Positions 1 through 64,000 of a stretch of 64,000 nt of DNA are shown in pieces; position 1 is the stretch's first letter; every line of letters starts with the position of its first letter. Location: positions 372,001-436,000 of the forward strand of contig NZ_OZ034994.1 in assembly GCF_964031045.1 (NCBI RefSeq), read 5' to 3'. Below the pieces are notes generated by a model. It was not told the DNA's origin and ran no database searches. It saw only the letters and a program-made list of their open reading frames with translations. Source of the DNA: Spiroplasma endosymbiont of Aspidapion aeneum (GTDB lineage: Bacteria; Bacillota_I; Bacilli_A; Mycoplasmatales; Mycoplasmataceae). A program made the translations under genes and the position numbers.

Positions 1-1143
1 CAACAAGGAAAAGATGTAGAACAAGGTAAAGTAACATTAACACTAATAAGTGGTGGGAAAAGTCTTACATTAGATATTTATTATGGAACATACGTTGGAA
101 AAGATGCTAGTTCGGGAAATTATGCAATTTCAAACACAGAAACTTCTGGCTCTGTAAATTATTTTGTTAGTAAAAATGCTTCAAATAGATCAGTTGATGT
201 TAATTATATAACAGATTACAACATAGACAGTGCTCCTAATTTAGAATTTGCCGATGGTTATAATTACTCTGGTAGTGAGTCACCATTTAAATATCACGAT
301 ACACAAAATATGGTTGGAAGTGTTACTTTTGATGGGGATATAGATGTAACTGGACGAGGAGTTATTTCTGTTGCTTGAGGAAATAGAGTTATTGGAAATA
401 TATTATTTAAAGGGGCTGTTAACTATACTGCAAATAACGATAATTCCTCTGAAGCATGCGGTGTTATAAGTGAACAATATGGGGATTTTGCAGCTAATGC
501 TGCAAGAATATCAGAAAACAAAGAAATTCATTTCATGAAAGATATTCAAATATATGCAACTACAAATATTGGTACTGGTATTGGATTTATAAATACAATT
601 ACAACAGGTATTATTGGTCAAGTAAATGTTGAAGGTGGTATAACTGTGTCTTCATTTGATTCAAACACATTAAATTTACCGGCTGGAATTATATTTTCAA
701 AAAGTTCATCCTCTGAGAATCCGTTGGGATTTGATAATCTTGAGGGTCTTGAAATTAAAAATAGAGTATTGATAAATGATTATAGTAGCCATTTTGATCT
801 TAACAATACTGCTATAATTTGTAATTATGATGAGTTTTATTCACCACATGCAACCATAAAATTTGATGATAGTGTTGGCGTTGTTTCTGGAATTTTTAGC
901 CCCCCTGGTTTTCTAATTTCATCTGTCTCAAACACATCTGAATCCTCTAAGATTTTTGCAATTAACAATGTTGATATTAATTATTTTAATACAAATCGTT
1001 ATAACAATGTTGATATTGTTAAATTACAAACAGGCGCTGGAAGTATTTCTAGTTTTACCTTTAAAATTGGAGATAAAAGTAAAACATTTTCCCCTTCAAG
1101 ATATTCATCATTAGCAACTTTTAATTTGGCTGAATGGAACTAA
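1..1143 (+). CDS. Surface lipoprotein paralogue A, 3' part (5' end outside window)
   Basis: This is the last 380 codons of a gene that begins before the window; the reading frame is open from base 1 to the TAA at 1141-1143 with one in-frame TGA (376-378) read as Trp. It aligns closely with the last third of the intact 999-residue lipoprotein at 5191-8190, sharing for example QGKDVEQGKVTLTL-type and IYYGTYVGKDASSGNY-type stretches. The sequence is rich in Ser, Asn, Thr, Gly and beta-branched residues, without membrane segments, as expected for an extracellular beta-rich surface domain. The signal peptide and lipobox would lie upstream and cannot be seen. Function is unknown; a surface or adhesion role is inferred only from the paralogue. 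Confidence 0.8.
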
Positions 1144-1498
1144 AAGTCTAAATGTATATAATTATTTAAAATGTAGATAATCTTTATTCAATTATTGTTT
1201 AATCTCACTTTTCTAATGAATATAAATTGTGGTTCATCCCATTATTTTTAAAGTGTAATCATTATAATCTGCTATAGTATGTCGTTAATTAATTTTGCAA
1301 TGGTCATTTTGGTCTTATTTTATTCATTATCTCATCTATATAAAAACTATTATGAAAATCAAGATTTATATGAAGAAATATACAATAATATATTTAGATA
1401 GTTATTAATTTAATTGTTCCTTGTTATACATATCGTTTACTATAATTGGGTATTTTTCCAATCTTCATATAAATATACCACATTGGGAGTTGAAGAAA
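1144..1498. other. Intergenic region between lipoprotein copies A and B
   Basis: AT-rich spacer of about 355 bases. No gene, RNA gene or convincing terminator hairpin was recognised. The last 20 bases resemble the ribosome-binding region in front of the intact copy at 5191. Confidence 0.5.
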
Positions 1499-4436
1499 TA
1501 AAAAAATTAATGATATTATTGAGTTCAATTAGTTTATTTGCACCATCAACAACTATGTTAGTTCTTGTTCTAAAGTAAAAAATCAACAACAAAAAGTGAT
1601 GTCAAATTTGAAAAATCAGATTACATTGTTATGGTTGGAGGAACAGTTATCGTTAATGTTGCAAATTTTGCAGATTTAAAAAAAGGTGGGTACACTAAAA
1701 ATTGTAGTGTTGTTATTGATAATTCTGCAATAGCAAAATTTGTTGATACACAAGCAAATGAAACTAATAAAAATTACCAAACACTTCAAATTAGTGAAAT
1801 TGGGGTAGGAACTACAAAAGTAACAGCTAAATTTACTAATTTGGAAACCATAGATGTTGAAGAAGGAACATTCAATATTACTATTATGTCTTTTTTACAA
1901 TATAAAGTTAGTTGAGATAAAGGTACAAAAGCAATTGACACACTAAAAACGAGAATAAAAGTGGAAATCTATATAATTATCAAGAATTTGTAAAAATGAA
2001 CTTTAAAAATTTTTCAATTAATATGAAATCAGAAGATGAAGGTAGTACAGATATTAATTACTACAAGGTTGCGAAATTGAAGATACTGGAGATATATACC
2101 TTAATATTAACTATTTACAATTGCCAGCTAATAATACCAATGAACCATACACTTTTGGAACAGTTACTTTTACATTATTAAACACCTTTGCAAATTACAA
2201 ATCAAATGAAGGACATATTTTATTCACTTCTTTTGGGGAGTGCAAAGTTTTGAAATAGAAAAAAAGATCCTAATAAGGATATTGATTTGATGGATAATGC
2301 GGGACTTGATTTTACTATTACTTTTAAATCTATTATTAATATTAACGATATCCAATCAGAGTCACCAAAAATAACTTTCGGTGGCGATGAAATTTAAAGC
2401 AACTCCAAGTCATTCTCCATGGTCAGACATCAAATCTTTTACTTTTAATATTAAATTTAAAGCCCCGTTGATAAGTTATGCATCAGGAAATATTACAATA
2501 GATATTCGTTTTAAATCAGGTTCTATAGTTTATTATGCAAATCAAAGTTTTTACATACATTACATACAGAGTGAACCGTGGAGATCAATTTGATACTCCC
2601 TCAGATAATGACACAACATATACTAGTAAATATTCTACTAACGCATTTAGTGATTGGAATGTAGAAAACCCCAAAGCCCAATCTATAACTATTACAACAC
2701 CAGCCAATTTAGATGCCATCACAAAATATGGATATAAATATAAAGATACATTAACAAAAGCAGTTGGTTCTTCTGCGGATGATGATACAGATTATTATAG
2801 TTGAAATAATCTAAAAACCCTTGATCTTAAAAATGCAGATAAATCTAAAATCCTTAAAAACTTAGATTCAAAAACATCATTTTCAAAAATAAATGCTTTT
2901 TCAATTAATAACATTTCAGTTGTTGATGATAACAATTTAACTTTAAATATTAATAAGCTACCAGAAAAAGTTACAACCCCGGGAACAATAAATTTTGTTT
3001 CTAGATTTTATGATAAGGTTGGAAATGTATGTTATGCAAAGGCGATTTTAAATTATACAGATTCAAATGAGTTTCCTTCTAACAATTTAAAATTTACAAG
3101 AGGTTCAATTACGTATGTTGGTCAAGATGGACCAACAAATCAAGGAGAAACATTATCTAAATCAATTTATTTAACAGATGAAGATCTTTCTTTTGAATCA
3201 TTTATTATTTCTGCTAATGTTAATAGCAAACTAGAATATTAACAATATCAAGTTATAATCCAGATATATTAGTATTTTAAAATAATTTAGAAAAAAAGAT
3301 AATAATTATCATATTAAAATGAAAGTTGTTTGTCAACAAGAAAAAGATATAGAACAGGGTAAAGTAACATTAACACTTAATTTTGCAGATGTTAAAATTT
3401 CTTTTACATTCGATATTTATTATGGAACATATGTTGGAAAAGATGCTAGTTCGGGAAATTATGTAACGTCAAACACAGAAACTTCTGGTTCTACAAATTA
3501 CTTTGTTAGTAAAAATGCTTCGAATAGAGGATTGATGTTAGATATTCATACATTCATAATATAGATAGTGCTCCTAATTTAGAATTTGCTGATGGTTATA
3601 ATTATTTTGGTAGTGAATCACCATTTAAATATAATAATGAGACAAATATGTTTGGAACTGTTACTTTTGATGGAGATATAAACGTAACCGGACGAGGAGT
3701 TATTTTTGTCACATATGCAAACATTATTTATGCAAACATCTTGTTTAAAGTAAATGTTAATTATACTGCAAATAACGACAAGTCTTTAGAAGCGTGTGGT
3801 GTTATAAGTGAACAATTTGGAAACAATAAATTTAATGCTACAAGAATATCAGAAGACAAAGAAATCAAATTTAATAAAGATGTTAATATATATGCATCTG
3901 CAAATGTTGGTGATGGTGTTTTTTTATTAGTATAATTATAATAGGCATCATTGGTCAGGTGAATGTTGCTGGTTCTGTAAATATCGGTTAAAATGACGGT
4001 GATTCTTCTTTAGTTGTTCCAAAAGATGTTGGAATTATTTTTTCAAAAAACTCTTGTACATTACCAAATACAGGAATTAATAATCTTAAAGGCTTAACTA
4101 TTAATGGGTCTGCAAGTATAATTGATAAAACTGATACCATAAATTATGAAAATAGTGCTATAATTTGTAATTGTAATAGGTTTTATTTTCCAGATGCAAC
4201 CATAGATATTAAGGAAGAAGCCAGGTTTGATTCAAATGGAACACCTGGGCCGCTAATTTTATCTATCTCATTTCCATCAGGTTCTGGTGATATTTTTGTA
4301 ATTAAAGAGGTTAAGGTTGGCTCTTTATTTGTACACGATATTAATACTATTGTTGCCAAATTACAAACAGGTGATTTTGCACCTTTTAAAATTCCAGTTA
4401 CAATTGTTTATTTTCATAACGATATCTCGCCATGAA
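1499..4436 (+). pseudogene. Decayed surface lipoprotein paralogue B
   Basis: This region follows the intact lipoprotein at 5191-8190 from signal peptide to C-terminus but is broken many times. The start codon position holds ATA (1498-1500 area) instead of ATG although the same GGGAG ribosome-binding context precedes it. The lipobox region carries a one-base deletion, so the Ala-Ser-Cys motif is lost. Further frameshifts and true stops (TAG near 2256, TAA near 3240, TAG near 3563, TAA near 3935) split it into fragments at 1631-1915, 1996-2181, 2381-2593, 2535-2804, 3319-3564 and 3648-3935. The 3' end is diverged and has lost the C-terminal motif. It is not expected to give a full protein but could act as a sequence reservoir for recombination with its neighbours; that is inference. 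Confidence 0.88.
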
Positions 4437-5190
4437 TGTATTGATCGTTAACTACATATACGTATCAGTATTGATCTAATCTACGTTACCTAAAATTTTT
4501 TAAAATTAAAAATGTATTATTTAATTATTGTTTAATGTATCTTAATCTTTAATTTAAAATGATTATAAGATAATAATAGAAGGAAAAGAATATTAATTAA
4601 TTACAGTTATAGTGTGTATAATTATGTTAAAATATTATCTATTTTTTCTATATAGAAATTTATAATACCCTCGAATATACAATTTAGTGATCTAGAATAA
4701 CGTGTAATTAAGTTTAGATAGATGTATTGTATATTTTTTTATAATAAAAATTAGCAATAAAAATTTTCTCAATAAAATTATAATGTAAAAGTCTATTACA
4801 ATATTTTGATATTAAAAAATAACTATATGATAATTTTTCTAGATTGCAAGAAAAAGCTTATAATTATTATGATAATATTATTATTGTTTCTTAAATGCAA
4901 TATAATATATATTAATTTTAGAATAGGATTGTACTCTATTAATATAGTAAAACACTATATAATTATATGATATAAAGAATATTTATTAATTTTTATAAAA
5001 AAAATTTGCATATTCACTCTATATTATCTTTGTTATAATTTTTTGTAAAAATTTGACATACATAGAAACCGATGGATTATAATATAGGTAGTTAGTTTTA
5101 TCAACACTCTTTTATTATGATTTATTATACTATAACAATTTATAAACAAATATATTTTATATAAAAAAATAGATTATGGGAGTTTAAGAA
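4437..5190. other. AT-rich intergenic region upstream of lipoprotein C
   Basis: About 750 bases of very AT-rich DNA with no open frame that looks coding. The only recognisable element is a promoter-like pair near 5053-5083. No repeat array or RNA gene was recognised. Confidence 0.5.
5053..5083 (+). promoter_or_regulatory. Candidate promoter of lipoprotein C
   Basis: TTGACA at 5053-5058 and TATAAT at 5078-5083 are both perfect consensus hexamers, but the spacer is 19 bases, longer than the usual 17. The predicted leader before the ATG at 5191 is about 100 bases. Confidence 0.5.
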
Positions 5191-8190
5191 ATGAAAAAAT
5201 TAATGATATTATTGAGTTCGATTAGTTTATTTGCTCCATCAACAACTATGTTAGCATCTTGTTCTAAAGCAAAAAACCCCGAAAAAGAAGTAAAAAATGA
5301 TGTTAAATTTGAAAAATCAGATTACACTGTTACTATTGGGGGAACAGTTAGTGTTAATATTGCAAATTTTGCAGATTTAGAAAAGGGCGGATATACTAAA
5401 AATTGTAGTGTTGTTATAGATAATTCTGCAATTGCAAAATTTGTTGATACACAAGCAAATGAAACTAATAAAAATTACCAAACACTTCAAATCAGTGGAA
5501 TTGGTGATGGAACTACAAAAGTAACAGTTAAATTTACAAATTTAACAACTGTAGATGTTGAAGAAGGAACATTTAATATAAGTGTTAGGGATTTTTCACA
5601 ATATAAAGTTAGTTGAGATACTGATAAAAAAACAATTGACCCACTTAAACCTGAAATAAAAGTAGGAAATCTATCTAATTATCAAGAATTTGTAAAAATG
5701 AACTTTAAAAATTTTTCAATTAATATGAAATCGGAAGATGAAAATAGTATAGACATTAATTTTTTGTTGAATGGTTGTGATATTAAAGATAATGGAGATA
5801 TATATCTTAATGTTAACTACTCACAATTGCCAAAATTAGAGGAAGGTCAAGAAGATTACAAACTTGGTATAGTTACTTTTACATTATTAAATACATCCGC
5901 AAACTACACATCAAACACTGGAGATATTTCCTTTAATCCTTTTGAGAAAGTTAAAAGGTTTTCAATAACACCAAAAGTTTCTAAAAAGGATATTAATTTG
6001 GAGGAAAGTGCAGGTTTTGATTTTATTGTTACTTTTGACACTGATATTCCTTTTAACGATATTCAAACAGAGGCTGCTAAGCCAAAAATAACTTTCAGTG
6101 GTGGTAAAGACCCAGATTTTATAGCAACTTCAAGTTATTCTCCACAATCAGACAGCAAATCTTTTACTCTTAATATTAAATTTAAAACTCCATCGATAAG
6201 TTACGCATCGGGTAATATTACAATAGATATTCGTTTTAAATCAGGCATAACAGTTTATTATGCAAATCAAAGTTTTAAATACATTGCGCATAGAGTAAGT
6301 GCAGGAGATCAATTTGATACTCCCTCAGATGCTCAAACAGGGTATACTAGTAAATATCCATCATCTTCTAAATTTAGTGATTGGCAAACAGAAACACCCA
6401 ATGCCCAAGCTATAACTATTACAACATCAACTAATTTAGATGCAATTACAAAAGCTGGATATAAATATAAAGATACATTAACAATTGCAGGTGATTCTCC
6501 TACAGATGATAATACAGATTATTATAGTTGAAATAATCTTAAGACCCTTGATCTTAAAAAATCAGAAAATGCAAAAATATTTAAAGGCTTAGATTCAAAA
6601 ATATCATTTTCAAAAATAACAGCTTTTTCAATTGATAACATCTCAGTTGTTGATGATAGTAATTTAATTTTAAATATTAATAAGTTAACAAATAAGGTTG
6701 CTGACGATGGAATAATCCATTTTGTTTCTAGATTTTTTGATGATGTTGGAAATGTATGTTGTGCAACAGCGATTTTTAATTATACAAAATCAAAACCTAT
6801 ACCCGCTAATAATGTAACATTTACAAGAGGTTTAATTCCGTATGCTGGCCAAGATGGCTCAACAAATCAAGGAGAAACATTATCTAAATCAATTCATTTA
6901 ACAGATGAAGATCTTTCTTTTGACTCATTTAGTGTTTCTGCTGATGATAATGCTAAACTAGAAGGTGCTACAATATCAAGTGATAAAACAGATATATTAG
7001 CAGTTGAAAATAATTTAGAAAAAAAAGCTGATGGATATCATATTAAAATGAAGCTTATTGGTCAAAAAGGAAAAGACGTAGAACAAGGTAAAGTAACATT
7101 AACACTTACAAGTGTTGTAAAAAGTTTTACATTAGATATTTATTATGGAACATACGTTGGAAAAGATGCTAGTTCAGGAAATTATGCAATTTCAAACAAC
7201 CAAACTTCTGACTCTATAAATTATTTTGTTAGTAAAAATGCTACAAATAGGTCAATTGATGTTTATTATTCAACCACATATAAAGTAGACAGTGCCCCTA
7301 ATTTAGAATTTGCCGATGGTTACAATTACTCTGGTAGTGAGTCACCATTTAAATTTCATGATGCACAAAATATGGTAGGGGATGTTACCTTTGATGGCGA
7401 TATAAATGTAACTGGAAGAGGGGTTATTTCCGCTTCTTGAGCAAACAAGATTTATGGAAACGTATTATTTAAAGGAAATGTTAATTATACTGCAAATAGT
7501 GATAATTCTTCTGAATCATCTGGTGTTATAAGTGAACAATATGGTGATTGACAAGCTAATAGTGTAAGAATATCGGAAAATAAAGAAATTCATTTTATGA
7601 ATAACGTTAAAATACATACATCTATGGTTGTTGGGGCGGGTGTTGGATTTATAAATACAATTACAACAGGTATTATTGGTCAAGTGAACGTTGAAGGTTC
7701 TGTTGAACTTAATTCAGATTATACATTTACACCAAAATCAGTTGGAATTATATTTTCAAAAAGCTCATCTTTAGAGAATCCGTTGGGATTTGATAATCTT
7801 AAGGGTTTAAAAATTGAAAAAGATGCAAAAATAATTGATACTGGCAATTCAACTAATGTTAATAATAGTGGTATAATTTCTAATAATGATGAGTTTTATT
7901 CTCCGGATGCAACTATAGATATTAAAGGAGAAGCTAGTTATAAATTTCCTGGAAAATCTGGACCCCTAATTTCATCTATATCAAATACTTCTAACACAGA
8001 AAAAGTTTTTGCAATTAAAGAGGTTAACGTTGGTTCTTCATCCTTTAACAACAATGATATTGTTGTTAAATTACAAACTGGCGCTGGAAGTGTTTCTGAT
8101 TTTACAGTTAAAATTGGAGGAAAACTTTCAAATTTTGATTCTTATAGATACTCATCGTTAAAAACATTTACATTTGACCAATGGAACTAG
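5191..8190 (+). CDS. Large surface lipoprotein (paralogue C, intact, 999 aa)
   Basis: A continuous 999-codon frame with TGA read as Trp at 5614, 6529, 7438 and 7549. The N-terminus has a lysine-containing start, a hydrophobic core and a lipobox Leu-Ala-Ser-Cys with Cys24 as the expected lipidation site, so the mature protein should be anchored to the outer face of the membrane. After the lipobox a charged linker leads into an Ig-like (BIG2-like) segment around residues 40-140, then long beta-rich Ser/Asn/Thr-rich regions without membrane segments. The start is preceded by GGGAG at 5178-5182. It is the only undamaged member of a three-copy tandem family (1-1143, 1499-4436). The role is unknown; surface exposure and tandem copies point to adhesion or antigenic diversity (inference). 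Confidence 0.9.
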
Positions 8191-8503
8191 TTCTGCAATA
8201 TTTACCTATTTTGTGTGTCAAAATAAATTTTAATTTACTGGGGTACATAATATTTATAAAAAATAGAAGTAAATAAGATATGATAGGTATAATTCAGTAA
8301 CCTAAACCTTTCTTATTTTATTTTCTAATTTATTCCTTGTTTTTCTCTTATGATATTCAATTTACTTTTTTTAAATTGCCATAATAAAAAACTTAAATAT
8401 ACAATAATTTTTGAATAAAAATTAATAAGAACATTATTGATTTTTATTTTTTTTATCCTCCAGTAAACTTATATTCCCTTATGCTTATTTAATATCAAAT
8501 TTT
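8191..8503. other. Intergenic region between convergent lipoprotein C and PTS IIA
   Basis: About 310 bases of AT-rich DNA between convergent genes. A transcription terminator is expected here but no clear hairpin followed by a T run could be identified by eye. Confidence 0.45.
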
Positions 8504-8833
8504 TTATTTTATTATTTTAGTATAAATTATATCATATAATTGAATTATTTCTCTAGCCATTAACATAAGTGTTTGTGTTGATAACATTTGGTCTTCTGCG
8601 TGTAAGAATAAAACAGTTGGTGTGTGCATAATTCCGTTTGCCTCATCAGTTATTACATCCATATGTTTTTTTTCTGCTTCAATCATTAGTTTCTCAGCTT
8701 CATTGATTTTATCAAGTGCCTCTTTAACATTTTTTGTTTTTTTCATAATTGAGATCGCATCCATCGCAATTGATTTAGCCTCCCCACAATATGAAATTAT
8801 AAAAAATGATATTTCTTCAAAATTTATTTCCAT
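8504..8833 (-). CDS. PTS lactose/cellobiose-type enzyme IIA
   Basis: A 109-residue all-helical protein of the PTS lactose/cellobiose IIA family, which carries phosphate from HPr to the IIB component. His78 lies in the motif LeuHisAlaGluAsp and matches the phosphorylated His of this family; the Asp three residues later is also conserved in the family. The length is typical (about 105). The start at 8833 was chosen over an upstream ATG because AGGAGG stands just before it on the minus strand. The gene is transcribed away from the IIC-glucosidase-IIB-kinase cluster that starts at 9061, and together they supply IIA, IIB and IIC of one beta-glucoside transporter. The shared 230-base divergent region holds the candidate operator at 8961-8989. 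Confidence 0.9.
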   Translation of the reverse strand: MEINFEEISFFIISYCGEAKSIAMDAISIMKKTKNVKEALDKINEAEKLMIEAEKKHMDVITDEANGIMHTPTVLFLHAEDQMLSTQTLMLMAREIIQLYDIIYTKIIK

Positions 8834-8960
8834 ATAAAACCTCCTATATATCAACATTGCTACCTAATAAAAAATACAATAAGTAATACTTAATTATTCT
8901 ACAAAATATCTAACATTTTTATATATATTTTCTTATATTAATTAAATATTTTAAATTAAT

Positions 8961-8989
8961 GTAATACTTTTTATTTCGTGTAGTACTAC
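8961..8989. promoter_or_regulatory. Candidate operator: paired GTARTACT / TAGTACTA element
   Basis: GTAATACT at 8961-8968 and GTAGTACT at 8980-8987 are spaced by 19 bases. The second lies in the perfect palindrome GTAGTACTAC (8980-8989), and 15 bases, TTTCGTGTAGTACTA (8974-8988), also occur at 62921-62935 near arcA. The palindrome ends next to a TATAAT (8991-8996) that would serve the gene at 9061, so a bound protein would block the promoter. The RpiR protein at 13854-14630 is one possible binder (inference). Confidence 0.5.
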
Positions 8990-8990
8990 A

Positions 8991-8996
8991 TATAAT
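8991..8996 (+). promoter_or_regulatory. Candidate -10 box for the beta-glucoside PTS operon
   Basis: Perfect TATAAT, 70 bases before the IIC start codon. No good -35 box is present at 17 bases, which would fit a promoter that depends on or is blocked by a regulator at 8961-8989. Confidence 0.45.
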
Positions 8997-9060
8997 ATAA
9001 AAAAATGTTGTACAATAAAATATAATTGATATTATATATTTATGAAAGGAAAAAGGTAAT

Positions 9061-11034
9061 ATGAAAAATAAAGATAACCAAGAGACAGGTCTCAGAGCTA
9101 AAAAACCATCATTTTTTATAAAATTTCAAGATGGTTTACAAAAATTTGGTTACAAGTTAGGTTCTAATAGAATTTTGTGTTCTATGAGGGACGGTTTTGC
9201 TGTTGGGGGTGTTGCTACCATGGGGGCAATTTTTCCAGCAGTTTTAGCAGTTATTTTCTTTAATAATGCAACATTGATGGGAAAAATTAATGGAATACAC
9301 GATAGTAAATTTATGTTATGACTTACAGACTATATTTACCCATTTATGTTAAGTATACAACAAGTAGCAACTGCTGGAGTGGCAATATATTCACTAGTAG
9401 CAATTGCATATTTTATGTCAAAAGCATTTGTAAAACAAGGTTCTGTTTTAACATCAACATTACTTACAATTGCTTGTTGATTTGCATTAAACCCATTTGG
9501 AGCTTCATGATGTGGACAAATTCAACTACCGTGAAAAGAATTTTCTTATCCTTTTAGTGAAATTGGAATAGAAAATATAGGTGCTAATGGACTAATAATG
9601 GTTATGGTTGTTGGTATATCAGCCCCATTATTTTATTCTTTCTTGGTAAGATGTGAAAAATTAAGAATTAAATTACCAGATACTATACCTTCTGCAATTG
9701 CTGATGTCATATCTAGTATATTAATTATTTCAATTATGTTAGCTTCATATGCATTATTTGCATGAGCATATGCTGTGATTGCCTATTTAGCAAATATTAA
9801 AGAAGCAGTTACTGCCGCTGATGGAACTGTAACATATTATTATGTAGATAATATATTTACATTAATTAACAAAAAATTTGGTGATGGAATTACAAGTGTT
9901 GCAACAAGTCCATTCTTCTATGGTGTGCTTGCATTTATGGCAACATTTTTATGACTTTTTGGGGTTCACGGAACAAACATTATAATCCCATTATTTACAG
10001 TTGTTTGTACGCCATTACTAATCACAAATATCTATTTTTGGTCATATTATACTAGTGATGCTGTACAAGGTTTTATAAATGGTAGTCCGGGAACTAATCC
10101 AAATGATGCTTATTATGACCTTGTTCACCACCTAAATCAAAAATATTGAGATACAATTGGTATTTTAAATAATGATACTGTTAAATATCTAATGGCAAAT
10201 AAAAATTTCAAAAACCTATTAGGAACGCAAACTGGAACAGATGAATTTGCCAAAGCAATAGCTGCTTGTTTAAGTGATACAGACCCAAGATTCCATCAAT
10301 CATTAATTGGATTTGGAAATTCTGTTTTAGGTAAAAAAGGAACAGACCAACAAGCAGCCGCAGCTGCTTATAGTGCTATATCTGGAGTTTTGAAATTGAA
10401 ATCAATGATCGACCCAGTGAAAGGTATTAATCTTGGTCAATATGGATATCATAATGGAATATTATTAGGACCAGTTATTGGTTTAGGATTTGGTGGAACT
10501 GGAGATACTGGAGCTTTGACAATTGCAATTCTATTATTTTCAAAATATAAACCATATCGAAAAATAGCAAAAATTGAGGTAGTACCTGCAATATTTAATA
10601 TCAATGAACCATTAGTATTTGGACTACCTATTGCATTTAACTTTGTTTGAGCAATTCCATATTGTTTATTTACAACAATCTTTGCAATACTTATTACTTA
10701 CCTACCAAAACTACATATTGTAAGACCAGATGTTGCAACATCAAATGCATATCTTCCATTATGATTGGCAGGTTACTTTAATACAGGAATGGATTGAAGG
10801 GTATTACCAATTGGGTGTATATTAGTATCAATACAAATATGTTATTATTCTATATTTATATTTGGTGCAGAAAAATTCTCAATCAGCATGGTTGCAAAAA
10901 ACAATGAAATGACCTATGAAGAATACATGGAAAAAAATCCAAATCTATACTACAAACACAGTCCATTAAAAGCTTTATTTTCAAAAGAAGCTAGATTGGA
11001 AAATAAAGAAGAAATCAAAATAGAAAAAGATTAA
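9061..11034 (+). CDS. celB: PTS cellobiose/beta-glucoside enzyme IIC with large insertion
   Basis: A 657-residue integral membrane permease (TGA = Trp throughout) of the lactose/cellobiose IIC family, which moves a beta-glucoside across the membrane while it is phosphorylated. Family features seen are the His-Gly-Thr-Asn segment after about residue 300 and the substrate-pocket motif Asn-Glu-Pro-Leu-Val-Phe-Gly near residue 520. Usual IIC proteins have about 430-450 residues; here roughly 110-120 extra hydrophilic residues lie between about 340 and 465, and the hydrophilic C-terminal tail is also longer. AAAGGAAAAAGG precedes the ATG. It is followed 44 bases later by the glucosidase gene. IIA is divergent (8504-8833) and IIB is three genes downstream, so the transporter is made from separate subunits. 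Confidence 0.9.
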
Positions 11035-11078
11035 AAGCTGTTAAAAAACTAAAAAATAATTAAAAAAGAGAGGTATAA

Positions 11079-12476
11079 ATGAACAAAAATAAATTTCCAG
11101 ATAATTTTTATTGAGGAGCATCAACTAGCGCATATCAATGTGAAGGTGGATGAAATGAAGATGGAAAAACACCAGGTATAAACGATATTATAGAAAACAC
11201 ACCCCAAAATTCAGAAATATCTGATTTTAAAATTGCTTCTGATCATTATCATCGATGAAAAGAAGATGTGGCTTTAATGGCAGAAATGGGACTAAAAATG
11301 TACAGGTTCTCAATTTCTTGACCAAGAATAAACCCAGCTCAAGGTGTATATAATGAAAAGGGTTTAAAATTTTATGACGACCTAATTGATGAACTAAAGA
11401 AAAATAATATTGAACCGTTAGTAACAATGTTTCACTTTGACACACCAATATGATTACAGGATATGGGTGGTTGGGCAAATAGAATTGCCATTGATGAATA
11501 TTATAAATATTGTGAGGTTTTGCTAAAAAGATACTCTAAAAAAGTAAAATATTGGCAAACAATAAACGAGCAAAATATGTATGTTTTAGCAGCGGCAGTT
11601 ATTTCTAAAACCCCAACCCAAGCAAAAGATGCCTGACAAGGTAATCACCATATGAATCTTGGTCAAGTAAAAGTTATAAAATTATGCCATCAAATAACAG
11701 ATTGTAAAATTGGTCCCGCACCTAATATATCAGCAGTTTATCATGAAACAAGTAATCCAGAAGACAAAATTGCAGCTCAAACATTAGATGCAATCAGAAA
11801 TTGAATGTTTTTAGACCCATTATGTTATGGAAGATATAATTCTCTTGCAGTTAATTACCTAAAAAGCAAAGATTTAATGTTTAAAATTGAAAAAGGGGAT
11901 TTAGAACTTTTAAAAGACCCTATGTCAAGACCAGACTTTATTGCAAACAATTATTACTGTTCTACAACAGTTAGAAAACCAAATGATGAAGATTTAAAAA
12001 TCGAAAAAACTGGTGACCAACATAACATCAAATCATCTTTTGGTGCATTTGCACAAACAAAAAATAAGTTTTTAAAAACAACTCAATTTGGTTGAGAAAT
12101 AGACCCTATTGGTTTTAGAATCACATTAAGAGATGTTTGAGATAGATATCATTTACCAATTGTGATTACTGAATGTGGAATTGGATGTAGGGAAAAATTA
12201 GATAAGGATGGTAAAATTCACGATCAATATCGAATTGATTTTTATGAAAGTTATTTAAAAGAATTGGCAATAACAATTAATGAGGGAGTTGAAGTCTTTG
12301 GCTTTAATCCATGAAGTTGCTTTGACCTTGTTTCTACACACGAAGGAATGGAAAAACGATATGGATTTATTTATGTAGATCGCGGAGAATTTGATCTTAG
12401 AACTCTAAATCGCTACAAAAAGGATAGTTTTTTCTGATACAAAGAATTGATTAAGAATAATGGTAGCAACTTATAA
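11079..12476 (+). CDS. bglA: 6-phospho-beta-glucosidase (GH1)
   Basis: A 465-residue family 1 glycosidase, a normal length, that would cleave phosphorylated beta-glucosides delivered by the adjoining PTS into glucose 6-phosphate and a free sugar or aglycone. Seen: the N-terminal Trp-Gly-Ala-Ser-Thr-Ser-Ala-Tyr-Gln segment, the acid/base motif Thr-Ile-Asn-Glu, the nucleophile motif Ile-Thr-Glu, and the C-terminal Lys-Arg-Tyr-Gly-Phe-Ile-Tyr-Val-Asp typical of phospho-glycosidases, where it helps bind the sugar phosphate. The nucleophile motif reads Thr-Glu-Cys-Gly rather than the usual Thr-Glu-Asn-Gly. GAGAGG precedes the ATG. Cytoplasmic; in one operon with celB and IIB. Confidence 0.93.
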
Positions 12477-12514
12477 TAAAAATAGTAGTATAATATAAAT
12501 GGAGGAACTAAATT

Positions 12515-12835
12515 ATGAGAAAAATATTATTAGCGTGTGCTGGTGGAATGAGTACTTCAATTATTGTTGGTAAGATGAATAAATATGCATCTAGCCAAGG
12601 TATTGAGGTTGAAATCAAAGCATTAGCTGCAAATGAGGCTCTTGAAAGACTTAAAGAAGGTTGAGAAATTATATTACTTGGCCCACAAGTTAAGTTTTAT
12701 AAGGAACAGCTTGATGCAGAAATTAAAAAAGAAAATTTAACAATACCAGTTTATGTAATTCCCTTCCAAGACTATGGTTCTGCTGACGGAGAAGCAATAT
12801 TAAAAATGGCATTTAAGTTACTAGGAGATAAATAA
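12515..12835 (+). CDS. PTS lactose/cellobiose-type enzyme IIB
   Basis: A 106-residue IIB subunit with the phosphorylated cysteine Cys8 in the loop Cys-Ala-Gly-Gly-Met-Ser-Thr directly after the first beta strand, as in the cellobiose IIB family. It accepts phosphate from the IIA protein at 8504-8833 and gives it to the sugar during passage through IIC. GGAGG at 12501-12505 precedes the ATG. A TATAAT-like stretch at 12489-12495 could give an extra internal promoter. Its 3' end contains the ribosome-binding site of the next gene. Confidence 0.92.
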
Positions 12836-12840
12836 TTTTT

Positions 12841-13743
12841 ATGCTAAAGCTTGCATTTGATATTGGAGGGTCAGCAATCAAAATAGGGTGGATTAATAAG
12901 GATTATAAAATAATAAAAAGGGATAGAATTGAACACAATGGCTTGCGTCTACAATTTGACGAAGTTGTTAAGGAAATTGAAGATTATATAGATAAGCAAG
13001 ATCTTAGCCAATTTTCAGATATTTGTATTTCATCACCTGGTGCAATTGAAAAAAAGACTGGAAAAATACTAGGTATTAATGCAGTTCTAAATTCTGTTGG
13101 AAAAAGTTATGTTAAATCTTTTTCAAAAAAATATAATCAAAAAATTTATTGTGAAAATGATTCTAATTGTGCAACATTAGCTGAATTAAAAATAGGAAAT
13201 GCTATTGGTGTTGACAATGCTATTATTGTTGTTGTTGGGTCTGGTGTTGGTGGTTCTCTAGTTATTAATAAACAACTATATAGAGGTTCTTCCTATTTTG
13301 CTGGTGAGCTTGGATTTGTATATGAAGGAGAAGTTTCAGAAGATATTAAAAAAATGTTCCCAATGATTAAAGCAAAAGTTGGTAGCTTTTATGGAATGTA
13401 TTTTTTATGTGCAAAATACGAACACTTAACAAAAACTAAAAAAAATGGTGAGCAAATATTCGCTCTTTATGAAAAAGATAATATAGCAAAAGAATGTGTT
13501 GATGAAATTATTTTTGGATTAGCAAAAATCATTTCAAACGCTACTGCTGTAGTTGATCCAAGTCTAGTTTTAATTGGGGGGGCAGTTAGTGCGAATGATA
13601 CCTTTTTAAGATTGTTAAAGAAAAAAATAAAAATTATTTATTTTGATAAAATGGTTGCTAATGGTAAATTTAAAGTTAATCGTTGTAAATTTGGAAATGA
13701 TTCAAATTTATTAGGGGCAGCACTTTTGGTTGAGGAAAGTTAG
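12841..13743 (+). CDS. ROK-family sugar kinase, probable beta-glucoside kinase or glucokinase
   Basis: A 300-residue ROK protein. The N-terminal ATP-binding motif Asp-Ile-Gly-Gly-Ser-Ala-Ile-Lys, the catalytic region around Glu-Asn-Asp-Ser-Asn, and Val-Gly-Ser-Gly-Val-Gly-Gly are visible, and the C-terminal half has the Ile-Gly-Gly-Ala-Val segment. The zinc-binding CxCGxxGC motif of glucokinase-type and regulator-type ROK proteins is absent, as in beta-glucoside kinases of streptococci. It could phosphorylate the free glucose left after glucosidase action, or intact beta-glucosides. It begins 5 bases after the IIB stop with AGGAG inside the IIB gene, so it is the last gene of the celB operon. 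Confidence 0.85.
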   Translation: MLKLAFDIGGSAIKIGWINKDYKIIKRDRIEHNGLRLQFDEVVKEIEDYIDKQDLSQFSDICISSPGAIEKKTGKILGINAVLNSVGKSYVKSFSKKYNQKIYCENDSNCATLAELKIGNAIGVDNAIIVVVGSGVGGSLVINKQLYRGSSYFAGELGFVYEGEVSEDIKKMFPMIKAKVGSFYGMYFLCAKYEHLTKTKKNGEQIFALYEKDNIAKECVDEIIFGLAKIISNATAVVDPSLVLIGGAVSANDTFLRLLKKKIKIIYFDKMVANGKFKVNRCKFGNDSNLLGAALLVEES

Positions 13744-13786
13744 ATTGTACAACTTTATCCATTAAATTAGCATTTAGATACTATAA

Positions 13787-13823
13787 AAATGAAATAAATT
13801 CTATTTCATTTTTTTTTTTTTTT
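13787..13823. terminator. Intrinsic terminator between the cel operon and rpiR
   Basis: Inverted repeat AAATGAAATA / TATTTCATTT around a five-base loop, followed by about 13 T on the plus strand. It ends the celB operon and, because of the A-rich left side, may also serve the convergent regulator gene. Confidence 0.85.
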
Positions 13824-13853
13824 ATTTTAGCAACTATAAAAATAATTATCGTG

Positions 13854-14630
13854 TTATTTTTTAGATAACTTAGCTAAAATTGCACTGTATATTTCATAAA
13901 ATATATTTGTAAGAACAACATGTCTTGTTATATTTGAACGATCAATTTTTTCATTTTCAATAACAAATTTTTGAACAGATACTCAATCATTAAATTTTTC
14001 TAATTGTGCTGTAGTTGTTATCGCAAATATTTTTTTACCGTTTTCTTTTGATAAATTTTTTAAAATATATTGCTCAAATGAATCATTATCTCAACCTGTC
14101 AAAACAATCAAGAATAAATTATGTTTAATTATTTTTGATTGTTGGAAATAATCCTGAGAAGTATAAACATTACAATTAATATCTAAGTTTTCTAAATTAT
14201 CTCTTAAAAACTTAGAAGCCTGAAAACCTTGGAATGATGATAAAATATTTAATTTATTTTCTATAATTATTTCATCCACCAACATTTTTATAAAGGGAAT
14301 GTTTTTTTTGATTAATCTGAAGATATTTCAATTAATAACTGCTTCTTCATTATCGTCATATTTAATGGCTTTTCCATTTATTTGTTCAATTGCATCCTCA
14401 GATTCAATTATAACTCTAAATGTAAGTTCCCTATATCCAGATACACCAACTTTTTTTGAAAAATTTGTTATTGTTGATAGAGAACAATAACACATTTTTG
14501 CTATTTCTTTTTCTGAAGGAACTTTTTTTTTCGCTATAAGAAAATCCATTATTTTTAATGCTATTTGATTATATATAGGATTATCGCTGGATTCAGATAT
14601 TTTTTGTATTTTTTTAATTATTGATCCCAT
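13854..14630 (-). CDS. RpiR-family transcriptional regulator (HTH plus SIS domain)
   Basis: A 258-residue regulator with an N-terminal helix-turn-helix region (about residues 35-60, the segment containing Cys-Tyr-Cys-Ser-Leu-Ser-Thr-Ile-Thr-Asn-Phe-Ser) and a C-terminal SIS sugar-phosphate isomerase-type domain, the layout of RpiR proteins, whose SIS domain senses phosphorylated sugars. The ATG is preceded by AGGAG. Two in-frame TGA codons are read as Trp. Convergent with the beta-glucoside PTS operon and next to it, so it probably controls that operon, perhaps through the element at 8961-8989; this is inference from position. Confidence 0.85.
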
Positions 14631-14942
14631 TTATCTCCTAGTAGTTGTTAGATATCTTTTATATTTTAAAATAACTATTTTTGATACTATTCTTATAATA
14701 ACATATTTATCATTATTATATTTATATTTTTATACATAAATATTTATAAATAACAACTCTAAGTAGATCGGTTAATCTAACAATTAATTTATTTAAAAAT
14801 CACAATATTGTTTTTTTTATTAAACTCTTTAAAAAATTACTTTTATTTTATTTTTTGATATAATAAGTAGAAGTATTGATGAATGAATTCACAGTTTTTA
14901 ATTCAATATTCTACTAAAAAATTAAAAAGAAAGGGAAAAATT
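14631..14942. other. Divergent intergenic region
   Basis: About 310 bases between divergent rpiR and an ABC gene. A TATAAT at 14859-14864 is a fair -10 box for the ABC pair. Nothing else is recognised. Confidence 0.45.
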
Positions 14943-15872
14943 ATGGAGCAAAAATCATTAATAAAGTTAGAAAATGTTACTAAGAAATATAAAAATGGTA
15001 ATGGTATTTTTGATATTAATTTAGATATTTACGAAGGTGAAGTTTATGGTTATTTAGGACCAAATGGAGCCGGAAAATCAACAACTATTAGACAAATCTT
15101 AGGATTTTTAAAACCGCAAATTGGGAAAATTACCATTAATGGTTTTGATGTGTGAAAAGATACAAGAGAAACACATAAAATAATAGGATACATTCCAGGA
15201 GAAATTGCTATGATGGAATTTATGACAGGAACAGAGTTTATTCGTTATAACTTTAACCTCCATAAATTAACCGATTGATCAAAAGTTGAAAATTTAATTA
15301 AATTTTGAGAATTTGATCCCAAAATTAAAATTAAGGCAATGTCAAAAGGAATGAAACAAAAGGTTGGTTTAGTTTGTGCATGAATGCATGACCCTAAAAT
15401 TTTTATTTTAGATGAACCTACATCAGGTCTTGATCCTTTGATGCAAGATAAATTTATTAATCTAATTGAAAATGAAAAAAGAAACAATAAAACAGTCATT
15501 CTAAGTTCACATATTTTCCAAGAAATTGAAAAAACATGTGACCGTGTGGCGATAATAAGAGCTGGAAGAATTGTTTCTCGTATCGATATGAAAGAAATAA
15601 AATATCATGATAATAAAAAATTTGATGTTCAGTTTGTAGATGCTAAAACTTACAAGGAATTTAAATCATCGGTTGCTGAAATATATGGTAGAGATGAAAA
15701 ATGAAACTCTATTAAATTTTCAGTCAAAAACGATAATATTGATAAATTTATCAAGGAAATATCAAAATTTAATGTTAGTTTTATTAGAGAAATACCATTT
15801 ACATTAGAAGAATACTTTATGAGATTTTATGAAAAGAATTCAAAGGATATGGAGGAAATTAAAAATGTTTAA
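14943..15872 (+). CDS. ABC transporter ATP-binding protein
   Basis: A 309-residue ATPase of the ABC-2 (export or multidrug) type. Visible in order: Walker A Gly-Pro-Asn-Gly-Ala-Gly-Lys-Ser-Thr, a degenerate signature Met-Ser-Lys-Gly-Met-Lys-Gln-Lys, Walker B Ile-Leu-Asp-Glu-Pro with D-loop Ser-Gly-Leu-Asp, and the H-loop Ser-Ser-His. The C-terminal 90 residues are the extra domain often seen in this group. The ATG at 14943 was preferred over one 60 bases upstream because AAAGGG precedes it and family homology starts there. It overlaps the permease gene by 8 bases. The substrate is unknown. Confidence 0.88.
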
Positions 15873-16647
15873 TAGTTACATATTTTTAAAACAACTTAAG
15901 GGTAAATGATTATTTATTTTGGTAGTTAATTTAATTATTATCTTATTGTCTATTCTTGTTGTGTTTGTACTTAATACACCTTTAGATAAAAATAAGCCAA
16001 CGCCAGATATTTCAACTGTTGATGCTGCATTATCACAAATTATGGAGAATCAATTTGCTTTAGCATTGTTAGTTTCTGGGTGTGTTCTAAGTAGTTTCTT
16101 TATTGTTAGAGAAATTTATACTTGTTCTATGACATATATTATATGTTCTCCAGTTTCAAGAACAACCATAATTTCTACAAAAATTATATTTATGTTATTT
16201 TCTATTTTATTTGGTTATATTGTAAATCTTATTATTGTATCTCCGTGTGTTGCATTAACATCAAAAGATACTGGATTTACTATCGAAAATTATATATTTA
16301 AACTAACAGGTTTATATATATTTGGTCTATTACTTTCAGCGATACCATTCTTTGCAGCTGTTGCAACAAAGACATCAACAATGGCATATGTTTTTGGAAT
16401 TGGTATTCCTGTTGCTTTCAATGTTGCATATATTATTTCATTGGTAAGTAGTGATATGAACTTCTTAAAATATATTACATTTTACACTTTATTCATCAAT
16501 CCATTAATGGAGGATAAAAATGCTTGAAATGCAGAAATACCGCCAGCATCTAAATGAGTTGCCCACTACCTTGTCCTTTTCATAGGATCAGCTGGATTAT
16601 ATATTGGTTCTGCAATTGTATTTAAACACAAAGACTTACAATTATAA
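15865..16647 (+). CDS. ABC-2 type transporter permease
   Basis: A 260-residue membrane protein with about six hydrophobic segments, translated from an ATG inside the end of the preceding ATPase gene. The overlap implies translational coupling and a two-gene exporter. Trp codons are TGA at several positions. Residues around 85-130 hold the paired segment typical of ABC-2 permeases. Substrate unknown; candidates for this class are drugs, lipids or peptides. Confidence 0.82.
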
Positions 16648-16755
16648 TTATAATGTATATAATTAAAATACCATTAGGTATTTTTTATTTTATTATTAAA
16701 CGATAATTTTAAAATACACCGATAAGTATATTTGTAACTTGTATTATTATTTAAA

Positions 16756-16784
16756 AAAACTCCACTGTGCGATAGTGGAGTTTT
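16756..16784. terminator. Bidirectional terminator between ABC permease and hexitol operon
   Basis: Perfect 11-bp stem AAAACTCCACT / AGTGGAGTTTT with a seven-base loop, A-rich on one side and T-rich on the other, between convergent transcription units. Confidence 0.85.
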
Positions 16785-16794
16785 ATATTTTATA

Positions 16795-17906
16795 TTAAAT
16801 CTTCTTGATAATTGTTTTTAAATGTTCATTTTCTAACTTAATTATTTTATTAAGAAAATAGTATATACCATTTTCAGCTATTATATTTTTTAACATTATT
16901 GATTGTTCATCTTCTAAATTAAAATAAAATAAACAATTTTTCAAACTTATTAATAATGTATCACACAATAGATTATTATCTAGTGCATAAATTATTGGTG
17001 ATATAATTCTCTCATTTATTTTTAGTTTGTCAATAGGATTTCTACCAACACGGCTTAATTGGTCATTAATTTTGTTGTTTGAAAATCTAGATATTATGTT
17101 TTCTCCATATTGTTCAAGATATTTTATTTCAATATTATATTTTTTAGATATAATTTGTGATATTTCTTTAATATAATTTTTAGCAAAATTAATAGTGTCC
17201 ATTCTTTGTAATGCTGGTCTACTATTTTTATGTCCATAAACTTGTCAATATTATATCGTTGTCATGCAATTGAAGAATGTAATCCGTTTAGCATACACAT
17301 TTTTTTATAAATATGTCCATCTATATTATTTACATATTTTATATTTAATAGTCTTTGAATTTCTTTTGGCCACTGATATTCATTACAAACTCATTCAAAA
17401 GATTTTTCACTTCTAATTATATTTGAATCTTTAAAACTTTGAGTTGGTATAATCCTGTCAACTAAACAATCAACAAATGTTATATTTTGATTTTTATTTT
17501 TAATAATATTTTCAAAGTAAGAAGAAACCTTGTAACCATTTTCACAACACATAATAACAACTTTTTTCTCAATATAAATTGATGCTTTTTTAAACCAATT
17601 TATTAAATTCTTTAGGTTCTTTTTACCAATTGATGTTGTTATTAAATCTACTTTTTTTAGTAAATATAAATTATCTTGATAAAATATTTCATCTAATTCA
17701 AAAGCTTTATAGTTATCATATTTTCTAATTTCATCTTGTTCGCTTTCTACATATAGAACTTCATATTCATTCGTATTTTTTAAATGATTGATAATATCTC
17801 TATCAATATCTAAAAAAGTAAAATTTATATTTTTATTGTAATCAAATAATGTTGGATAAATAAATCCTTTTCCAATATTTCCAGCCCCAATATGAATTAT
17901 ATTCAT
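16795..17906 (-). pseudogene. mtlD: Mannitol-1-phosphate 5-dehydrogenase, frameshifted
   Basis: The first part (17906 down to about 17255) has the Rossmann motif Gly-Ala-Gly-Asn-Ile-Gly and the later Cys-Glu-Asn and Asn-Gly-Leu-His segments of MtlD. The last part (about 17250 to the TAA at 16795) lies in a different frame and carries the MtlD C-terminal motif Arg-Phe-Ser-Asn followed by Arg-Val-Gly-Arg-Asn-Pro. The join falls in 17243-17256, where the two frames together give a normal alignment; loss of a single base explains it. It would oxidise mannitol 1-phosphate to fructose 6-phosphate. Both parts are otherwise intact, so the break is recent or a sequencing error. Its start overlaps the mtlF end by 10 bases. 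Confidence 0.82.
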
Positions 17907-18316
17907 TTCTCTTCTTCTTTTGTAAAATTGACCAATTTTTCTTTAGTGGGGTTGTTTAACATATCATTAAAAAAATTCTCATTCATTGCATTAATTGCAA
18001 TATTTTGTAAAATATCTATTTGTTTATCCTCTCTAATTGCTAGTCCTACAATTATTTGAACACTTTCACCATCTCATTTAATTGGTGAGTTTATGTGTAA
18101 AATTATAATTAATGAATCATGTAGAAGCATACTTGCCTCATATGTACCATGCGGAATTGCTATAGAATACCCAATGCTAAATGAAGACATTTTTTCTCGT
18201 TTATGAATTGACTTTATATAATCCTCTGGAACATTATATTCTCGAAAAATATCAAACACTTTTTCTAAAGCTTCTTTTTTATTTTTAAAATTACAATTTA
18301 AAAATATTTTTTCCAT
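17897..18316 (-). CDS. mtlF: PTS mannitol-type enzyme IIA
   Basis: A 139-residue IIA of the mannitol/fructose family (usual length about 145) with the phosphorylated His56 in Ala-Ile-Pro-His-Gly-Thr. It carries phosphate from HPr to the IIB domain of MtlA. One Trp is encoded by TGA at 18074-18076. The coding sequence abuts srlD (stop at 18317) and overlaps the start of mtlD, so translation of the operon is tightly coupled. Confidence 0.9.
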
Positions 18317-19087
18317 TTACATTACCTGCCCACCTGTTATTTTTATTGATTGACCAGTACAATATGATGCTTTTTCTGATATATAAAATGATAAAACATT
18401 ATAAACATCTTCGAATTCACAACCTCTTTTTAACGGTACTTTAGCAATATAATAATCTTTAACTTTATTTTCGGCAATATTTAATTTTTTAGCATAAGCT
18501 GGTATTAATGACTCAAACATTTGGGAATTTAATAGGTTACCAAGCATTAAAGCATTAACTCTAATATTGTGTTTGGCCAGATCAAGTGCTAATGATTGGG
18601 TTAAACCAACTCCGCCAAACTTAGCAGCAGAATAACCAGCATTAAACATTGAACCAACACACCCAGATTTAGAATTAATTTCTATAATTGAACCCTGAAT
18701 ATTATTTTTTATCATATTTTTAGCAGTTTCTCTAGCTAATAAGAAATAACCAACTAAGTTGACATTTATACACTTCATAAACTCATCATAAGTAAAATCT
18801 GTGATTTTATTTGAATTTGCATAACCAGCATTATAAACCAGGGCATATATACTACCAAATTCTTTTTCAATTATTGCAAAAGCTGATAAGACAGATTGCT
18901 CATCTATTAAGTTTACCTTTATTTGTTTTATATCTGGTGATTCTTTTTTTAATAATTCTAACGATTTTTCATCATTGTCTAAGACAATGATATTGTAATT
19001 ATCATTATATAATTTTAAAGCTAAATATTTACCTAGACTTTTTGCACCACCAGCAATAATTATATTTTTTTTATCTGTTTTTTGCAT
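18317..19087 (-). CDS. srlD: Sorbitol-6-phosphate 2-dehydrogenase (SDR family)
   Basis: A 256-residue short-chain dehydrogenase. The N-terminal Gly-Gly-Ala-Lys-Ser-Leu-Gly cofactor loop, the Asn-Ala-Gly segment, catalytic Ser in Ile-Asn-Ser-Lys-Ser-Gly and Tyr/Lys in Gly-Tyr-Ser-Ala-Ala-Lys are visible. Several stretches are recognisably those of enterobacterial SrlD: Phe-Gly-Gly-Val-Gly-Leu-Thr-Gln-Ser-Leu-Ala-Leu-Asp-Leu, Val-Pro-Leu-Lys-Arg-Gly-Cys, and the C-terminal Ala-Ser-Tyr-Cys-Thr-Gly-Gln-Ser-Ile followed by Thr-Gly-Gly-Gln-Val-Met. It converts sorbitol 6-phosphate to fructose 6-phosphate with NAD. It sits between mtlA and mtlF, so the operon seems able to handle sorbitol as well as mannitol. 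Confidence 0.9.
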   Translation of the reverse strand: MQKTDKKNIIIAGGAKSLGKYLALKLYNDNYNIIVLDNDEKSLELLKKESPDIKQIKVNLIDEQSVLSAFAIIEKEFGSIYALVYNAGYANSNKITDFTYDEFMKCINVNLVGYFLLARETAKNMIKNNIQGSIIEINSKSGCVGSMFNAGYSAAKFGGVGLTQSLALDLAKHNIRVNALMLGNLLNSQMFESLIPAYAKKLNIAENKVKDYYIAKVPLKRGCEFEDVYNVLSFYISEKASYCTGQSIKITGGQVM

Positions 19088-20656
19088 CTATTTTTTTTCT
19101 CCTATCTTTGCGCTTTTAATGTTTTCATAAAGTTGATCATACACACCAGGGCCCATAAATTTACTAATGATGTAAATATAAGAATTAGGTGCTTTTTTTA
19201 TAGCAAAATCTTTAAAGTTTTTCATTGTAACAACTACATCATATTCAGATGTTAGGTTTTGTACAGCTACATTTGTAACTTTAATATCAAATTTATTTTG
19301 TTTAACTCATTTAGCAATGATTCCAGATGCCATAGCACTTGACCCCATTCCAGCTTCACAAGCCACAACAATACTTTTTACTTTTTCTCATGCAAATGAG
19401 CTTTTTTCTGATTTTTCTTCAATGCTTTCATTGTTACCAAAATCAATTCCTTCATCTGTAATTGTAATTTTTGAATCTGTAGATTGACCTTTATTTTTTG
19501 AAACAATTAACATAAATGAAGCAATAACAAAGGCAACACCAGTTCCAACAACAAAAGCTAATAAATTGATTAATAGAGCATGTACTCCTGGTGATAGGGC
19601 AATCATTGAAATAATTGAACCAGGACTTGGTGTGGCTATTGTACCACCACCAAAGTATGATGTAATAAATTGAGCAGATACAACACCAGCCATTGTTGAA
19701 AGGACCATTTTTGGTCTTTCTAAAATAAAGACAAAGTAAACTTCGTGAATTCCACCAATAGTGTGGATAACAGATGACCCTAGTGCGTTATATCTACTTT
19801 CATTTTTTGTAAATATAATATATGCTAACAATAATCCTAAACCAGGTCCTGGATTCGGATCAAACAAGAAGAATATACTTCTTGGATCGGTAACTCCTTT
19901 AGCTTTTTGCATTGATATCTCATTATAACCAATTGGTCCAAGAACACCATGATTTTGTGCGTTATTTAGAAAACTAACTTTAACTGGTTCTGTAATTATT
20001 CCCATTAATGGAGCAATTCATTTATTATTTCCAAATAATGATATTGCTTTCATCATTGTTCATGTAATACCTCACATAACCCATCCTCAACCAAAGAATG
20101 TCACTAGAGCTAAAATAATACCAAATATTCCAATTCCAAAGTTTTTAACCAACATTTCAAAACTTTTATTGATTCTATTTAAATATAGTCCTTCAACTTT
20201 TTTTAAGAAAAGAGCAGATAGGGGACCAATAACCATAGCTCCAATAAACTGATTTGGTGAATCTGGGTGAGTTCCATCGTTCATAAATATCTTTGTAGAA
20301 TATATTCAATCGGTTCCAACTATTGTTCCAACAATTACAAATGTTGCAAACATTCCCCCTCTAATACCATAAATTAATCTACCACCATTGAATGCAATTA
20401 ATATTGGTAGTAATCATTTAATTCCGGGACCAACTAAAGCTCCCAACATTGGACAGTCAAACCATCCTAACGGTTTTTTGTTTACATCATCATACAAAAA
20501 CATTGCAGTTCATAATCCTCAGGCTAATAATACACCAACAGATGGTAATATCATTCCAGCCATAAAACTACCAATTCTTTGTAGTCTGACTTTTATTGAC
20601 TTAGATTTAACACCATTTTTTAAGTCAAATCTAGTCGCTTCTATTTTTTCTTCCAT
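19088..20656 (-). CDS. mtlA: PTS mannitol-type enzyme IICB
   Basis: A 522-residue protein with an N-terminal membrane IIC domain (about residues 25-385), a charged linker and a C-terminal IIB domain. The IIC motif Gly-Gly-Ile-His-Glu is present, as is the IIB phosphorylation loop Val-Ala-Cys-Glu-Ala-Gly-Met-Gly-Ser-Ser with Cys at about 433. The IIA domain is separate (MtlF), as in many Firmicutes. It imports mannitol and, given the adjacent srlD, perhaps sorbitol, as the 6- or 1-phosphate. The ATG is preceded by GGAGG on the minus strand. It is the first gene of the operon mtlA-srlD-mtlF-mtlD, whose control region carries the dyads at 20689-20753. Confidence 0.92.
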
Positions 20657-20688
20657 TTTTTTAACCTCCACAAATATTATAGCACTCT

Positions 20689-20753
20689 TGTAAATATTTA
20701 CAACAAATTGTAAATATTTTTTGAAAAAAAATATTTTATTTTACATTTGTAAA
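20689..20753. promoter_or_regulatory. Candidate RpiR operator cluster
   Basis: The perfect 14-base palindrome TGTAAATATTTACA lies at 20689-20702, a related TGTAAATATT at 20709-20718 (20-base spacing), and the dyad TTTACA-TT-TGTAAA at 20740-20753. They lie between divergent mtlA and an RpiR-type gene. RpiR-family operators such as the HexR site have the same TGTAA...TTACA shape, so the regulator at 20878 is the likely ligand. Confidence 0.6.
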
Positions 20754-20877
20754 TATAATTAAATTCTAATTTTTTATGATAATATATAGTAAACAGTTGG
20801 TTTTATATAGGTTTTCCTATCATTTGTATTAAAAATTATGCCAAACTGTCTAAAATAGACCAAGGATTGGTAAAAAA

Positions 20878-21672
20878 ATGAAACATGAACTTTTAAAAAA
20901 AATTGAAGATATTTCCATTGATGAACACGTAGATAAAGGAACTAGAGACATTGCTAAGTTTTTTTTAGATAATTTTAGAAATATTGATAAAATATCAATA
21001 ACCAAAGTTGCTGAGAAATGCAACACAAGCCCAACAAAAGTTACAAGATTGTCTGAGCGAATTGGATTGAAAGGATTTTCTGAACTAAAATTAAGATTAT
21101 TAGATATTTCTAACTCAGTAATAATTGATGGAGATTATGTTAATGTCTCTGAGAGAATAACGAGAAATAAGGATGTTTTTTTTGATAAGTATATAGATAT
21201 TCATAAAGAATCCTTTAATAATCAATTTTTATATCTTAAAAATAAGGATATGAGTAAATTTACTACAGCAATTAATAAAGCAAGATTTGTTTATTTATTT
21301 GCTTTTAATCTTTCATATAACATATCAAAAAATTTTGTCCAAAGATTGCGTTGATATGATATTAATATTATTTCTGAGTGTGATCCTGTTTCAATTGACA
21401 CTTATATTAATAAAATCTCAAAAGAAGATTTAGTCTTTTTAATTTCAATTTCTGGAAACAATATGTTAGTTACAGATTTAGCAAATAGGTTACATGGACG
21501 AACTGATTTATTTGGTATTGTTGATTCTTCTTGTAAATTTAAAGACAAATTTAATGATTATCTTCAATTTGAGACAAATGAGATAAAATTATGAAATATT
21601 AACTCTATTAAAGCTCAACTTGTTATTCAATTATTAGATTTTATTTTTGTCAATTGAATTGTAGCAAGATAG
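20878..21672 (+). CDS. RpiR-family transcriptional regulator
   Basis: A 264-residue protein with an N-terminal helix-turn-helix (about residues 35-65, with Thr-Lys-Val-Ala-Glu-Lys-Cys-Asn-Thr-Ser) followed by a C-terminal SIS domain that begins near residue 130 and includes Ile-Ser-Ile-Ser-Gly-Asn. Two or more Trp are encoded by TGA. It is divergent from mtlA, separated by the palindromic operator-like cluster, and so is the probable regulator of the hexitol operon, sensing a hexitol phosphate or fructose 6-phosphate (inference). The ribosome-binding site AGGATTGG is weak. Confidence 0.87.
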
Positions 21673-22078
21673 GGCATTTTTTTCGTTTTTAAATTTAAAA
21701 TATAGCCAATGTTAAATAAAAAAATCGCCTAATATATTAAAAATTTGATAAAAAACTAAGTAGTTATCAAATGAGAAAATAAAATTGATATACTTAATTT
21801 TTTTTTTAAAAAATAGAGGTGTATTGAAAATATATAAAATTGTGTAATAAAAGTATAAATACTTGCATAAAACAAAAATTTGAAATAATTTTTAGACAAA
21901 TTTAAAATTTTTTAAACATTTTTAGTAAGATTTAGAAAATTTGTTAAATATTACCATTTTATGAAAGTGATATATTATAATACAGTTAGTAAAAAGAAAA
22001 AAAACTATGTGCTTTTTGGTACATTCAACATCACTTAATATCTTTATTTTGGATATGTATATAAGGAGTAAACTAGTT
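21673..22078. other. Intergenic region upstream of an ABC pair
   Basis: About 400 bases, very AT-rich. TATAAT at 21976-21981 is a candidate -10 box for the genes at 22079. No terminator hairpin or small gene is convincing. Confidence 0.45.
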
Positions 22079-22813
22079 ATGAACAAAATAACAATCTCAA
22101 ACATTTCTAAATCATTCAAATCTAAAAAAATATTAGATGATTTAAATATTGAATTTGTTGAAGGTAAGGTATATGGTTTATTAGGGCTAAATGGATCGGG
22201 AAAGACTACACTTTTAAGAATAATATTTAATGAAGTAAAACAAGATACCGGTTTAGTAAAATATAATAATAATTTATTAAATAAAGACATTTATTCTTTT
22301 ATGTATTATTATCCAGAAAATGATAACATTCCGCTTTCAATTACTATTTTTGATTATTGAATTTCACTTTCGCTGCTAGCAAATGTTAATAAAAAATCAG
22401 TTTTTAATATTATAGAATCGAGCAAAGAACTTCTCAAAGGAATAAACTATAAAAAAACGATAATTAGAAAACTGTCTTCAGGTCAAAAGAAAATTGTTTC
22501 TTTGATATCTTGTTTTATTTTGAAACCAAAATTTATTTTTTTAGATGAACCAACAGCAAATCTTGACAAAAATAATAAAGATATTGTGTTAACAGCAATT
22601 AGAGAGTTCAAAAAAAGAGGGATGTGTGTAATTGTTGTAACACACCTATTTAACGAGATCGATAATATAATAGACCAAGTTATTATTCTAGATAAATGCA
22701 AAATAGTTTATAACAATATAAAGGACCCAAATATTTCTACCGGGGATATATTTAATCAATATGTTAAAAAGAAAGATTTGGATATTTACTTTAAAGAGTG
22801 AGATTTGATGTAA
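22079..22813 (+). CDS. ABC transporter ATP-binding protein
   Basis: A 244-residue ATPase with Walker A Gly-Leu-Asn-Gly-Ser-Gly-Lys-Thr-Thr, signature Leu-Ser-Ser-Gly-Gln, Walker B Phe-Leu-Asp-Glu-Pro, D-loop Ala-Asn-Leu-Asp and H-loop Val-Thr-His, so all catalytic motifs are complete. The start at 22079 follows AAGGAG; an upstream in-frame ATG lacks a ribosome-binding site. Its stop overlaps the start of the permease (TAATG). Substrate unknown. Confidence 0.88.
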
Positions 22814-24306
22814 TGAAAAAAATATCTAAAATTTATTATAATGAACTTAAAATAACTATTAAATCTAAGTCAGTCATTATTGGATTTATTATGCCAATAA
22901 TTTTAAAACTATTTTTTACAATATTATTTTCATCATTATATAATAATTATGGTTTAGATTCGGGGAATATAAATAGATCGGGTTTTTATTATATAACTAG
23001 TGTTATTTTAATATCTATTTCACTAACATCCTTTATTGGTATTAGTGTAAATAGAGTTTTTTGAAACAAAAGGGATGGAAATACTTACAAATTATTTCTT
23101 AACTATGGCTATTCTCCACGTGAAATTTTCTTTATAAAGTTGTTAGTTATTGTATTGCTCATAGTTTTATTACTATTTGCATTAACTTTTATTGGTGTTA
23201 TTTTTCTTTTTGGATGAATTGGAAAAGATGCATTATTTGCAAATAGATTCTTTATTTGTGATTTAATGTTTTATCCAATTATTATTCTTATTGTATTTCT
23301 TATATCTATGATTTTAATGCCTTTATTTAGTAATGCAAATTTCTTTGTGTCTGCATTATCAATAATATTTATTTTGATGGCATCGTTTTCTACTTTTGCT
23401 TTTTCAGAATCTGTTAGTTATAAAAAACAAGATAATGATATAAAAACCACTTCTTTAAGAACCTTTACTAAAGATGACGTAATGGGACAGATTTCTAATG
23501 ATGAAATAAGATTGCAAATTTATAATGAATTATTAAAAAAAGAAAATAAGAATTTCTTAGAAAAAACAAAAAATTTATTAAACAATTTTAATTCGGTTTT
23601 TCTTAGTGAATATATTACTGATAATGTTGCAGAAAAATTTGTTGGTACAGAATTGAACTCTACAATGAGGAGATTAATAACTAACTATTATAAAAATGAA
23701 TATCATTTATTACAACTACCAACTTCACCAATGAATTACTTTTATAAAATTTTTAAAAATACTAGGTTACCTTTGATAGATAAAATAGTATCGATATATC
23801 GTTATGAAAATTTATGGTCATATACTTCTAAAAATTCTCTATTTGTATACCCAAATTTGGAAGATTATAATGGCAGTTTGGAAGATTATTTCCATTATTA
23901 TGAAAAATCTTTATGTTATATTTGTTTAATTTCATATAATCGTTTTGAAAATGTTAAAATCCTTGATGATGAAAATATAGATAGTATAGCAGTAAATGAT
24001 ATGTCGAGTAAGGTAGATTTGTGGTCTTGGTTGGACCCACTATTTCAATTGAACAACTTCTTATATGGTATAAATTATTCTAATCCCTATCTTGATAACG
24101 CTCTAACATTACATTCACCAATTCCATCCCATCTTAGATGTTATGAGTATATTTCTACTACATCAACTGATAAGTCAAAAAATAATAAAATAACGATTAG
24201 TGATAGCAAAAATAAAATTTTTATTCAATTTTTTGTTTGGTTAATTATTCTTTGTTGTCTTATTATATCTACAAATTTTAGATATTCTAAATATATTCAA
24301 CAATAA
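22813..24306 (+). CDS. ABC-2 type permease with a large soluble domain
   Basis: A 497-residue membrane protein. Hydrophobic segments lie near residues 20-40, 55-75, 110-135, 152-170 and 178-200, then a hydrophilic stretch of about 270 residues (about 203-470) and a final hydrophobic segment near 475-492. An outward-facing domain of that size between the last two membrane segments is unusual for an ABC-2 permease and may bind substrate or a partner. It is coupled to the preceding ATPase by a one-base TAATG overlap. Substrate unknown. Confidence 0.75.
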
Positions 24307-24605
24307 ATTAAAATGTTAAATAGTTGATAATAACAGATGTTAAAGTATATTTAATTTATTGGAAAAATATTAAGCACCTATCAATTTGTTATTTAAAAAA
24401 GGGATAATAAATAAAAAAATCTAATCATAAGAATTTATTTAATTACCCAGGGCTTTTAACATTTATTTCTTTACCTTGAAGAACTTTAAATTCTAATAGG
24501 ACTTTTTGTATCTGTTATTGATATATAAAGGCTGTATATAAATTTTGCTATTTTAAAAGATATTTATAAGATAAAAAGTATTTTTGTCTATCTCATTTAT
24601 GATGT

Positions 24606-24632
24606 AACTTATGAATTTTTCATAAGTTTTTT
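24606..24632 (+). terminator. Intrinsic terminator
   Basis: Perfect 10-bp stem AACTTATGAA / TTCATAAGTT with a three-base loop, then a T run. It lies 300 bases after the permease stop and would prevent read-through into the deacetylase operon. Confidence 0.75.
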
Positions 24633-24880
24633 AATGATTAGTATCATAAAACTAAAACAAACAAGATTTAATGATCAAAATTAGATTTAATTTTTTTATT
24701 TTATTAGATATTTACCTTAAAAATTTCTATAGTGATATTAATTATCAAAAAATAATTATTTGATAAATCTAAACCTAAATAAATAATTTATTTATACATG
24801 TAAGATGTTAATAATGATAAAAAAATTTTAATTATTTCCTATTTCTTAATTGTTTAAAAAATATTATATTATATTCTATA

Positions 24881-24911
24881 TTTACACAATCTCCTATATT
24901 TAATGTATAAT
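24881..24911 (+). promoter_or_regulatory. Candidate promoter of the deacetylase operon
   Basis: TTTACA at 24881-24886 and TATAAT at 24906-24911 with a 19-base spacer, about 20 bases before the start codon at 24933. The leader would be very short. Confidence 0.45.
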
Positions 24912-24932
24912 ATTTAAAAATGAGGTAATGGA

Positions 24933-25787
24933 GTGAATGCAAAATTAAAATACAGTATTCTAGGTACAACAATAATGTTTATATTTATATTGTTTTTTAA
25001 TTTCTTTTATATCTCATCTAAGTCAAGTAGTGAAGTTAATAAAATTGATACAAATAAAAATGTAACTATGTTAACTTTTGATGATGGTCCGGGAGAAGCA
25101 GACCTAAAAATTTTAAAAATTTTAAATAATAATAATATTCATGCAACATTTTTTGAAGTGGGATGCAATCTTGCTAAATATAGATTTTCCGATAAGTTTG
25201 AAGAAGCACACCCTGAGTTAAAGAAAAATGAAGAGTCAGTTGAAGATAGTAAAAAATCAGACTCTATAACAACGATTGTACAAAAAATTCTCAATTCTGG
25301 CAATTTTATTGGCAATCATACCTATAATCACCAGAAATATGTTAATAAAATATCATCTTTAATAGACGAATTAAAAATAACAAATATGTTAATTAAAGAA
25401 GTGTACAAAGAAAATCTTGGTGTTGATATATCCTCCAGTCAAATTCCAGTAAGGATGCCATATTTACAATATTTTCCTGGCGTCGAGTATGCATTAAAAC
25501 AAGCTGGAAATAGTTATATTGCTAGAGGATATCTTGGTACTGATTATTTTGAAAAAGAAGCTGGGGTTGCTAAAATTTTAACCCAATATGAAACACATCT
25601 AAAAAAAGGAATTATATTTTGTTGTCATTCAAAAGATTATGCTCAAGAGTGGTTACCATTATTAATTGAGTATTTAAGAGATAAAAACTATACTAAATTT
25701 GCAACATTTTGACCAAAAAACTTAGATAGTAGCATTAGTTCTTTTAAAGAGAATTCTTACGAAAACTATGGAAGGTTGGTTAAATAA
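24933..25787 (+). CDS. Membrane-anchored NodB-type polysaccharide deacetylase
   Basis: A 284-residue protein with a short cytoplasmic start, one membrane segment (about residues 8-28) and an outward-facing NodB domain. Motif 1 is Thr-Phe-Asp-Asp-Gly-Pro with Asp50 and Asp51; motif 2 is His129-Thr-Tyr-Asn-His133, together giving the metal-binding Asp-His-His triad; motif 3 is Arg-Met-Pro-Tyr (usually Arg-Pro-Pro-Tyr); the C-terminal motif contains Cys-Cys-His-Ser-Lys-Asp. It should remove N-acetyl groups from a GlcNAc polymer or oligosaccharide. Translation starts at GTG after GAGGT. The stop overlaps the next start (TAATG). As these bacteria lack peptidoglycan, the substrate may be host chitin or glycan, or an exopolysaccharide (inference). 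Confidence 0.85.
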
Positions 25788-26095
25788 TGAAGTTAACAGC
25801 TTTGGAATGGCTAAGTTTCTCAATATACTTTATATTCATCTTATGCGGATTTATATATTTAATTTATTGGTCAGTATCGAAATGAAAGTCTAAAGATAGC
25901 AATTTAACATATTATATTTCCATAAATTTATCTTTAAGTATATTTTTAATAGCACTATTAACATTATTTGCTCTTACATATTCTCTTTATATAGGTCTCT
26001 GATGGCAAATAAATTTATCAAAACTTATTATATCATTACTAATTGCTAGTTTAATAATTATAAATTTATTTTTAGGTGATAAATACATTACATAG
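25787..26095 (+). CDS. Small membrane protein, unknown
   Basis: A 102-residue protein with three hydrophobic segments (about residues 10-30, 48-70 and 78-96). It begins at the ATG overlapping the deacetylase stop codon and has two in-frame TGA codons read as Trp, which hide it from standard-code gene calls. No family was recognised. Tight coupling suggests a partner or membrane scaffold of the deacetylase or of the secreted enzyme encoded next. Confidence 0.7.
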
Positions 26096-26117
26096 GATTA
26101 TCAGAATAGGAGTTATT

Positions 26118-28784
26118 ATGAAAAAAAGTATTTTATTAACAAACGTCTTAGTATCTACAATCTTTATTTGTAGTCCGTTTTTAACATCTTGCTACTTTGA
26201 TTATGGTGTTAATCTATCAGAAATTAGTGATTATGATTGAAAAAAAGAAGAACCTTATTATCAACAAAACGATGGAACTTTACGCGAAGATGACAATTCT
26301 AATGAGGTTTCAGCTGATGACATTAAATTTGAGAATAATGACAACGATAATATTGTTTTTGATAATAAAGGTTCATTTATGGATTTGACTAAATTCAACA
26401 CCTATTATAAAAATCCCGATTCAATCAAAAAACAAACACCAACTGGGGTACCTTTAAATAAAACTTTTTTGCCAAATGGTCAAAAAAAGATGCAGTATTC
26501 AAAAATCACTCCAGATAAATTTTATGATACAATCAACACATTAAATAGATGAGATTATAACAAAGATAAAGATGCTAAATATAACACTTCTCGAATACCT
26601 TTACAACCATCGAAAAAAACAAAGAACCACTGGGTAAACAATCAATATGATAAAGTAAAAGAAATGAACATGGGAGTACAAGTATCTTCCACAGCAAAAC
26701 AAAGTACCATTGTTGGTTCAAATCGTGCATATTCAACTTCGTTTAATGAATATCAATATAATGACATTGACATTGCTTGATCTGGTTCAATAAGTGAGGG
26801 AATAATTACACCACCTTCAAGAGAACAAACAGACAAGGCACATATTAATGGTACAAAAATGTTTGGTATTGTTTATCTTGATGGATATTATGGTCTTAAT
26901 AGAGAATCTACTGCAGGACTATTAACAAAAGATAGTAGTGGTAATTATTTGATTGTCAATACATTAATAAATATGGCAAAGAATATGAAGTTTGATGGAT
27001 GATTTTGAAATAATGAACCAAACGGTTCACAACCAAATGGTAGTGTCCTTGGTTATGACGTTGTAGTTGATATTTTAAAACAACTAAGAAATAAGATTTC
27101 AACAAGTAATGATGAGGACATTAAGAAATTAGAAATCGTAGGCTACAAAAATGATGGTACACTTGGTTTTGATAACACTGGTTTACCTATTAATGATGAA
27201 TCAAAACAAATTAAAGAAAATACAGATCATTTTGTATCCGATTTTTATACATTTGCCAATGAAAATGGAAATTACTTTGACAAATATTATAAAAATTCAC
27301 CTGATTTTGACAAACGATATAATGTTTATGGAATGTACAATTTAGGTGGTTGAGTTGATAGCAAGATTTGATATGACTCTAATAATTTAGGAACAAGGGA
27401 TTTTAGAGATATTACAAATTATCCAGCTAAAGATGGTAAACTATTAAATCCCGATACATCTGTTAATGAATATAAATCTGGAAATGGTTTTTCATTTAAA
27501 TCCAGAGAATCATTTGATGAACCAAATAGTAAGTTAACAACACCTCAACAATCATTATCATTATTTTCCTCTCAGACACCATCTGATTTGGCGTCAGCAA
27601 AAGCCCATATTAACGATGAACACAAAGTGCAAACAAGTGAAAATGATAAATTTGCTCTAACATTAACTAACGATTATAGCGATAAAACTTATACTGGTGT
27701 ACATAAATCGTTAGCAAATAATGATGTTGGTCTATGTGCTTACCCTGAAAATAAAAAAGTTTATACTGACAACACTGACTATAAAAAATATAGTTTTGGA
27801 GTTGGAGATATTGTAAGTGAAAAAACAACAATAACAGATAACAATCCTTTCTTTAGAACAAATTTCTCAACCGGACAAGGTGTAAAATATGCTTCTCTTG
27901 ATCATAATAATAAGAGAGTTATTGCAAATAAATATCCTTGAACAAACGAAACTATTGCAGATGTTCAACCAACATACAAATGAATGGTTGATGACCAATA
28001 TAATAGCACTAATAAAATTTTAACATCTGTTGATGGTTTTAGTGGTTTTTATGATTATGATAATCCGTATCTAAAAGGAAATTCTATTTGCCTAGGTGGT
28101 AGTCTAACCGAAAAATATTATATATCTCCAGCAAACTGGATAGCTGATCATAATTATACTTGGTCTATATTAGGAACAAACTATTCAAATGATAATCCTA
28201 GAAAAGTTTCAATAGTTTATAAATCAGATAATTCAAACGTTATTGATCCAAATAACGTTAATATTTCTGCTAAAAAACAAGGTGATAAATCATCTTGAGA
28301 TATTTCAAAAGCTACTGATGTAAAGATAAGTGATACTTCTCACACTTCACTTGGTGATGGTTGATGAAAAATAACTGCTACAGTAAACGCTAATTTTGAC
28401 CATTTAGGAATAAATTTTACCCCAAAATCTACTGGAAAGGCAAAAATTAATATTGGAGAAATAACTATAAGCAACCAAGGAGTTAAAAATAAAACTAATA
28501 CTCAAAAACTTAACCCAAAATTATCTTCTGAATATGAAATTTTGCGCAAAAATAAAAAAAGCATGCGGCTAAATTTTGAAAACATCATAAATGATAATAT
28601 ATATAGTTATTATGAAGTTTACAAAACTGATGCAACAAATAAATTAGTTTTATTGGGACAAACCAATTCGGATAATTATTACATTAAAAACTTAGATAGT
28701 AATGATAATCAAATTTTTGTAAAAGCAATAAATTATGACAATACAACAGATCCAGTGATTAGCTGGTATAAATATAAAATATAA
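26118..28784 (+). CDS. Secreted lipoprotein, GH85-like endo-beta-N-acetylglucosaminidase
   Basis: An 888-residue lipoprotein: signal peptide with lipobox Leu-Thr-Ser-Cys (Cys25), then a Ser/Asp/Asn-rich linker, then a catalytic region from about residue 170. The segment with His-Ile-Asn-Gly-Thr-Lys, and Phe-Asp-Gly-Trp-Phe-Trp-Asn298-Asn299-Glu300, match the GH85 pattern, in which an Asn and a Glu two residues later assist substrate-participating cleavage of the chitobiose core of N-glycans. The C-terminal third has beta-rich domains that could bind carbohydrate. AGGAG precedes the ATG. It would release host N-glycans at the cell surface. The adjacent deacetylase and exporter suggest a glycan-processing unit. 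Confidence in GH85 is good but rests on motif reading. Confidence 0.8.
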
Positions 28785-28794
28785 GGAGTTTCAT

Positions 28795-29496
28795 ATGATT
28801 GAATTAAAAAATGTTTCTAAAAGTTTTGGCAAAAACTTGGTATTAGATGATATAAGTTTAACAATACAGGATGGTGAATCTGTTGGTTTGGTCGGGTCTA
28901 ATGGTTGTGGAAAAACAACATTAGTTGAACTATTAATTGGCCAAATAAAACCAGATAAGGGTTCGATTACATTAAATGGTTCTAAGGACACATATAAGAA
29001 AATAGGAGTCCAATTCCAAGAAGGTTATTGACCACCTGGGATTACTGGCAAAAACATAATATCTTATTTTGTGAAGAAAAAAAATATGAACACAGAGGAT
29101 TTTGAACAATTAAAAAATGTTTTTAATCTTGAAGGTATTATTAATAAAAGCCTATCATCATTATCTGCGGGACAAAGACAGAGAATTAATACATTATTAG
29201 CAGTTGCAAATAATCAAGATTACATTTGTTTGGATGAAATGATCACTGGTTTAGACTTAGAAATGCAATTGCGATTAATTAAATATTTTAAAAGCAAAAT
29301 TGATGAGGGAAAAACCATGGTTATTATATCTCATAGTCCAGAAGAAATTGAAACATTATGTAGTACGATTATAATTTTAAAAGATTCAAAAATATTTTAT
29401 AAAAATAAAAAATCTGCTGTTGTTAGTGAATTTGGATCTGTGAGAAATATGATGTTAAAATTTTATGATAAGGAGTTGAAAAGTAATGTTAAATAA
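28795..29496 (+). CDS. ABC transporter ATP-binding protein (in glycosidase operon)
   Basis: A 233-residue ATPase with Walker A Gly-Ser-Asn-Gly-Cys-Gly-Lys-Thr-Thr, a good signature Leu-Ser-Ala-Gly-Gln-Arg-Gln, Walker B Cys-Leu-Asp-Glu (followed by Met rather than Pro) and H-loop Ile-Ser-His. AAGGAG precedes the ATG, 10 bases after the glycosidase stop, so it is probably in one transcript with 24933-28784. It overlaps the permease gene by 11 bases. Confidence 0.87.
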
Positions 29497-30406
29497 AAAT
29501 AAAGTTGAGAATCAGAATAAAAAAAGTGAATTTTTAATTGAATTTAAAGATTACCTAGACTCAATAGGAAAAAATATTGTGATGTTATTTGCATCATCAT
29601 TTAAATCATTGCGTACATATCTAATAGCTTTTTTAATCCCAATCGGCTTTCTATTAATGCTTATGTTATATCAAACACATTCAGGGTTAAATCAAATTAG
29701 AATTGCCCAATTAATAGGCTACTCTTTAATACCATGCTTCTTTGTTATTTTTTTAATAAATCTAACGATTGCAGAATGAAAAAGTTCAGTTTTTTTAAAG
29801 CGTATTCACACATCGGGTGTATCTAAAAGAAATTTCTTTATATCTTCGATTATTTTTGGTTTAATAACAGGGATATTAATGTATTGTGTGGGATTATTTT
29901 TTATTTATATAATTGGGATTGTTTTTATTCGTGACCCATTAGATAGTTCAATAAATTTGTCATATGCATGAAGATTATTATCATTTGAATCATGATTATC
30001 AATCATATTTGGAATGATTTTAACAAATCTTGTCTCAATTTTATGTGGAATTATCTTTAGTGGAATATGTAAAAGTGTATCACTATCACAATCGATTTCA
30101 ATTTTATTTGTAGCATATGCCATTGTTTTTTCAGACAATTTCTTAAATCCAATGACAATTGCTGTTTCTAAAAACTTGGTTTTATTTAGTTATTTGAACC
30201 CATTTAAACATACTGTTTGGACAAGTTATTTACTTGGTTGTCGTTACAATGGTGTCTTTATTAAAAACTGAATATTTGATGGTTCAACTAATAGACTAGA
30301 AATGAGTTTTGGATTAAAACCATATATACCGCCATTAACATCTATTCTTTATATAGCATTGTTATCTTTTCTTGGATTATATTCATTTAAATGAAACAAT
30401 AGATAA
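29486..30406 (+). CDS. ABC-2 type permease (in glycosidase operon)
   Basis: A 306-residue membrane protein with a hydrophilic N-terminal 45 residues and about six membrane segments, paired with the ATPase at 28795. TGA codons encode several Trp. Its placement after the secreted deacetylase and GH85-like enzyme suggests transport of a glycan-related substrate or export of a product, but ABC-2 permeases are mostly exporters, so import of released glycans is not implied. Confidence 0.8.
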
Positions 30407-30727
30407 TTCTATTATAATATCCCCTTAAGTAATAACATTTTTTATGAATAACCATTTTTTTAAAAATGTGATTAATATTTATTTTATAAAAAAGCAATTA
30501 AGTAGACAGAATATTAAATTTTTATTATGTATTTATTCTTAAATACTAATTACTATTAGAGTTAATTATTGTAATAAATTAATTCTTGTTTATTTTAGTG
30601 ATTATAGAATAGAATATTAAATATTAAAAATAATACCCATATTATAATTTTTAATGTATCATTAGTACAGTAATTAAAAGATACTATTAAATTACTTAAT
30701 TTAGAACACAAATAATTAAAGGAGAAT
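30407..30727. other. Intergenic region before the PAP2 gene
   Basis: About 320 bases of AT-rich sequence; no clear hairpin, RNA or small gene was recognised. Confidence 0.45.
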
Positions 30728-31945
30728 ATGAAAAAAATAAAGTTAAAAATAGACAAAGATTATAAATTACCATTTATTCTTTGTGCAATTATTTTTTCTA
30801 TGAGTGTACTGGGTTTTATAGTTTTTTCTTTTGGAGATCTTGATTATAAATGTTCTGGAGCTATGGGAATTTTGATGCATAACTATTTTATTAAAAATGT
30901 TGCTTTATTTTATTTCTTATTAGGTAATAGCTCAATGATTTTTTTAGTTATTTGTGTCTTAGTTATAATTGAAACTATATTTTATAAAAAGATACCGTTA
31001 AAGTATAACTGAATGATGTGATTTATATATTTGATAATTTATGCTTATTGGTTGTATTTAAAAATAAACGGAATAATTACTAGCAAAAATTTAGAAAATG
31101 ATGGAACATTGGGAAACTTTGATTTTCTTGTAGCACCTATTTCACATCAAATTGATGCAGTTGTATTATTTTTATTTGAGTTAATTGTTGTTATTTCAAC
31201 AACATATTACATGAGATTTGTAATGATTAAAAATAAAAAGATTGAAATTCATGCTTATTGAAAAGATGCTGTTAAAATGATATTAATTGTAGATCTTACA
31301 TATTTTATTGTGATAATTCTTAAACAATCAACTGGGAGAGGGGAATATTTTTGAACTAATTTTGAGGATATAATTGGGAAAATAAATTGAGATTCTGATC
31401 ATAAATATGTAAAAAGTGTTAGTTGAACAAAAGAGTTTTTAGATCTTGCTAATCACGGTGTAAATCTTGATAATCTAAAGGCTGCAATTATTAATAATAT
31501 AAATAAAAAAGGGTGGGGAAATTATCCATATACAAAATGATGAGAAATTAATGGTAATTTCTCACATAATTTACAATATTGGTATCCAATTAATATGTTT
31601 ATAAAACCCGATATGTCAACAATGCCCAAGGGATGAGATATCATTAATTTTCCATCAGGTCATGTTGTAACAGCCTTTTCTTTTATTGGTTATGGAAGTA
31701 TGTTTTTATATAATCGAGATGTTAAAAAAAGCTGAATAAAAAATTCATTTACTATAGTTTGAATTCTTCATATTTTGATGATGATGACAATGTTAGTTAT
31801 TGGAAGAGTTCATTGACTTACAGATGTATTTTTTACAGCTTTCTTAGTGCCTTTAATGATAATTTTTACAAATTATGTCTTTAATAAAATTGAAGAAAAA
31901 TATTTAATCAGAAAAAACAAAAAAAGTCAATATATAAGTTCTTAA
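30728..31945 (+). CDS. PAP2-superfamily membrane phosphatase
   Basis: A 405-residue membrane protein with several hydrophobic segments in the first 200 residues and the PAP2 active-site motifs in the last third: Pro-Ser-Gly-His followed by a membrane helix, and Gly-Arg-Val-His-Trp-Leu-Thr-Asp, where the His residues are the acid/base and nucleophile of this family. A Lys-Pro-Asp segment just upstream may be the first motif. It should hydrolyse a lipid phosphate such as phosphatidic acid, phosphatidylglycerol phosphate or a prenyl pyrophosphate at the membrane. GGAG precedes the ATG. It looks like a single-gene unit. Confidence 0.83.
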
Positions 31946-32058
31946 AATATTTGTAATATTTTATTTTAATCTTGTTAAAAAGTAATTTTTTTCATACTTA
32001 ATTTTATTTTTTTAATAAATAGACCTAATTTTATGATATTATAAATAAGTACCAATGT

Positions 32059-32135
32059 GCGCACGTAGCTCAGTTGGATAGAGCATCGGCCTTCTAAGCC
32101 GGTTGTCAGGGGTTCGAATCCCTTCGTGCGCGCCA
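32059..32135 (+). tRNA. tRNA-Arg (anticodon UCU), CCA encoded
   Basis: A 77-base cloverleaf: acceptor GCGCACG pairs with CGTGCGC, the D arm is GCTCAGTTGGATAGAGC, the anticodon loop is CTTCTAA with TCT as anticodon, the T arm contains GGTTCGAATCC, and the 3' CCA is encoded. It reads AGA and AGG, the main Arg codons in this AT-rich genome. Confidence 0.97.
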
Positions 32136-32280
32136 TTTTTTGAATTAATAATTATTATTTATAATAGTGGCTTAATTATTATAATAATTAAATTAATAAT
32201 TATTTAATGTATTTTTAAGTAATTTTGATGTAAATAACATTTTTTATTAAATAGTGTTTTCTTATTATTTTAAAAATATT

Positions 32281-32313
32281 AACCTTGTCAAGTTAAAATG
32301 CTTGACAAGGTTT
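32281..32313 (+). terminator. Terminator hairpin overlapping the rpsP promoter
   Basis: A perfect 12-bp stem AACCTTGTCAAG / CTTGACAAGGTT with an eight-base loop and a following T run ends transcripts from the tRNA side. Its 3' arm contains the -35 box of the next promoter. Confidence 0.8.
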
Positions 32314-32330
32314 TTCTTTTAATTTATAAT
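32302..32330 (+). promoter_or_regulatory. Consensus promoter of the rpsP operon
   Basis: TTGACA at 32302-32307 and TATAAT at 32325-32330 with the ideal 17-base spacer. It is the best promoter in the window and fits a ribosomal protein operon. The -35 box is embedded in the terminator stem. Confidence 0.82.
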
Positions 32331-32360
32331 TATATAGTACTTAAAGAAAGGAAATATTAG

Positions 32361-32804
32361 ATGGTAAAACTAAGACTAAAAAGAGTTGGTAAGAAAAAAT
32401 CTGCTTTTTATCGTATTGTTGCTATTGATTCACGAGTTAAAAGAGATGGTGAATATATAGAATTAATTGGAACTTATAACCCAATTAATGGTGAAAAAAA
32501 TATTAAATCAGATATTGCCTTAAAATGACTTAATGAAGGAGCACAACCAACAGATACAGTTAGAAGTCTTTTTTCTAAGGAAGGGATTTTAAAAACATTT
32601 CATGAAACTAAAGTGGCAAAATCTACTAGTGGAGAAAAAAAACAAAAAACTGTTAAGGTTAAAAAACCTGCTCCAGCTAAAAAACCAGCTTCAGCCGATA
32701 AACCTGCTCCAGCTAAAAAACCTGCTCCAGCTAAAAAACCAGCTTCAGCCGATAAACCTGCTCCAGCTAAAAAACCAACTGAAAAGCAAGCTAAAGCTAA
32801 ATAA
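32361..32804 (+). CDS. rpsP: 30S ribosomal protein S16 with repetitive C-terminal tail
   Basis: A 147-residue protein. The first 80 or so residues are normal S16 (Arg-Leu-Lys-Arg-Val-Gly, Phe-Tyr-Arg-Ile-Val-Ala-Ile-Asp, Ile-Gly-Thr-Tyr-Asn-Pro). From about residue 100 a Lys/Pro/Ala-rich tail follows, built of six-residue units of the types Lys-Pro-Ala-Pro-Ala-Lys and Lys-Pro-Ala-Ser-Ala-Asp. S16 is normally 80-90 residues in bacteria, so the tail is an addition. It is encoded by 18-base tandem repeats (32662-32772). AAAGGAAA precedes the ATG. First gene of rpsP-rimM-trmD-rplS. Confidence 0.95.
32662..32772 (+). repeat. 18-base tandem repeats inside rpsP
   Basis: Alternating near-identical 18-base units with the starts AAACCTGCTCCAGCTAAA and AAACCAGCTTCAGCCGAT, about six in all, coding for the Lys-Pro-Ala-rich S16 tail. 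Unit number may vary by slippage or unequal recombination without breaking the frame. Confidence 0.85.
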
Positions 32805-32809
32805 AAATT

Positions 32810-33301
32810 GTGTTTGATAAGTTAAAATTAATTGGAAAAATTTCAAGACCATTTGGTATTCGAGGGCAAGTAAAATTGGATATAGATAAGGAAATTTCTT
32901 TTCTTGATTCATTAGATAATAAAAAAGTTTATATTAAAAGCGATTTATCATATGAGTTTTTTTTTGTAGAGAAAGACCAAATTATATCAAAAAAAAGAAT
33001 TCTTACGTTAAAGGATGTTTCTAACATTGAAGATATTGAACCGTATGTTGGTTGTTACTTATATACAATAAAGGGTGATGTTGCTATTGAAACAGAGATC
33101 AATTATCATGGTTGAAAAGTCTTGTATCAAGATAATGATTTTGGTATAGTTGTTGATGTAATATACAATGGTAAATACAATCTTTTAAAAGTTGAACAAA
33201 AAGATTCAAAATATATATGAATACCCAATATTGACAATTTTGTAAAGAAAACATTAAAGAGTAAAAAAACAATTTATGTACAAAATATTGAGGAATTTTA
33301 A
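32810..33301 (+). CDS. rimM: 16S rRNA processing protein RimM
   Basis: A 163-residue protein of the RimM family, which binds S19 and the 30S head during subunit maturation. The N-terminal Ile-Gly-Lys-Ile-Ser-Arg-Pro-Phe-Gly-Ile-Arg-Gly segment is diagnostic, and the Gly-Trp/Asp segments of the PRC-barrel part follow. The start is GTG at 32810, 5 bases after the rpsP stop, with no good ribosome-binding site, so translation is probably coupled. The ylqC gene that lies between rpsP and rimM in many Firmicutes is missing. Confidence 0.9.
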
Positions 33302-33304
33302 ACA

Positions 33305-34027
33305 ATGAAGTATTCAATACTAACGCTATTTCCAGATTTAATTAAAAGTTATATAAAAACTTCAATTATCAAAAAAGCAATTGAACGTAACTTAATAGAA
33401 GTAGAGATAGTAGATATTAGAGACTTTTCCACCCTTAAAAATAAGCAAATTGATGATTATCAATTTGGTGGTGGAAAAGGAATGTTAATAATGATAGAAC
33501 CTATTGTTAGAGCAATAAATAGCATAAAAACACCAAAATCAAATATTATCTTAACATCTCCCCAAGGAAAAACTTTTAATCAGAAACTTGCTATCGAATT
33601 TAGTAGTCATGAGCATATAATTATAATATGTGGCCATTATGAGGGATTTGATAGTCGAATATCTGCATACATTAACCAGGAAGTTTCAATCGGTGATTAT
33701 GTACTTACTGGGGGAGAATTAGCAGCGATGGTGATAATTGATAGTACTAGTAGATGTGTTGATTCTGTTATTCAAAAAGAGTCATTAGAAAACGATAGCT
33801 TCTATGATGGTCTATTAGACCACGATGCCTACACAAAACCAGTAGAATTTGATGGACAAAAAGTCCCAGATGTCTTACTCTCAGGGAATCATCAAAATAT
33901 TAACAAATACAAGCTTGAGTCTAAATTAAAAAATACTTATAAAAAAAGACCAGACTTATTAGAAAAAATAAAATTTGATAGCGAAAAGTTATTAATTTTA
34001 GAAAAAATAAAAAAAGAGGAGGTATAA
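33305..34027 (+). CDS. trmD: tRNA (guanine37-N1)-methyltransferase
   Basis: A 240-residue SPOUT-class enzyme that methylates G37 of tRNA with S-adenosylmethionine. Seen are Tyr-Gln-Phe-Gly-Gly-Gly-Lys-Gly-Met near residue 55, the knot region Cys-Gly-His-Tyr-Glu-Gly-Phe-Asp-Ser-Arg, and Ile-Gly-Asp-Tyr-Val-Leu-Thr-Gly-Gly-Glu, the cofactor-binding motif. Length is typical. It is in the rpsP operon between rimM and rplS. Confidence 0.96.
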   Translation: MKYSILTLFPDLIKSYIKTSIIKKAIERNLIEVEIVDIRDFSTLKNKQIDDYQFGGGKGMLIMIEPIVRAINSIKTPKSNIILTSPQGKTFNQKLAIEFSSHEHIIIICGHYEGFDSRISAYINQEVSIGDYVLTGGELAAMVIIDSTSRCVDSVIQKESLENDSFYDGLLDHDAYTKPVEFDGQKVPDVLLSGNHQNINKYKLESKLKNTYKKRPDLLEKIKFDSEKLLILEKIKKEEV

Positions 34028-34028
34028 T

Positions 34029-34460
34029 ATGTTACACAGTAAAGTTACACAACAAATTTTAGACAAACAATTAAGAACAGACCTACCCGATTTTAGTTCA
34101 GGGGACACTATTTGTGTTAATGTAAAAATTAAAGAAGGTGAAAAATTCAGAATTCAAAGTTTTGAAGGAGTTGTCATTAAAACCCAAGGTTCTGGAATCT
34201 CATACTCTGTTGTTGTTAGAAAAAATTCGAATGGTGTTTTTGTTGAAAGAACATTCCCATTACAATCACCAATTATTGAGAGCGTAGATCTTATTAAACG
34301 TGGGCGTGTAAGAAGAGCTAGAATATACTATATAAGAAAACTATCTGGAAAATCTGCAAGAATTAAAGAGATTGTTACTAAAAAAGATAAATCAACTAGC
34401 CCGGTAACTAAAAAAGTTACAAAAAAACAAGAAGCAAATAAAACAGAAGCAAAAAAATAA
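34029..34460 (+). CDS. rplS: 50S ribosomal protein L19 with lysine-rich tail
   Basis: A 143-residue L19. The core includes Phe-Ser-Ser-Gly-Asp-Thr, Phe-Glu-Gly-Val-Val-Ile and the C-terminal Arg-Arg-Ala-Arg-Ile-Tyr-Tyr-Ile-Arg-Lys-Leu-Ser-Gly-Lys-Ser-Ala-Arg-Ile. The family is about 115 residues; about 25 extra Lys/Thr-rich residues follow. GAGGAGG precedes the ATG. It is the last gene of the rpsP operon. Confidence 0.96.
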   Translation: MLHSKVTQQILDKQLRTDLPDFSSGDTICVNVKIKEGEKFRIQSFEGVVIKTQGSGISYSVVVRKNSNGVFVERTFPLQSPIIESVDLIKRGRVRRARIYYIRKLSGKSARIKEIVTKKDKSTSPVTKKVTKKQEANKTEAKK

Positions 34461-34484
34461 TTACCTAGATTAATATAGTTACAA

Positions 34485-34545
34485 TTTTAGTTGTGATAAT
34501 TAAATTTCAACTAAAAAATTTTAATCTGTAAGTATTTTTTTTTTT
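34485..34545 (+). terminator. Possible terminator after rplS
   Basis: Stem TTTTAGTTG / CAACTAAAA (34485-34493 and 34508-34516) followed, after about 17 bases, by a run of about 15 T. The gap between stem and T run makes it imperfect. Confidence 0.45.
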
Positions 34546-34676
34546 TTTTGTTTAAAAAAATGACTGAAAATGTTTTTGACCAATATATATTGGGAAGAAC
34601 AGCAATAATTTATCAAAAAATATGATATAATATAGTTGATAATATCTTAAAACATACAAATAGAGGAAATATATGT

Positions 34677-35591
34677 ATGCGTATAGTTGCAAATAAGAAT
34701 AAAATATGGTTAATCTTAAGAGAAACAATCAAAAAAAATTGATATATTTTTCTAATATTTTTTTCTATATCATTTGTAGCAGCATTTGGAATTTATATTT
34801 GAATTTTTGGACTAAATGGTAATAGTAATAATCTTAAAGTTTATGAAACCTACACAATAACACCAAAAGAGAAAGGTGGAACAGGTAAGATAGTCCATAA
34901 TTTTGCAATTAACAACTTGATGTATTATTTATTGTCTGGGCCAGGAATATGTTTTTTATTAATTTATTTTTTAATATTGTATAACAAACATTTTATAGAC
35001 ACAAAAAATATAGGCAAGTTTGCAATGTGACTTACAATGGCAGTTTCTAGAAAAAAATTATTTATAACTAAAATGTCACTCTTTTATATTGAAATGTTTA
35101 TTGCCTATATTCCAATCTATGCTCTTACATATTTTATCGCTTATAAATATACATATATAAACCCTGACTTTATAAAAAATTTATTATTACAGATAATGGG
35201 CTTTTTTATCTTCTTATTTTCTTCTACAAATTTTTATGTACTAATATATATATGATTTCCAAATAAGGTAAAAATTATTCATATATTGATAGGTTTAATA
35301 TTGTTATTTCACATTATTATTTTTGGTGTTGATAAATTAATTACCTATAAATATGGAAGTGATAAAACAAATTATATTTCATATGCTGATGTCTTTAATT
35401 TTATTTCAAATCAGTTTCAATTGAAAGCAATTAAATGAAATACTAATTTGGATGGTTCTCAGTATTTATTGTTAGAACAAACTTATAACTATAAGTTTTT
35501 ATATATTTATACACCATTATGAGCAACAACAGGAACTCTGTTTTGTGCAATAGCAGTTATTAAGGTCAACAATCTTGATTTTAATATATAG
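34677..35591 (+). CDS. ABC-2 type permease-like membrane protein
   Basis: A 304-residue protein with about six membrane segments, starting at ATG 34677; the nearby ATG at 34673 is in a frame that stops after seven codons. AGAGGAAA precedes it and TATAAT at 34626-34631 is a candidate -10 box. Several Trp are TGA-encoded. The ATPase-like gene at 35613 follows 21 bases later, so they form a two-gene unit. Here the permease gene comes first, the reverse of the other three ABC pairs in the window. Confidence 0.75.
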
Positions 35592-35612
35592 ATAAAAGAA
35601 GAGAGGATAATT

Positions 35613-36329
35613 ATGCTTAAAATTGAAAATATAGTAAAAACATATGAAAATAATAGAGGTATTTTTGATGTTAGCATATTTGTAAAACCGGGAGATATTT
35701 ATGGCCTAATTGGTCCTAAAGACTCAGGAAAAACTACAATATTGAGAATAGCCCTTGGCTTGGTGAAAAAAGATAGTGGTATTGTTTACATTAACAATAT
35801 ATCAACCTGAAAAGAACCTAAAAAAATAATGAGTATTGTTGGATATTTATCAACAACTCCTTCAATTCCGCCAAAGATGACAGGAGAAAAATATATACAT
35901 TTAATGGCAGAAACTAAAAATTCTGTAAATATTCTTATTATTGAAGAACTTATAAAGTATTTTGAAATCGATGTGAAAAAAATAATTAGCAAAATGAATG
36001 ATGAGGAAAGAAGATTAGTTTCACTCATCGTTGCAATTATGCACGACCCTGATTGTCTATTATTAGATGAACCATGTTTAAATATTTCACAAGAAAACAA
36101 ACAAAAAATTATTAAATTATTATTAAAACTAGCAGAGTTAAAGAACAAAATTATTTTAATAAGTACAACAAACATTGATGGAGTATCTAAGATTTGTAAT
36201 AAGATAGGGTTTTTAAAACTTGGTTTTTTGAAAAAAGAAATAACTCTTAATAATAAGGAAGATAATATTGAATTAGTAAGATCTATTTATAATAATGTTT
36301 TCTATGAATCTGATTTTGAAAAAAAATAA
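35613..36329 (+). CDS. ABC ATPase-like protein with degenerate motifs
   Basis: A 238-residue protein with an ABC ATPase fold. Walker A Gly-Pro-Lys-Asp-Ser-Gly-Lys-Thr-Thr and Walker B Leu-Leu-Leu-Asp-Glu-Pro are kept. The signature LSGGQ is replaced by a Lys-Met-Asn-Asp-Glu-Glu-Arg stretch, the D-loop is altered, and the H-loop His is replaced: the usual Ser-Ser-His reads Ser-Thr-Thr near residue 186. It can probably bind ATP but hydrolysis should be weak. It may be a regulator or a decaying transporter subunit. AGAGAGG precedes the ATG. Confidence 0.8.
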
Positions 36330-36365
36330 ACAATAGCAAAAAACTATTTAAACTACCTAGAAATT

Positions 36366-37451
36366 CTATTTCTTTTTTTGTTTATCTAATCAGTTATAAT
36401 AATATTCATCAACTAATATTTTTAATTCCTTTACTAGCTCATCTTGCTTAACAGTTTTAAAAATTTTTCCCTTTTTAAATATTATTCCAGCATCTTTTCC
36501 TCCGGCAATACCAATGTCAGCTTGGCTTGCTTCTCCAGGGCCGTTAACTACACATCCTAAAATTGCTATTTTTAATGGAAAGTTAAGATCTTCAACATAA
36601 ACTTCAATTTCTTTTACAACTTTATTTAATTCAAACTCAAGCCTTCCACATGTAGGGCAAGCAATAACTTCTACAATATTTTCATAAAGACCAACACTAT
36701 TTAAAAGTTTCTTACATACCTCAACTTCTTTAACAGGGTCATCTGTTAGAGATATTCTAATTGTGTTTCCATACCCCTCATATAATAAATGTCCTAGGGC
36801 AAAACTTGATTTTATTGACCCATTTAAGAGACTTCCAGCCTCTGTTATCCCTATATGGGCAGGATATTTTCATCTCTTAGCACACTCCTTATATGCAAGA
36901 ATTGAAGCAATTGGGTCTGTTGATTTAACAGAATAAATAATGTCTTTAAAATTTAATTCTTCTAATATGTCAATGTGTTCCTTTAAAGATTCAACACTAG
37001 CCTGTCATGTTCACCCATATTTATTAATAATATGTTTTGGTAAACTACCAGAATTAATCCCAATTCTAATTGGTATATTTTTTTCTTTACATTTATCAAC
37101 AACTTTAATAACATTTTCTTTTAATCCAATATTTCCAGGATTTATCCTGATTTTAGCACAACCAGCATCTGCTGCTATTAGTGCAAATTTGTAGTTAAAA
37201 TGAATATCTGCAACAACTGGAATTGGTGATTTTTTAACTATTTCTTCTAATGACTCTGCATCATTTATCCCTAAAACAGCTACACGAACAATTTGACAAC
37301 CCTTTTTATAGAGTTGTTCAATTTGTGTTAAAGTAGCTTTAATATTATGTGTTTTTGTATTTGTCATTGATTGGATTATAACATTGTTATTGCCCCCAAT
37401 TTCAATGCCTCCAACAAATATTGATTTTGTTATTTCTCGAAATTTTTTCAT
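36366..37451 (-). CDS. ispG: 4-hydroxy-3-methylbut-2-en-1-yl diphosphate synthase
   Basis: A 361-residue IspG (GcpE), the penultimate enzyme of the MEP isoprenoid pathway. Seen are the N-terminal Val-Gly-Gly-Ile-Glu-Ile-Gly-Gly, Gln-Ser-Met-Thr-Asn-Thr, the TIM-barrel segments Val-Ala-Asp-Ile-His-Phe and Ile-Arg-Ile-Asn-Pro-Gly-Asn-Ile-Gly, and the [4Fe-4S] cysteines in Cys-Pro-Thr-Cys-Gly-Arg and Leu-Gly-Cys-Val-Val-Asn-Gly-Pro-Gly-Glu. Trp residues are partly TGA-encoded. Convergent with the ABC pair; single gene. No other MEP gene is in the window. An intact IspG argues for a mollicute lineage that has kept this pathway, which many mycoplasmas lost. Confidence 0.93.
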
Positions 37452-37620
37452 TATTAATATTTAACCTATTAATATTATATATTTATTTTCATCCTCTTAT
37501 CTAAAACTATTAATAATTTGAAAAGAAATACATTATTTATGATTATATACCCTCAATTCAAATTAACTACTAAAAAAGTAAGTTTATTTTTGCTATACTT
37601 AATATGTAGGAAGATTTTTA

Positions 37621-38439
37621 ATGAAGGATATAAATTTTTTAAGACAATTTAATTTAGAACACAATACAAACTCAAAACTGGAAAATGAAGATGTTAATGA
37701 AGTATTTAACTACATTGATTATGTTTTTTTTAAGCGTAATGTTATTTTCAACACAATTTTAAAACTTGAAAATGAGAATAATTGCCTTAAAAATGTTTAT
37801 GAAAGATATGATGATAGACAACTACTAATTTCAAACTCACAACTAATATCTTATATTTATGAGATTAAAAATTCATTAGAAACTATAATTTTTAATGAAA
37901 ATGCTAATTTTTTGAACCAACCAGTTTTTATAGAGCTAAAAAAAATGATTTATTATTTTAGAGATAAAATTGATAGTGATATTTTTAAACTGACTAGTGA
38001 TTGAAAGTTTTCTATCGATGACCATCTTTTACATGAACAAATTTCATCCTTTAATTATTTTTACTCTTCTTTTGATAAAATTACAAGTTTGTTAGAACAT
38101 TTATTTTTTAGATTAACAGGTGACCATCCACGCCCTAAAATTGAAGAAAAAGAGACATTTGGTTCTAGAATTATAAAATTATCTTCACAATTAACAATCG
38201 ATAGCACGCGGGACACATATTTTCGCAATTGAATAAATTTGGTCTCAAATTCAGGAATTATTACAATTATTCGTTTTAAAAGAAATTCCCTTTCTCATGA
38301 TTTTTTAAATTTTACATTAAAATACAATCTTTCGTTAATTTCTTTTTGTCTGTATATATTAATAATGAGATTTTTAAGTGTTCTTTCTGCTTGTATTAAG
38401 GATAAAAGAACATTAGCAAAAAATATTCAGAAACGATAG
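37621..38439 (+). CDS. Hypothetical protein, possible HEPN-like domain
   Basis: A 272-residue, largely helical, charged protein with two or more TGA-encoded Trp. No family is recognised with confidence. Near the C-terminus the stretch Arg-Asn-Ser-Leu-Ser-His fits the RX4H pattern of HEPN domains, preceded by a helix with Trp-Ile-Asn-Leu and followed by a hydrophobic helix. HEPN proteins are often RNases or RNA-binding proteins; that is only a possibility here. It lies between ispG (divergent) and scpA. The ATG is the only start in this frame; AGGAAG stands 12 bases upstream. Confidence 0.65.
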
Positions 38440-38492
38440 TGATAAAGCTAGTTAAAATAAATAAAAGTTTTTTATAATAAGGAGGGTCAAAA

Positions 38493-39236
38493 ATGTTTAA
38501 TAGAGGTTTTGAAGTTAAAGATCTTAATGATTTTAATGGGCCATTAGACCTTTTGGTACATTTAATATCTAAAAAAGAAATTGAAATAGTTGATGTTAAT
38601 TTAACAGAAATTACAAATCAATATTTAGCATATATTGAGGAAGTCAAAAAACAGAGTATTGAAATCGCTAGTGAGTATTTATCAATGGCTGCCTATCTTA
38701 TTAGGCTCAAAAGCGCTTTTTTAATTCCAAAAACTAAAGAAGAAGTTGATGATAACTGAGAAGATGTTCAAAGAAAAGAGTTTTTTGATCGACTTGTGGA
38801 ATATCATAAAATCAAAGAAGTAACTAAATATTTTGTTGATCGTCAGAAAGATACTACAAAGTTAATTTCTAAGCAAAAAAGCATTTTAAAAGTAACAAGA
38901 ATTGATGATGATAAGTTACCACTAGCAAAAAATACAATTAATATTGAAAAATTTTCTAAGATTTTTTTAAATGTTATTGCTAAACAAAAACGCTCAACAC
39001 AGGGAGAAAAAAATTTAAAAATTGTTGAAATTTCTCCAGATGTTGTTGTAGGGGAGATTCGTAAATTTTTAGAAAAAGAAGAAAAAATATGAATTAATTT
39101 AGAAGCTTTGATTGAAAATGAAAATTTTTCAATTGGGATGTTAGTTGTTGTTTTTGTTTCAATATTGGATCTTGCAAAAGAACAATATTTACAAATAAAA
39201 CAAGATAATGATGACATTTTTGTTAGACGAAAATAA
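38493..39236 (+). CDS. scpA: Segregation and condensation protein A
   Basis: A 247-residue kleisin subunit of the SMC condensin complex. The N-terminal Phe-Asn-Gly-Pro-Leu-Asp-Leu-Leu and the following Glu-Ile-Glu-Ile-Val-Asp-Val segment are diagnostic, as is Leu-Ser-Met-Ala-Ala-Tyr-Leu-Ile. The C-terminal winged-helix region binds the SMC head. GGAGG precedes the ATG. ScpB follows about 100 bases later from its own promoter-like region. Confidence 0.93.
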
Positions 39237-39255
39237 ATAGTTCATATTTTTATGT

Positions 39256-39261
39256 TATAAT
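39256..39261 (+). promoter_or_regulatory. Candidate extended -10 box for scpB
   Basis: TATAAT preceded by TG with one base between (TGTTATAAT), an extended -10 element, 78 bases before scpB. No clear -35 box. Confidence 0.45.
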
Positions 39262-39338
39262 ATCTTAAGTTAGTGAAATATATATCAATCAATTTTTTAA
39301 ATAATTAAAATAAAGTGTAGTAGAAGGGTAGTTGTTAT

Positions 39339-39887
39339 ATGAATAATAATAAGTTAATGGCAGTTGTTGAAGGTCTATTATTTTTAAATGGAGATGCAGG
39401 GGTAGATATTGAAGATATTAAACAAATGTTGAATATTAACGAAAAAGACGAAGTTGTAAAGATTATTAATAATTTGAACCATAAATACAAAAATGATGAC
39501 AGTTGTGGATTAATGATCCAAACATTTGCCCAAACCAAATTTCGTATGGTTATAAAAAATGCATTTTTCGACTATTATTTAAAACTAGAAAATATAAAAA
39601 CAGAAGCTAAATTATCAAGTGCTGCGATTGAAGTCCTTAGTTTAATTGCTTATCGTGGACCAATTTCAAAACCAGAAGTTGAACAAATCAGGGGAGTTAA
39701 TTGTGATATCCATTTCTCAAAATTAAGACAACGAGGCTTAATTGCTGAAAATGGAAAAGCAGAAAATCTTGTTGGCAAACCAATGTTATATATAACAACA
39801 GATGACTTTTTAAAATATTTTAACCTCAATTCCCTAGACGAACTCCCACCATTAACTGCTGTAGAAGAAAATGAAGATATATTTTAA
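39339..39887 (+). CDS. scpB: Segregation and condensation protein B
   Basis: A 182-residue ScpB, dimeric partner of ScpA in the SMC complex. Seen are Ala-Val-Val-Glu-Gly-Leu-Leu-Phe near the start, Ser-Ala-Ala-Ile-Glu-Val-Leu-Ser-Leu-Ile-Ala-Tyr in the middle, and Val-Glu-Gln-Ile-Arg-Gly-Val-Asn, which are family signatures of its two winged helices. The rluB gene starts 2 bases after its stop, a gene order common in Firmicutes. Confidence 0.94.
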   Translation: MNNNKLMAVVEGLLFLNGDAGVDIEDIKQMLNINEKDEVVKIINNLNHKYKNDDSCGLMIQTFAQTKFRMVIKNAFFDYYLKLENIKTEAKLSSAAIEVLSLIAYRGPISKPEVEQIRGVNCDIHFSKLRQRGLIAENGKAENLVGKPMLYITTDDFLKYFNLNSLDELPPLTAVEENEDIF

Positions 39888-39889
39888 AA

Positions 39890-40627
39890 ATGGAACAAAG
39901 ATTACATAAGATTATTGCAAATAGAGGATATTGTTCTAGAAGAAGAGCTGAAGAATTAATTGTTAAAGGGGCTGTTAAGGTTAATGGAGTAATTATTAGA
40001 GAACTAGGAAAATGTTTTGATGAAAATTGTAAAATTGAAATTTTTAACAAAATTGTTGATAAAAAATCCGAAAATATATACATTTTATTTTACAAACCTC
40101 GTTCAGTTATAACAACAATGTTTGACCCAAAATCAAGAAAAACAGTAAATGATTTTTTTAAATCATTTCATGAAAGAATTTACCCTGTGGGAAGATTGGA
40201 TTATGATGTTGAAGGTCTATTGTTAATGACAAATGATGGAGAATTTGCCCAATTTATATCCCATCCCAGTTACCAAATTAAAAAAACTTATCAAGCACTT
40301 TGTGAAGGAAGAGTAAGAAAGGACCAAGTAAAGAACCTAAGTCGTGGAGTTAAAATCCATGATAATTATCTTGCAAAAGCCCTTGATGTTAAGATCAAAA
40401 ACTATGATGATAGTAAAAATGAATCAATTATCAGTCTAACAATTTGTGAGGGTAAAAAACATCACGTTAAAGAAATGCTAAAGAATGTAGATATTGTTTT
40501 AAAAAAACTAAAAAGAAGTGCAATAGAGTTTTTAACAGATGATGGCCTAAAACCAGGCCAGTATCGTTCATTAAAAGTTCACGAAGTTAAGCAACTTTAT
40601 GGTATTTATAAATCAATAAAAAAATAA
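39890..40627 (+). CDS. rluB: 23S rRNA pseudouridine synthase (RluB/RsuA family)
   Basis: A 245-residue enzyme with an N-terminal S4 RNA-binding domain (Arg-Leu-His-Lys-Ile-Ile-Ala, Cys-Ser-Arg-Arg-Arg-Ala-Glu) and a catalytic domain with the motif Pro-Val-Gly-Arg-Leu-Asp-Tyr-Asp, where the Asp after Arg-Leu is catalytic. It isomerises a uridine in 23S rRNA. The neighbourhood scpA-scpB-rluB supports RluB rather than RsuA. Confidence 0.92.
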   Translation: MEQRLHKIIANRGYCSRRRAEELIVKGAVKVNGVIIRELGKCFDENCKIEIFNKIVDKKSENIYILFYKPRSVITTMFDPKSRKTVNDFFKSFHERIYPVGRLDYDVEGLLLMTNDGEFAQFISHPSYQIKKTYQALCEGRVRKDQVKNLSRGVKIHDNYLAKALDVKIKNYDDSKNESIISLTICEGKKHHVKEMLKNVDIVLKKLKRSAIEFLTDDGLKPGQYRSLKVHEVKQLYGIYKSIKK

Positions 40628-40662
40628 ACGTATATAATATTATATAAGAGAGGAACATTTTT

Positions 40663-41271
40663 ATGAGAATAGCATTATTTGGTACAGTTGGTGCTGGAAA
40701 ATCAACTGTGAGTGAGGAAATATCTAAACGGTTAGGACATGAAATTTTTCCAGAACCAATAGATGATAACCCGTATTTTGATGATTATTATAGGGACATG
40801 AAAAATTTTTCCTTTAAAATGCAAATTTACATGTTACTTGCAAGAAGTAAACAATTAACAATGGCAAAGGATATGGAAAATATTATCTTTGATCGAACTA
40901 TTTTAGAAGATACAATATTTATAGACGCACTCCATCAATTGGGAAATCTAAACGACATAGACCACAAAGTCTTAATTGATTTCTTTGACAATGTTATTCT
41001 TCCTTCCTTAGGTACAAGAGCTCGTTTTGATGTTGTAATATACTTAAAACTTTCAACAAAAAAAGCTGTTGAAAGAGTAATATCTAGAGGTAGGGCCCAG
41101 GAGCTTCCAACAGATTATAAGTTTTGAGATAACCTAAATATGCTTTATGATAAAGCATACAATCAACGTAAAAATAAATTTAATTTTTTAGTTATTGATG
41201 CAGAAACAGATGACCTAGATAAAAAAGTAGATGAAATCATTGAGGCTTTAAAAAAACAAGGTTTAAAATAG
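40663..41271 (+). CDS. Deoxynucleoside kinase (deoxyadenosine/deoxyguanosine kinase type)
   Basis: A 202-residue salvage kinase. P-loop Gly-Thr-Val-Gly-Ala-Gly-Lys-Ser-Thr at residues 6-14, the Asp-Arg-Thr-Ile-Leu-Glu-Asp motif (Asp-Arg-Ser type) near residue 80 and a lid with Arg-Gly-Arg-Ala-Gln-Glu near 145 are those of the dCK/dGK family. It phosphorylates deoxynucleosides for DNA synthesis; mollicutes depend on such salvage because they lack de novo nucleotide synthesis. Two TGA-encoded or typical Trp occur; AGAGAGG precedes the ATG. Confidence 0.9.
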
Positions 41272-41298
41272 TATAGTTACAAATAAAGGAGATTAATT

Positions 41299-42015
41299 AT
41301 GGGAAGAGCTCACGAAGTCAGAAAAGCAAGTATGGAAAAAACAGCTGCATTAAAGTCTGCTCTTTATGGAAGAGCTGCTAGAGAAATATATATGGCAGCT
41401 AAAGGTGGAAGTAGCGATCCTAATTCAAATCTTGTGCTTAGAAGTGCAATGGATAAAGCAAAATCAAATCATATTCCAGCTGATGTTATTGCTAGAGCAA
41501 TTAAAAAGGCAGAAGGTGGAGAAGTTGAAAACTATATCTTTAATAGATATGAAGGATATGGTCCGGGAAACTCAATGATTGTTGTTGATTCTTTAACAAG
41601 CAATGTTAATCGAGCAATAGCAGAAATCCGTGATGTATTTAATAAAAATGGTGGAAAAATAGCTCAAGCAGGAGCTGTAAGCCATTCATTTATTCCTTGT
41701 TCTATCTTTGCCTTTGAAGGCCATACAGTAGATGAAATTGTTGACTTATTGTTAGAGGTAGATGTTGAAATAATAGATATTACATTAGAATATGACCAAA
41801 CAGTAGTTTATGGTGGTTTTTCTTCTTTTAACGCAATTAAAAAGGTTCTTGATAACTTCGGGATTTTAGAATATTTCCAAGCAGAAACAACATTAAAACC
41901 AAATGAAGAAATAATATTAGATGATAATGATGTAAAAGCACAATTTGAAAAATTAATTGATAAATTAAATGAATTAGAAGATGTTCAAGAAGTTTATCAT
42001 AATGTCGAACTTTAA
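41299..42015 (+). CDS. YebC/PmpR-family protein
   Basis: A 238-residue YebC family protein. The start Met-Gly-Arg-Ala-His-Glu-Val-Arg-Lys and Ser-Asn-His-Ile-Pro-Ala-Asp-Val-Ile-Ala-Arg-Ala-Ile-Lys-Lys segment are characteristic, with the acidic C-terminus. Members act as transcription regulators or, as shown for some YebC proteins, relieve ribosome stalling at proline stretches. The S16 tail encoded at 32662-32772 is Pro-rich, but any link is speculative. AAGGAG precedes the ATG. Confidence 0.93.
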   Translation: MGRAHEVRKASMEKTAALKSALYGRAAREIYMAAKGGSSDPNSNLVLRSAMDKAKSNHIPADVIARAIKKAEGGEVENYIFNRYEGYGPGNSMIVVDSLTSNVNRAIAEIRDVFNKNGGKIAQAGAVSHSFIPCSIFAFEGHTVDEIVDLLLEVDVEIIDITLEYDQTVVYGGFSSFNAIKKVLDNFGILEYFQAETTLKPNEEIILDDNDVKAQFEKLIDKLNELEDVQEVYHNVEL

Positions 42016-42046
42016 TGGGAAATAGATACTTGAGGTTTTGAAAAAT

Positions 42047-42844
42047 ATGGTTTTAATTGATTACGACTTTTTATTAATTTTAGGTCTTGAAGTTTTATTT
42101 TTATTTATTATTGAATTAATAAATACAATAAAGATTAGAACCCATACAGTTTTACAAATAAACGCTAGTAACAATAACGTTTCAACAACCCAATTAAAAA
42201 AATGAATTGATCTTTTAAAGGTAGAATTTAATATTCAAGAATGAGTTGTAGAATATCGTGAATCGAATAAATACAAAAATTGTCTAAATTGTGTAGACAA
42301 AAAAGCAAAAAAAATAATAATTCCTAAATGAGAGTTTATTAGTGTTGGTTATGAAATTGATTATTTATTTGCCACATTATATGCATCTTCAAAGATAATT
42401 AATAAAGATAAGTTTTTCTTAAGAATGAATTTTATTGCTAATTATTTAATTCTAATATTAAAAATTTGTTTAATATTATCCTTAATAATTCATATAGTTT
42501 TTCATTATTTTATAACCAATCAAGATAGTAGTTTTTATCAAGAACACCATCTTTTATTTGAAAATTATGCTAATTGATATATTAACCAAACAATTGGTGT
42601 AGGGTTGTTTATTATGATTATTGTGATCATATATTGTATTGATAAATATTGTAAAAATGCATTTGAAAATTTATATGAAAGAGATATTTACGATTTTGTT
42701 AAAAAAGAATGCATTGGGTATGATTATGATTTTTATGTTGCAAGACAATATTCTAGAATGCATAAAATTTGGTTGATTTCTTTAAATAAGTTCTCTAAAA
42801 AGACAGATTCATTAAAATATATGGGTCCATGAACATTTTTTTAA
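42047..42844 (+). CDS. Membrane protein, unknown
   Basis: A 265-residue protein with hydrophobic segments near residues 5-25, 127-150 and 185-205, and hydrophilic loops with cysteines around residues 80-87. At least five Trp are TGA-encoded, which breaks it up under the standard code. No family was recognised; there is no HExxH metal motif that would mark a membrane peptidase. It starts about 30 bases after yebC with a poor ribosome-binding site and may be read from the same transcript. Confidence 0.6.
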
Positions 42845-42901
42845 TAAAAATAATTCTTTTTTCTACTTTAAATAGAAAAAATATTAATAATCATTTATTT
42901 G

Positions 42902-42956
42902 TGGTAAAATCAATTTAACACCATAGTATTTTTATTTTATTATGGTTGTTTTTTAA
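42902..42956 (+). promoter_or_regulatory. Extended -10 promoter and leader hairpin of the variable lipoprotein
   Basis: TGGTAAAAT (42902-42910) is an extended -10 box. About seven bases later AACACCATA (42917-42925) can pair with TATGGTTGTT (about 42941-42950, one bulge), followed by a T run, before the ribosome-binding site AAGGAG at 42978-42983. This may be a terminator of the upstream unit or an attenuator-like leader of the lipoprotein mRNA. Confidence 0.4.
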
Positions 42957-42996
42957 AAAAACAAGTTTAAATTCAAAAAGGAGAAAAAAAACAAAT

Positions 42997-44742
42997 ATGA
43001 GAAAATTACTAAGTATATTAAGTGTAATTGGAATATCTGGGTCAACATTATCAGCGGTTGATAATGTTGTTTCATGTTCTAAAAATAATTCAGGATTTGC
43101 AAAAGATGAGTATAAAAATTACTTTTCTATACCAGATGCATTTTCAAACTATAATTCAACAAAAGATGGTAATTCTTGTTCATGAACAATTCATACAGTT
43201 AATGAAAGTCAAGAAATAACTGTTAAAAAAGCTGGATTTCTTTTAGCAAACTCAACAGATGATGTTGTTAAAACAAAAAAACCAATACTTGTCTCTAAAC
43301 CGGGAAAAAACTCAACATCAACTGGTGTTGCATTTGGAGATGACAAAAAAGCAAAAGCAAGTGTTTTAATGGGTGCTAAGGTTTTAATCACAGGAAAAGA
43401 TACTGAACTTGTAATTGGGTCAACTGTGGCAGTTGCTGCCGCTGATGGAAAAACAGATGTTACTACTATCACAGGTTCAATTACAAAAGCTGGAGAATTA
43501 ACACTTACAACAACAGATAAAACATTACCAGGAACAATAGAATTAAGTGTTACAGTTACACCCCCAGCATCATCAACAGATGATGCGGCTACACCTATTA
43601 CATATGGTGTTGCTCTAACAATTTTAAAAGATGATTCTGTTAATTTTTCAACTGATAAAACAGCTGTTAGTGTAGGTGACAAATTGATATTAAAAAATAA
43701 TGATATTTCTGCTGGGACATTATCTTTATCATTTTTTACCTCTAAAGATGATAAAACTTCAGCATTTAAGCTCGACGCCTATGTTTCAAATGATACATAT
43801 CTACAATTCTTTTCTGCTGGAGAACAACACAAAATTGATGCGGATGGTAAAGACACAGCCACAGATCTAACAAAAGACTTTACAGCCAAATCTTCTAGTT
43901 CTGGAACATCAAAAAGTACTGAAGGATTTAATGCTGGGGCTGATTATGCAAAAATGACTTTAGCAAAAGGTGTATCTTCAATTGATATAGATATTTCTGG
44001 AGACCAACCATCTACTTTTATACCAGATAACATTTCTATTGGTACAAGTAAATCTGCAACTCTTTCTGGAGCAGAAGTAAAAACTGGTGATGATAAAGGA
44101 AAAGTTGTTACTTGAAAAAGTAAAGCTAAATCAGGAGATACAAAAATATCTATTAATCTTGCAAATGATTTATCTTTAAACTTAGAAAAAACAAATGATA
44201 TCTTTATAGCTTTTGATAATAAACAACAAAATAATATTAAAGCAGAGAAAGACAAACCATTAAACATAGGTGTAACTTTTAATCATGGAAATGATTCTTA
44301 TAATCTTGCAATTCAGTATTCAGGTGATGTAAATGGTCTAGGATTTGTTTCTTTAGTTGATGCTGATAATAAATATCCATCATATTCAGCTAATACAGAT
44401 GGTACTGGATCAGTATTGAATGTGAATGGAATAAGTAAAGGGGATCTAGAAATTGAATTTAAATTAGACCCTACTAATTTTACAGATATGAAGCTTGGAT
44501 GATTTGATAATTCTACAGCTATTGATACAGTTAAATCTGGAGCTACTGATATTGCAAAAGCTGCGTCTAAGGATGCTGCATCCACACCAACTGCAAATAT
44601 CTTTAAAGATGCATCCACACCTATTTCTGTTAAAGTAAGCCTTAAAGAAAGTGCTGATCAATTTGTTGTATACATGACAATAGCGGGAACTCGATCAGGA
44701 AGCCCTGCAACTTATACTATAAAAATTGTTGTAGGAGCCTAA
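42997..44742 (+). CDS. Surface lipoprotein with switchable C-terminal domain (expressed copy)
   Basis: A 581-residue lipoprotein. Signal peptide of the spiroplasmal type with Val-Val-Ser-Cys (Cys27) as lipobox. The mature part is Ser/Thr/Lys/Asp-rich with Ig-like beta character and no membrane segments. Base composition is richer in GC than the neighbours in places (many GCT, ACA and GGA codons). Bases 43770-44426 (about residues 258-476) are repeated perfectly in inverted orientation at 45299-45955. The last 105 residues (477-581) are unique to this copy. The start is preceded by AAGGAG; two Trp are TGA. A surface antigen with alternative C-termini is inferred; the ligand is unknown. Confidence 0.9.
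43770..44426 (+). repeat. Long perfect inverted repeat, copy 1 (inside lipoprotein gene)
   Basis: About 657 bases that pair, base for base in every part inspected, with 45299-45955 in inverted orientation (position x matches 89725 minus x). The repeat begins at GCTCGACGCC and ends at GAATGTGAA. It covers residues 258-476 of the lipoprotein. Long perfect inverted repeats of this kind are substrates for homologous inversion. Confidence 0.93.
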
Positions 44743-44778
44743 TATAAACATATTAATTTATATTTAGGAAATTAAACT

Positions 44779-44821
44779 ACACAAAACAAAAAATTGCCAT
44801 TGGCAATTTTTTGTTTTGTGT
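44779..44821. terminator. Terminator of the expressed lipoprotein gene
   Basis: Perfect 20-bp stem from ACACAAAACA to GTTTTGTGT with a three-base loop ATT, 37 bases after the stop codon. The right arm carries a T run. Confidence 0.85.
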
Positions 44822-44850
44822 AAACATATTCCTTCTTGCAAAAAGATAAA

Positions 44851-44888
44851 ACAAACTGAAAATTGCCAGCGGGCAATTTTTAGTTTGT
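44851..44888. terminator. Terminator of the silent lipoprotein cassette
   Basis: 17-bp stem (one G-T pair) starting ACAAACTGAAAATTGCC with loop AGCG. It stands near the minus-strand stop codon at 44956 and shares the ATTGCC/GGCAAT core with the neighbouring terminator, as if duplicated with the cassette. Confidence 0.8.
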
Positions 44889-44955
44889 TTGGTATTGATC
44901 ATAGAATTTAATTACATACTATTCTATAATCAGTGATATATTGATACTTACTATA

Positions 44956-45955
44956 CTATTTACTATTTATTTTAATAGTTATGTTATATTTAAAATCAGT
45001 TCCTGCTTTATGTCCACTTAACATTACATACATAGCATATGGTGCCTCTTTTTTTGCTATATTTATGTTAATAGGCAAGTTAGTATCTGCTTGAATATCC
45101 ATTGAAGATGGTTTTGTATAAATTGATGTTGGAGTACCTTTTTCATCATCAGATATTGCTATCGCCTTATTATCAGTACCATATACAACTGTGCTATCTG
45201 TTTTTTTCGCGCTTACATATCATAATAGACTTATATCTTTGTATGTATCATCAATATCTAAGTTAAAAGTTACTTTTTGGTCTTCTGTTTCGGATTGGTT
45301 CACATTCAATACTGATCCAGTACCATCTGTATTAGCTGAATATGATGGATATTTATTATCAGCATCAACTAAAGAAACAAATCCTAGACCATTTACATCA
45401 CCTGAATACTGAATTGCAAGATTATAAGAATCATTTCCATGATTAAAAGTTACACCTATGTTTAATGGTTTGTCTTTCTCTGCTTTAATATTATTTTGTT
45501 GTTTATTATCAAAAGCTATAAAGATATCATTTGTTTTTTCTAAGTTTAAAGATAAATCATTTGCAAGATTAATAGATATTTTTGTATCTCCTGATTTAGC
45601 TTTACTTTTTCAAGTAACAACTTTTCCTTTATCATCACCAGTTTTTACTTCTGCTCCAGAAAGAGTTGCAGATTTACTTGTACCAATAGAAATGTTATCT
45701 GGTATAAAAGTAGATGGTTGGTCTCCAGAAATATCTATATCAATTGAAGATACACCTTTTGCTAAAGTCATTTTTGCATAATCAGCCCCAGCATTAAATC
45801 CTTCAGTACTTTTTGATGTTCCAGAACTAGAAGATTTGGCTGTAAAGTCTTTTGTTAGATCTGTGGCTGTGTCTTTACCATCCGCATCAATTTTGTGTTG
45901 TTCTCCAGCAGAAAAGAATTGTAGATATGTATCATTTGAAACATAGGCGTCGAGC
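44956..45955 (-). pseudogene. Silent lipoprotein cassette with alternative C-terminus
   Basis: Reads in frame on the minus strand from 45955 to the TAG at 44956-44958 but has no start codon, signal peptide or promoter. Bases 45955-45299 equal residues 258-476 of the expressed lipoprotein. The following 114 residues differ completely in sequence from its C-terminus (they begin Asn-Gln-Ser-Glu-Thr-Glu-Asp and end Ile-Lys-Ile-Asn-Ser-Lys) but keep a similar end pattern: a Tyr-Val-Met or Tyr-Met-Thr strand, Gly, then a final Ile-rich strand. One Trp is TGA. It becomes expressible if the 872-bp segment inverts. It stops abruptly at 45955, 16 bases from the conjugation genes. Confidence 0.88.
45299..45955 (-). 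repeat. Long perfect inverted repeat, copy 2 (silent cassette)
   Basis: Inverted partner of 43770-44426. It ends at GGCGTCGAGC (45955), beyond which similarity stops. Confidence 0.93.
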
Positions 45956-45970
45956 GACTTTTTCTGGTGC

Positions 45971-46474
45971 CTATTTTTCCTCCTTTACAAAATCTTTAAT
46001 ATTTATTTGGTTAAAATCAGAATCAAGATCTTTTTTAAGTTGACTAACTCATGGACTATCTTCTGTTAATTGTAAACTTTCTTTTGATTCTAAAAAGAAA
46101 ATATTATCAATTATTTTTGATTCTGCTAAACAATTTAAAAGTAGGTTTATTTTCTTTTCGTTTACAATACTGTGTTTGATAAGATTTAAAAATCTTAAAT
46201 CAAGACTTTTTAATAAAAAGTTTTTATATTTATTTCCAGTTTCATCGATAAATTCAAATAAATTTTTTTTAGTTGTTTCTTCTTCTACTAATAGTTGTTC
46301 CATTCCTAAATAAAGAGCATGTTCAATAGCGTTTTGCTGGGTAGCAAAACGACTATTTTTTACAATATTTAAAAAACGACTATAAAGCTCATATGTGCTT
46401 TCATTTGTTATATTTATTGTTACACGAATATTTTTTGATTTTTCGTGTTCAATAAATTCATCTCTGTTTTTCAT
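45971..46474 (-). CDS. Small protein of conjugation module, ribbon-helix-helix-like
   Basis: A 167-residue charged protein. Residues 15-60 have the look of a ribbon-helix-helix DNA-binding domain: a strand Ile-Arg-Val-Thr-Ile-Asn-Ile, then two helices ending in Ala-Ile-Glu-His-Ala-Leu. The rest is helical. Such proteins often assist relaxases at the transfer origin or repress the transfer operon. It is the last gene of the minus-strand module, 1 base after the VirB4 stop. One Trp is TGA. Role inferred. Confidence 0.62.
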
Positions 46475-46475
46475 G

Positions 46476-49067
46476 TTATAATAATTCCTTTCTTTCTATA
46501 TCTAAAAGATCTACGTTCATAAATACTCTTTCTAGTCCATTATTAATTAATAGCATTTGACCCATTTTAAAGTTTAATATTTTTTCACACTCATTTTGTG
46601 TTATGGGGTTTGTATTCTTATATAGGTTAATTAAGTTATTCATATCATCTGGTTGAAGATTGAATATTGATGTATATTGAATATTATTTAATAAACCAGT
46701 TGTTTGTTTTTTTATTGATTCATCTCCTAAAAAGTCATTTAAGTTTTGGGTTATTAAAATAATCCCAGAGTTATATTTTCTAATTCTTTTTGTTAGTTGG
46801 TAAATAAAATTTAAAATAATAGGGTTTTTAGAATCTGTAAAAAGATAAGATTCATCAATAACAAATATGGTTTGTTTGTTAGTATTTATTCTTGATCTTT
46901 TAATTTGGTTATAAATATAGTTAATTAATAAATATATTATTGCATTTAAAGTATTTGTCCCATAAGATTCATACATTCCCAATGTTGACACATTGGTAAA
47001 TGAATTATCTAGAGTTGATAAAGAACTTGGAAGTGAAAATATATAATAATATTTTTTATCCTTTGTAAAGTCAGATTCAATAATATCTAATAGGGTAATG
47101 AACTCTTCGTTATCTTGATAATGAACTTTGTATTTTTTCATTATTTCATATAGTTTTATAAATGTTGGTCATTCATTTGGTTTAATTGAATCAAAGACAT
47201 TTATTTTAAAGTTAATATTATTGTAAAGAAATGCAACCATATTTTTAAATATAAGCAATGTTCTTAAATTCATCTCAGGATATAATATTTTTATTCACTC
47301 CTCAATTATATTTATCTGACTAGCAATAAGTTTTTTGTTTGTATCTAAGATGTTGTCGTATTCTTCTTCTGTGTAAGTGTGTCATATTTGGAAAGGGTTT
47401 ATTATTCCGCTACGAGAAGATTTATTTATATCTATTATACTACCATCAAATTTTTTACACAAATTAGAATATTCATTTTCTGGGTCTAGGATAATTATGT
47501 TTTTATTTGTTGCACAATGAAATGTAACTAATTTTTTAACAAAAGTAGTTTTACCGTTTCCACTAGAACCAAATACAATCATGTTATGATTTCTTCTATT
47601 TTCCGTTTTTACAAATTGGTCAAAAATAATAGGTGTTTTTCCACATTCTTCTCTTCCTAAATAACAACCTTTCTCATCCAATAGCTGAGATTCTATAAAA
47701 GGAAAAGAGTTTGATAACATTGTACTTGTTAAAAGTATCTTTTCATTTGAAAGACTTGCTCTTAAATTTGCAAGTTTCATAAACCTAAAAGCTTCTTGTT
47801 GCTTAAATTGTAAACTATTAAATTTCATATTATTTGATTTACAAATATCATTTAAAATATATTTTTTATTATTTAATTCATCAATTGATGTACCATAATT
47901 TATAAATATTAAATTTGTTGATAAAATCTTTTCCTGGTTTAATGAAACACTCTTTATAAGTTCACTACATTCAATAATGTCTTGTTCTAATTTTGCTATT
48001 TCTGTTTGATTTTTTTGAGACAACATTGTTAATGAAGTTTTTAAATTTAATAAACGATTATTTAAATTTTTTTCAATTTGATTTTTATTTGTTTTACGAC
48101 AACTCATGATTAAATTAGTGTCAGAAATTATAAAGGGCCATAACCAACATGTTGGAGTATTAAGCTCAATTGAGTCTATTGTATTAAAATTAATATATAA
48201 ACCACCAGATTTAATATAGTTAGATTTTATTTTGTATTCTTGATATTCAAATAAAGAAATTAAACTTTGTTCAAAAGTATCAATGGTTTTTCTATCATAG
48301 TCACTCGCGCTTGGGTCATGGATATTTTTTATTAAGTTTACAAACTTATATTTATCAATTATATTTGCTTTTAAATTGTTTCCCATCAGCTTAGAAGATA
48401 TTTGACTATTTAACATTTCAAATTCATCAATTTTGTTGAAACAAATTACTATATAATAGGCAAAACCAATAGCGTTATTATTTATTTGCCCTTCATTTGA
48501 GTTTTGATTTTTTAGCACATTTTTAATAAAATTTTTGGCAAATTCTCCTCCATTTTTTCCAGAATTATTTAAATAATGTGAGTTATCAATAAAACTTATT
48601 TTTTCATCTACCTTTATTATATAAAAATGATTGTCTATTTCTTCTAAAAACTTTTTTAATATGTTTATTGCTTGCTGTTGTTCTTCAAAATTTTTAGATA
48701 AAATATTATATCCATCTATTTTATAACAACACATATATGATATACCATCCTTAGTTTTATTAGCTAAAACATTTATATTGTCAGAAGTGAGTATTTTAAG
48801 GTTATTTTTACTTTTTTTGAGTAGGTGAGTTATGTATTTAAAAATTACAAAAATATGATAGTAAAGGGATCTTTCATTATATTTTATTAACCCACAACTT
48901 AGAGTTGACATCGTAAATAATGAAACAAGTATTGCTATAAAAGTATTTTTATTTTTTAATAACACAAATAATAATGATGATATACAAATAAAACAAATAA
49001 GGCAAATAAAGTCTACAAGAGTAAGATAGTTATTTATTTTTAGACGAGATCTTTTTTTGTTAAACAT
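46476..49067 (-). CDS. virB4: VirB4/TraE-type conjugation ATPase
   Basis: An 863-residue protein. A hydrophobic N-terminus (about residues 10-65, two membrane segments) precedes the ATPase, reminiscent of VirB3-VirB4 fusions. Walker A Gly-Ser-Ser-Gly-Asn-Gly-Lys-Thr-Thr is at residues 500-508 and Walker B Phe-Val-Ile-Asp-Glu near 738, followed by a Thr-Gln-Asn motif typical of VirB4. It powers assembly of the type IV secretion channel. Six or more Trp are TGA-encoded. The gene is followed by the RHH-like gene without a gap. Confidence 0.9.
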
Positions 49068-49076
49068 AACTATTTA

Positions 49077-50510
49077 TTACCCAACTTCACTGTCATTTTT
49101 TTTATTAAATATATTTAAAGAATTATTATATATTTTATTTAGTCTATCTAATTTCTTTTGTTCTCTTTTTACCTTGTTACTTACAATACCTTGTTTTGTC
49201 AGTGATTCAATATATTCACTTTTCTGAACTATTTTATTTTTTCAATTCATTAGGTCCTCCTTGTTTATTTTTGGTTTGTCATTGTACGTAAATACATTTT
49301 TTAAGGCATGATATGGTGTTGAAACTTTAGCTTTAAATTTATTTATTGCCTTATTTGTGTTTATATTTGGTTTGTTGATAATTAAATGGCCAATATTTGA
49401 AAGCCCATTTTTTGTTTTTATCCCAGCATTGACAATTGATGATCCAAATTTTAATACACCTGTTGGTTGAAAGTTTGATTTGTATTGTTGCGTCTTTTTA
49501 TCATAAGACACACTACCAATACCATTACCAAATCCAACCACTTTTGTGAGTTTTGATAAACTTGTACCAATTGAATTTGTAAATTTTGCGGGAATATTTA
49601 TTGCAGATAAAAAACCAGCATGTGTTTCTTGGTGGTTATAACTATTTACAAGAATATGTAATATTTTTTGTGATTGTAGGACAAAAATACTACCAGCGAG
49701 AATAAAAATGAAGATAAATATTTGTCTTTCAATGATACCAAGTGATATATTTGTAGAAATTATTGAGTTTAATAACATACAAAATATATCCATTGTTAAA
49801 ACAAAGATAACTCCTTCAAATGCGTTCTCAATTAATATATTTCTCCACTCAATTAATCTTCTTTTATTGTCAATAACAGACAAGATTGCAACAAATGGAG
49901 ATATTAAATATAAAATTATTATCTCAATAATTTTTCCAGTTATTGTAATTGAAACTTTTAATAAAGAGTAAACACATACAATTATTGCAATGAATTCTAT
50001 AAAAAAATTATAATCTGTAATATTATTTGGACATGAGTAACTAGAAACATTATGAACATTTTGATAATCAAAGTTTTTGTCACCTATATAATATAAAATA
50101 TCTGCTAGATTTGACGTTTTAAATGTAAATAGTGTATTTACAAATGAAAACGAAAAGTTCATAATCATTATTAAAAACATTATTATTTGGGGGATAAATA
50201 CAATTATAAATACCCCAAAAAGAGAATTTTTTAATGACTGAATTATTTTTTCTCGAAGATTTATTTCATCTTGTAGAGTCATGCTTATAAAATTTATAAT
50301 AAAGATAATTGATAATAAACAAATACTAGCATATGCAAATATTGAAAATATTGTTAGTAAACTTTTATTATTATCTTTTAATATATCTTTAATTAGTTGA
50401 CTATTAATATAATTAATTATTGTTGATAAGTATCCGCAAACTTGTAATGGTCCCTGAATAAAAACAAATCAAATTGTTTTTAAAAACAGTTTGTAGAGAA
50501 TATCTTCCAT
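49077..50510 (-). CDS. VirB6/TrbL-like polytopic membrane protein
   Basis: A 477-residue protein with about seven to eight membrane segments in the first 290 residues and a hydrophilic, Lys/Asn-rich C-terminal part. The start at 50510 gives an open frame through TGA codons; a shorter version from 50282 would lose the first membrane segment. Between VirB2-like and VirB4 genes this is the position of the VirB6/TrbL channel component. Family membership is inferred from topology and gene order rather than from a motif. Confidence 0.7.
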
Positions 50511-50534
50511 ATTTATATAACTCCAATATAATTG

Positions 50535-50825
50535 TTAGGATAAAATACTATGGGCCAAAATTCCACAACCAGTGGCTGCGCTACAACAAATTATAAATCC
50601 TATAATTACCCATATTATTCCATTAATTGCTTTTTGTCGTTCCTCTATGTCATTTTCACTACTTGCTTTTGCGATTTTAAAACCAATTTTAATTATAAAA
50701 AGAATTAAAATTGCTGCGACTACACTACATAAAAAAGTAGCTAATGAGGATACTCACCCTCATACATAATTAATAATTTCTGATGAATTTCAATTATTTG
50801 TTACATCTGTTAATAAACTATACAT
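50535..50825 (-). CDS. Small two-helix membrane protein, VirB2/pilin-like
   Basis: A 96-residue protein with hydrophobic segments near residues 27-50 and 68-90 separated by a short charged loop, the topology of VirB2/TrbC-type pilin or channel proteins. Three Trp are TGA-encoded, so it is invisible under the standard code. It lies 3 bases after the VirD4 stop and 24 bases before the VirB6-like start. Identity is inferred from size, topology and place. Confidence 0.6.
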
Positions 50826-50828
50826 ATT

Positions 50829-53213
50829 CTATTCTCCTTTGTTAAGTATATTTCTTTTTTCTTCTAATATTGACATCAATGAAGCATTTAGTTTTTCATA
50901 ACCAATTTTGTCTTCAGTTGTTCAATAATTTAATGGAATATCTCGAAACTGACTTATTTTTGATCTTAATATTCCTTCTTCTTTTCGAAGATATGATAAT
51001 CTATCTGCTTGTAATTTTTTTTCAATTTCTTCTTGACTCATTTTATTCATATTTTCCATATGAGCTAAAGCTTTTTGTAAATCATTACTTGCAGTTTTTG
51101 TTTCAATTTCTTTATATATATTAAAGATATCTACTCGATAATCTTGGTTAAAATTAATATAATTTCTTGTAATTTCTCAATCAAAATATTCATGTTTGAT
51201 TAAGTGTTTAAACTCTCAAACATTTTCCAACTTAACAACACATGGTCTTTTATCCACATTAATAACAATGATATTATTTAAAGTATATTCTGGTATTTGA
51301 GAAACTTCAAGGATATTTTTGGCTTCTAAATGATAGTTTGGTTTATAATCCTTTGAAAATGATATATTCGATTTGTTAATAGTCTTTTGACCACAATATT
51401 GTGAAATCATACTATTTGTTTTTATGCTAATAGATTTTAAATATTTTATTAATAAACATGCTGCCATTATTGCTTTAGAACTAGAACCATATACATGTTC
51501 TATTTGTTCTAAATCTTGAACAATGATACTTGTACATATTTTTCTAGACCTTCCAGTATTTAATAATATATCTAGGTTTTTGATTTTTGCAATATTGGCA
51601 AATTCATCAATTAAAAACATTGTTGTTCTATTCAAGGCACGATTTTTATTTCTATCTGCAGAATAATATAGAGCTCGATATAATTGACCAAGAAAAATAG
51701 ATATTATTGATTCTTTTGATTTTTCTTCTTCTGGTATTACTATAAATAAAGCCTTTGGTTTTTCTGGGTCATCAAATTTAAATATATCAATGTTATTTTC
51801 ACACAATATATTTTGTAAACTCTCTTGCAAAAATACAGTTATTTGAGTTGAAAGAATTGAAAAATATTGATCTCTAACCTTTGTTTCTGTTGTAATAATA
51901 TTTCCACATGTCAATCAAGACATGCTTTCTGGAAAATTATCATAGTGTTCTTCCATTCAAGTACAAAATTTATCTTTGTTTAATAGGGAATTTACAATAT
52001 TAAAAATATTAAATCATTTTAGATCAAAGTCTGACTTTGTATGTTCATAAACTTCTAGGTAAGCATAAATTGCTCCTTTAAGTAAATTTTGAGCACCAAT
52101 AAACCAGCTTTGATTTGCGTGTTCTTGTTGAGAAGAAATTAATGTTGATGTTATTATTTCTACCTCGTCAATAGCCTTTTGTCTAAAAATTTTTGAGTAT
52201 TGAAGGCAATTATTTTCCAAATCTTTTTTGTTTAAAAATCAAGTGCTTCTGTACTTATCAATTCATACTAGTGGGTCTTCTTCCTCTATCTCATCTAAAC
52301 ATTGATTACAGTTTAATTTGTCATGTAGGTAGCAAGAATACAGAGTTAAATAATTTTGAGCATATCCCAGCTCAAGAAATTCTTTTTCTTCAATATTTAT
52401 TTCCCTATAATTTACATACTTATCAAAGTAGTTTATTATTGGTCAAAGAATATTTCAACTCATTGATGTCTCTGGATTTTTAAAGTCAATTTTATAAATT
52501 TCATAGCCATTTGATTTTAAAATATCTCTTAGAGAATGATAAAGTTCTCCTTTTGTATCTGTTAAAACAAAATTTGGTTTATTATTTTTTATTGACTCTC
52601 TAATTGTTTTTATTGTTTTTCCTTTTTTATCTTTTATCTCCTCCTTTATAATTGTTGTTTCATCTGGTAAAATACAGTTTGCAATTACTGTTGGTTCTAC
52701 ATCTCTTTTTGTTTTACCACTACCAGTTGAACCTATTGTTATCGTGTTAACAACTTTTGTTGCATCAATTCCATTAAATGTTATTTTACCTTTTTCTATT
52801 TCGCTCCGAACAAGAAAAGAGGGTACCTGGAAATTGGGTAAATATATTTTATTGAATTCATTATAGTCTCCCTCATTTGTATGTTCATTTAAAAGTCATG
52901 AGGATGAACCATAAATTGCATCTTTTCCTTTTAATTCTAAAATCTGTTTTGTTTTCTTAACATTTGGTTTTGTATAAGATGTAAACAAGATGATAGATAT
53001 TATAGCACAGCATATGCTAATAATGATATAGTTTATTTTTAAATAAGAACAGTAATATATTACATTTTGAATACTTAAATCTTTTATTGAGGGGATATGA
53101 CCCCCTGAAGATAATTTATTATAAACAATTGCAAAATTAATAATTGCTGCCAATACAAGATCTATAATTAATATAACCGTAATTGAGACAATAATATTTA
53201 GTTTTGAACGCAT
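50829..53213 (-). CDS. traG: VirD4/TraG-type coupling protein
   Basis: A 794-residue coupling protein that brings relaxase-bound DNA to the secretion channel. Two N-terminal membrane segments (about residues 8-30 and 60-80), Walker A Gly-Ser-Thr-Gly-Ser-Gly-Lys-Thr near residue 160, and Walker B Phe-Leu-Ile-Asp-Glu-Phe-Ala-Asn near 533-540 with a downstream Gln-Asp-Leu motif are present. Large insertions with Cys pairs lie around residues 295-310 (Cys-Asn-Gln-Cys pattern). TGA = Trp at many positions; no true stop was found in the full frame. Confidence 0.9.
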
Positions 53214-53221
53214 ACATTATG

Positions 53222-54667
53222 TTACCTATCAAATGATATGTAACCCTCCATTTCTATTGCTTTTAACTTTTTTTCCAATTCCATTTCAATTTTATTTTCA
53301 AAATTAAACAATTTTTTAAATTCATGGGTGTTATTTCTACTTGTAAAATAAGATATTATTTTTTTCTCTATATTTGTTTGTAAAAGTGATAATTTATTTG
53401 CAAAACTATTTTTTAGAACTTCTGGTTCTTTATAGTAACTTAAATTTATAAATGATAAAAAAGAATTTTTTCAATTTTTATTAGAATTTACAATTTCACT
53501 TATTAAAATATCTAGTAAAATATTTTCAATTTTCTTAAAATCTTTTGAAGTAATAAAATCACTATCTAAGAATGTATCTATATTTGGTTTTTGTAATTTA
53601 TTTGTTTTTAAAAATAACTCTATTTTATTATTTTCTACTTCTTTATTTTTGACATAATCATATAAATAATTATTTGTGTCAAAAAAATTAATTAAAATTT
53701 CATAAAATAGTTCTTTAGACTGATTGTCAAAATTATCAATTGATAATTTGCTTTTATTATTAAGCGAATCATAATTTTTATAATTATGGCGAATGAACAT
53801 TAAACTTTTTTTTAAAAATATACTATTTTTATATTTTAAATCTATAAATACTTGTCTAACATCAAATCAATTTCAATCATAATCTTTTATGTTATTATTA
53901 TTTGTTAAATTTGTTTTTAAAAACCACTTTTGTTTTTCTAATGTATTTAATTTATACTGATATGCTAATTTATCACACTCTTTTCTAATTATATTTTTAA
54001 ATATATTAATATGGTCTATTTTAAACATTCCAAAATTAATATATGTGTTAATCTTATTGTTATTCTTATCTAAACCAACTAAGGTTTTTTTATCTTCTAA
54101 TATATCTAAATGAATATGAAATCCATTAGTATTTATATGAATTGCATAGTATCAAAATAAATCTTTTTCCTTTAACATATATCTTGAAAATAAATATTCT
54201 AGACTATTCTTTAATATATGATTAATATTTTTATAATTATATAATCTCGATTTTTTCACGATATAAATATTGAATCATAATATTGTTTCTCATATATTTT
54301 GATTATCATCAAGATTTTTTATCTTGTTTTTAATTCAGCTGATATTTTCTTGTCCTATTGGTCCATACTTTGTATAAATACCACTATGTTTTTCCTCCTT
54401 TTTTGATAATTCTTCTAAATATATGTAGTATTTTTCTAAGTTATTATTTTTTAGATATAAAAGTCTTTGTATATCGTCTTCTTCGATATGATAATTGAGA
54501 GCAGCTATTTCTCTGCTAATATAATCGAGATGTTTAAACTGTTTTATATATTTGTCTCTTCTTTTTTCTCCACTTTTTTGCAAATATCCACGATGATCAT
54601 AAACTCGATTAAATCTAACAATTTTAAAGATTAGATCTGTGTTGTTTTTATATTTATCAAGATACAT
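53222..54667 (-). CDS. Putative HUH relaxase
   Basis: A 481-residue Lys/Asn/Tyr-rich protein. At residues 177-190 it reads Ile-His-Ile-Asn-Thr-Asn-Gly-Phe-His184-Ile-His186-Leu-Asp, a His-hydrophobic-His metal site on a predicted beta strand, as in HUH endonucleases. Tyr residues in the first 120 could serve as nucleophile. It lies upstream of the coupling protein in the same operon, where a relaxase is expected. Sequence is otherwise unlike the common MOB families as far as can be judged by eye. It overlaps the preceding gene by one base pair of TAATG type. Confidence 0.6.
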
Positions 54668-56313
54668 TAATTTTGTAAAATAGCTTTTAAATCATCTTGA
54701 ATATAGTTTGAAAAAATATTTGCACATGATGAGAAGTAACTTTTAGATAAAGAAGAAATAGGAATTTCTTTTTTACTCTTATCTGTTATTGAATAAAATA
54801 TAAAACTAGATGGAGAATTTTCTATTTTTGTATAATCTTGATTTATTTTTCACATTTGATATGAAGTTGTTAAAACATCTGTTATATTATTTTTATTAAC
54901 TTTTCACAAGTCATTATCAGTGATATCATCAATTTTTACATCTTTAGATGAATTTGTAGATATTATTTTGTAAATATCATATTTATGAATATTATATATT
55001 GAAAATTGCAAATTACCATCGTACTCAATATATGATTGAAGGTTTTTTGCATATAAGTCTTGTAACTCATTTGCGTTGTTAGAATAAGTGTTATTGATAT
55101 TTATTTTTTTTATTAAAAACTTATTATTGTAGATATATTTTAATGTTATTGAATTTTTGATGTTAAAATAAGAAGTTATCTTTATGTTCCCATTTTTATT
55201 TGAAAATGTATCAACTAAATTATTATCTAGGGTTATAGAAAGACTCCCGTTAAATTTTTGATTTAACTTTTCTAAATTCAATATATTAATATCTACAGTT
55301 TTGCCAACTGTTACTTGTATTTGGTCGTGATCTGTTATAATATCATCTGAATTTTTAGTTGAGATATCTATAGTACTTAAAATATCCTTTCCATTTGGAA
55401 CTTTCCCAATTACTTTTACTTGGCAATTATTAAGTTTTTTACAAGAGATAATTATTTTATCCTCGACTATTTTTGCTTCAACACTGTCATCTGTGGTTGA
55501 TAGGGATAATGAAATATTATCAGCTTTTAATTCTTTAAAATTTTTAATGAAAACATTTTTTGACAATTCGTTTTCAGAAAATAAAATACTTTTTGTATCT
55601 AAGATAATAGAATTTGTGTATTTGCAATTTAAAGTAAATTCTAATTCTTGTAAAAATATATTTCTGGATGCTGTTAATTTTATTTTACAACTTCCCAAAC
55701 CTCTTTTTGTTAATGTTATATTTTGATTTGTAATCTTAAAGCTACATATTTTATAATCATCAATATCAAGTTTAAATTTATACCCATTTCTAACCATTAA
55801 CTGGTAGTTTATAATGGGAATAATAAGAGTTGTCTCCCCAGGATTTATATCATATTCACTATTAAGATTTATATTATACTCAACCAACAAAACATTTATT
55901 GTTTTTTTTATTATTTTATTGTTTTTTGAAAAACAAATATCAAAACTTGTTTTAGTTTCTGTTATTTGATTTTTATTTCATCTAACATTTATACTTGAAC
56001 TTAAAGATGGTTGTTCTACTGTAAGATTTTCATCATTATTGATTATTTTTAAGACTCAACCTTCACTTACAAACTCTAAATAATTTATTATTTGGATAGA
56101 GTCATTTCTTTTTAGTAAGGAAAGTGTTATTTGATTTTTATCAAGATTTAACAAAGGGAGACTATTATTTTTTGGTTGACCATTTGGGTCGTTTTCTTTG
56201 CCCTCTGTTTTTTTATCTTGAAGATTAAAACTTGTAGTCGAAATATAAATAGAACCAAATGATGTAAAGAGACTATCAAGACACAAGAGTGATTTTAATA
56301 GCTTTTTACTCAT
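54667..56313 (-). CDS. Secreted Ig-like protein of the conjugation module
   Basis: A 548-residue protein with an N-terminal signal-like hydrophobic stretch (about residues 5-28) but no convincing lipobox. The remainder is beta-rich with repeated 80-90-residue Ig-like (BIG2-like) patterns: Ile-Thr-Leu plus Gly-Leu-Gly-Ser-Cys-Lys-Ile, and a later Val-Thr-Val-Gly-Lys-Thr-Val-Asp-Ile, like the chromosomal lipoproteins at 5191. It could mediate cell contact in mating. It is translationally coupled to the relaxase (TAATG). Function inferred. Confidence 0.65.
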
Positions 56314-57241
56314 TGTTAAAATTAAAATCCTTTGTTATATGAGATTCTAATTCTTTATTTATTTTACTCTTTAGTTCTAATTCTTTTTCTCTAGTCGTTT
56401 TAAAGAAATTGTAGTATTTTGTAGCTAGTTTTTGCGCATCCTTAACTAAAAATTGTATTTCTTGGCTATTATAAGATAAGCCCAATTTACTACATAAATC
56501 ATAAATTTTATTTATAACAGCAACCTCTCGATATTCTGAAAGATCAATTGTTTTTTCATTTTTACTTCTATATGTAAAAACTGGTGTCATATTAGAAGCG
56601 TAAGTTGTCGCTTTTTTAATAAATTTTAATTTTTCTGTTTTATCAAATGGTAAAGCCAATAGTCCAGTGGTCATTGTCGCTTTAAATTCATCTGCTTGTT
56701 GAGATCTAGACAAAATTGGTCTATTTTTCATATTTAACGCATGGCTAACAACTATACCACCACAATCAACTGTTTTTGCAATTAAATTATCTGGTTGAAG
56801 TTTATAATCTTCAATCCCATTTTCAAGAACCAATACATAAGGAACACGATTAACAGCCAATGTTTCTGCTAAAAATTTTGAAAATGTGCTATTTGGACTT
56901 ATATATGGAATTAATTGTTGTCTTTTACATTCAGTAACAATATTTTCAACGTGTTCATAGCCATCTTGGCGAATATAATCCGAACCTTCGATTGAAATTC
57001 CTCTTTCAAAATAATTTAAAAGATTTTTATCCCCTTGAGTGAATAATAAAAAGGGGGGCTCTTTTGCATACTTTAAAGGATGACAATATTCACTTGATGT
57101 AAGTGATATATAATCATAACCTTTTGTTCAATCTTTTATTATTTCAGTTTTATTTATTTTTTCTTTTCGTTCTAAAGCATTATAGATTTTACCAAAGTCA
57201 CCTTCGTATTTTTCATTAAAATAAAGTAAGACACTATTCAT
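56306..57241 (-). CDS. DprA-like protein of the conjugation module
   Basis: A 311-residue protein. After about 60 residues it has Leu-Leu-Phe-Thr-Gln-Gly followed by a strand-Gly-Ser pattern (Ile-Ser-Ile-Glu-Gly-Ser-Asp-Tyr-Ile), then Pro-Tyr-Val-Leu-Val-Leu and Gly-Gly-Ile-Val-Val-Ser-His-Ala, the order of elements of the DprA Rossmann fold (LOG/SLOG type). DprA loads RecA on incoming single-stranded DNA. Here it may protect or process transferred DNA. Similarity is moderate. It overlaps the next gene by 8 bases. Confidence 0.55.
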
Positions 57242-57359
57242 TTGTAGTATCTCCTTTATCAATATCATAAATAAAATCTGTTGCTTCTAAATCTGTTATT
57301 AATTTTGTTATTTCTTCGTAAATATGTTTATCTACATATTTGTTTTTATATTTTTTCAT
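57234..57359 (-). CDS. Small protein, 41 aa, unknown
   Basis: A 41-residue charged protein (rich in Lys, Asp, Tyr and Ile) that begins after a perfect AGGAGG on the minus strand and overlaps the start of the DprA-like gene by 8 bases. The strong ribosome-binding site and coupling argue that it is made. No family recognised. Confidence 0.6.
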   Translation of the reverse strand: MKKYKNKYVDKHIYEEITKLITDLEATDFIYDIDKGDTTNE

Positions 57360-57378
57360 TTATCCTCCTAAGTTGAAT

Positions 57379-57564
57379 TTATAAATTCATACAGAAAACA
57401 TTGAAAATAAATAAAAAAGTATTCAAAATCACTAATAAAATAATCATAAAAAATACAGGAATTGATATTTCTTCTCCATATTGAATTGCAATTTGAATGT
57501 TATTAAAAAATACTATAGCTACGTTTACATGTAGATATAAATAAGATATAAAAAACTTTTTCAC
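57379..57564 (-). CDS. Small membrane protein, 61 aa
   Basis: A 61-residue protein with two hydrophobic segments (about residues 8-25 and 36-58). It starts at a GTG with AGGA 13 bases upstream, and is the first gene of the conjugation module. It may be a second pilin-like or an accessory membrane protein; nothing more can be said. Confidence 0.5.
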   Translation of the reverse strand: MKKFFISYLYLHVNVAIVFFNNIQIAIQYGEEISIPVFFMIILLVILNTFLFIFNVFCMNL

Positions 57565-57637
57565 CTATTTTATAATTCCTGTATCTGGATTTATTTGTTC
57601 CAGCCTTCTAGACAAGTAATATTGTAAACGTAGCTAT
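57515..57637. repeat. 15-bp inverted repeat at the head of the conjugation module
   Basis: ATAGCTACGTTTACA (57515-57529) and TGTAAACGTAGCTAT (57623-57637) are perfect inverted copies with a 93-base spacer. They flank the start of the first gene. Possible roles are a regulator site, an element end or part of a transfer origin. Confidence 0.6.
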
Positions 57638-57896
57638 CATTTACAAATAATAATTTGAACTAAAATTGTTATTATTTTAGCACAATATTTTTAGTAAATA
57701 CTAAAAAAAACTTTTTTTTGTTAAAAAATTATTTTTTTTTTAAAAATTATTACTTATTTAATAAAATAATTTATATTTTTTTATTTCTTAATAAGATATT
57801 TCATATTGACAAAAAAAATACCATTTCTAAAACGAAATGATATTGAAAATATAATTTATTATTATTTGATAATTTTTATAAGTCTATAATTTATTT
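57565..57896. other. Intergenic region between conjugation module and arc operon
   Basis: About 330 bases of AT-rich DNA holding the right copy of the 15-bp inverted repeat and the arc terminator at 57811-57843. No gene seen; an element boundary may lie here. Confidence 0.5.
57811..57843 (-). terminator. Terminator of the arc operon
   Basis: On the minus strand ATCATTTC pairs with GAAATGGT (one G-T pair) around a short loop, followed by eight or nine T. It lies about 55 bases after the arcC stop. Confidence 0.75.
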
Positions 57897-58829
57897 TTAT
57901 AAAATTATTTTTGTTCCAGATTTTTCTTCTAATACATCAATTGCTTTTTTTAAAGATCCAATGTATGCTTTTTTTCCTTTTGTTCTTTCAACAAAGGATA
58001 GGGCTGCTTTTATTTTTGGCAACATTGAACCAGATCCAAATTGACCTTCGTCAATGTATTTGTTGATAAGATCTTTTGTCAATACATCAAGTTCTTTTTG
58101 ATTATCTTTATTAAAATTAATTGCAACTCTATCAACAGCTGTTAAAATTATTAACATATCTGCATTTATAACTTCAGCAACTTTTGCAGCGGCAAAATCT
58201 TTATCAATGACAGCAGCGATTCCTGTATATTGTGATTTATCTTCTATAACAGGAACACCACCACCACCACAACATATAACTAAAAATTTGTTTTCAACTA
58301 ATTTTAAGATCATATCCTTTTCTATGATGTCTACAGGAACTGGAGATGCAATAACTCGTCTCCATCCTCTACCAGAATCTTCAACAATGTTTCATCCTTT
58401 ACTTTTAGAAAGTTCATTCGCTTTTTCTAAACTCATAAAAGAACCAATTGGCTTTGTAGGATTTTTAAACCCAGGGTCTTGTTTATCTACGATAACTTGC
58501 GTTATTATTGAAGCAACATCCTTATTAATTTTTTTATGCCTTAGTTCATTTTTTAAAGCCTGTTGGAGATGATAACCAATATATCCCTGGCTCATTGCTC
58601 CGCATTCGGGAAAGTCAACAATAGGGGACTCTTCATTATTAAGATGAGCAATATCAAAACCATTATTAATCATACCAACTTGAGGGCCATTTCCATGGAC
58701 TATTATTAACTCATTCTTCTTTTCTACAAAATTAACTAATTGTTTGGCAGTTTGCTTTACAATTTCTAATTGTTCTATAGGAGTACTTCCTAAAGCGTTT
58801 CCACCAATTGCTATTACTATTTTTGACAT
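57897..58829 (-). CDS. arcC: Carbamate kinase
   Basis: A 310-residue carbamate kinase, which makes ATP from carbamoyl phosphate in the last step of the arginine deiminase pathway. Seen are Ala-Ile-Gly-Gly-Asn-Ala-Leu at the start, His-Gly-Asn-Gly-Pro-Gln-Val-Gly, Cys-Cys-Gly-Gly-Gly-Gly-Val-Pro-Val and the C-terminal Phe-Gly-Ser-Gly-Ser-Met-Leu-Pro-Lys. Length is typical. AAGGAG precedes the ATG. It is the last gene of arcA-arcB-arcD-arcC. Confidence 0.96.
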
Positions 58830-58846
58830 TATTTTTCTCCTTTATA

Positions 58847-60430
58847 TTAAATAATAGGTTTTCCTATTGCTCCACCAATTAAAAGTAAGATAAAGCAAGC
58901 AACGGTTAGGGCTAAAATTATTTTTCAAATTGAATTTAAAAACATTGCATAATCAATTCTTGCATATGCAATAGCTCCCATAACAACTCCAGATGTTGGG
59001 GTTATAATATTTACCAACCCACTTGCAAATGAAAATGCTGTGATTGAACCAGATGCTAAAATACTTGAATCTTTTGCAACGATCCCAGTTAATAGGGGAA
59101 AGACTGCGGTTGCAAAACCAGATGTTGATGGAATTACAAATGATAATAAAATGAAAATAATAAATAAGATTATAATTATTCCAATACTAGAGCCAATTCC
59201 TCCAATAGAATTACTTAATCCAATAATAACTAATTCTTGAATATGGCTATTTTGAAGCACAACACCAACACCACCAGCTGTTGCAATTATTAAACAAACA
59301 CTAAGTATATCTCCAGCTCCTGTCATAAATTCTTTTAATAGAGTTGATTCTTTGTAACAATTGATTATAGCCAATGCTATTGAACCAATTAAGAAGAATG
59401 CAGCAGCAGTATCTAAACCACCAATACCAAATCCCTCTGCCATACCAGAAAGGTATGGTAATTTGTCAATTACAAAATTTTGCAATCTCATAGATGGTCC
59501 ATAAGTTAAAGGGTCACCATCAACATCTTTATAACCAAGAATACTATCTCATCCAACCATATAAAGAATCATAATTAGAAATACAAATCCAAAAACTACA
59601 ATAGATAATTTACGTCTTCAATTCATATCAATTATTTCTACACTCTCAGATAAAAAGAATTTTTTATCTCCTTCCATAGTTGCAAAAGTGTAAGATTTTT
59701 GTGGATCAAGTTTTACTTTACGAGCATATAACATTACCATAATTATTGCTATTGATGTTAGGACTACTCAAGATATTAATCTAAGTCCAATCCCATCACC
59801 AACAGATGTGGTTATTTGTTTAGTACTTGTTAAAGCGTTAACAGCGACACTAATACAAAATGGATTAACTGTTGAAGCAATAACTCCAACACCAGCACCA
59901 ACCAAAACAATGAACAACCCAGTTATTTTATCAAAACCAGCTGCCATCATTAAGGGGATACATATCATATAAAATCCTAATGATTCTTCAGCCATTCCTT
60001 CTGTTGTACCACAGAAAGAGAAGAATAACATAAGTGGAATAATTGCTCACACTTCTTTACCTTTTAATTTTGAAGTTATTGCTTGAGAAAAACCTTCTAA
60101 TGATTTTGTTGACATTAATACATTTATAAATGCACCAAGAGTTAGGATAAAAATAATAATATCTGCTTTTTGTACAAAACCTTTCATTGGTGCTAGGAAT
60201 ACATCAAATATTCCAAGTGCTTTTATTTTGGTGGGGACATTATTTACTTCTGTTGTAGTCCCAGACCATTTCAAAACTCAAGATATTAGAATAATTGCAA
60301 AAATTATTAATAAAAGAATAGTAAAAGCAGATAACATCTTAAATTTTATTTTTTTACGGTTTTTGCTAATATGTAAATTATCTTGGTTTATGTTATTTAC
60401 TTTGCTATTTTGTTCTTCTTTTTCTTGCAT
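58847..60430 (-). CDS. arcD: YfcC-family transporter, probable arginine/ornithine antiporter
   Basis: A 527-residue membrane protein of the YfcC/DcuC-like superfamily with about 12 membrane segments and a long hydrophilic N-terminus. The Gly-Thr-Thr-Glu-Gly-Met-Ala-Glu-Glu segment and the C-terminal Thr-Pro-Thr-Ser-Gly-Val-Val-Met-Gly-Ala segment are conserved in the family. It lies between arcB and arcC, so it should exchange arginine for ornithine. This is a different family from the APC-type ArcD of many bacteria; the substrate is inferred from the operon. Confidence 0.85.
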
Positions 60431-60470
60431 TATTTTCACCCCCGTCTATTTACTAATTGAGTTCTATAAT

Positions 60471-61466
60471 TTATTTTCCAATTGTTGCAACCATTACTGC
60501 TTTAATTGTATGAAGTCTATTTTCTGCCTCTTCAAAGACAACAGAGTTTTTAGATCTAAAGACTTCATCTGTTACTTCCATTTCTTTGAGATTAAATTCT
60601 TTTTGGATGTCTTTTGCAACATCTGTGTTAAGATCATGAAAGGCTGGTAAACAGTGCATGAAAAGCATATCACTTTTAGCTTCGTTTAATACCACCTTAT
60701 TAACTTGAAAAGGTTTTAATTGTTGTATTCTTGATTTTCATACAGATTTTTCCTCTCCCATTGAAACTCAAACATCTGTATAAACAACATCAGCATCTTT
60801 ACAAGCTTTTTTAAGATCGTCTGAAAAATTAATTGTAGCTCCAGTTTCTTTAGCTATTGTTTTGCATTCATTTATTAATTTTTCATCAGGCCATAATTCT
60901 TTTGGGCCAGCTCCAACAAAGTGCATTCCCATTTTAGCACATCCAACCATTAATGAGTTCCCCATATTATTTTTAACATCTCCAGCAAAAACAAGTTTTA
61001 TGTTTTTAAGTGTATCTTTGTATTCAATAATTGTAAGAAAATCTGCTAAAATTTGAGTTGGATGAAATTCATTGGTAAGACCATTGTAAACTGGTACTTT
61101 TGAATATTTTGCAAGACTTTCGACATCAGATTGTAAATAACCACGAAACTCAATGGCATCATACATTCTTCCCAATACTTTTGCAGAATCTTCGACAGAT
61201 TCTTTCTTTCCAAACTGTGACCCACTAGGACCAAGATAAGTAACATGTGCCCCTTGGTCCATTGCTCCAACTTCAAAGGCACAACGTGTTCTTGTTGAAT
61301 CTTTTTGGAAGAGAAGAACAATATTTTTTCCTTCCATTGTTTTAATTTCATTTCCTACGTATTTTGCTCTCTTTAGGTCTCTCGCAAGATCTAACAAATA
61401 TTTTATTTCTCTTGGTGTAAAGTCTAATAATTTTAAAAAACTTTTTCCTTTTAAATTAAGTGCCAT
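60471..61466 (-). CDS. arcB: Ornithine carbamoyltransferase, catabolic
   Basis: A 331-residue enzyme that phosphorolyses citrulline to ornithine and carbamoyl phosphate. Carbamoyl phosphate binding motif Ser-Thr-Arg-Thr-Arg, the His-Pro-Thr-Gln motif and the ornithine-loop Phe-Met-His-Cys-Leu-Pro are all intact. One or more Trp are TGA-encoded. It lies between arcA and arcD. Confidence 0.96.
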
Positions 61467-61489
61467 ATATTTATTCCTTTTCTTTATTT

Positions 61490-62692
61490 TTATTTTTTAA
61501 ATGATTGCATTTCGTCACGTCATAAGGGCATTGACATACATCTAGGACCACCACGTCCACGTGACAGTTCAGAAGATTCTGTTAATAAAACCTCAACACC
61601 TGCTTTTTTTAAAAGTTCAATTGTAACAGTGTTTCTATTGTAAGCAATTACTTTACCAGGTTCTAATGTTAAAACATTAGTCCCATCATTTCATTGTTCA
61701 CGACCTTCAGAAATCGGGTCATCACCACCACATTTAATAATTGTTACTTTGCGACCAGTTAAATCAGATAGTAGTTCTTCTAAATTTATATCTAGTAGTT
61801 TTTTACCTTTTGGTGTTAATTCATATATTTTAAATTCATCCATACTTTCAAAGATTAAAGGGTGTGCAATAAATTTGTCATAATCTATATTTGTAAATAC
61901 TGTATCTAAATGCATAAAACTTCTACTTTTTGGAAGGTCTAAGGCAATGATTTTTTTGTATATTCCTTCCTTAAATAAAAGTTCAGCTACTTTTTCGACA
62001 GCTTCAATTGTTGTTCGTTGAGAAACACCGATAATCAAAGTTTCTTTATTAAGAACGAGAATATCTCCACCTTCAATATGGGCATCTTTTCAATCTCTTT
62101 GATAATAATATGGAACATTTCCAGCATAATTTTTATGATTTTTAAAAACAAAATCTGGAAATAGGGTTTCTCGATTTCTAGTAACAGACCACATTCTATG
62201 CATTGTTATTCCGTGTGCAATTGATGAAAAAGGATCACGCTGAAATAGTATATTTGGCAAAGGGTCTGCCACAAATGGATAAGTATTTTTTTCATTGATG
62301 TTTAATTCTATTTTTTTAGTCCCAGCAATCATTTTTTTTGCTAAGCGTTTATTGTCAAGATTAAACAAATAATCAAAAAAAACTTTTTCATATTTTTTAT
62401 CAACTTCTGCTTCTAAAATAAATTGGTTTATAAATGATGTTCTTAATTTTGGGTTTTGGTCTAATGTTTCTGCAACAAGTGTTTCGATATATAAAACCTC
62501 AACACCATTATCTTTCATTAATTTTGTAAATAAATCATGTTCTTTGATTGCAACATCTTTAAAAGGGATATCATCGAACAATAACCTGTCTAATAATTCG
62601 GGTGTTAGATTTTCAATTTCTTCACCAGGTCTATGAACTAAAACAGTTCTTAGCCTTCCAATTTCTGAAAATACATTAATTTTTGCTGTCAT
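61490..62692 (-). CDS. arcA: Arginine deiminase
   Basis: A 400-residue enzyme that hydrolyses arginine to citrulline and ammonia. Seen are Val-His-Arg-Pro-Gly near the start, Phe-Gln-Arg-Asp-Pro-Phe, the catalytic His-Ile-Glu-Gly-Gly-Asp region, Cys-Gly-Gly-Asp-Asp and the C-terminal Arg-Gly-Gly-Pro-Arg-Cys with the nucleophilic Cys. The start at 62692 is preceded by AGGAGG on the minus strand; an in-frame ATG 30 bases upstream has no such site. It is the first gene of the arc operon, with the TAGTACTA pair about 220 bases upstream. Arginine breakdown by this route is a main ATP source of many mollicutes. Confidence 0.96.
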
Positions 62693-62907
62693 TTTTATTA
62701 CCTCCTGTTTAAAGATAGCCAATAATTTTTATGACTCTATTTGAAAATTGTAATATCAAACTGGTCAAACAATTGTTTTTATATAAACTCGTATGTTTAG
62801 ATAGGACAATAGTTGCCATTTTTTTATTAGCTATCTCACTTGTTATTTTCTGCTTTTTTTTTTTTTTTGTAAAAAAAGGAATATTTTTAGAAAGTAATTT
62901 AATGTAT

Positions 62908-62935
62908 ATAGTACTACAAGTTTCGTGTAGTACTA
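62908..62935. promoter_or_regulatory. Candidate operator: paired TAGTACTA element near arcA
   Basis: Two exact TAGTACTA palindromes at 62909-62916 and 62928-62935, 19 bases apart. The second lies in TTTCGTGTAGTACTA, identical to 15 bases at 8974-8988 in front of the beta-glucoside PTS operon, where a second, weaker half site is also 19 bases away. A shared regulator is likely, for example one choosing between energy sources. Confidence 0.5.
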
Positions 62936-63202
62936 TATTTTATTTATATGATTTATAAGAACAACAAAAATTTTGATATAATAATATGATAAATATTTGT
63001 ACAAAATTATTGCAAATAAATTTTATTATTAAGATTTTATAGAAAAAGTAGTTAATTGATCTTATATCCAACATTTAGTTAACTATAAAAATAACAATAA
63101 TTTAGTTATTTTCCTTATATTCTATCAATATCTTTAATTTTATTAATTTATGAAACTTGCATAATTATCTTGTTGATTTTCATATTTATACTGTTAAAAT
63201 GT

Positions 63203-63208
63203 TATAAT
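63203..63208 (+). promoter_or_regulatory. Candidate -10 box of the 40-residue gene
   Basis: Perfect TATAAT about 45 bases before the start codon at 63255; no clear -35 box at 17 bases. Confidence 0.4.
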
Positions 63209-63254
63209 CTATATGTAGTTTAGATGCAATAGCTATTCTATATAAGGAGAAAAC

Positions 63255-63377
63255 ATGGCACCAAAAAGCGAGAAAGAAATTTTTGAAACAGAATATGATG
63301 TTCTTTTTAATGAGGTTGACACTCTAAAAGTAACCCCAAATGGAGTTAAAATTGAAGAAATTGAGAATGAAGAATAA
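63255..63377 (+). CDS. Small acidic protein, 40 aa, unknown
   Basis: A 40-residue protein with about 12 acidic residues (Glu and Asp), including the C-terminal Glu-Asn-Glu-Glu. The perfect AAGGAG spacing, a -10 box upstream and the isolated position argue for a real gene. No membrane segment and no family recognised. Possible roles include a small regulator or partner protein. Confidence 0.6.
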   Translation: MAPKSEKEIFETEYDVLFNEVDTLKVTPNGVKIEEIENEE

Positions 63378-63662
63378 AAAGTTATAATTTGACACTACAA
63401 ATTATAATTAATAAATATATTATTCTTTTTATTAATATCTCAGCCAAAATAATTATATTTATATATAAATTAAAGCTAGATAATATCTATGCTTTTTTTA
63501 TAAGCAATAATAATTAAAATAGGAACGATTAGCAAATTTTATTAAACAAGTAATTTATTAATTATTATCATTTATTATCAGTAAATAAAGCTTCTTAACT
63601 TTTGTTTAAAATATCCAACATTTACATTAAAACCTAATAGTTTTTTGTGTAAAATAATAATA
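63378..63662. other. Intergenic region before the citG-like gene
   Basis: About 285 bases of AT-rich sequence. No terminator or promoter could be picked out with confidence. Confidence 0.4.
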
Positions 63663-64000
63663 ATGAATTATTTTTTTATACAAAAAAAACCAGATGAATT
63701 GGCGGACATATTTATAAGTTGTGTTTTAACAGAAATAGAACAATATCCGTGTATGGGCCTTGTTTCCAAAATAAATAATGGTTGTCATAAGGATATGGAT
63801 TATAAACTATTTAAAAAGAGTAGTCTAGCAATAGAAAATTTATTAAAAGACATTATAAAAAATATTGATAAAATAAAAGATTTTAATGATTTGAAAAAAA
63901 TCGGTTATAAAAATGAAAAAGAGATGTTTTTACTAACAAAAAATATCAACACTCACAAGGGGTTAATATTTTGTACCTCAGTCTATTTTTATTGTCTCTT
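63663..64000 (+). CDS. citG: CitG-like triphosphoribosyl-dephospho-CoA synthase (3' end outside window)
   Basis: The first 112 residues of a CitG/MdcB-type protein. Asn-Asn-Gly-Cys-His-Lys-Asp-Met-Asp near residue 40 matches the family's Gly-x-His-x-Asp-Met segment, and Asn-Thr-His-Lys-Gly-Leu-Ile-Phe near residue 100 matches its nucleotide-binding motif. The enzyme makes the precursor of the citrate lyase (or malonate decarboxylase) prosthetic group. Citrate lyase genes might follow outside the window. Start at the first ATG; ribosome-binding site weak. Confidence 0.8.
   Translation, partial: MNYFFIQKKPDELADIFISCVLTEIEQYPCMGLVSKINNGCHKDMDYKLFKKSSLAIENLLKDIIKNIDKIKDFNDLKKIGYKNEKEMFLLTKNINTHKGLIFCTSVYFYCL

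Follow-up and report, generated by a model that had tools for sequence, protein, structure and literature searches.

A putative two-state C-terminal switch in a surface lipoprotein gene beside a conjugative element of a spiroplasma-type genome

What does it mean when a lipoprotein gene is followed by a start-less, inverted copy of its own interior, and the two copies then run on into different C-termini? The locus was studied in a window of 64 kb, by which we mean the whole stretch of DNA that was analysed, positions 372001-436000 of a host genome consisting of a single contig of 1,209,723 bp. An earlier sequence-only reading had seen in the arrangement the architecture of an antigenic variation switch with two states, the switching itself being conjecture. 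We consider it somewhat probable, at roughly 60%, that the locus exchanges the C-terminal domain of a surface lipoprotein between two states, by inversion at homologous arms.

The expressed gene lies on the plus strand at 42997..44742 and encodes 581 amino acids in genetic code 4; TGA is read as tryptophan in this genome, and three such codons occur in the reading frame. The product carries a signal peptide and a lipobox-like VVSC motif, both judged by eye, and is presumably exposed on the surface. A consensus scan placed the best promoter-like site of the region, TTAACA-17-TATTAT with 10 of 12 matches, at 42915..42943 on the same strand, 53 nt ahead of the start codon. Shuffled sequences yield no fewer such sites, so that its position is the main argument for it. 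Promoter-like site, ribosome binding site and start codon are found at the intact copy only, not at the silent cassette. Pfam and PDB searches with the protein gave no match and NCBIfam a single insignificant one. Among 320 genomes of the order there was one weak N-terminal match outside its own genome, in G163, which spans residues 1-113 only, and the named genomes of GTDB r220, plasmids and IMG/VR viral contigs held no usable relative. Repeats of a tail-like domain within the lipoprotein were not above shuffles. Structure predictions for both copies were of low confidence, with pLDDT of 34 and 45, too low for a search by fold, and hint at beta-rich chains at most.

The left arm of the repeat (43770..44426, plus strand) encodes about residues 259-476 of the lipoprotein, and the right arm is the start-less silent cassette (45299..45955, minus strand). 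Together they form an exact inverted repeat of 657 nt, 100% complementary in the assembly; if short reads underlie the assembly, the perfection could partly be a consensus effect. The repeat without mismatches that had been claimed is thereby borne out over its whole length, and a chance origin is excluded. No other inverted repeat of at least 60 nt exists in the window, and the arm sequence has two copies in the 1.21-Mb genome, both at this locus. The spacer of 872 bp between the arms (44427..45298) is, by the geometry of the repeat, the segment that would invert.

On the minus strand the frame of the cassette is open from 45981 to a stop codon at 44956; upstream of the repeat it contains no start codon and runs into a TAA just past the repeat edge. 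Through the repeat the two reading frames keep a common phase. Beyond it the expressed gene continues into tail 1 (44427..44742, plus strand) with 105 residues and the cassette into tail 2 (44956..45298, minus strand) with 114, both lengths including the boundary residue. This is Asn in both tails, as AAT or AAC, the last two bases of the repeat being the first two of that codon. In all these points, the missing start, the common phase and the two lengths of unique tail, the sequence-only reading was accurate. Sequence comparison also shows the tails to be homologous, with 31% amino acid and 52% nucleotide identity over 97 aligned codons, and an alignment score of 105 against 30.9 (sd 5.6) for shuffles, none out of 2000 reaching 105. 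Judged by this alignment, the tails represent a single C-terminal domain that has diverged into two versions. Since an open frame was retained in 0.03% of the shuffles of the silent-tail DNA, and since tail 2 is homologous to tail 1, the silent tail is no accidental frame.

The diverged tails abut on arms without any difference. Had there been no exchange, the arms would be expected to differ as much as the tails do, and they must therefore have recombined or been copied recently. Their identity looks like concerted evolution, for which inversion and conversion are both candidates. Between the tails lie a near-perfect terminator-like hairpin at 44778..44822 (-27.3 and -27.5 kcal/mol on the two strands, z -7.9 and -6.8) and a second of the same type at 44849..44890 (-24.4 and -19.1 kcal/mol, z -7.0 and -5.6). 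Both fold on either strand, so each tail retains a terminator-like hairpin in either orientation.

We propose that one promoter, one ribosome binding site and one 5' region (42997-43769) would drive whichever tail is attached to them. A homologous crossover of the RecA type at any point of the 657-bp arms would flip the 872-bp spacer, so that the expressed 5' part would continue into tail 2 and a terminator hairpin, and tail 1 would come to lie in the start-less cassette. The evidence comes from one genome assembly, in one orientation, and the occurrence of the inversion, its rate and RecA as its agent are what we infer. The genome has an intact RecA reading frame of 340 aa (PF00154 at 5e-123). 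With RecA intact, the site of the hsdS invertase described below absent from the locus and no serine or Piv-type enzyme found, homologous recombination is the likely mechanism, and at arms of this length also the most economical one. Such a RecA-dependent inversion would probably be slow compared with the dedicated switches of mycoplasmas.

A search of the genome for tyrosine recombinases gave one gene, of 238 aa, at 661 kb, which is 0.24 Mb from the lipoprotein locus and part of an hsdS locus. This recombinase is patchy within the family, being present in 11 of 60 genomes with full-length matches 55-61% identical, and in nearly all of the neighbourhoods examined it lies next to inverted hsdS genes in the company of hsdM and hsdR, short inverted repeats being present in most. 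This layout marks it as an invertase serving a type I restriction system with phase variation. In the host genome the locus (L125:9522-17348, G000:C1:661021-668847) comprises hsdR-hsdM-hsdS and, beyond the tyrosine recombinase, another hsdS in inverted orientation; its inverted repeats are 30-51 bp long. It makes up a second phase-variable locus, of the recombinase type, and the same layout recurs in several relatives (L126-L129, L132 and L133). The core of the hsdS repeats, AATAATTGACATTATTGAACC, has three exact occurrences in the genome, all at hsdS, and with up to 3 mismatches two further places, neither of them in the lipoprotein locus. Local similarity between the hsdS repeats and the lipoprotein arms was not above that of shuffles. 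The hsdS invertase was therefore rejected as the driver of a lipoprotein inversion, its site being missing from the locus. Searches for serine recombinases and for IS110/Piv-type enzymes succeeded in control genomes and gave none in this one, though highly divergent recombinases might escape detection. A second copy of the hsdS-type recombinase was seen in genome G198 (L130:2325-18515), 74% identical to the copy at the hsdS locus of that genome. It adjoins several paralogous lipoprotein genes in both orientations and resembles a vsa or vpma locus; a conserved block is common to the upstream regions of these genes, and no clear inversion site was found among them.

In relatives, the ORF that lies here at 42047 also comes after yebC, in some cases with inserted genes in between, and an inorganic pyrophosphatase is the usual next neighbour; in that place the host genome has the lipoprotein, the cassette and a conjugative element, and after them the arginine deiminase genes. 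The lipoprotein locus is a lineage-specific insertion beside the conjugative element. By comparison of the yebC proteins, the closest genomes fall into another genus of the family. The element (about 46476..57268, minus strand) contains genes for a virB4/TraE ATPase, a VirB6-like protein, a pilin, a TraG coupling protein, a weak MobP-like relaxase and a DprA-like protein. Next to it lies orf167 (45971..46474, minus strand), a conjugative-element gene with a homologue beside virB4 in L083 and ORFs at comparable places of other elements. In other elements of the family an orf167-like gene also comes after virB4, with lipoprotein genes downstream, and the lipoprotein may be cargo of the element. 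No sequence relative of it was found in other conjugative elements, and none of the other elements or syntenic loci examined has a similar long inverted repeat at a lipoprotein. Locus L092 has inverted transposase-like genes, and in a spiroplasma-type element (L093) an inverted repeat of 230 bp with 97% identity surrounds virB4 (6345-6574 and 11933-12161).

The cassette is preceded by AGGAGG in the 3' end of orf167, with no ATG after it. The end of orf167, AGGAGG-AA-AAA-TAG with the cassette in the +1 frame (45960-45990), recalls the context of programmed +1 frameshifting. The AGGAGG is more likely what is left of a ribosome binding site than a frameshift signal, and we rejected a fusion of orf167 with the cassette, as a lipoprotein domain on a protein that has no signal peptide makes little sense. 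Three further features of the window were observed. Just beyond the conjugative element, at 57500-57640, there is an inverted repeat, CTACGTTTACA ... TGTAAACGTAG, possibly a terminator or the end of the element. Within the element, between the relaxase-like and the DprA-like gene, at 54667-56313, a large secreted-looking protein is encoded that gave no Pfam or NCBIfam match. At 1-8190 a large lipoprotein gene stands in tandem; the copy at 5191-8190 is the only one that appears intact, and the two preceding ones are broken into pieces, with about 75-90% identity.

Could the locus have come about without any continuing switch? If part of the gene was recently duplicated in inverted orientation, or converted just once, the cassette would be a remnant at the junction with the conjugative element, and several observations agree with this: the locus is lineage-specific, with relatives keeping yebC, the 42047 ORF and usually the pyrophosphatase in order, the start-less cassette abuts an element gene whose ribosome binding site leads nowhere, no usable relatives of the lipoprotein were found, and one recent event would explain the perfect identity of the arms equally well. 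For a simple recent duplication of the whole 3' part the tails are however too diverged, at 52% nucleotide identity, and the silent tail of the supposed remnant is intact and coding, though it could not be expressed where it is located. We regard this explanation as rather unlikely, while giving it more weight than the following ones. Instead of taking part in inversion, the cassette could donate sequence to the expressed copy by one-way gene conversion, in the manner of vlsE or MgPa. Such a role would suit a start-less silent copy beside a single expression site in a genome with RecA. There is however a single donor only, the tails beyond the repeat share too little DNA identity to provide homology on the far side, and in the inverted layout crossing over gives inversion; a role as donor therefore seems improbable to us.

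A different possibility is that the segment is inverted by a dedicated recombinase acting at a site within the arms, either the hsdS invertase or an enzyme that escaped detection. There are precedents in mollicutes (PMC2268961, PMC3047005), such as HvsR of M. pulmonis, which uses two kinds of site, and a GC-rich 10-mer, GCTCGACGCC, coincides with the outer edge of each arm and has no other occurrence in the genome. As a dispersed recombination site this 10-mer was rejected, for it occurs only as part of the two arms. Moreover, the locus has no hsdS-type site within 3 mismatches and no similarity to one above chance, no other recombinase family was detected, and 657 bp of identity would be superfluous for a site-specific switch, all of which makes a dedicated enzyme highly improbable. 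That the inverted copy is an artefact of assembly is hardly credible, common as misassembly is at inverted repeats, since a foldback would give the same tail twice; here the inner tails are strongly different, each of them coding and without a second copy, and the outer flanks too are unique on either side. A switch by homologous recombination is the reading we favour.

Among known switches, the vsa locus of M. pulmonis, where inversion joins a constant promoter, ribosome binding site and 5' coding region to a silent lipoprotein 3' part (PMC2268961), is alike in having a constant expressed 5' region and an exchangeable silent 3' part. It differs in having several silent partners and a short site, compared with one partner and 657-bp arms here, where no linked recombinase or known site is present. 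In the mba and UU172 elements of Ureaplasma parvum, two-state inversion gives a surface protein alternative C-termini on a common N-terminus (PMC3047005); the inverted repeats there are short, of 21-51 nt, and enzymes of the Xer type are suspected. Vpma of M. agalactiae and Vsp of M. bovis are likewise phase-variable mollicute lipoproteins subject to DNA inversion, but Xer1 moves whole genes behind one promoter using sites upstream of the start codon (PMC2268961), whereas here the C-terminus alone would be exchanged. With vsa, vpma, vsp and mba the locus shares one lipoprotein expression site and an inverted start-less silent partner; no tyrosine recombinase is linked to it, and in place of a short common site there are 657 bp of identity from which the hsdS site is absent. 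For homology of the lipoprotein to Vsa, Vpma, Vsp or Mba, the 320 genomes of the order, which need not include every source species of these proteins, gave no more than the weak N-terminal match mentioned above. By analogy the locus may work like a two-gene vsa locus or the mba element, while probably standing outside the vsa family.

In the shufflon of R64 (pilV, Rci), likewise in a conjugative element, inversion determines which of several C-termini a surface protein receives (PMC11852207). That protein is a pilus tip adhesin, and the linked invertase Rci acts at short sfx sites. Here we find a lipoprotein with two possible states only and a single pair of arms, and neither the vicinity of the locus nor the element has a recombinase gene. 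Of the features expected for RecA-dependent inversion at long homologous arms, the locus has the long near-identical inverted arms and the genome an intact RecA. In the sap S-layer system of Campylobacter fetus, inversion depends on RecA and takes place between long conserved regions of the surface protein genes. Those conserved regions are at the 5' end and the cassettes are many, whereas here the conserved region is internal and there is one cassette.

As to what such a switch would serve, the architecture that was claimed for it has been strengthened by homologous diverged tails, identical arms, paired hairpins, a single promoter and start, and RecA. Immune evasion, which the term antigenic variation implies, finds no support, given the neighbourhood of a conjugative element and close relatives that are spiroplasmas, mostly associated with arthropods. 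Specificity for a ligand, a host or a mating partner would fit equally well, and escape from recognition is a further conceivable effect. It is conceivable, if improbable, that the adjoining conjugative element carries the switch as cargo and that the two-state lipoprotein sets which recipients or hosts the carrier of the element can bind. This would be a mollicute counterpart of the PilV tail switch of R64, with homologous recombination at long arms taking the place of an invertase.

If the locus does switch, a spiroplasma-type genome would carry an invertible surface lipoprotein, of which searches of open papers found none described, and the exchange of tails would be a minimal one with two states, independent of any dedicated recombinase. 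Homologous and yet diverged, the tails are well suited for asking whether inversion changes binding specificity, be it towards the host, phages or mating partners, and the recombinase-type hsdS locus of the same genome would allow the two mechanisms to be compared within one cell.
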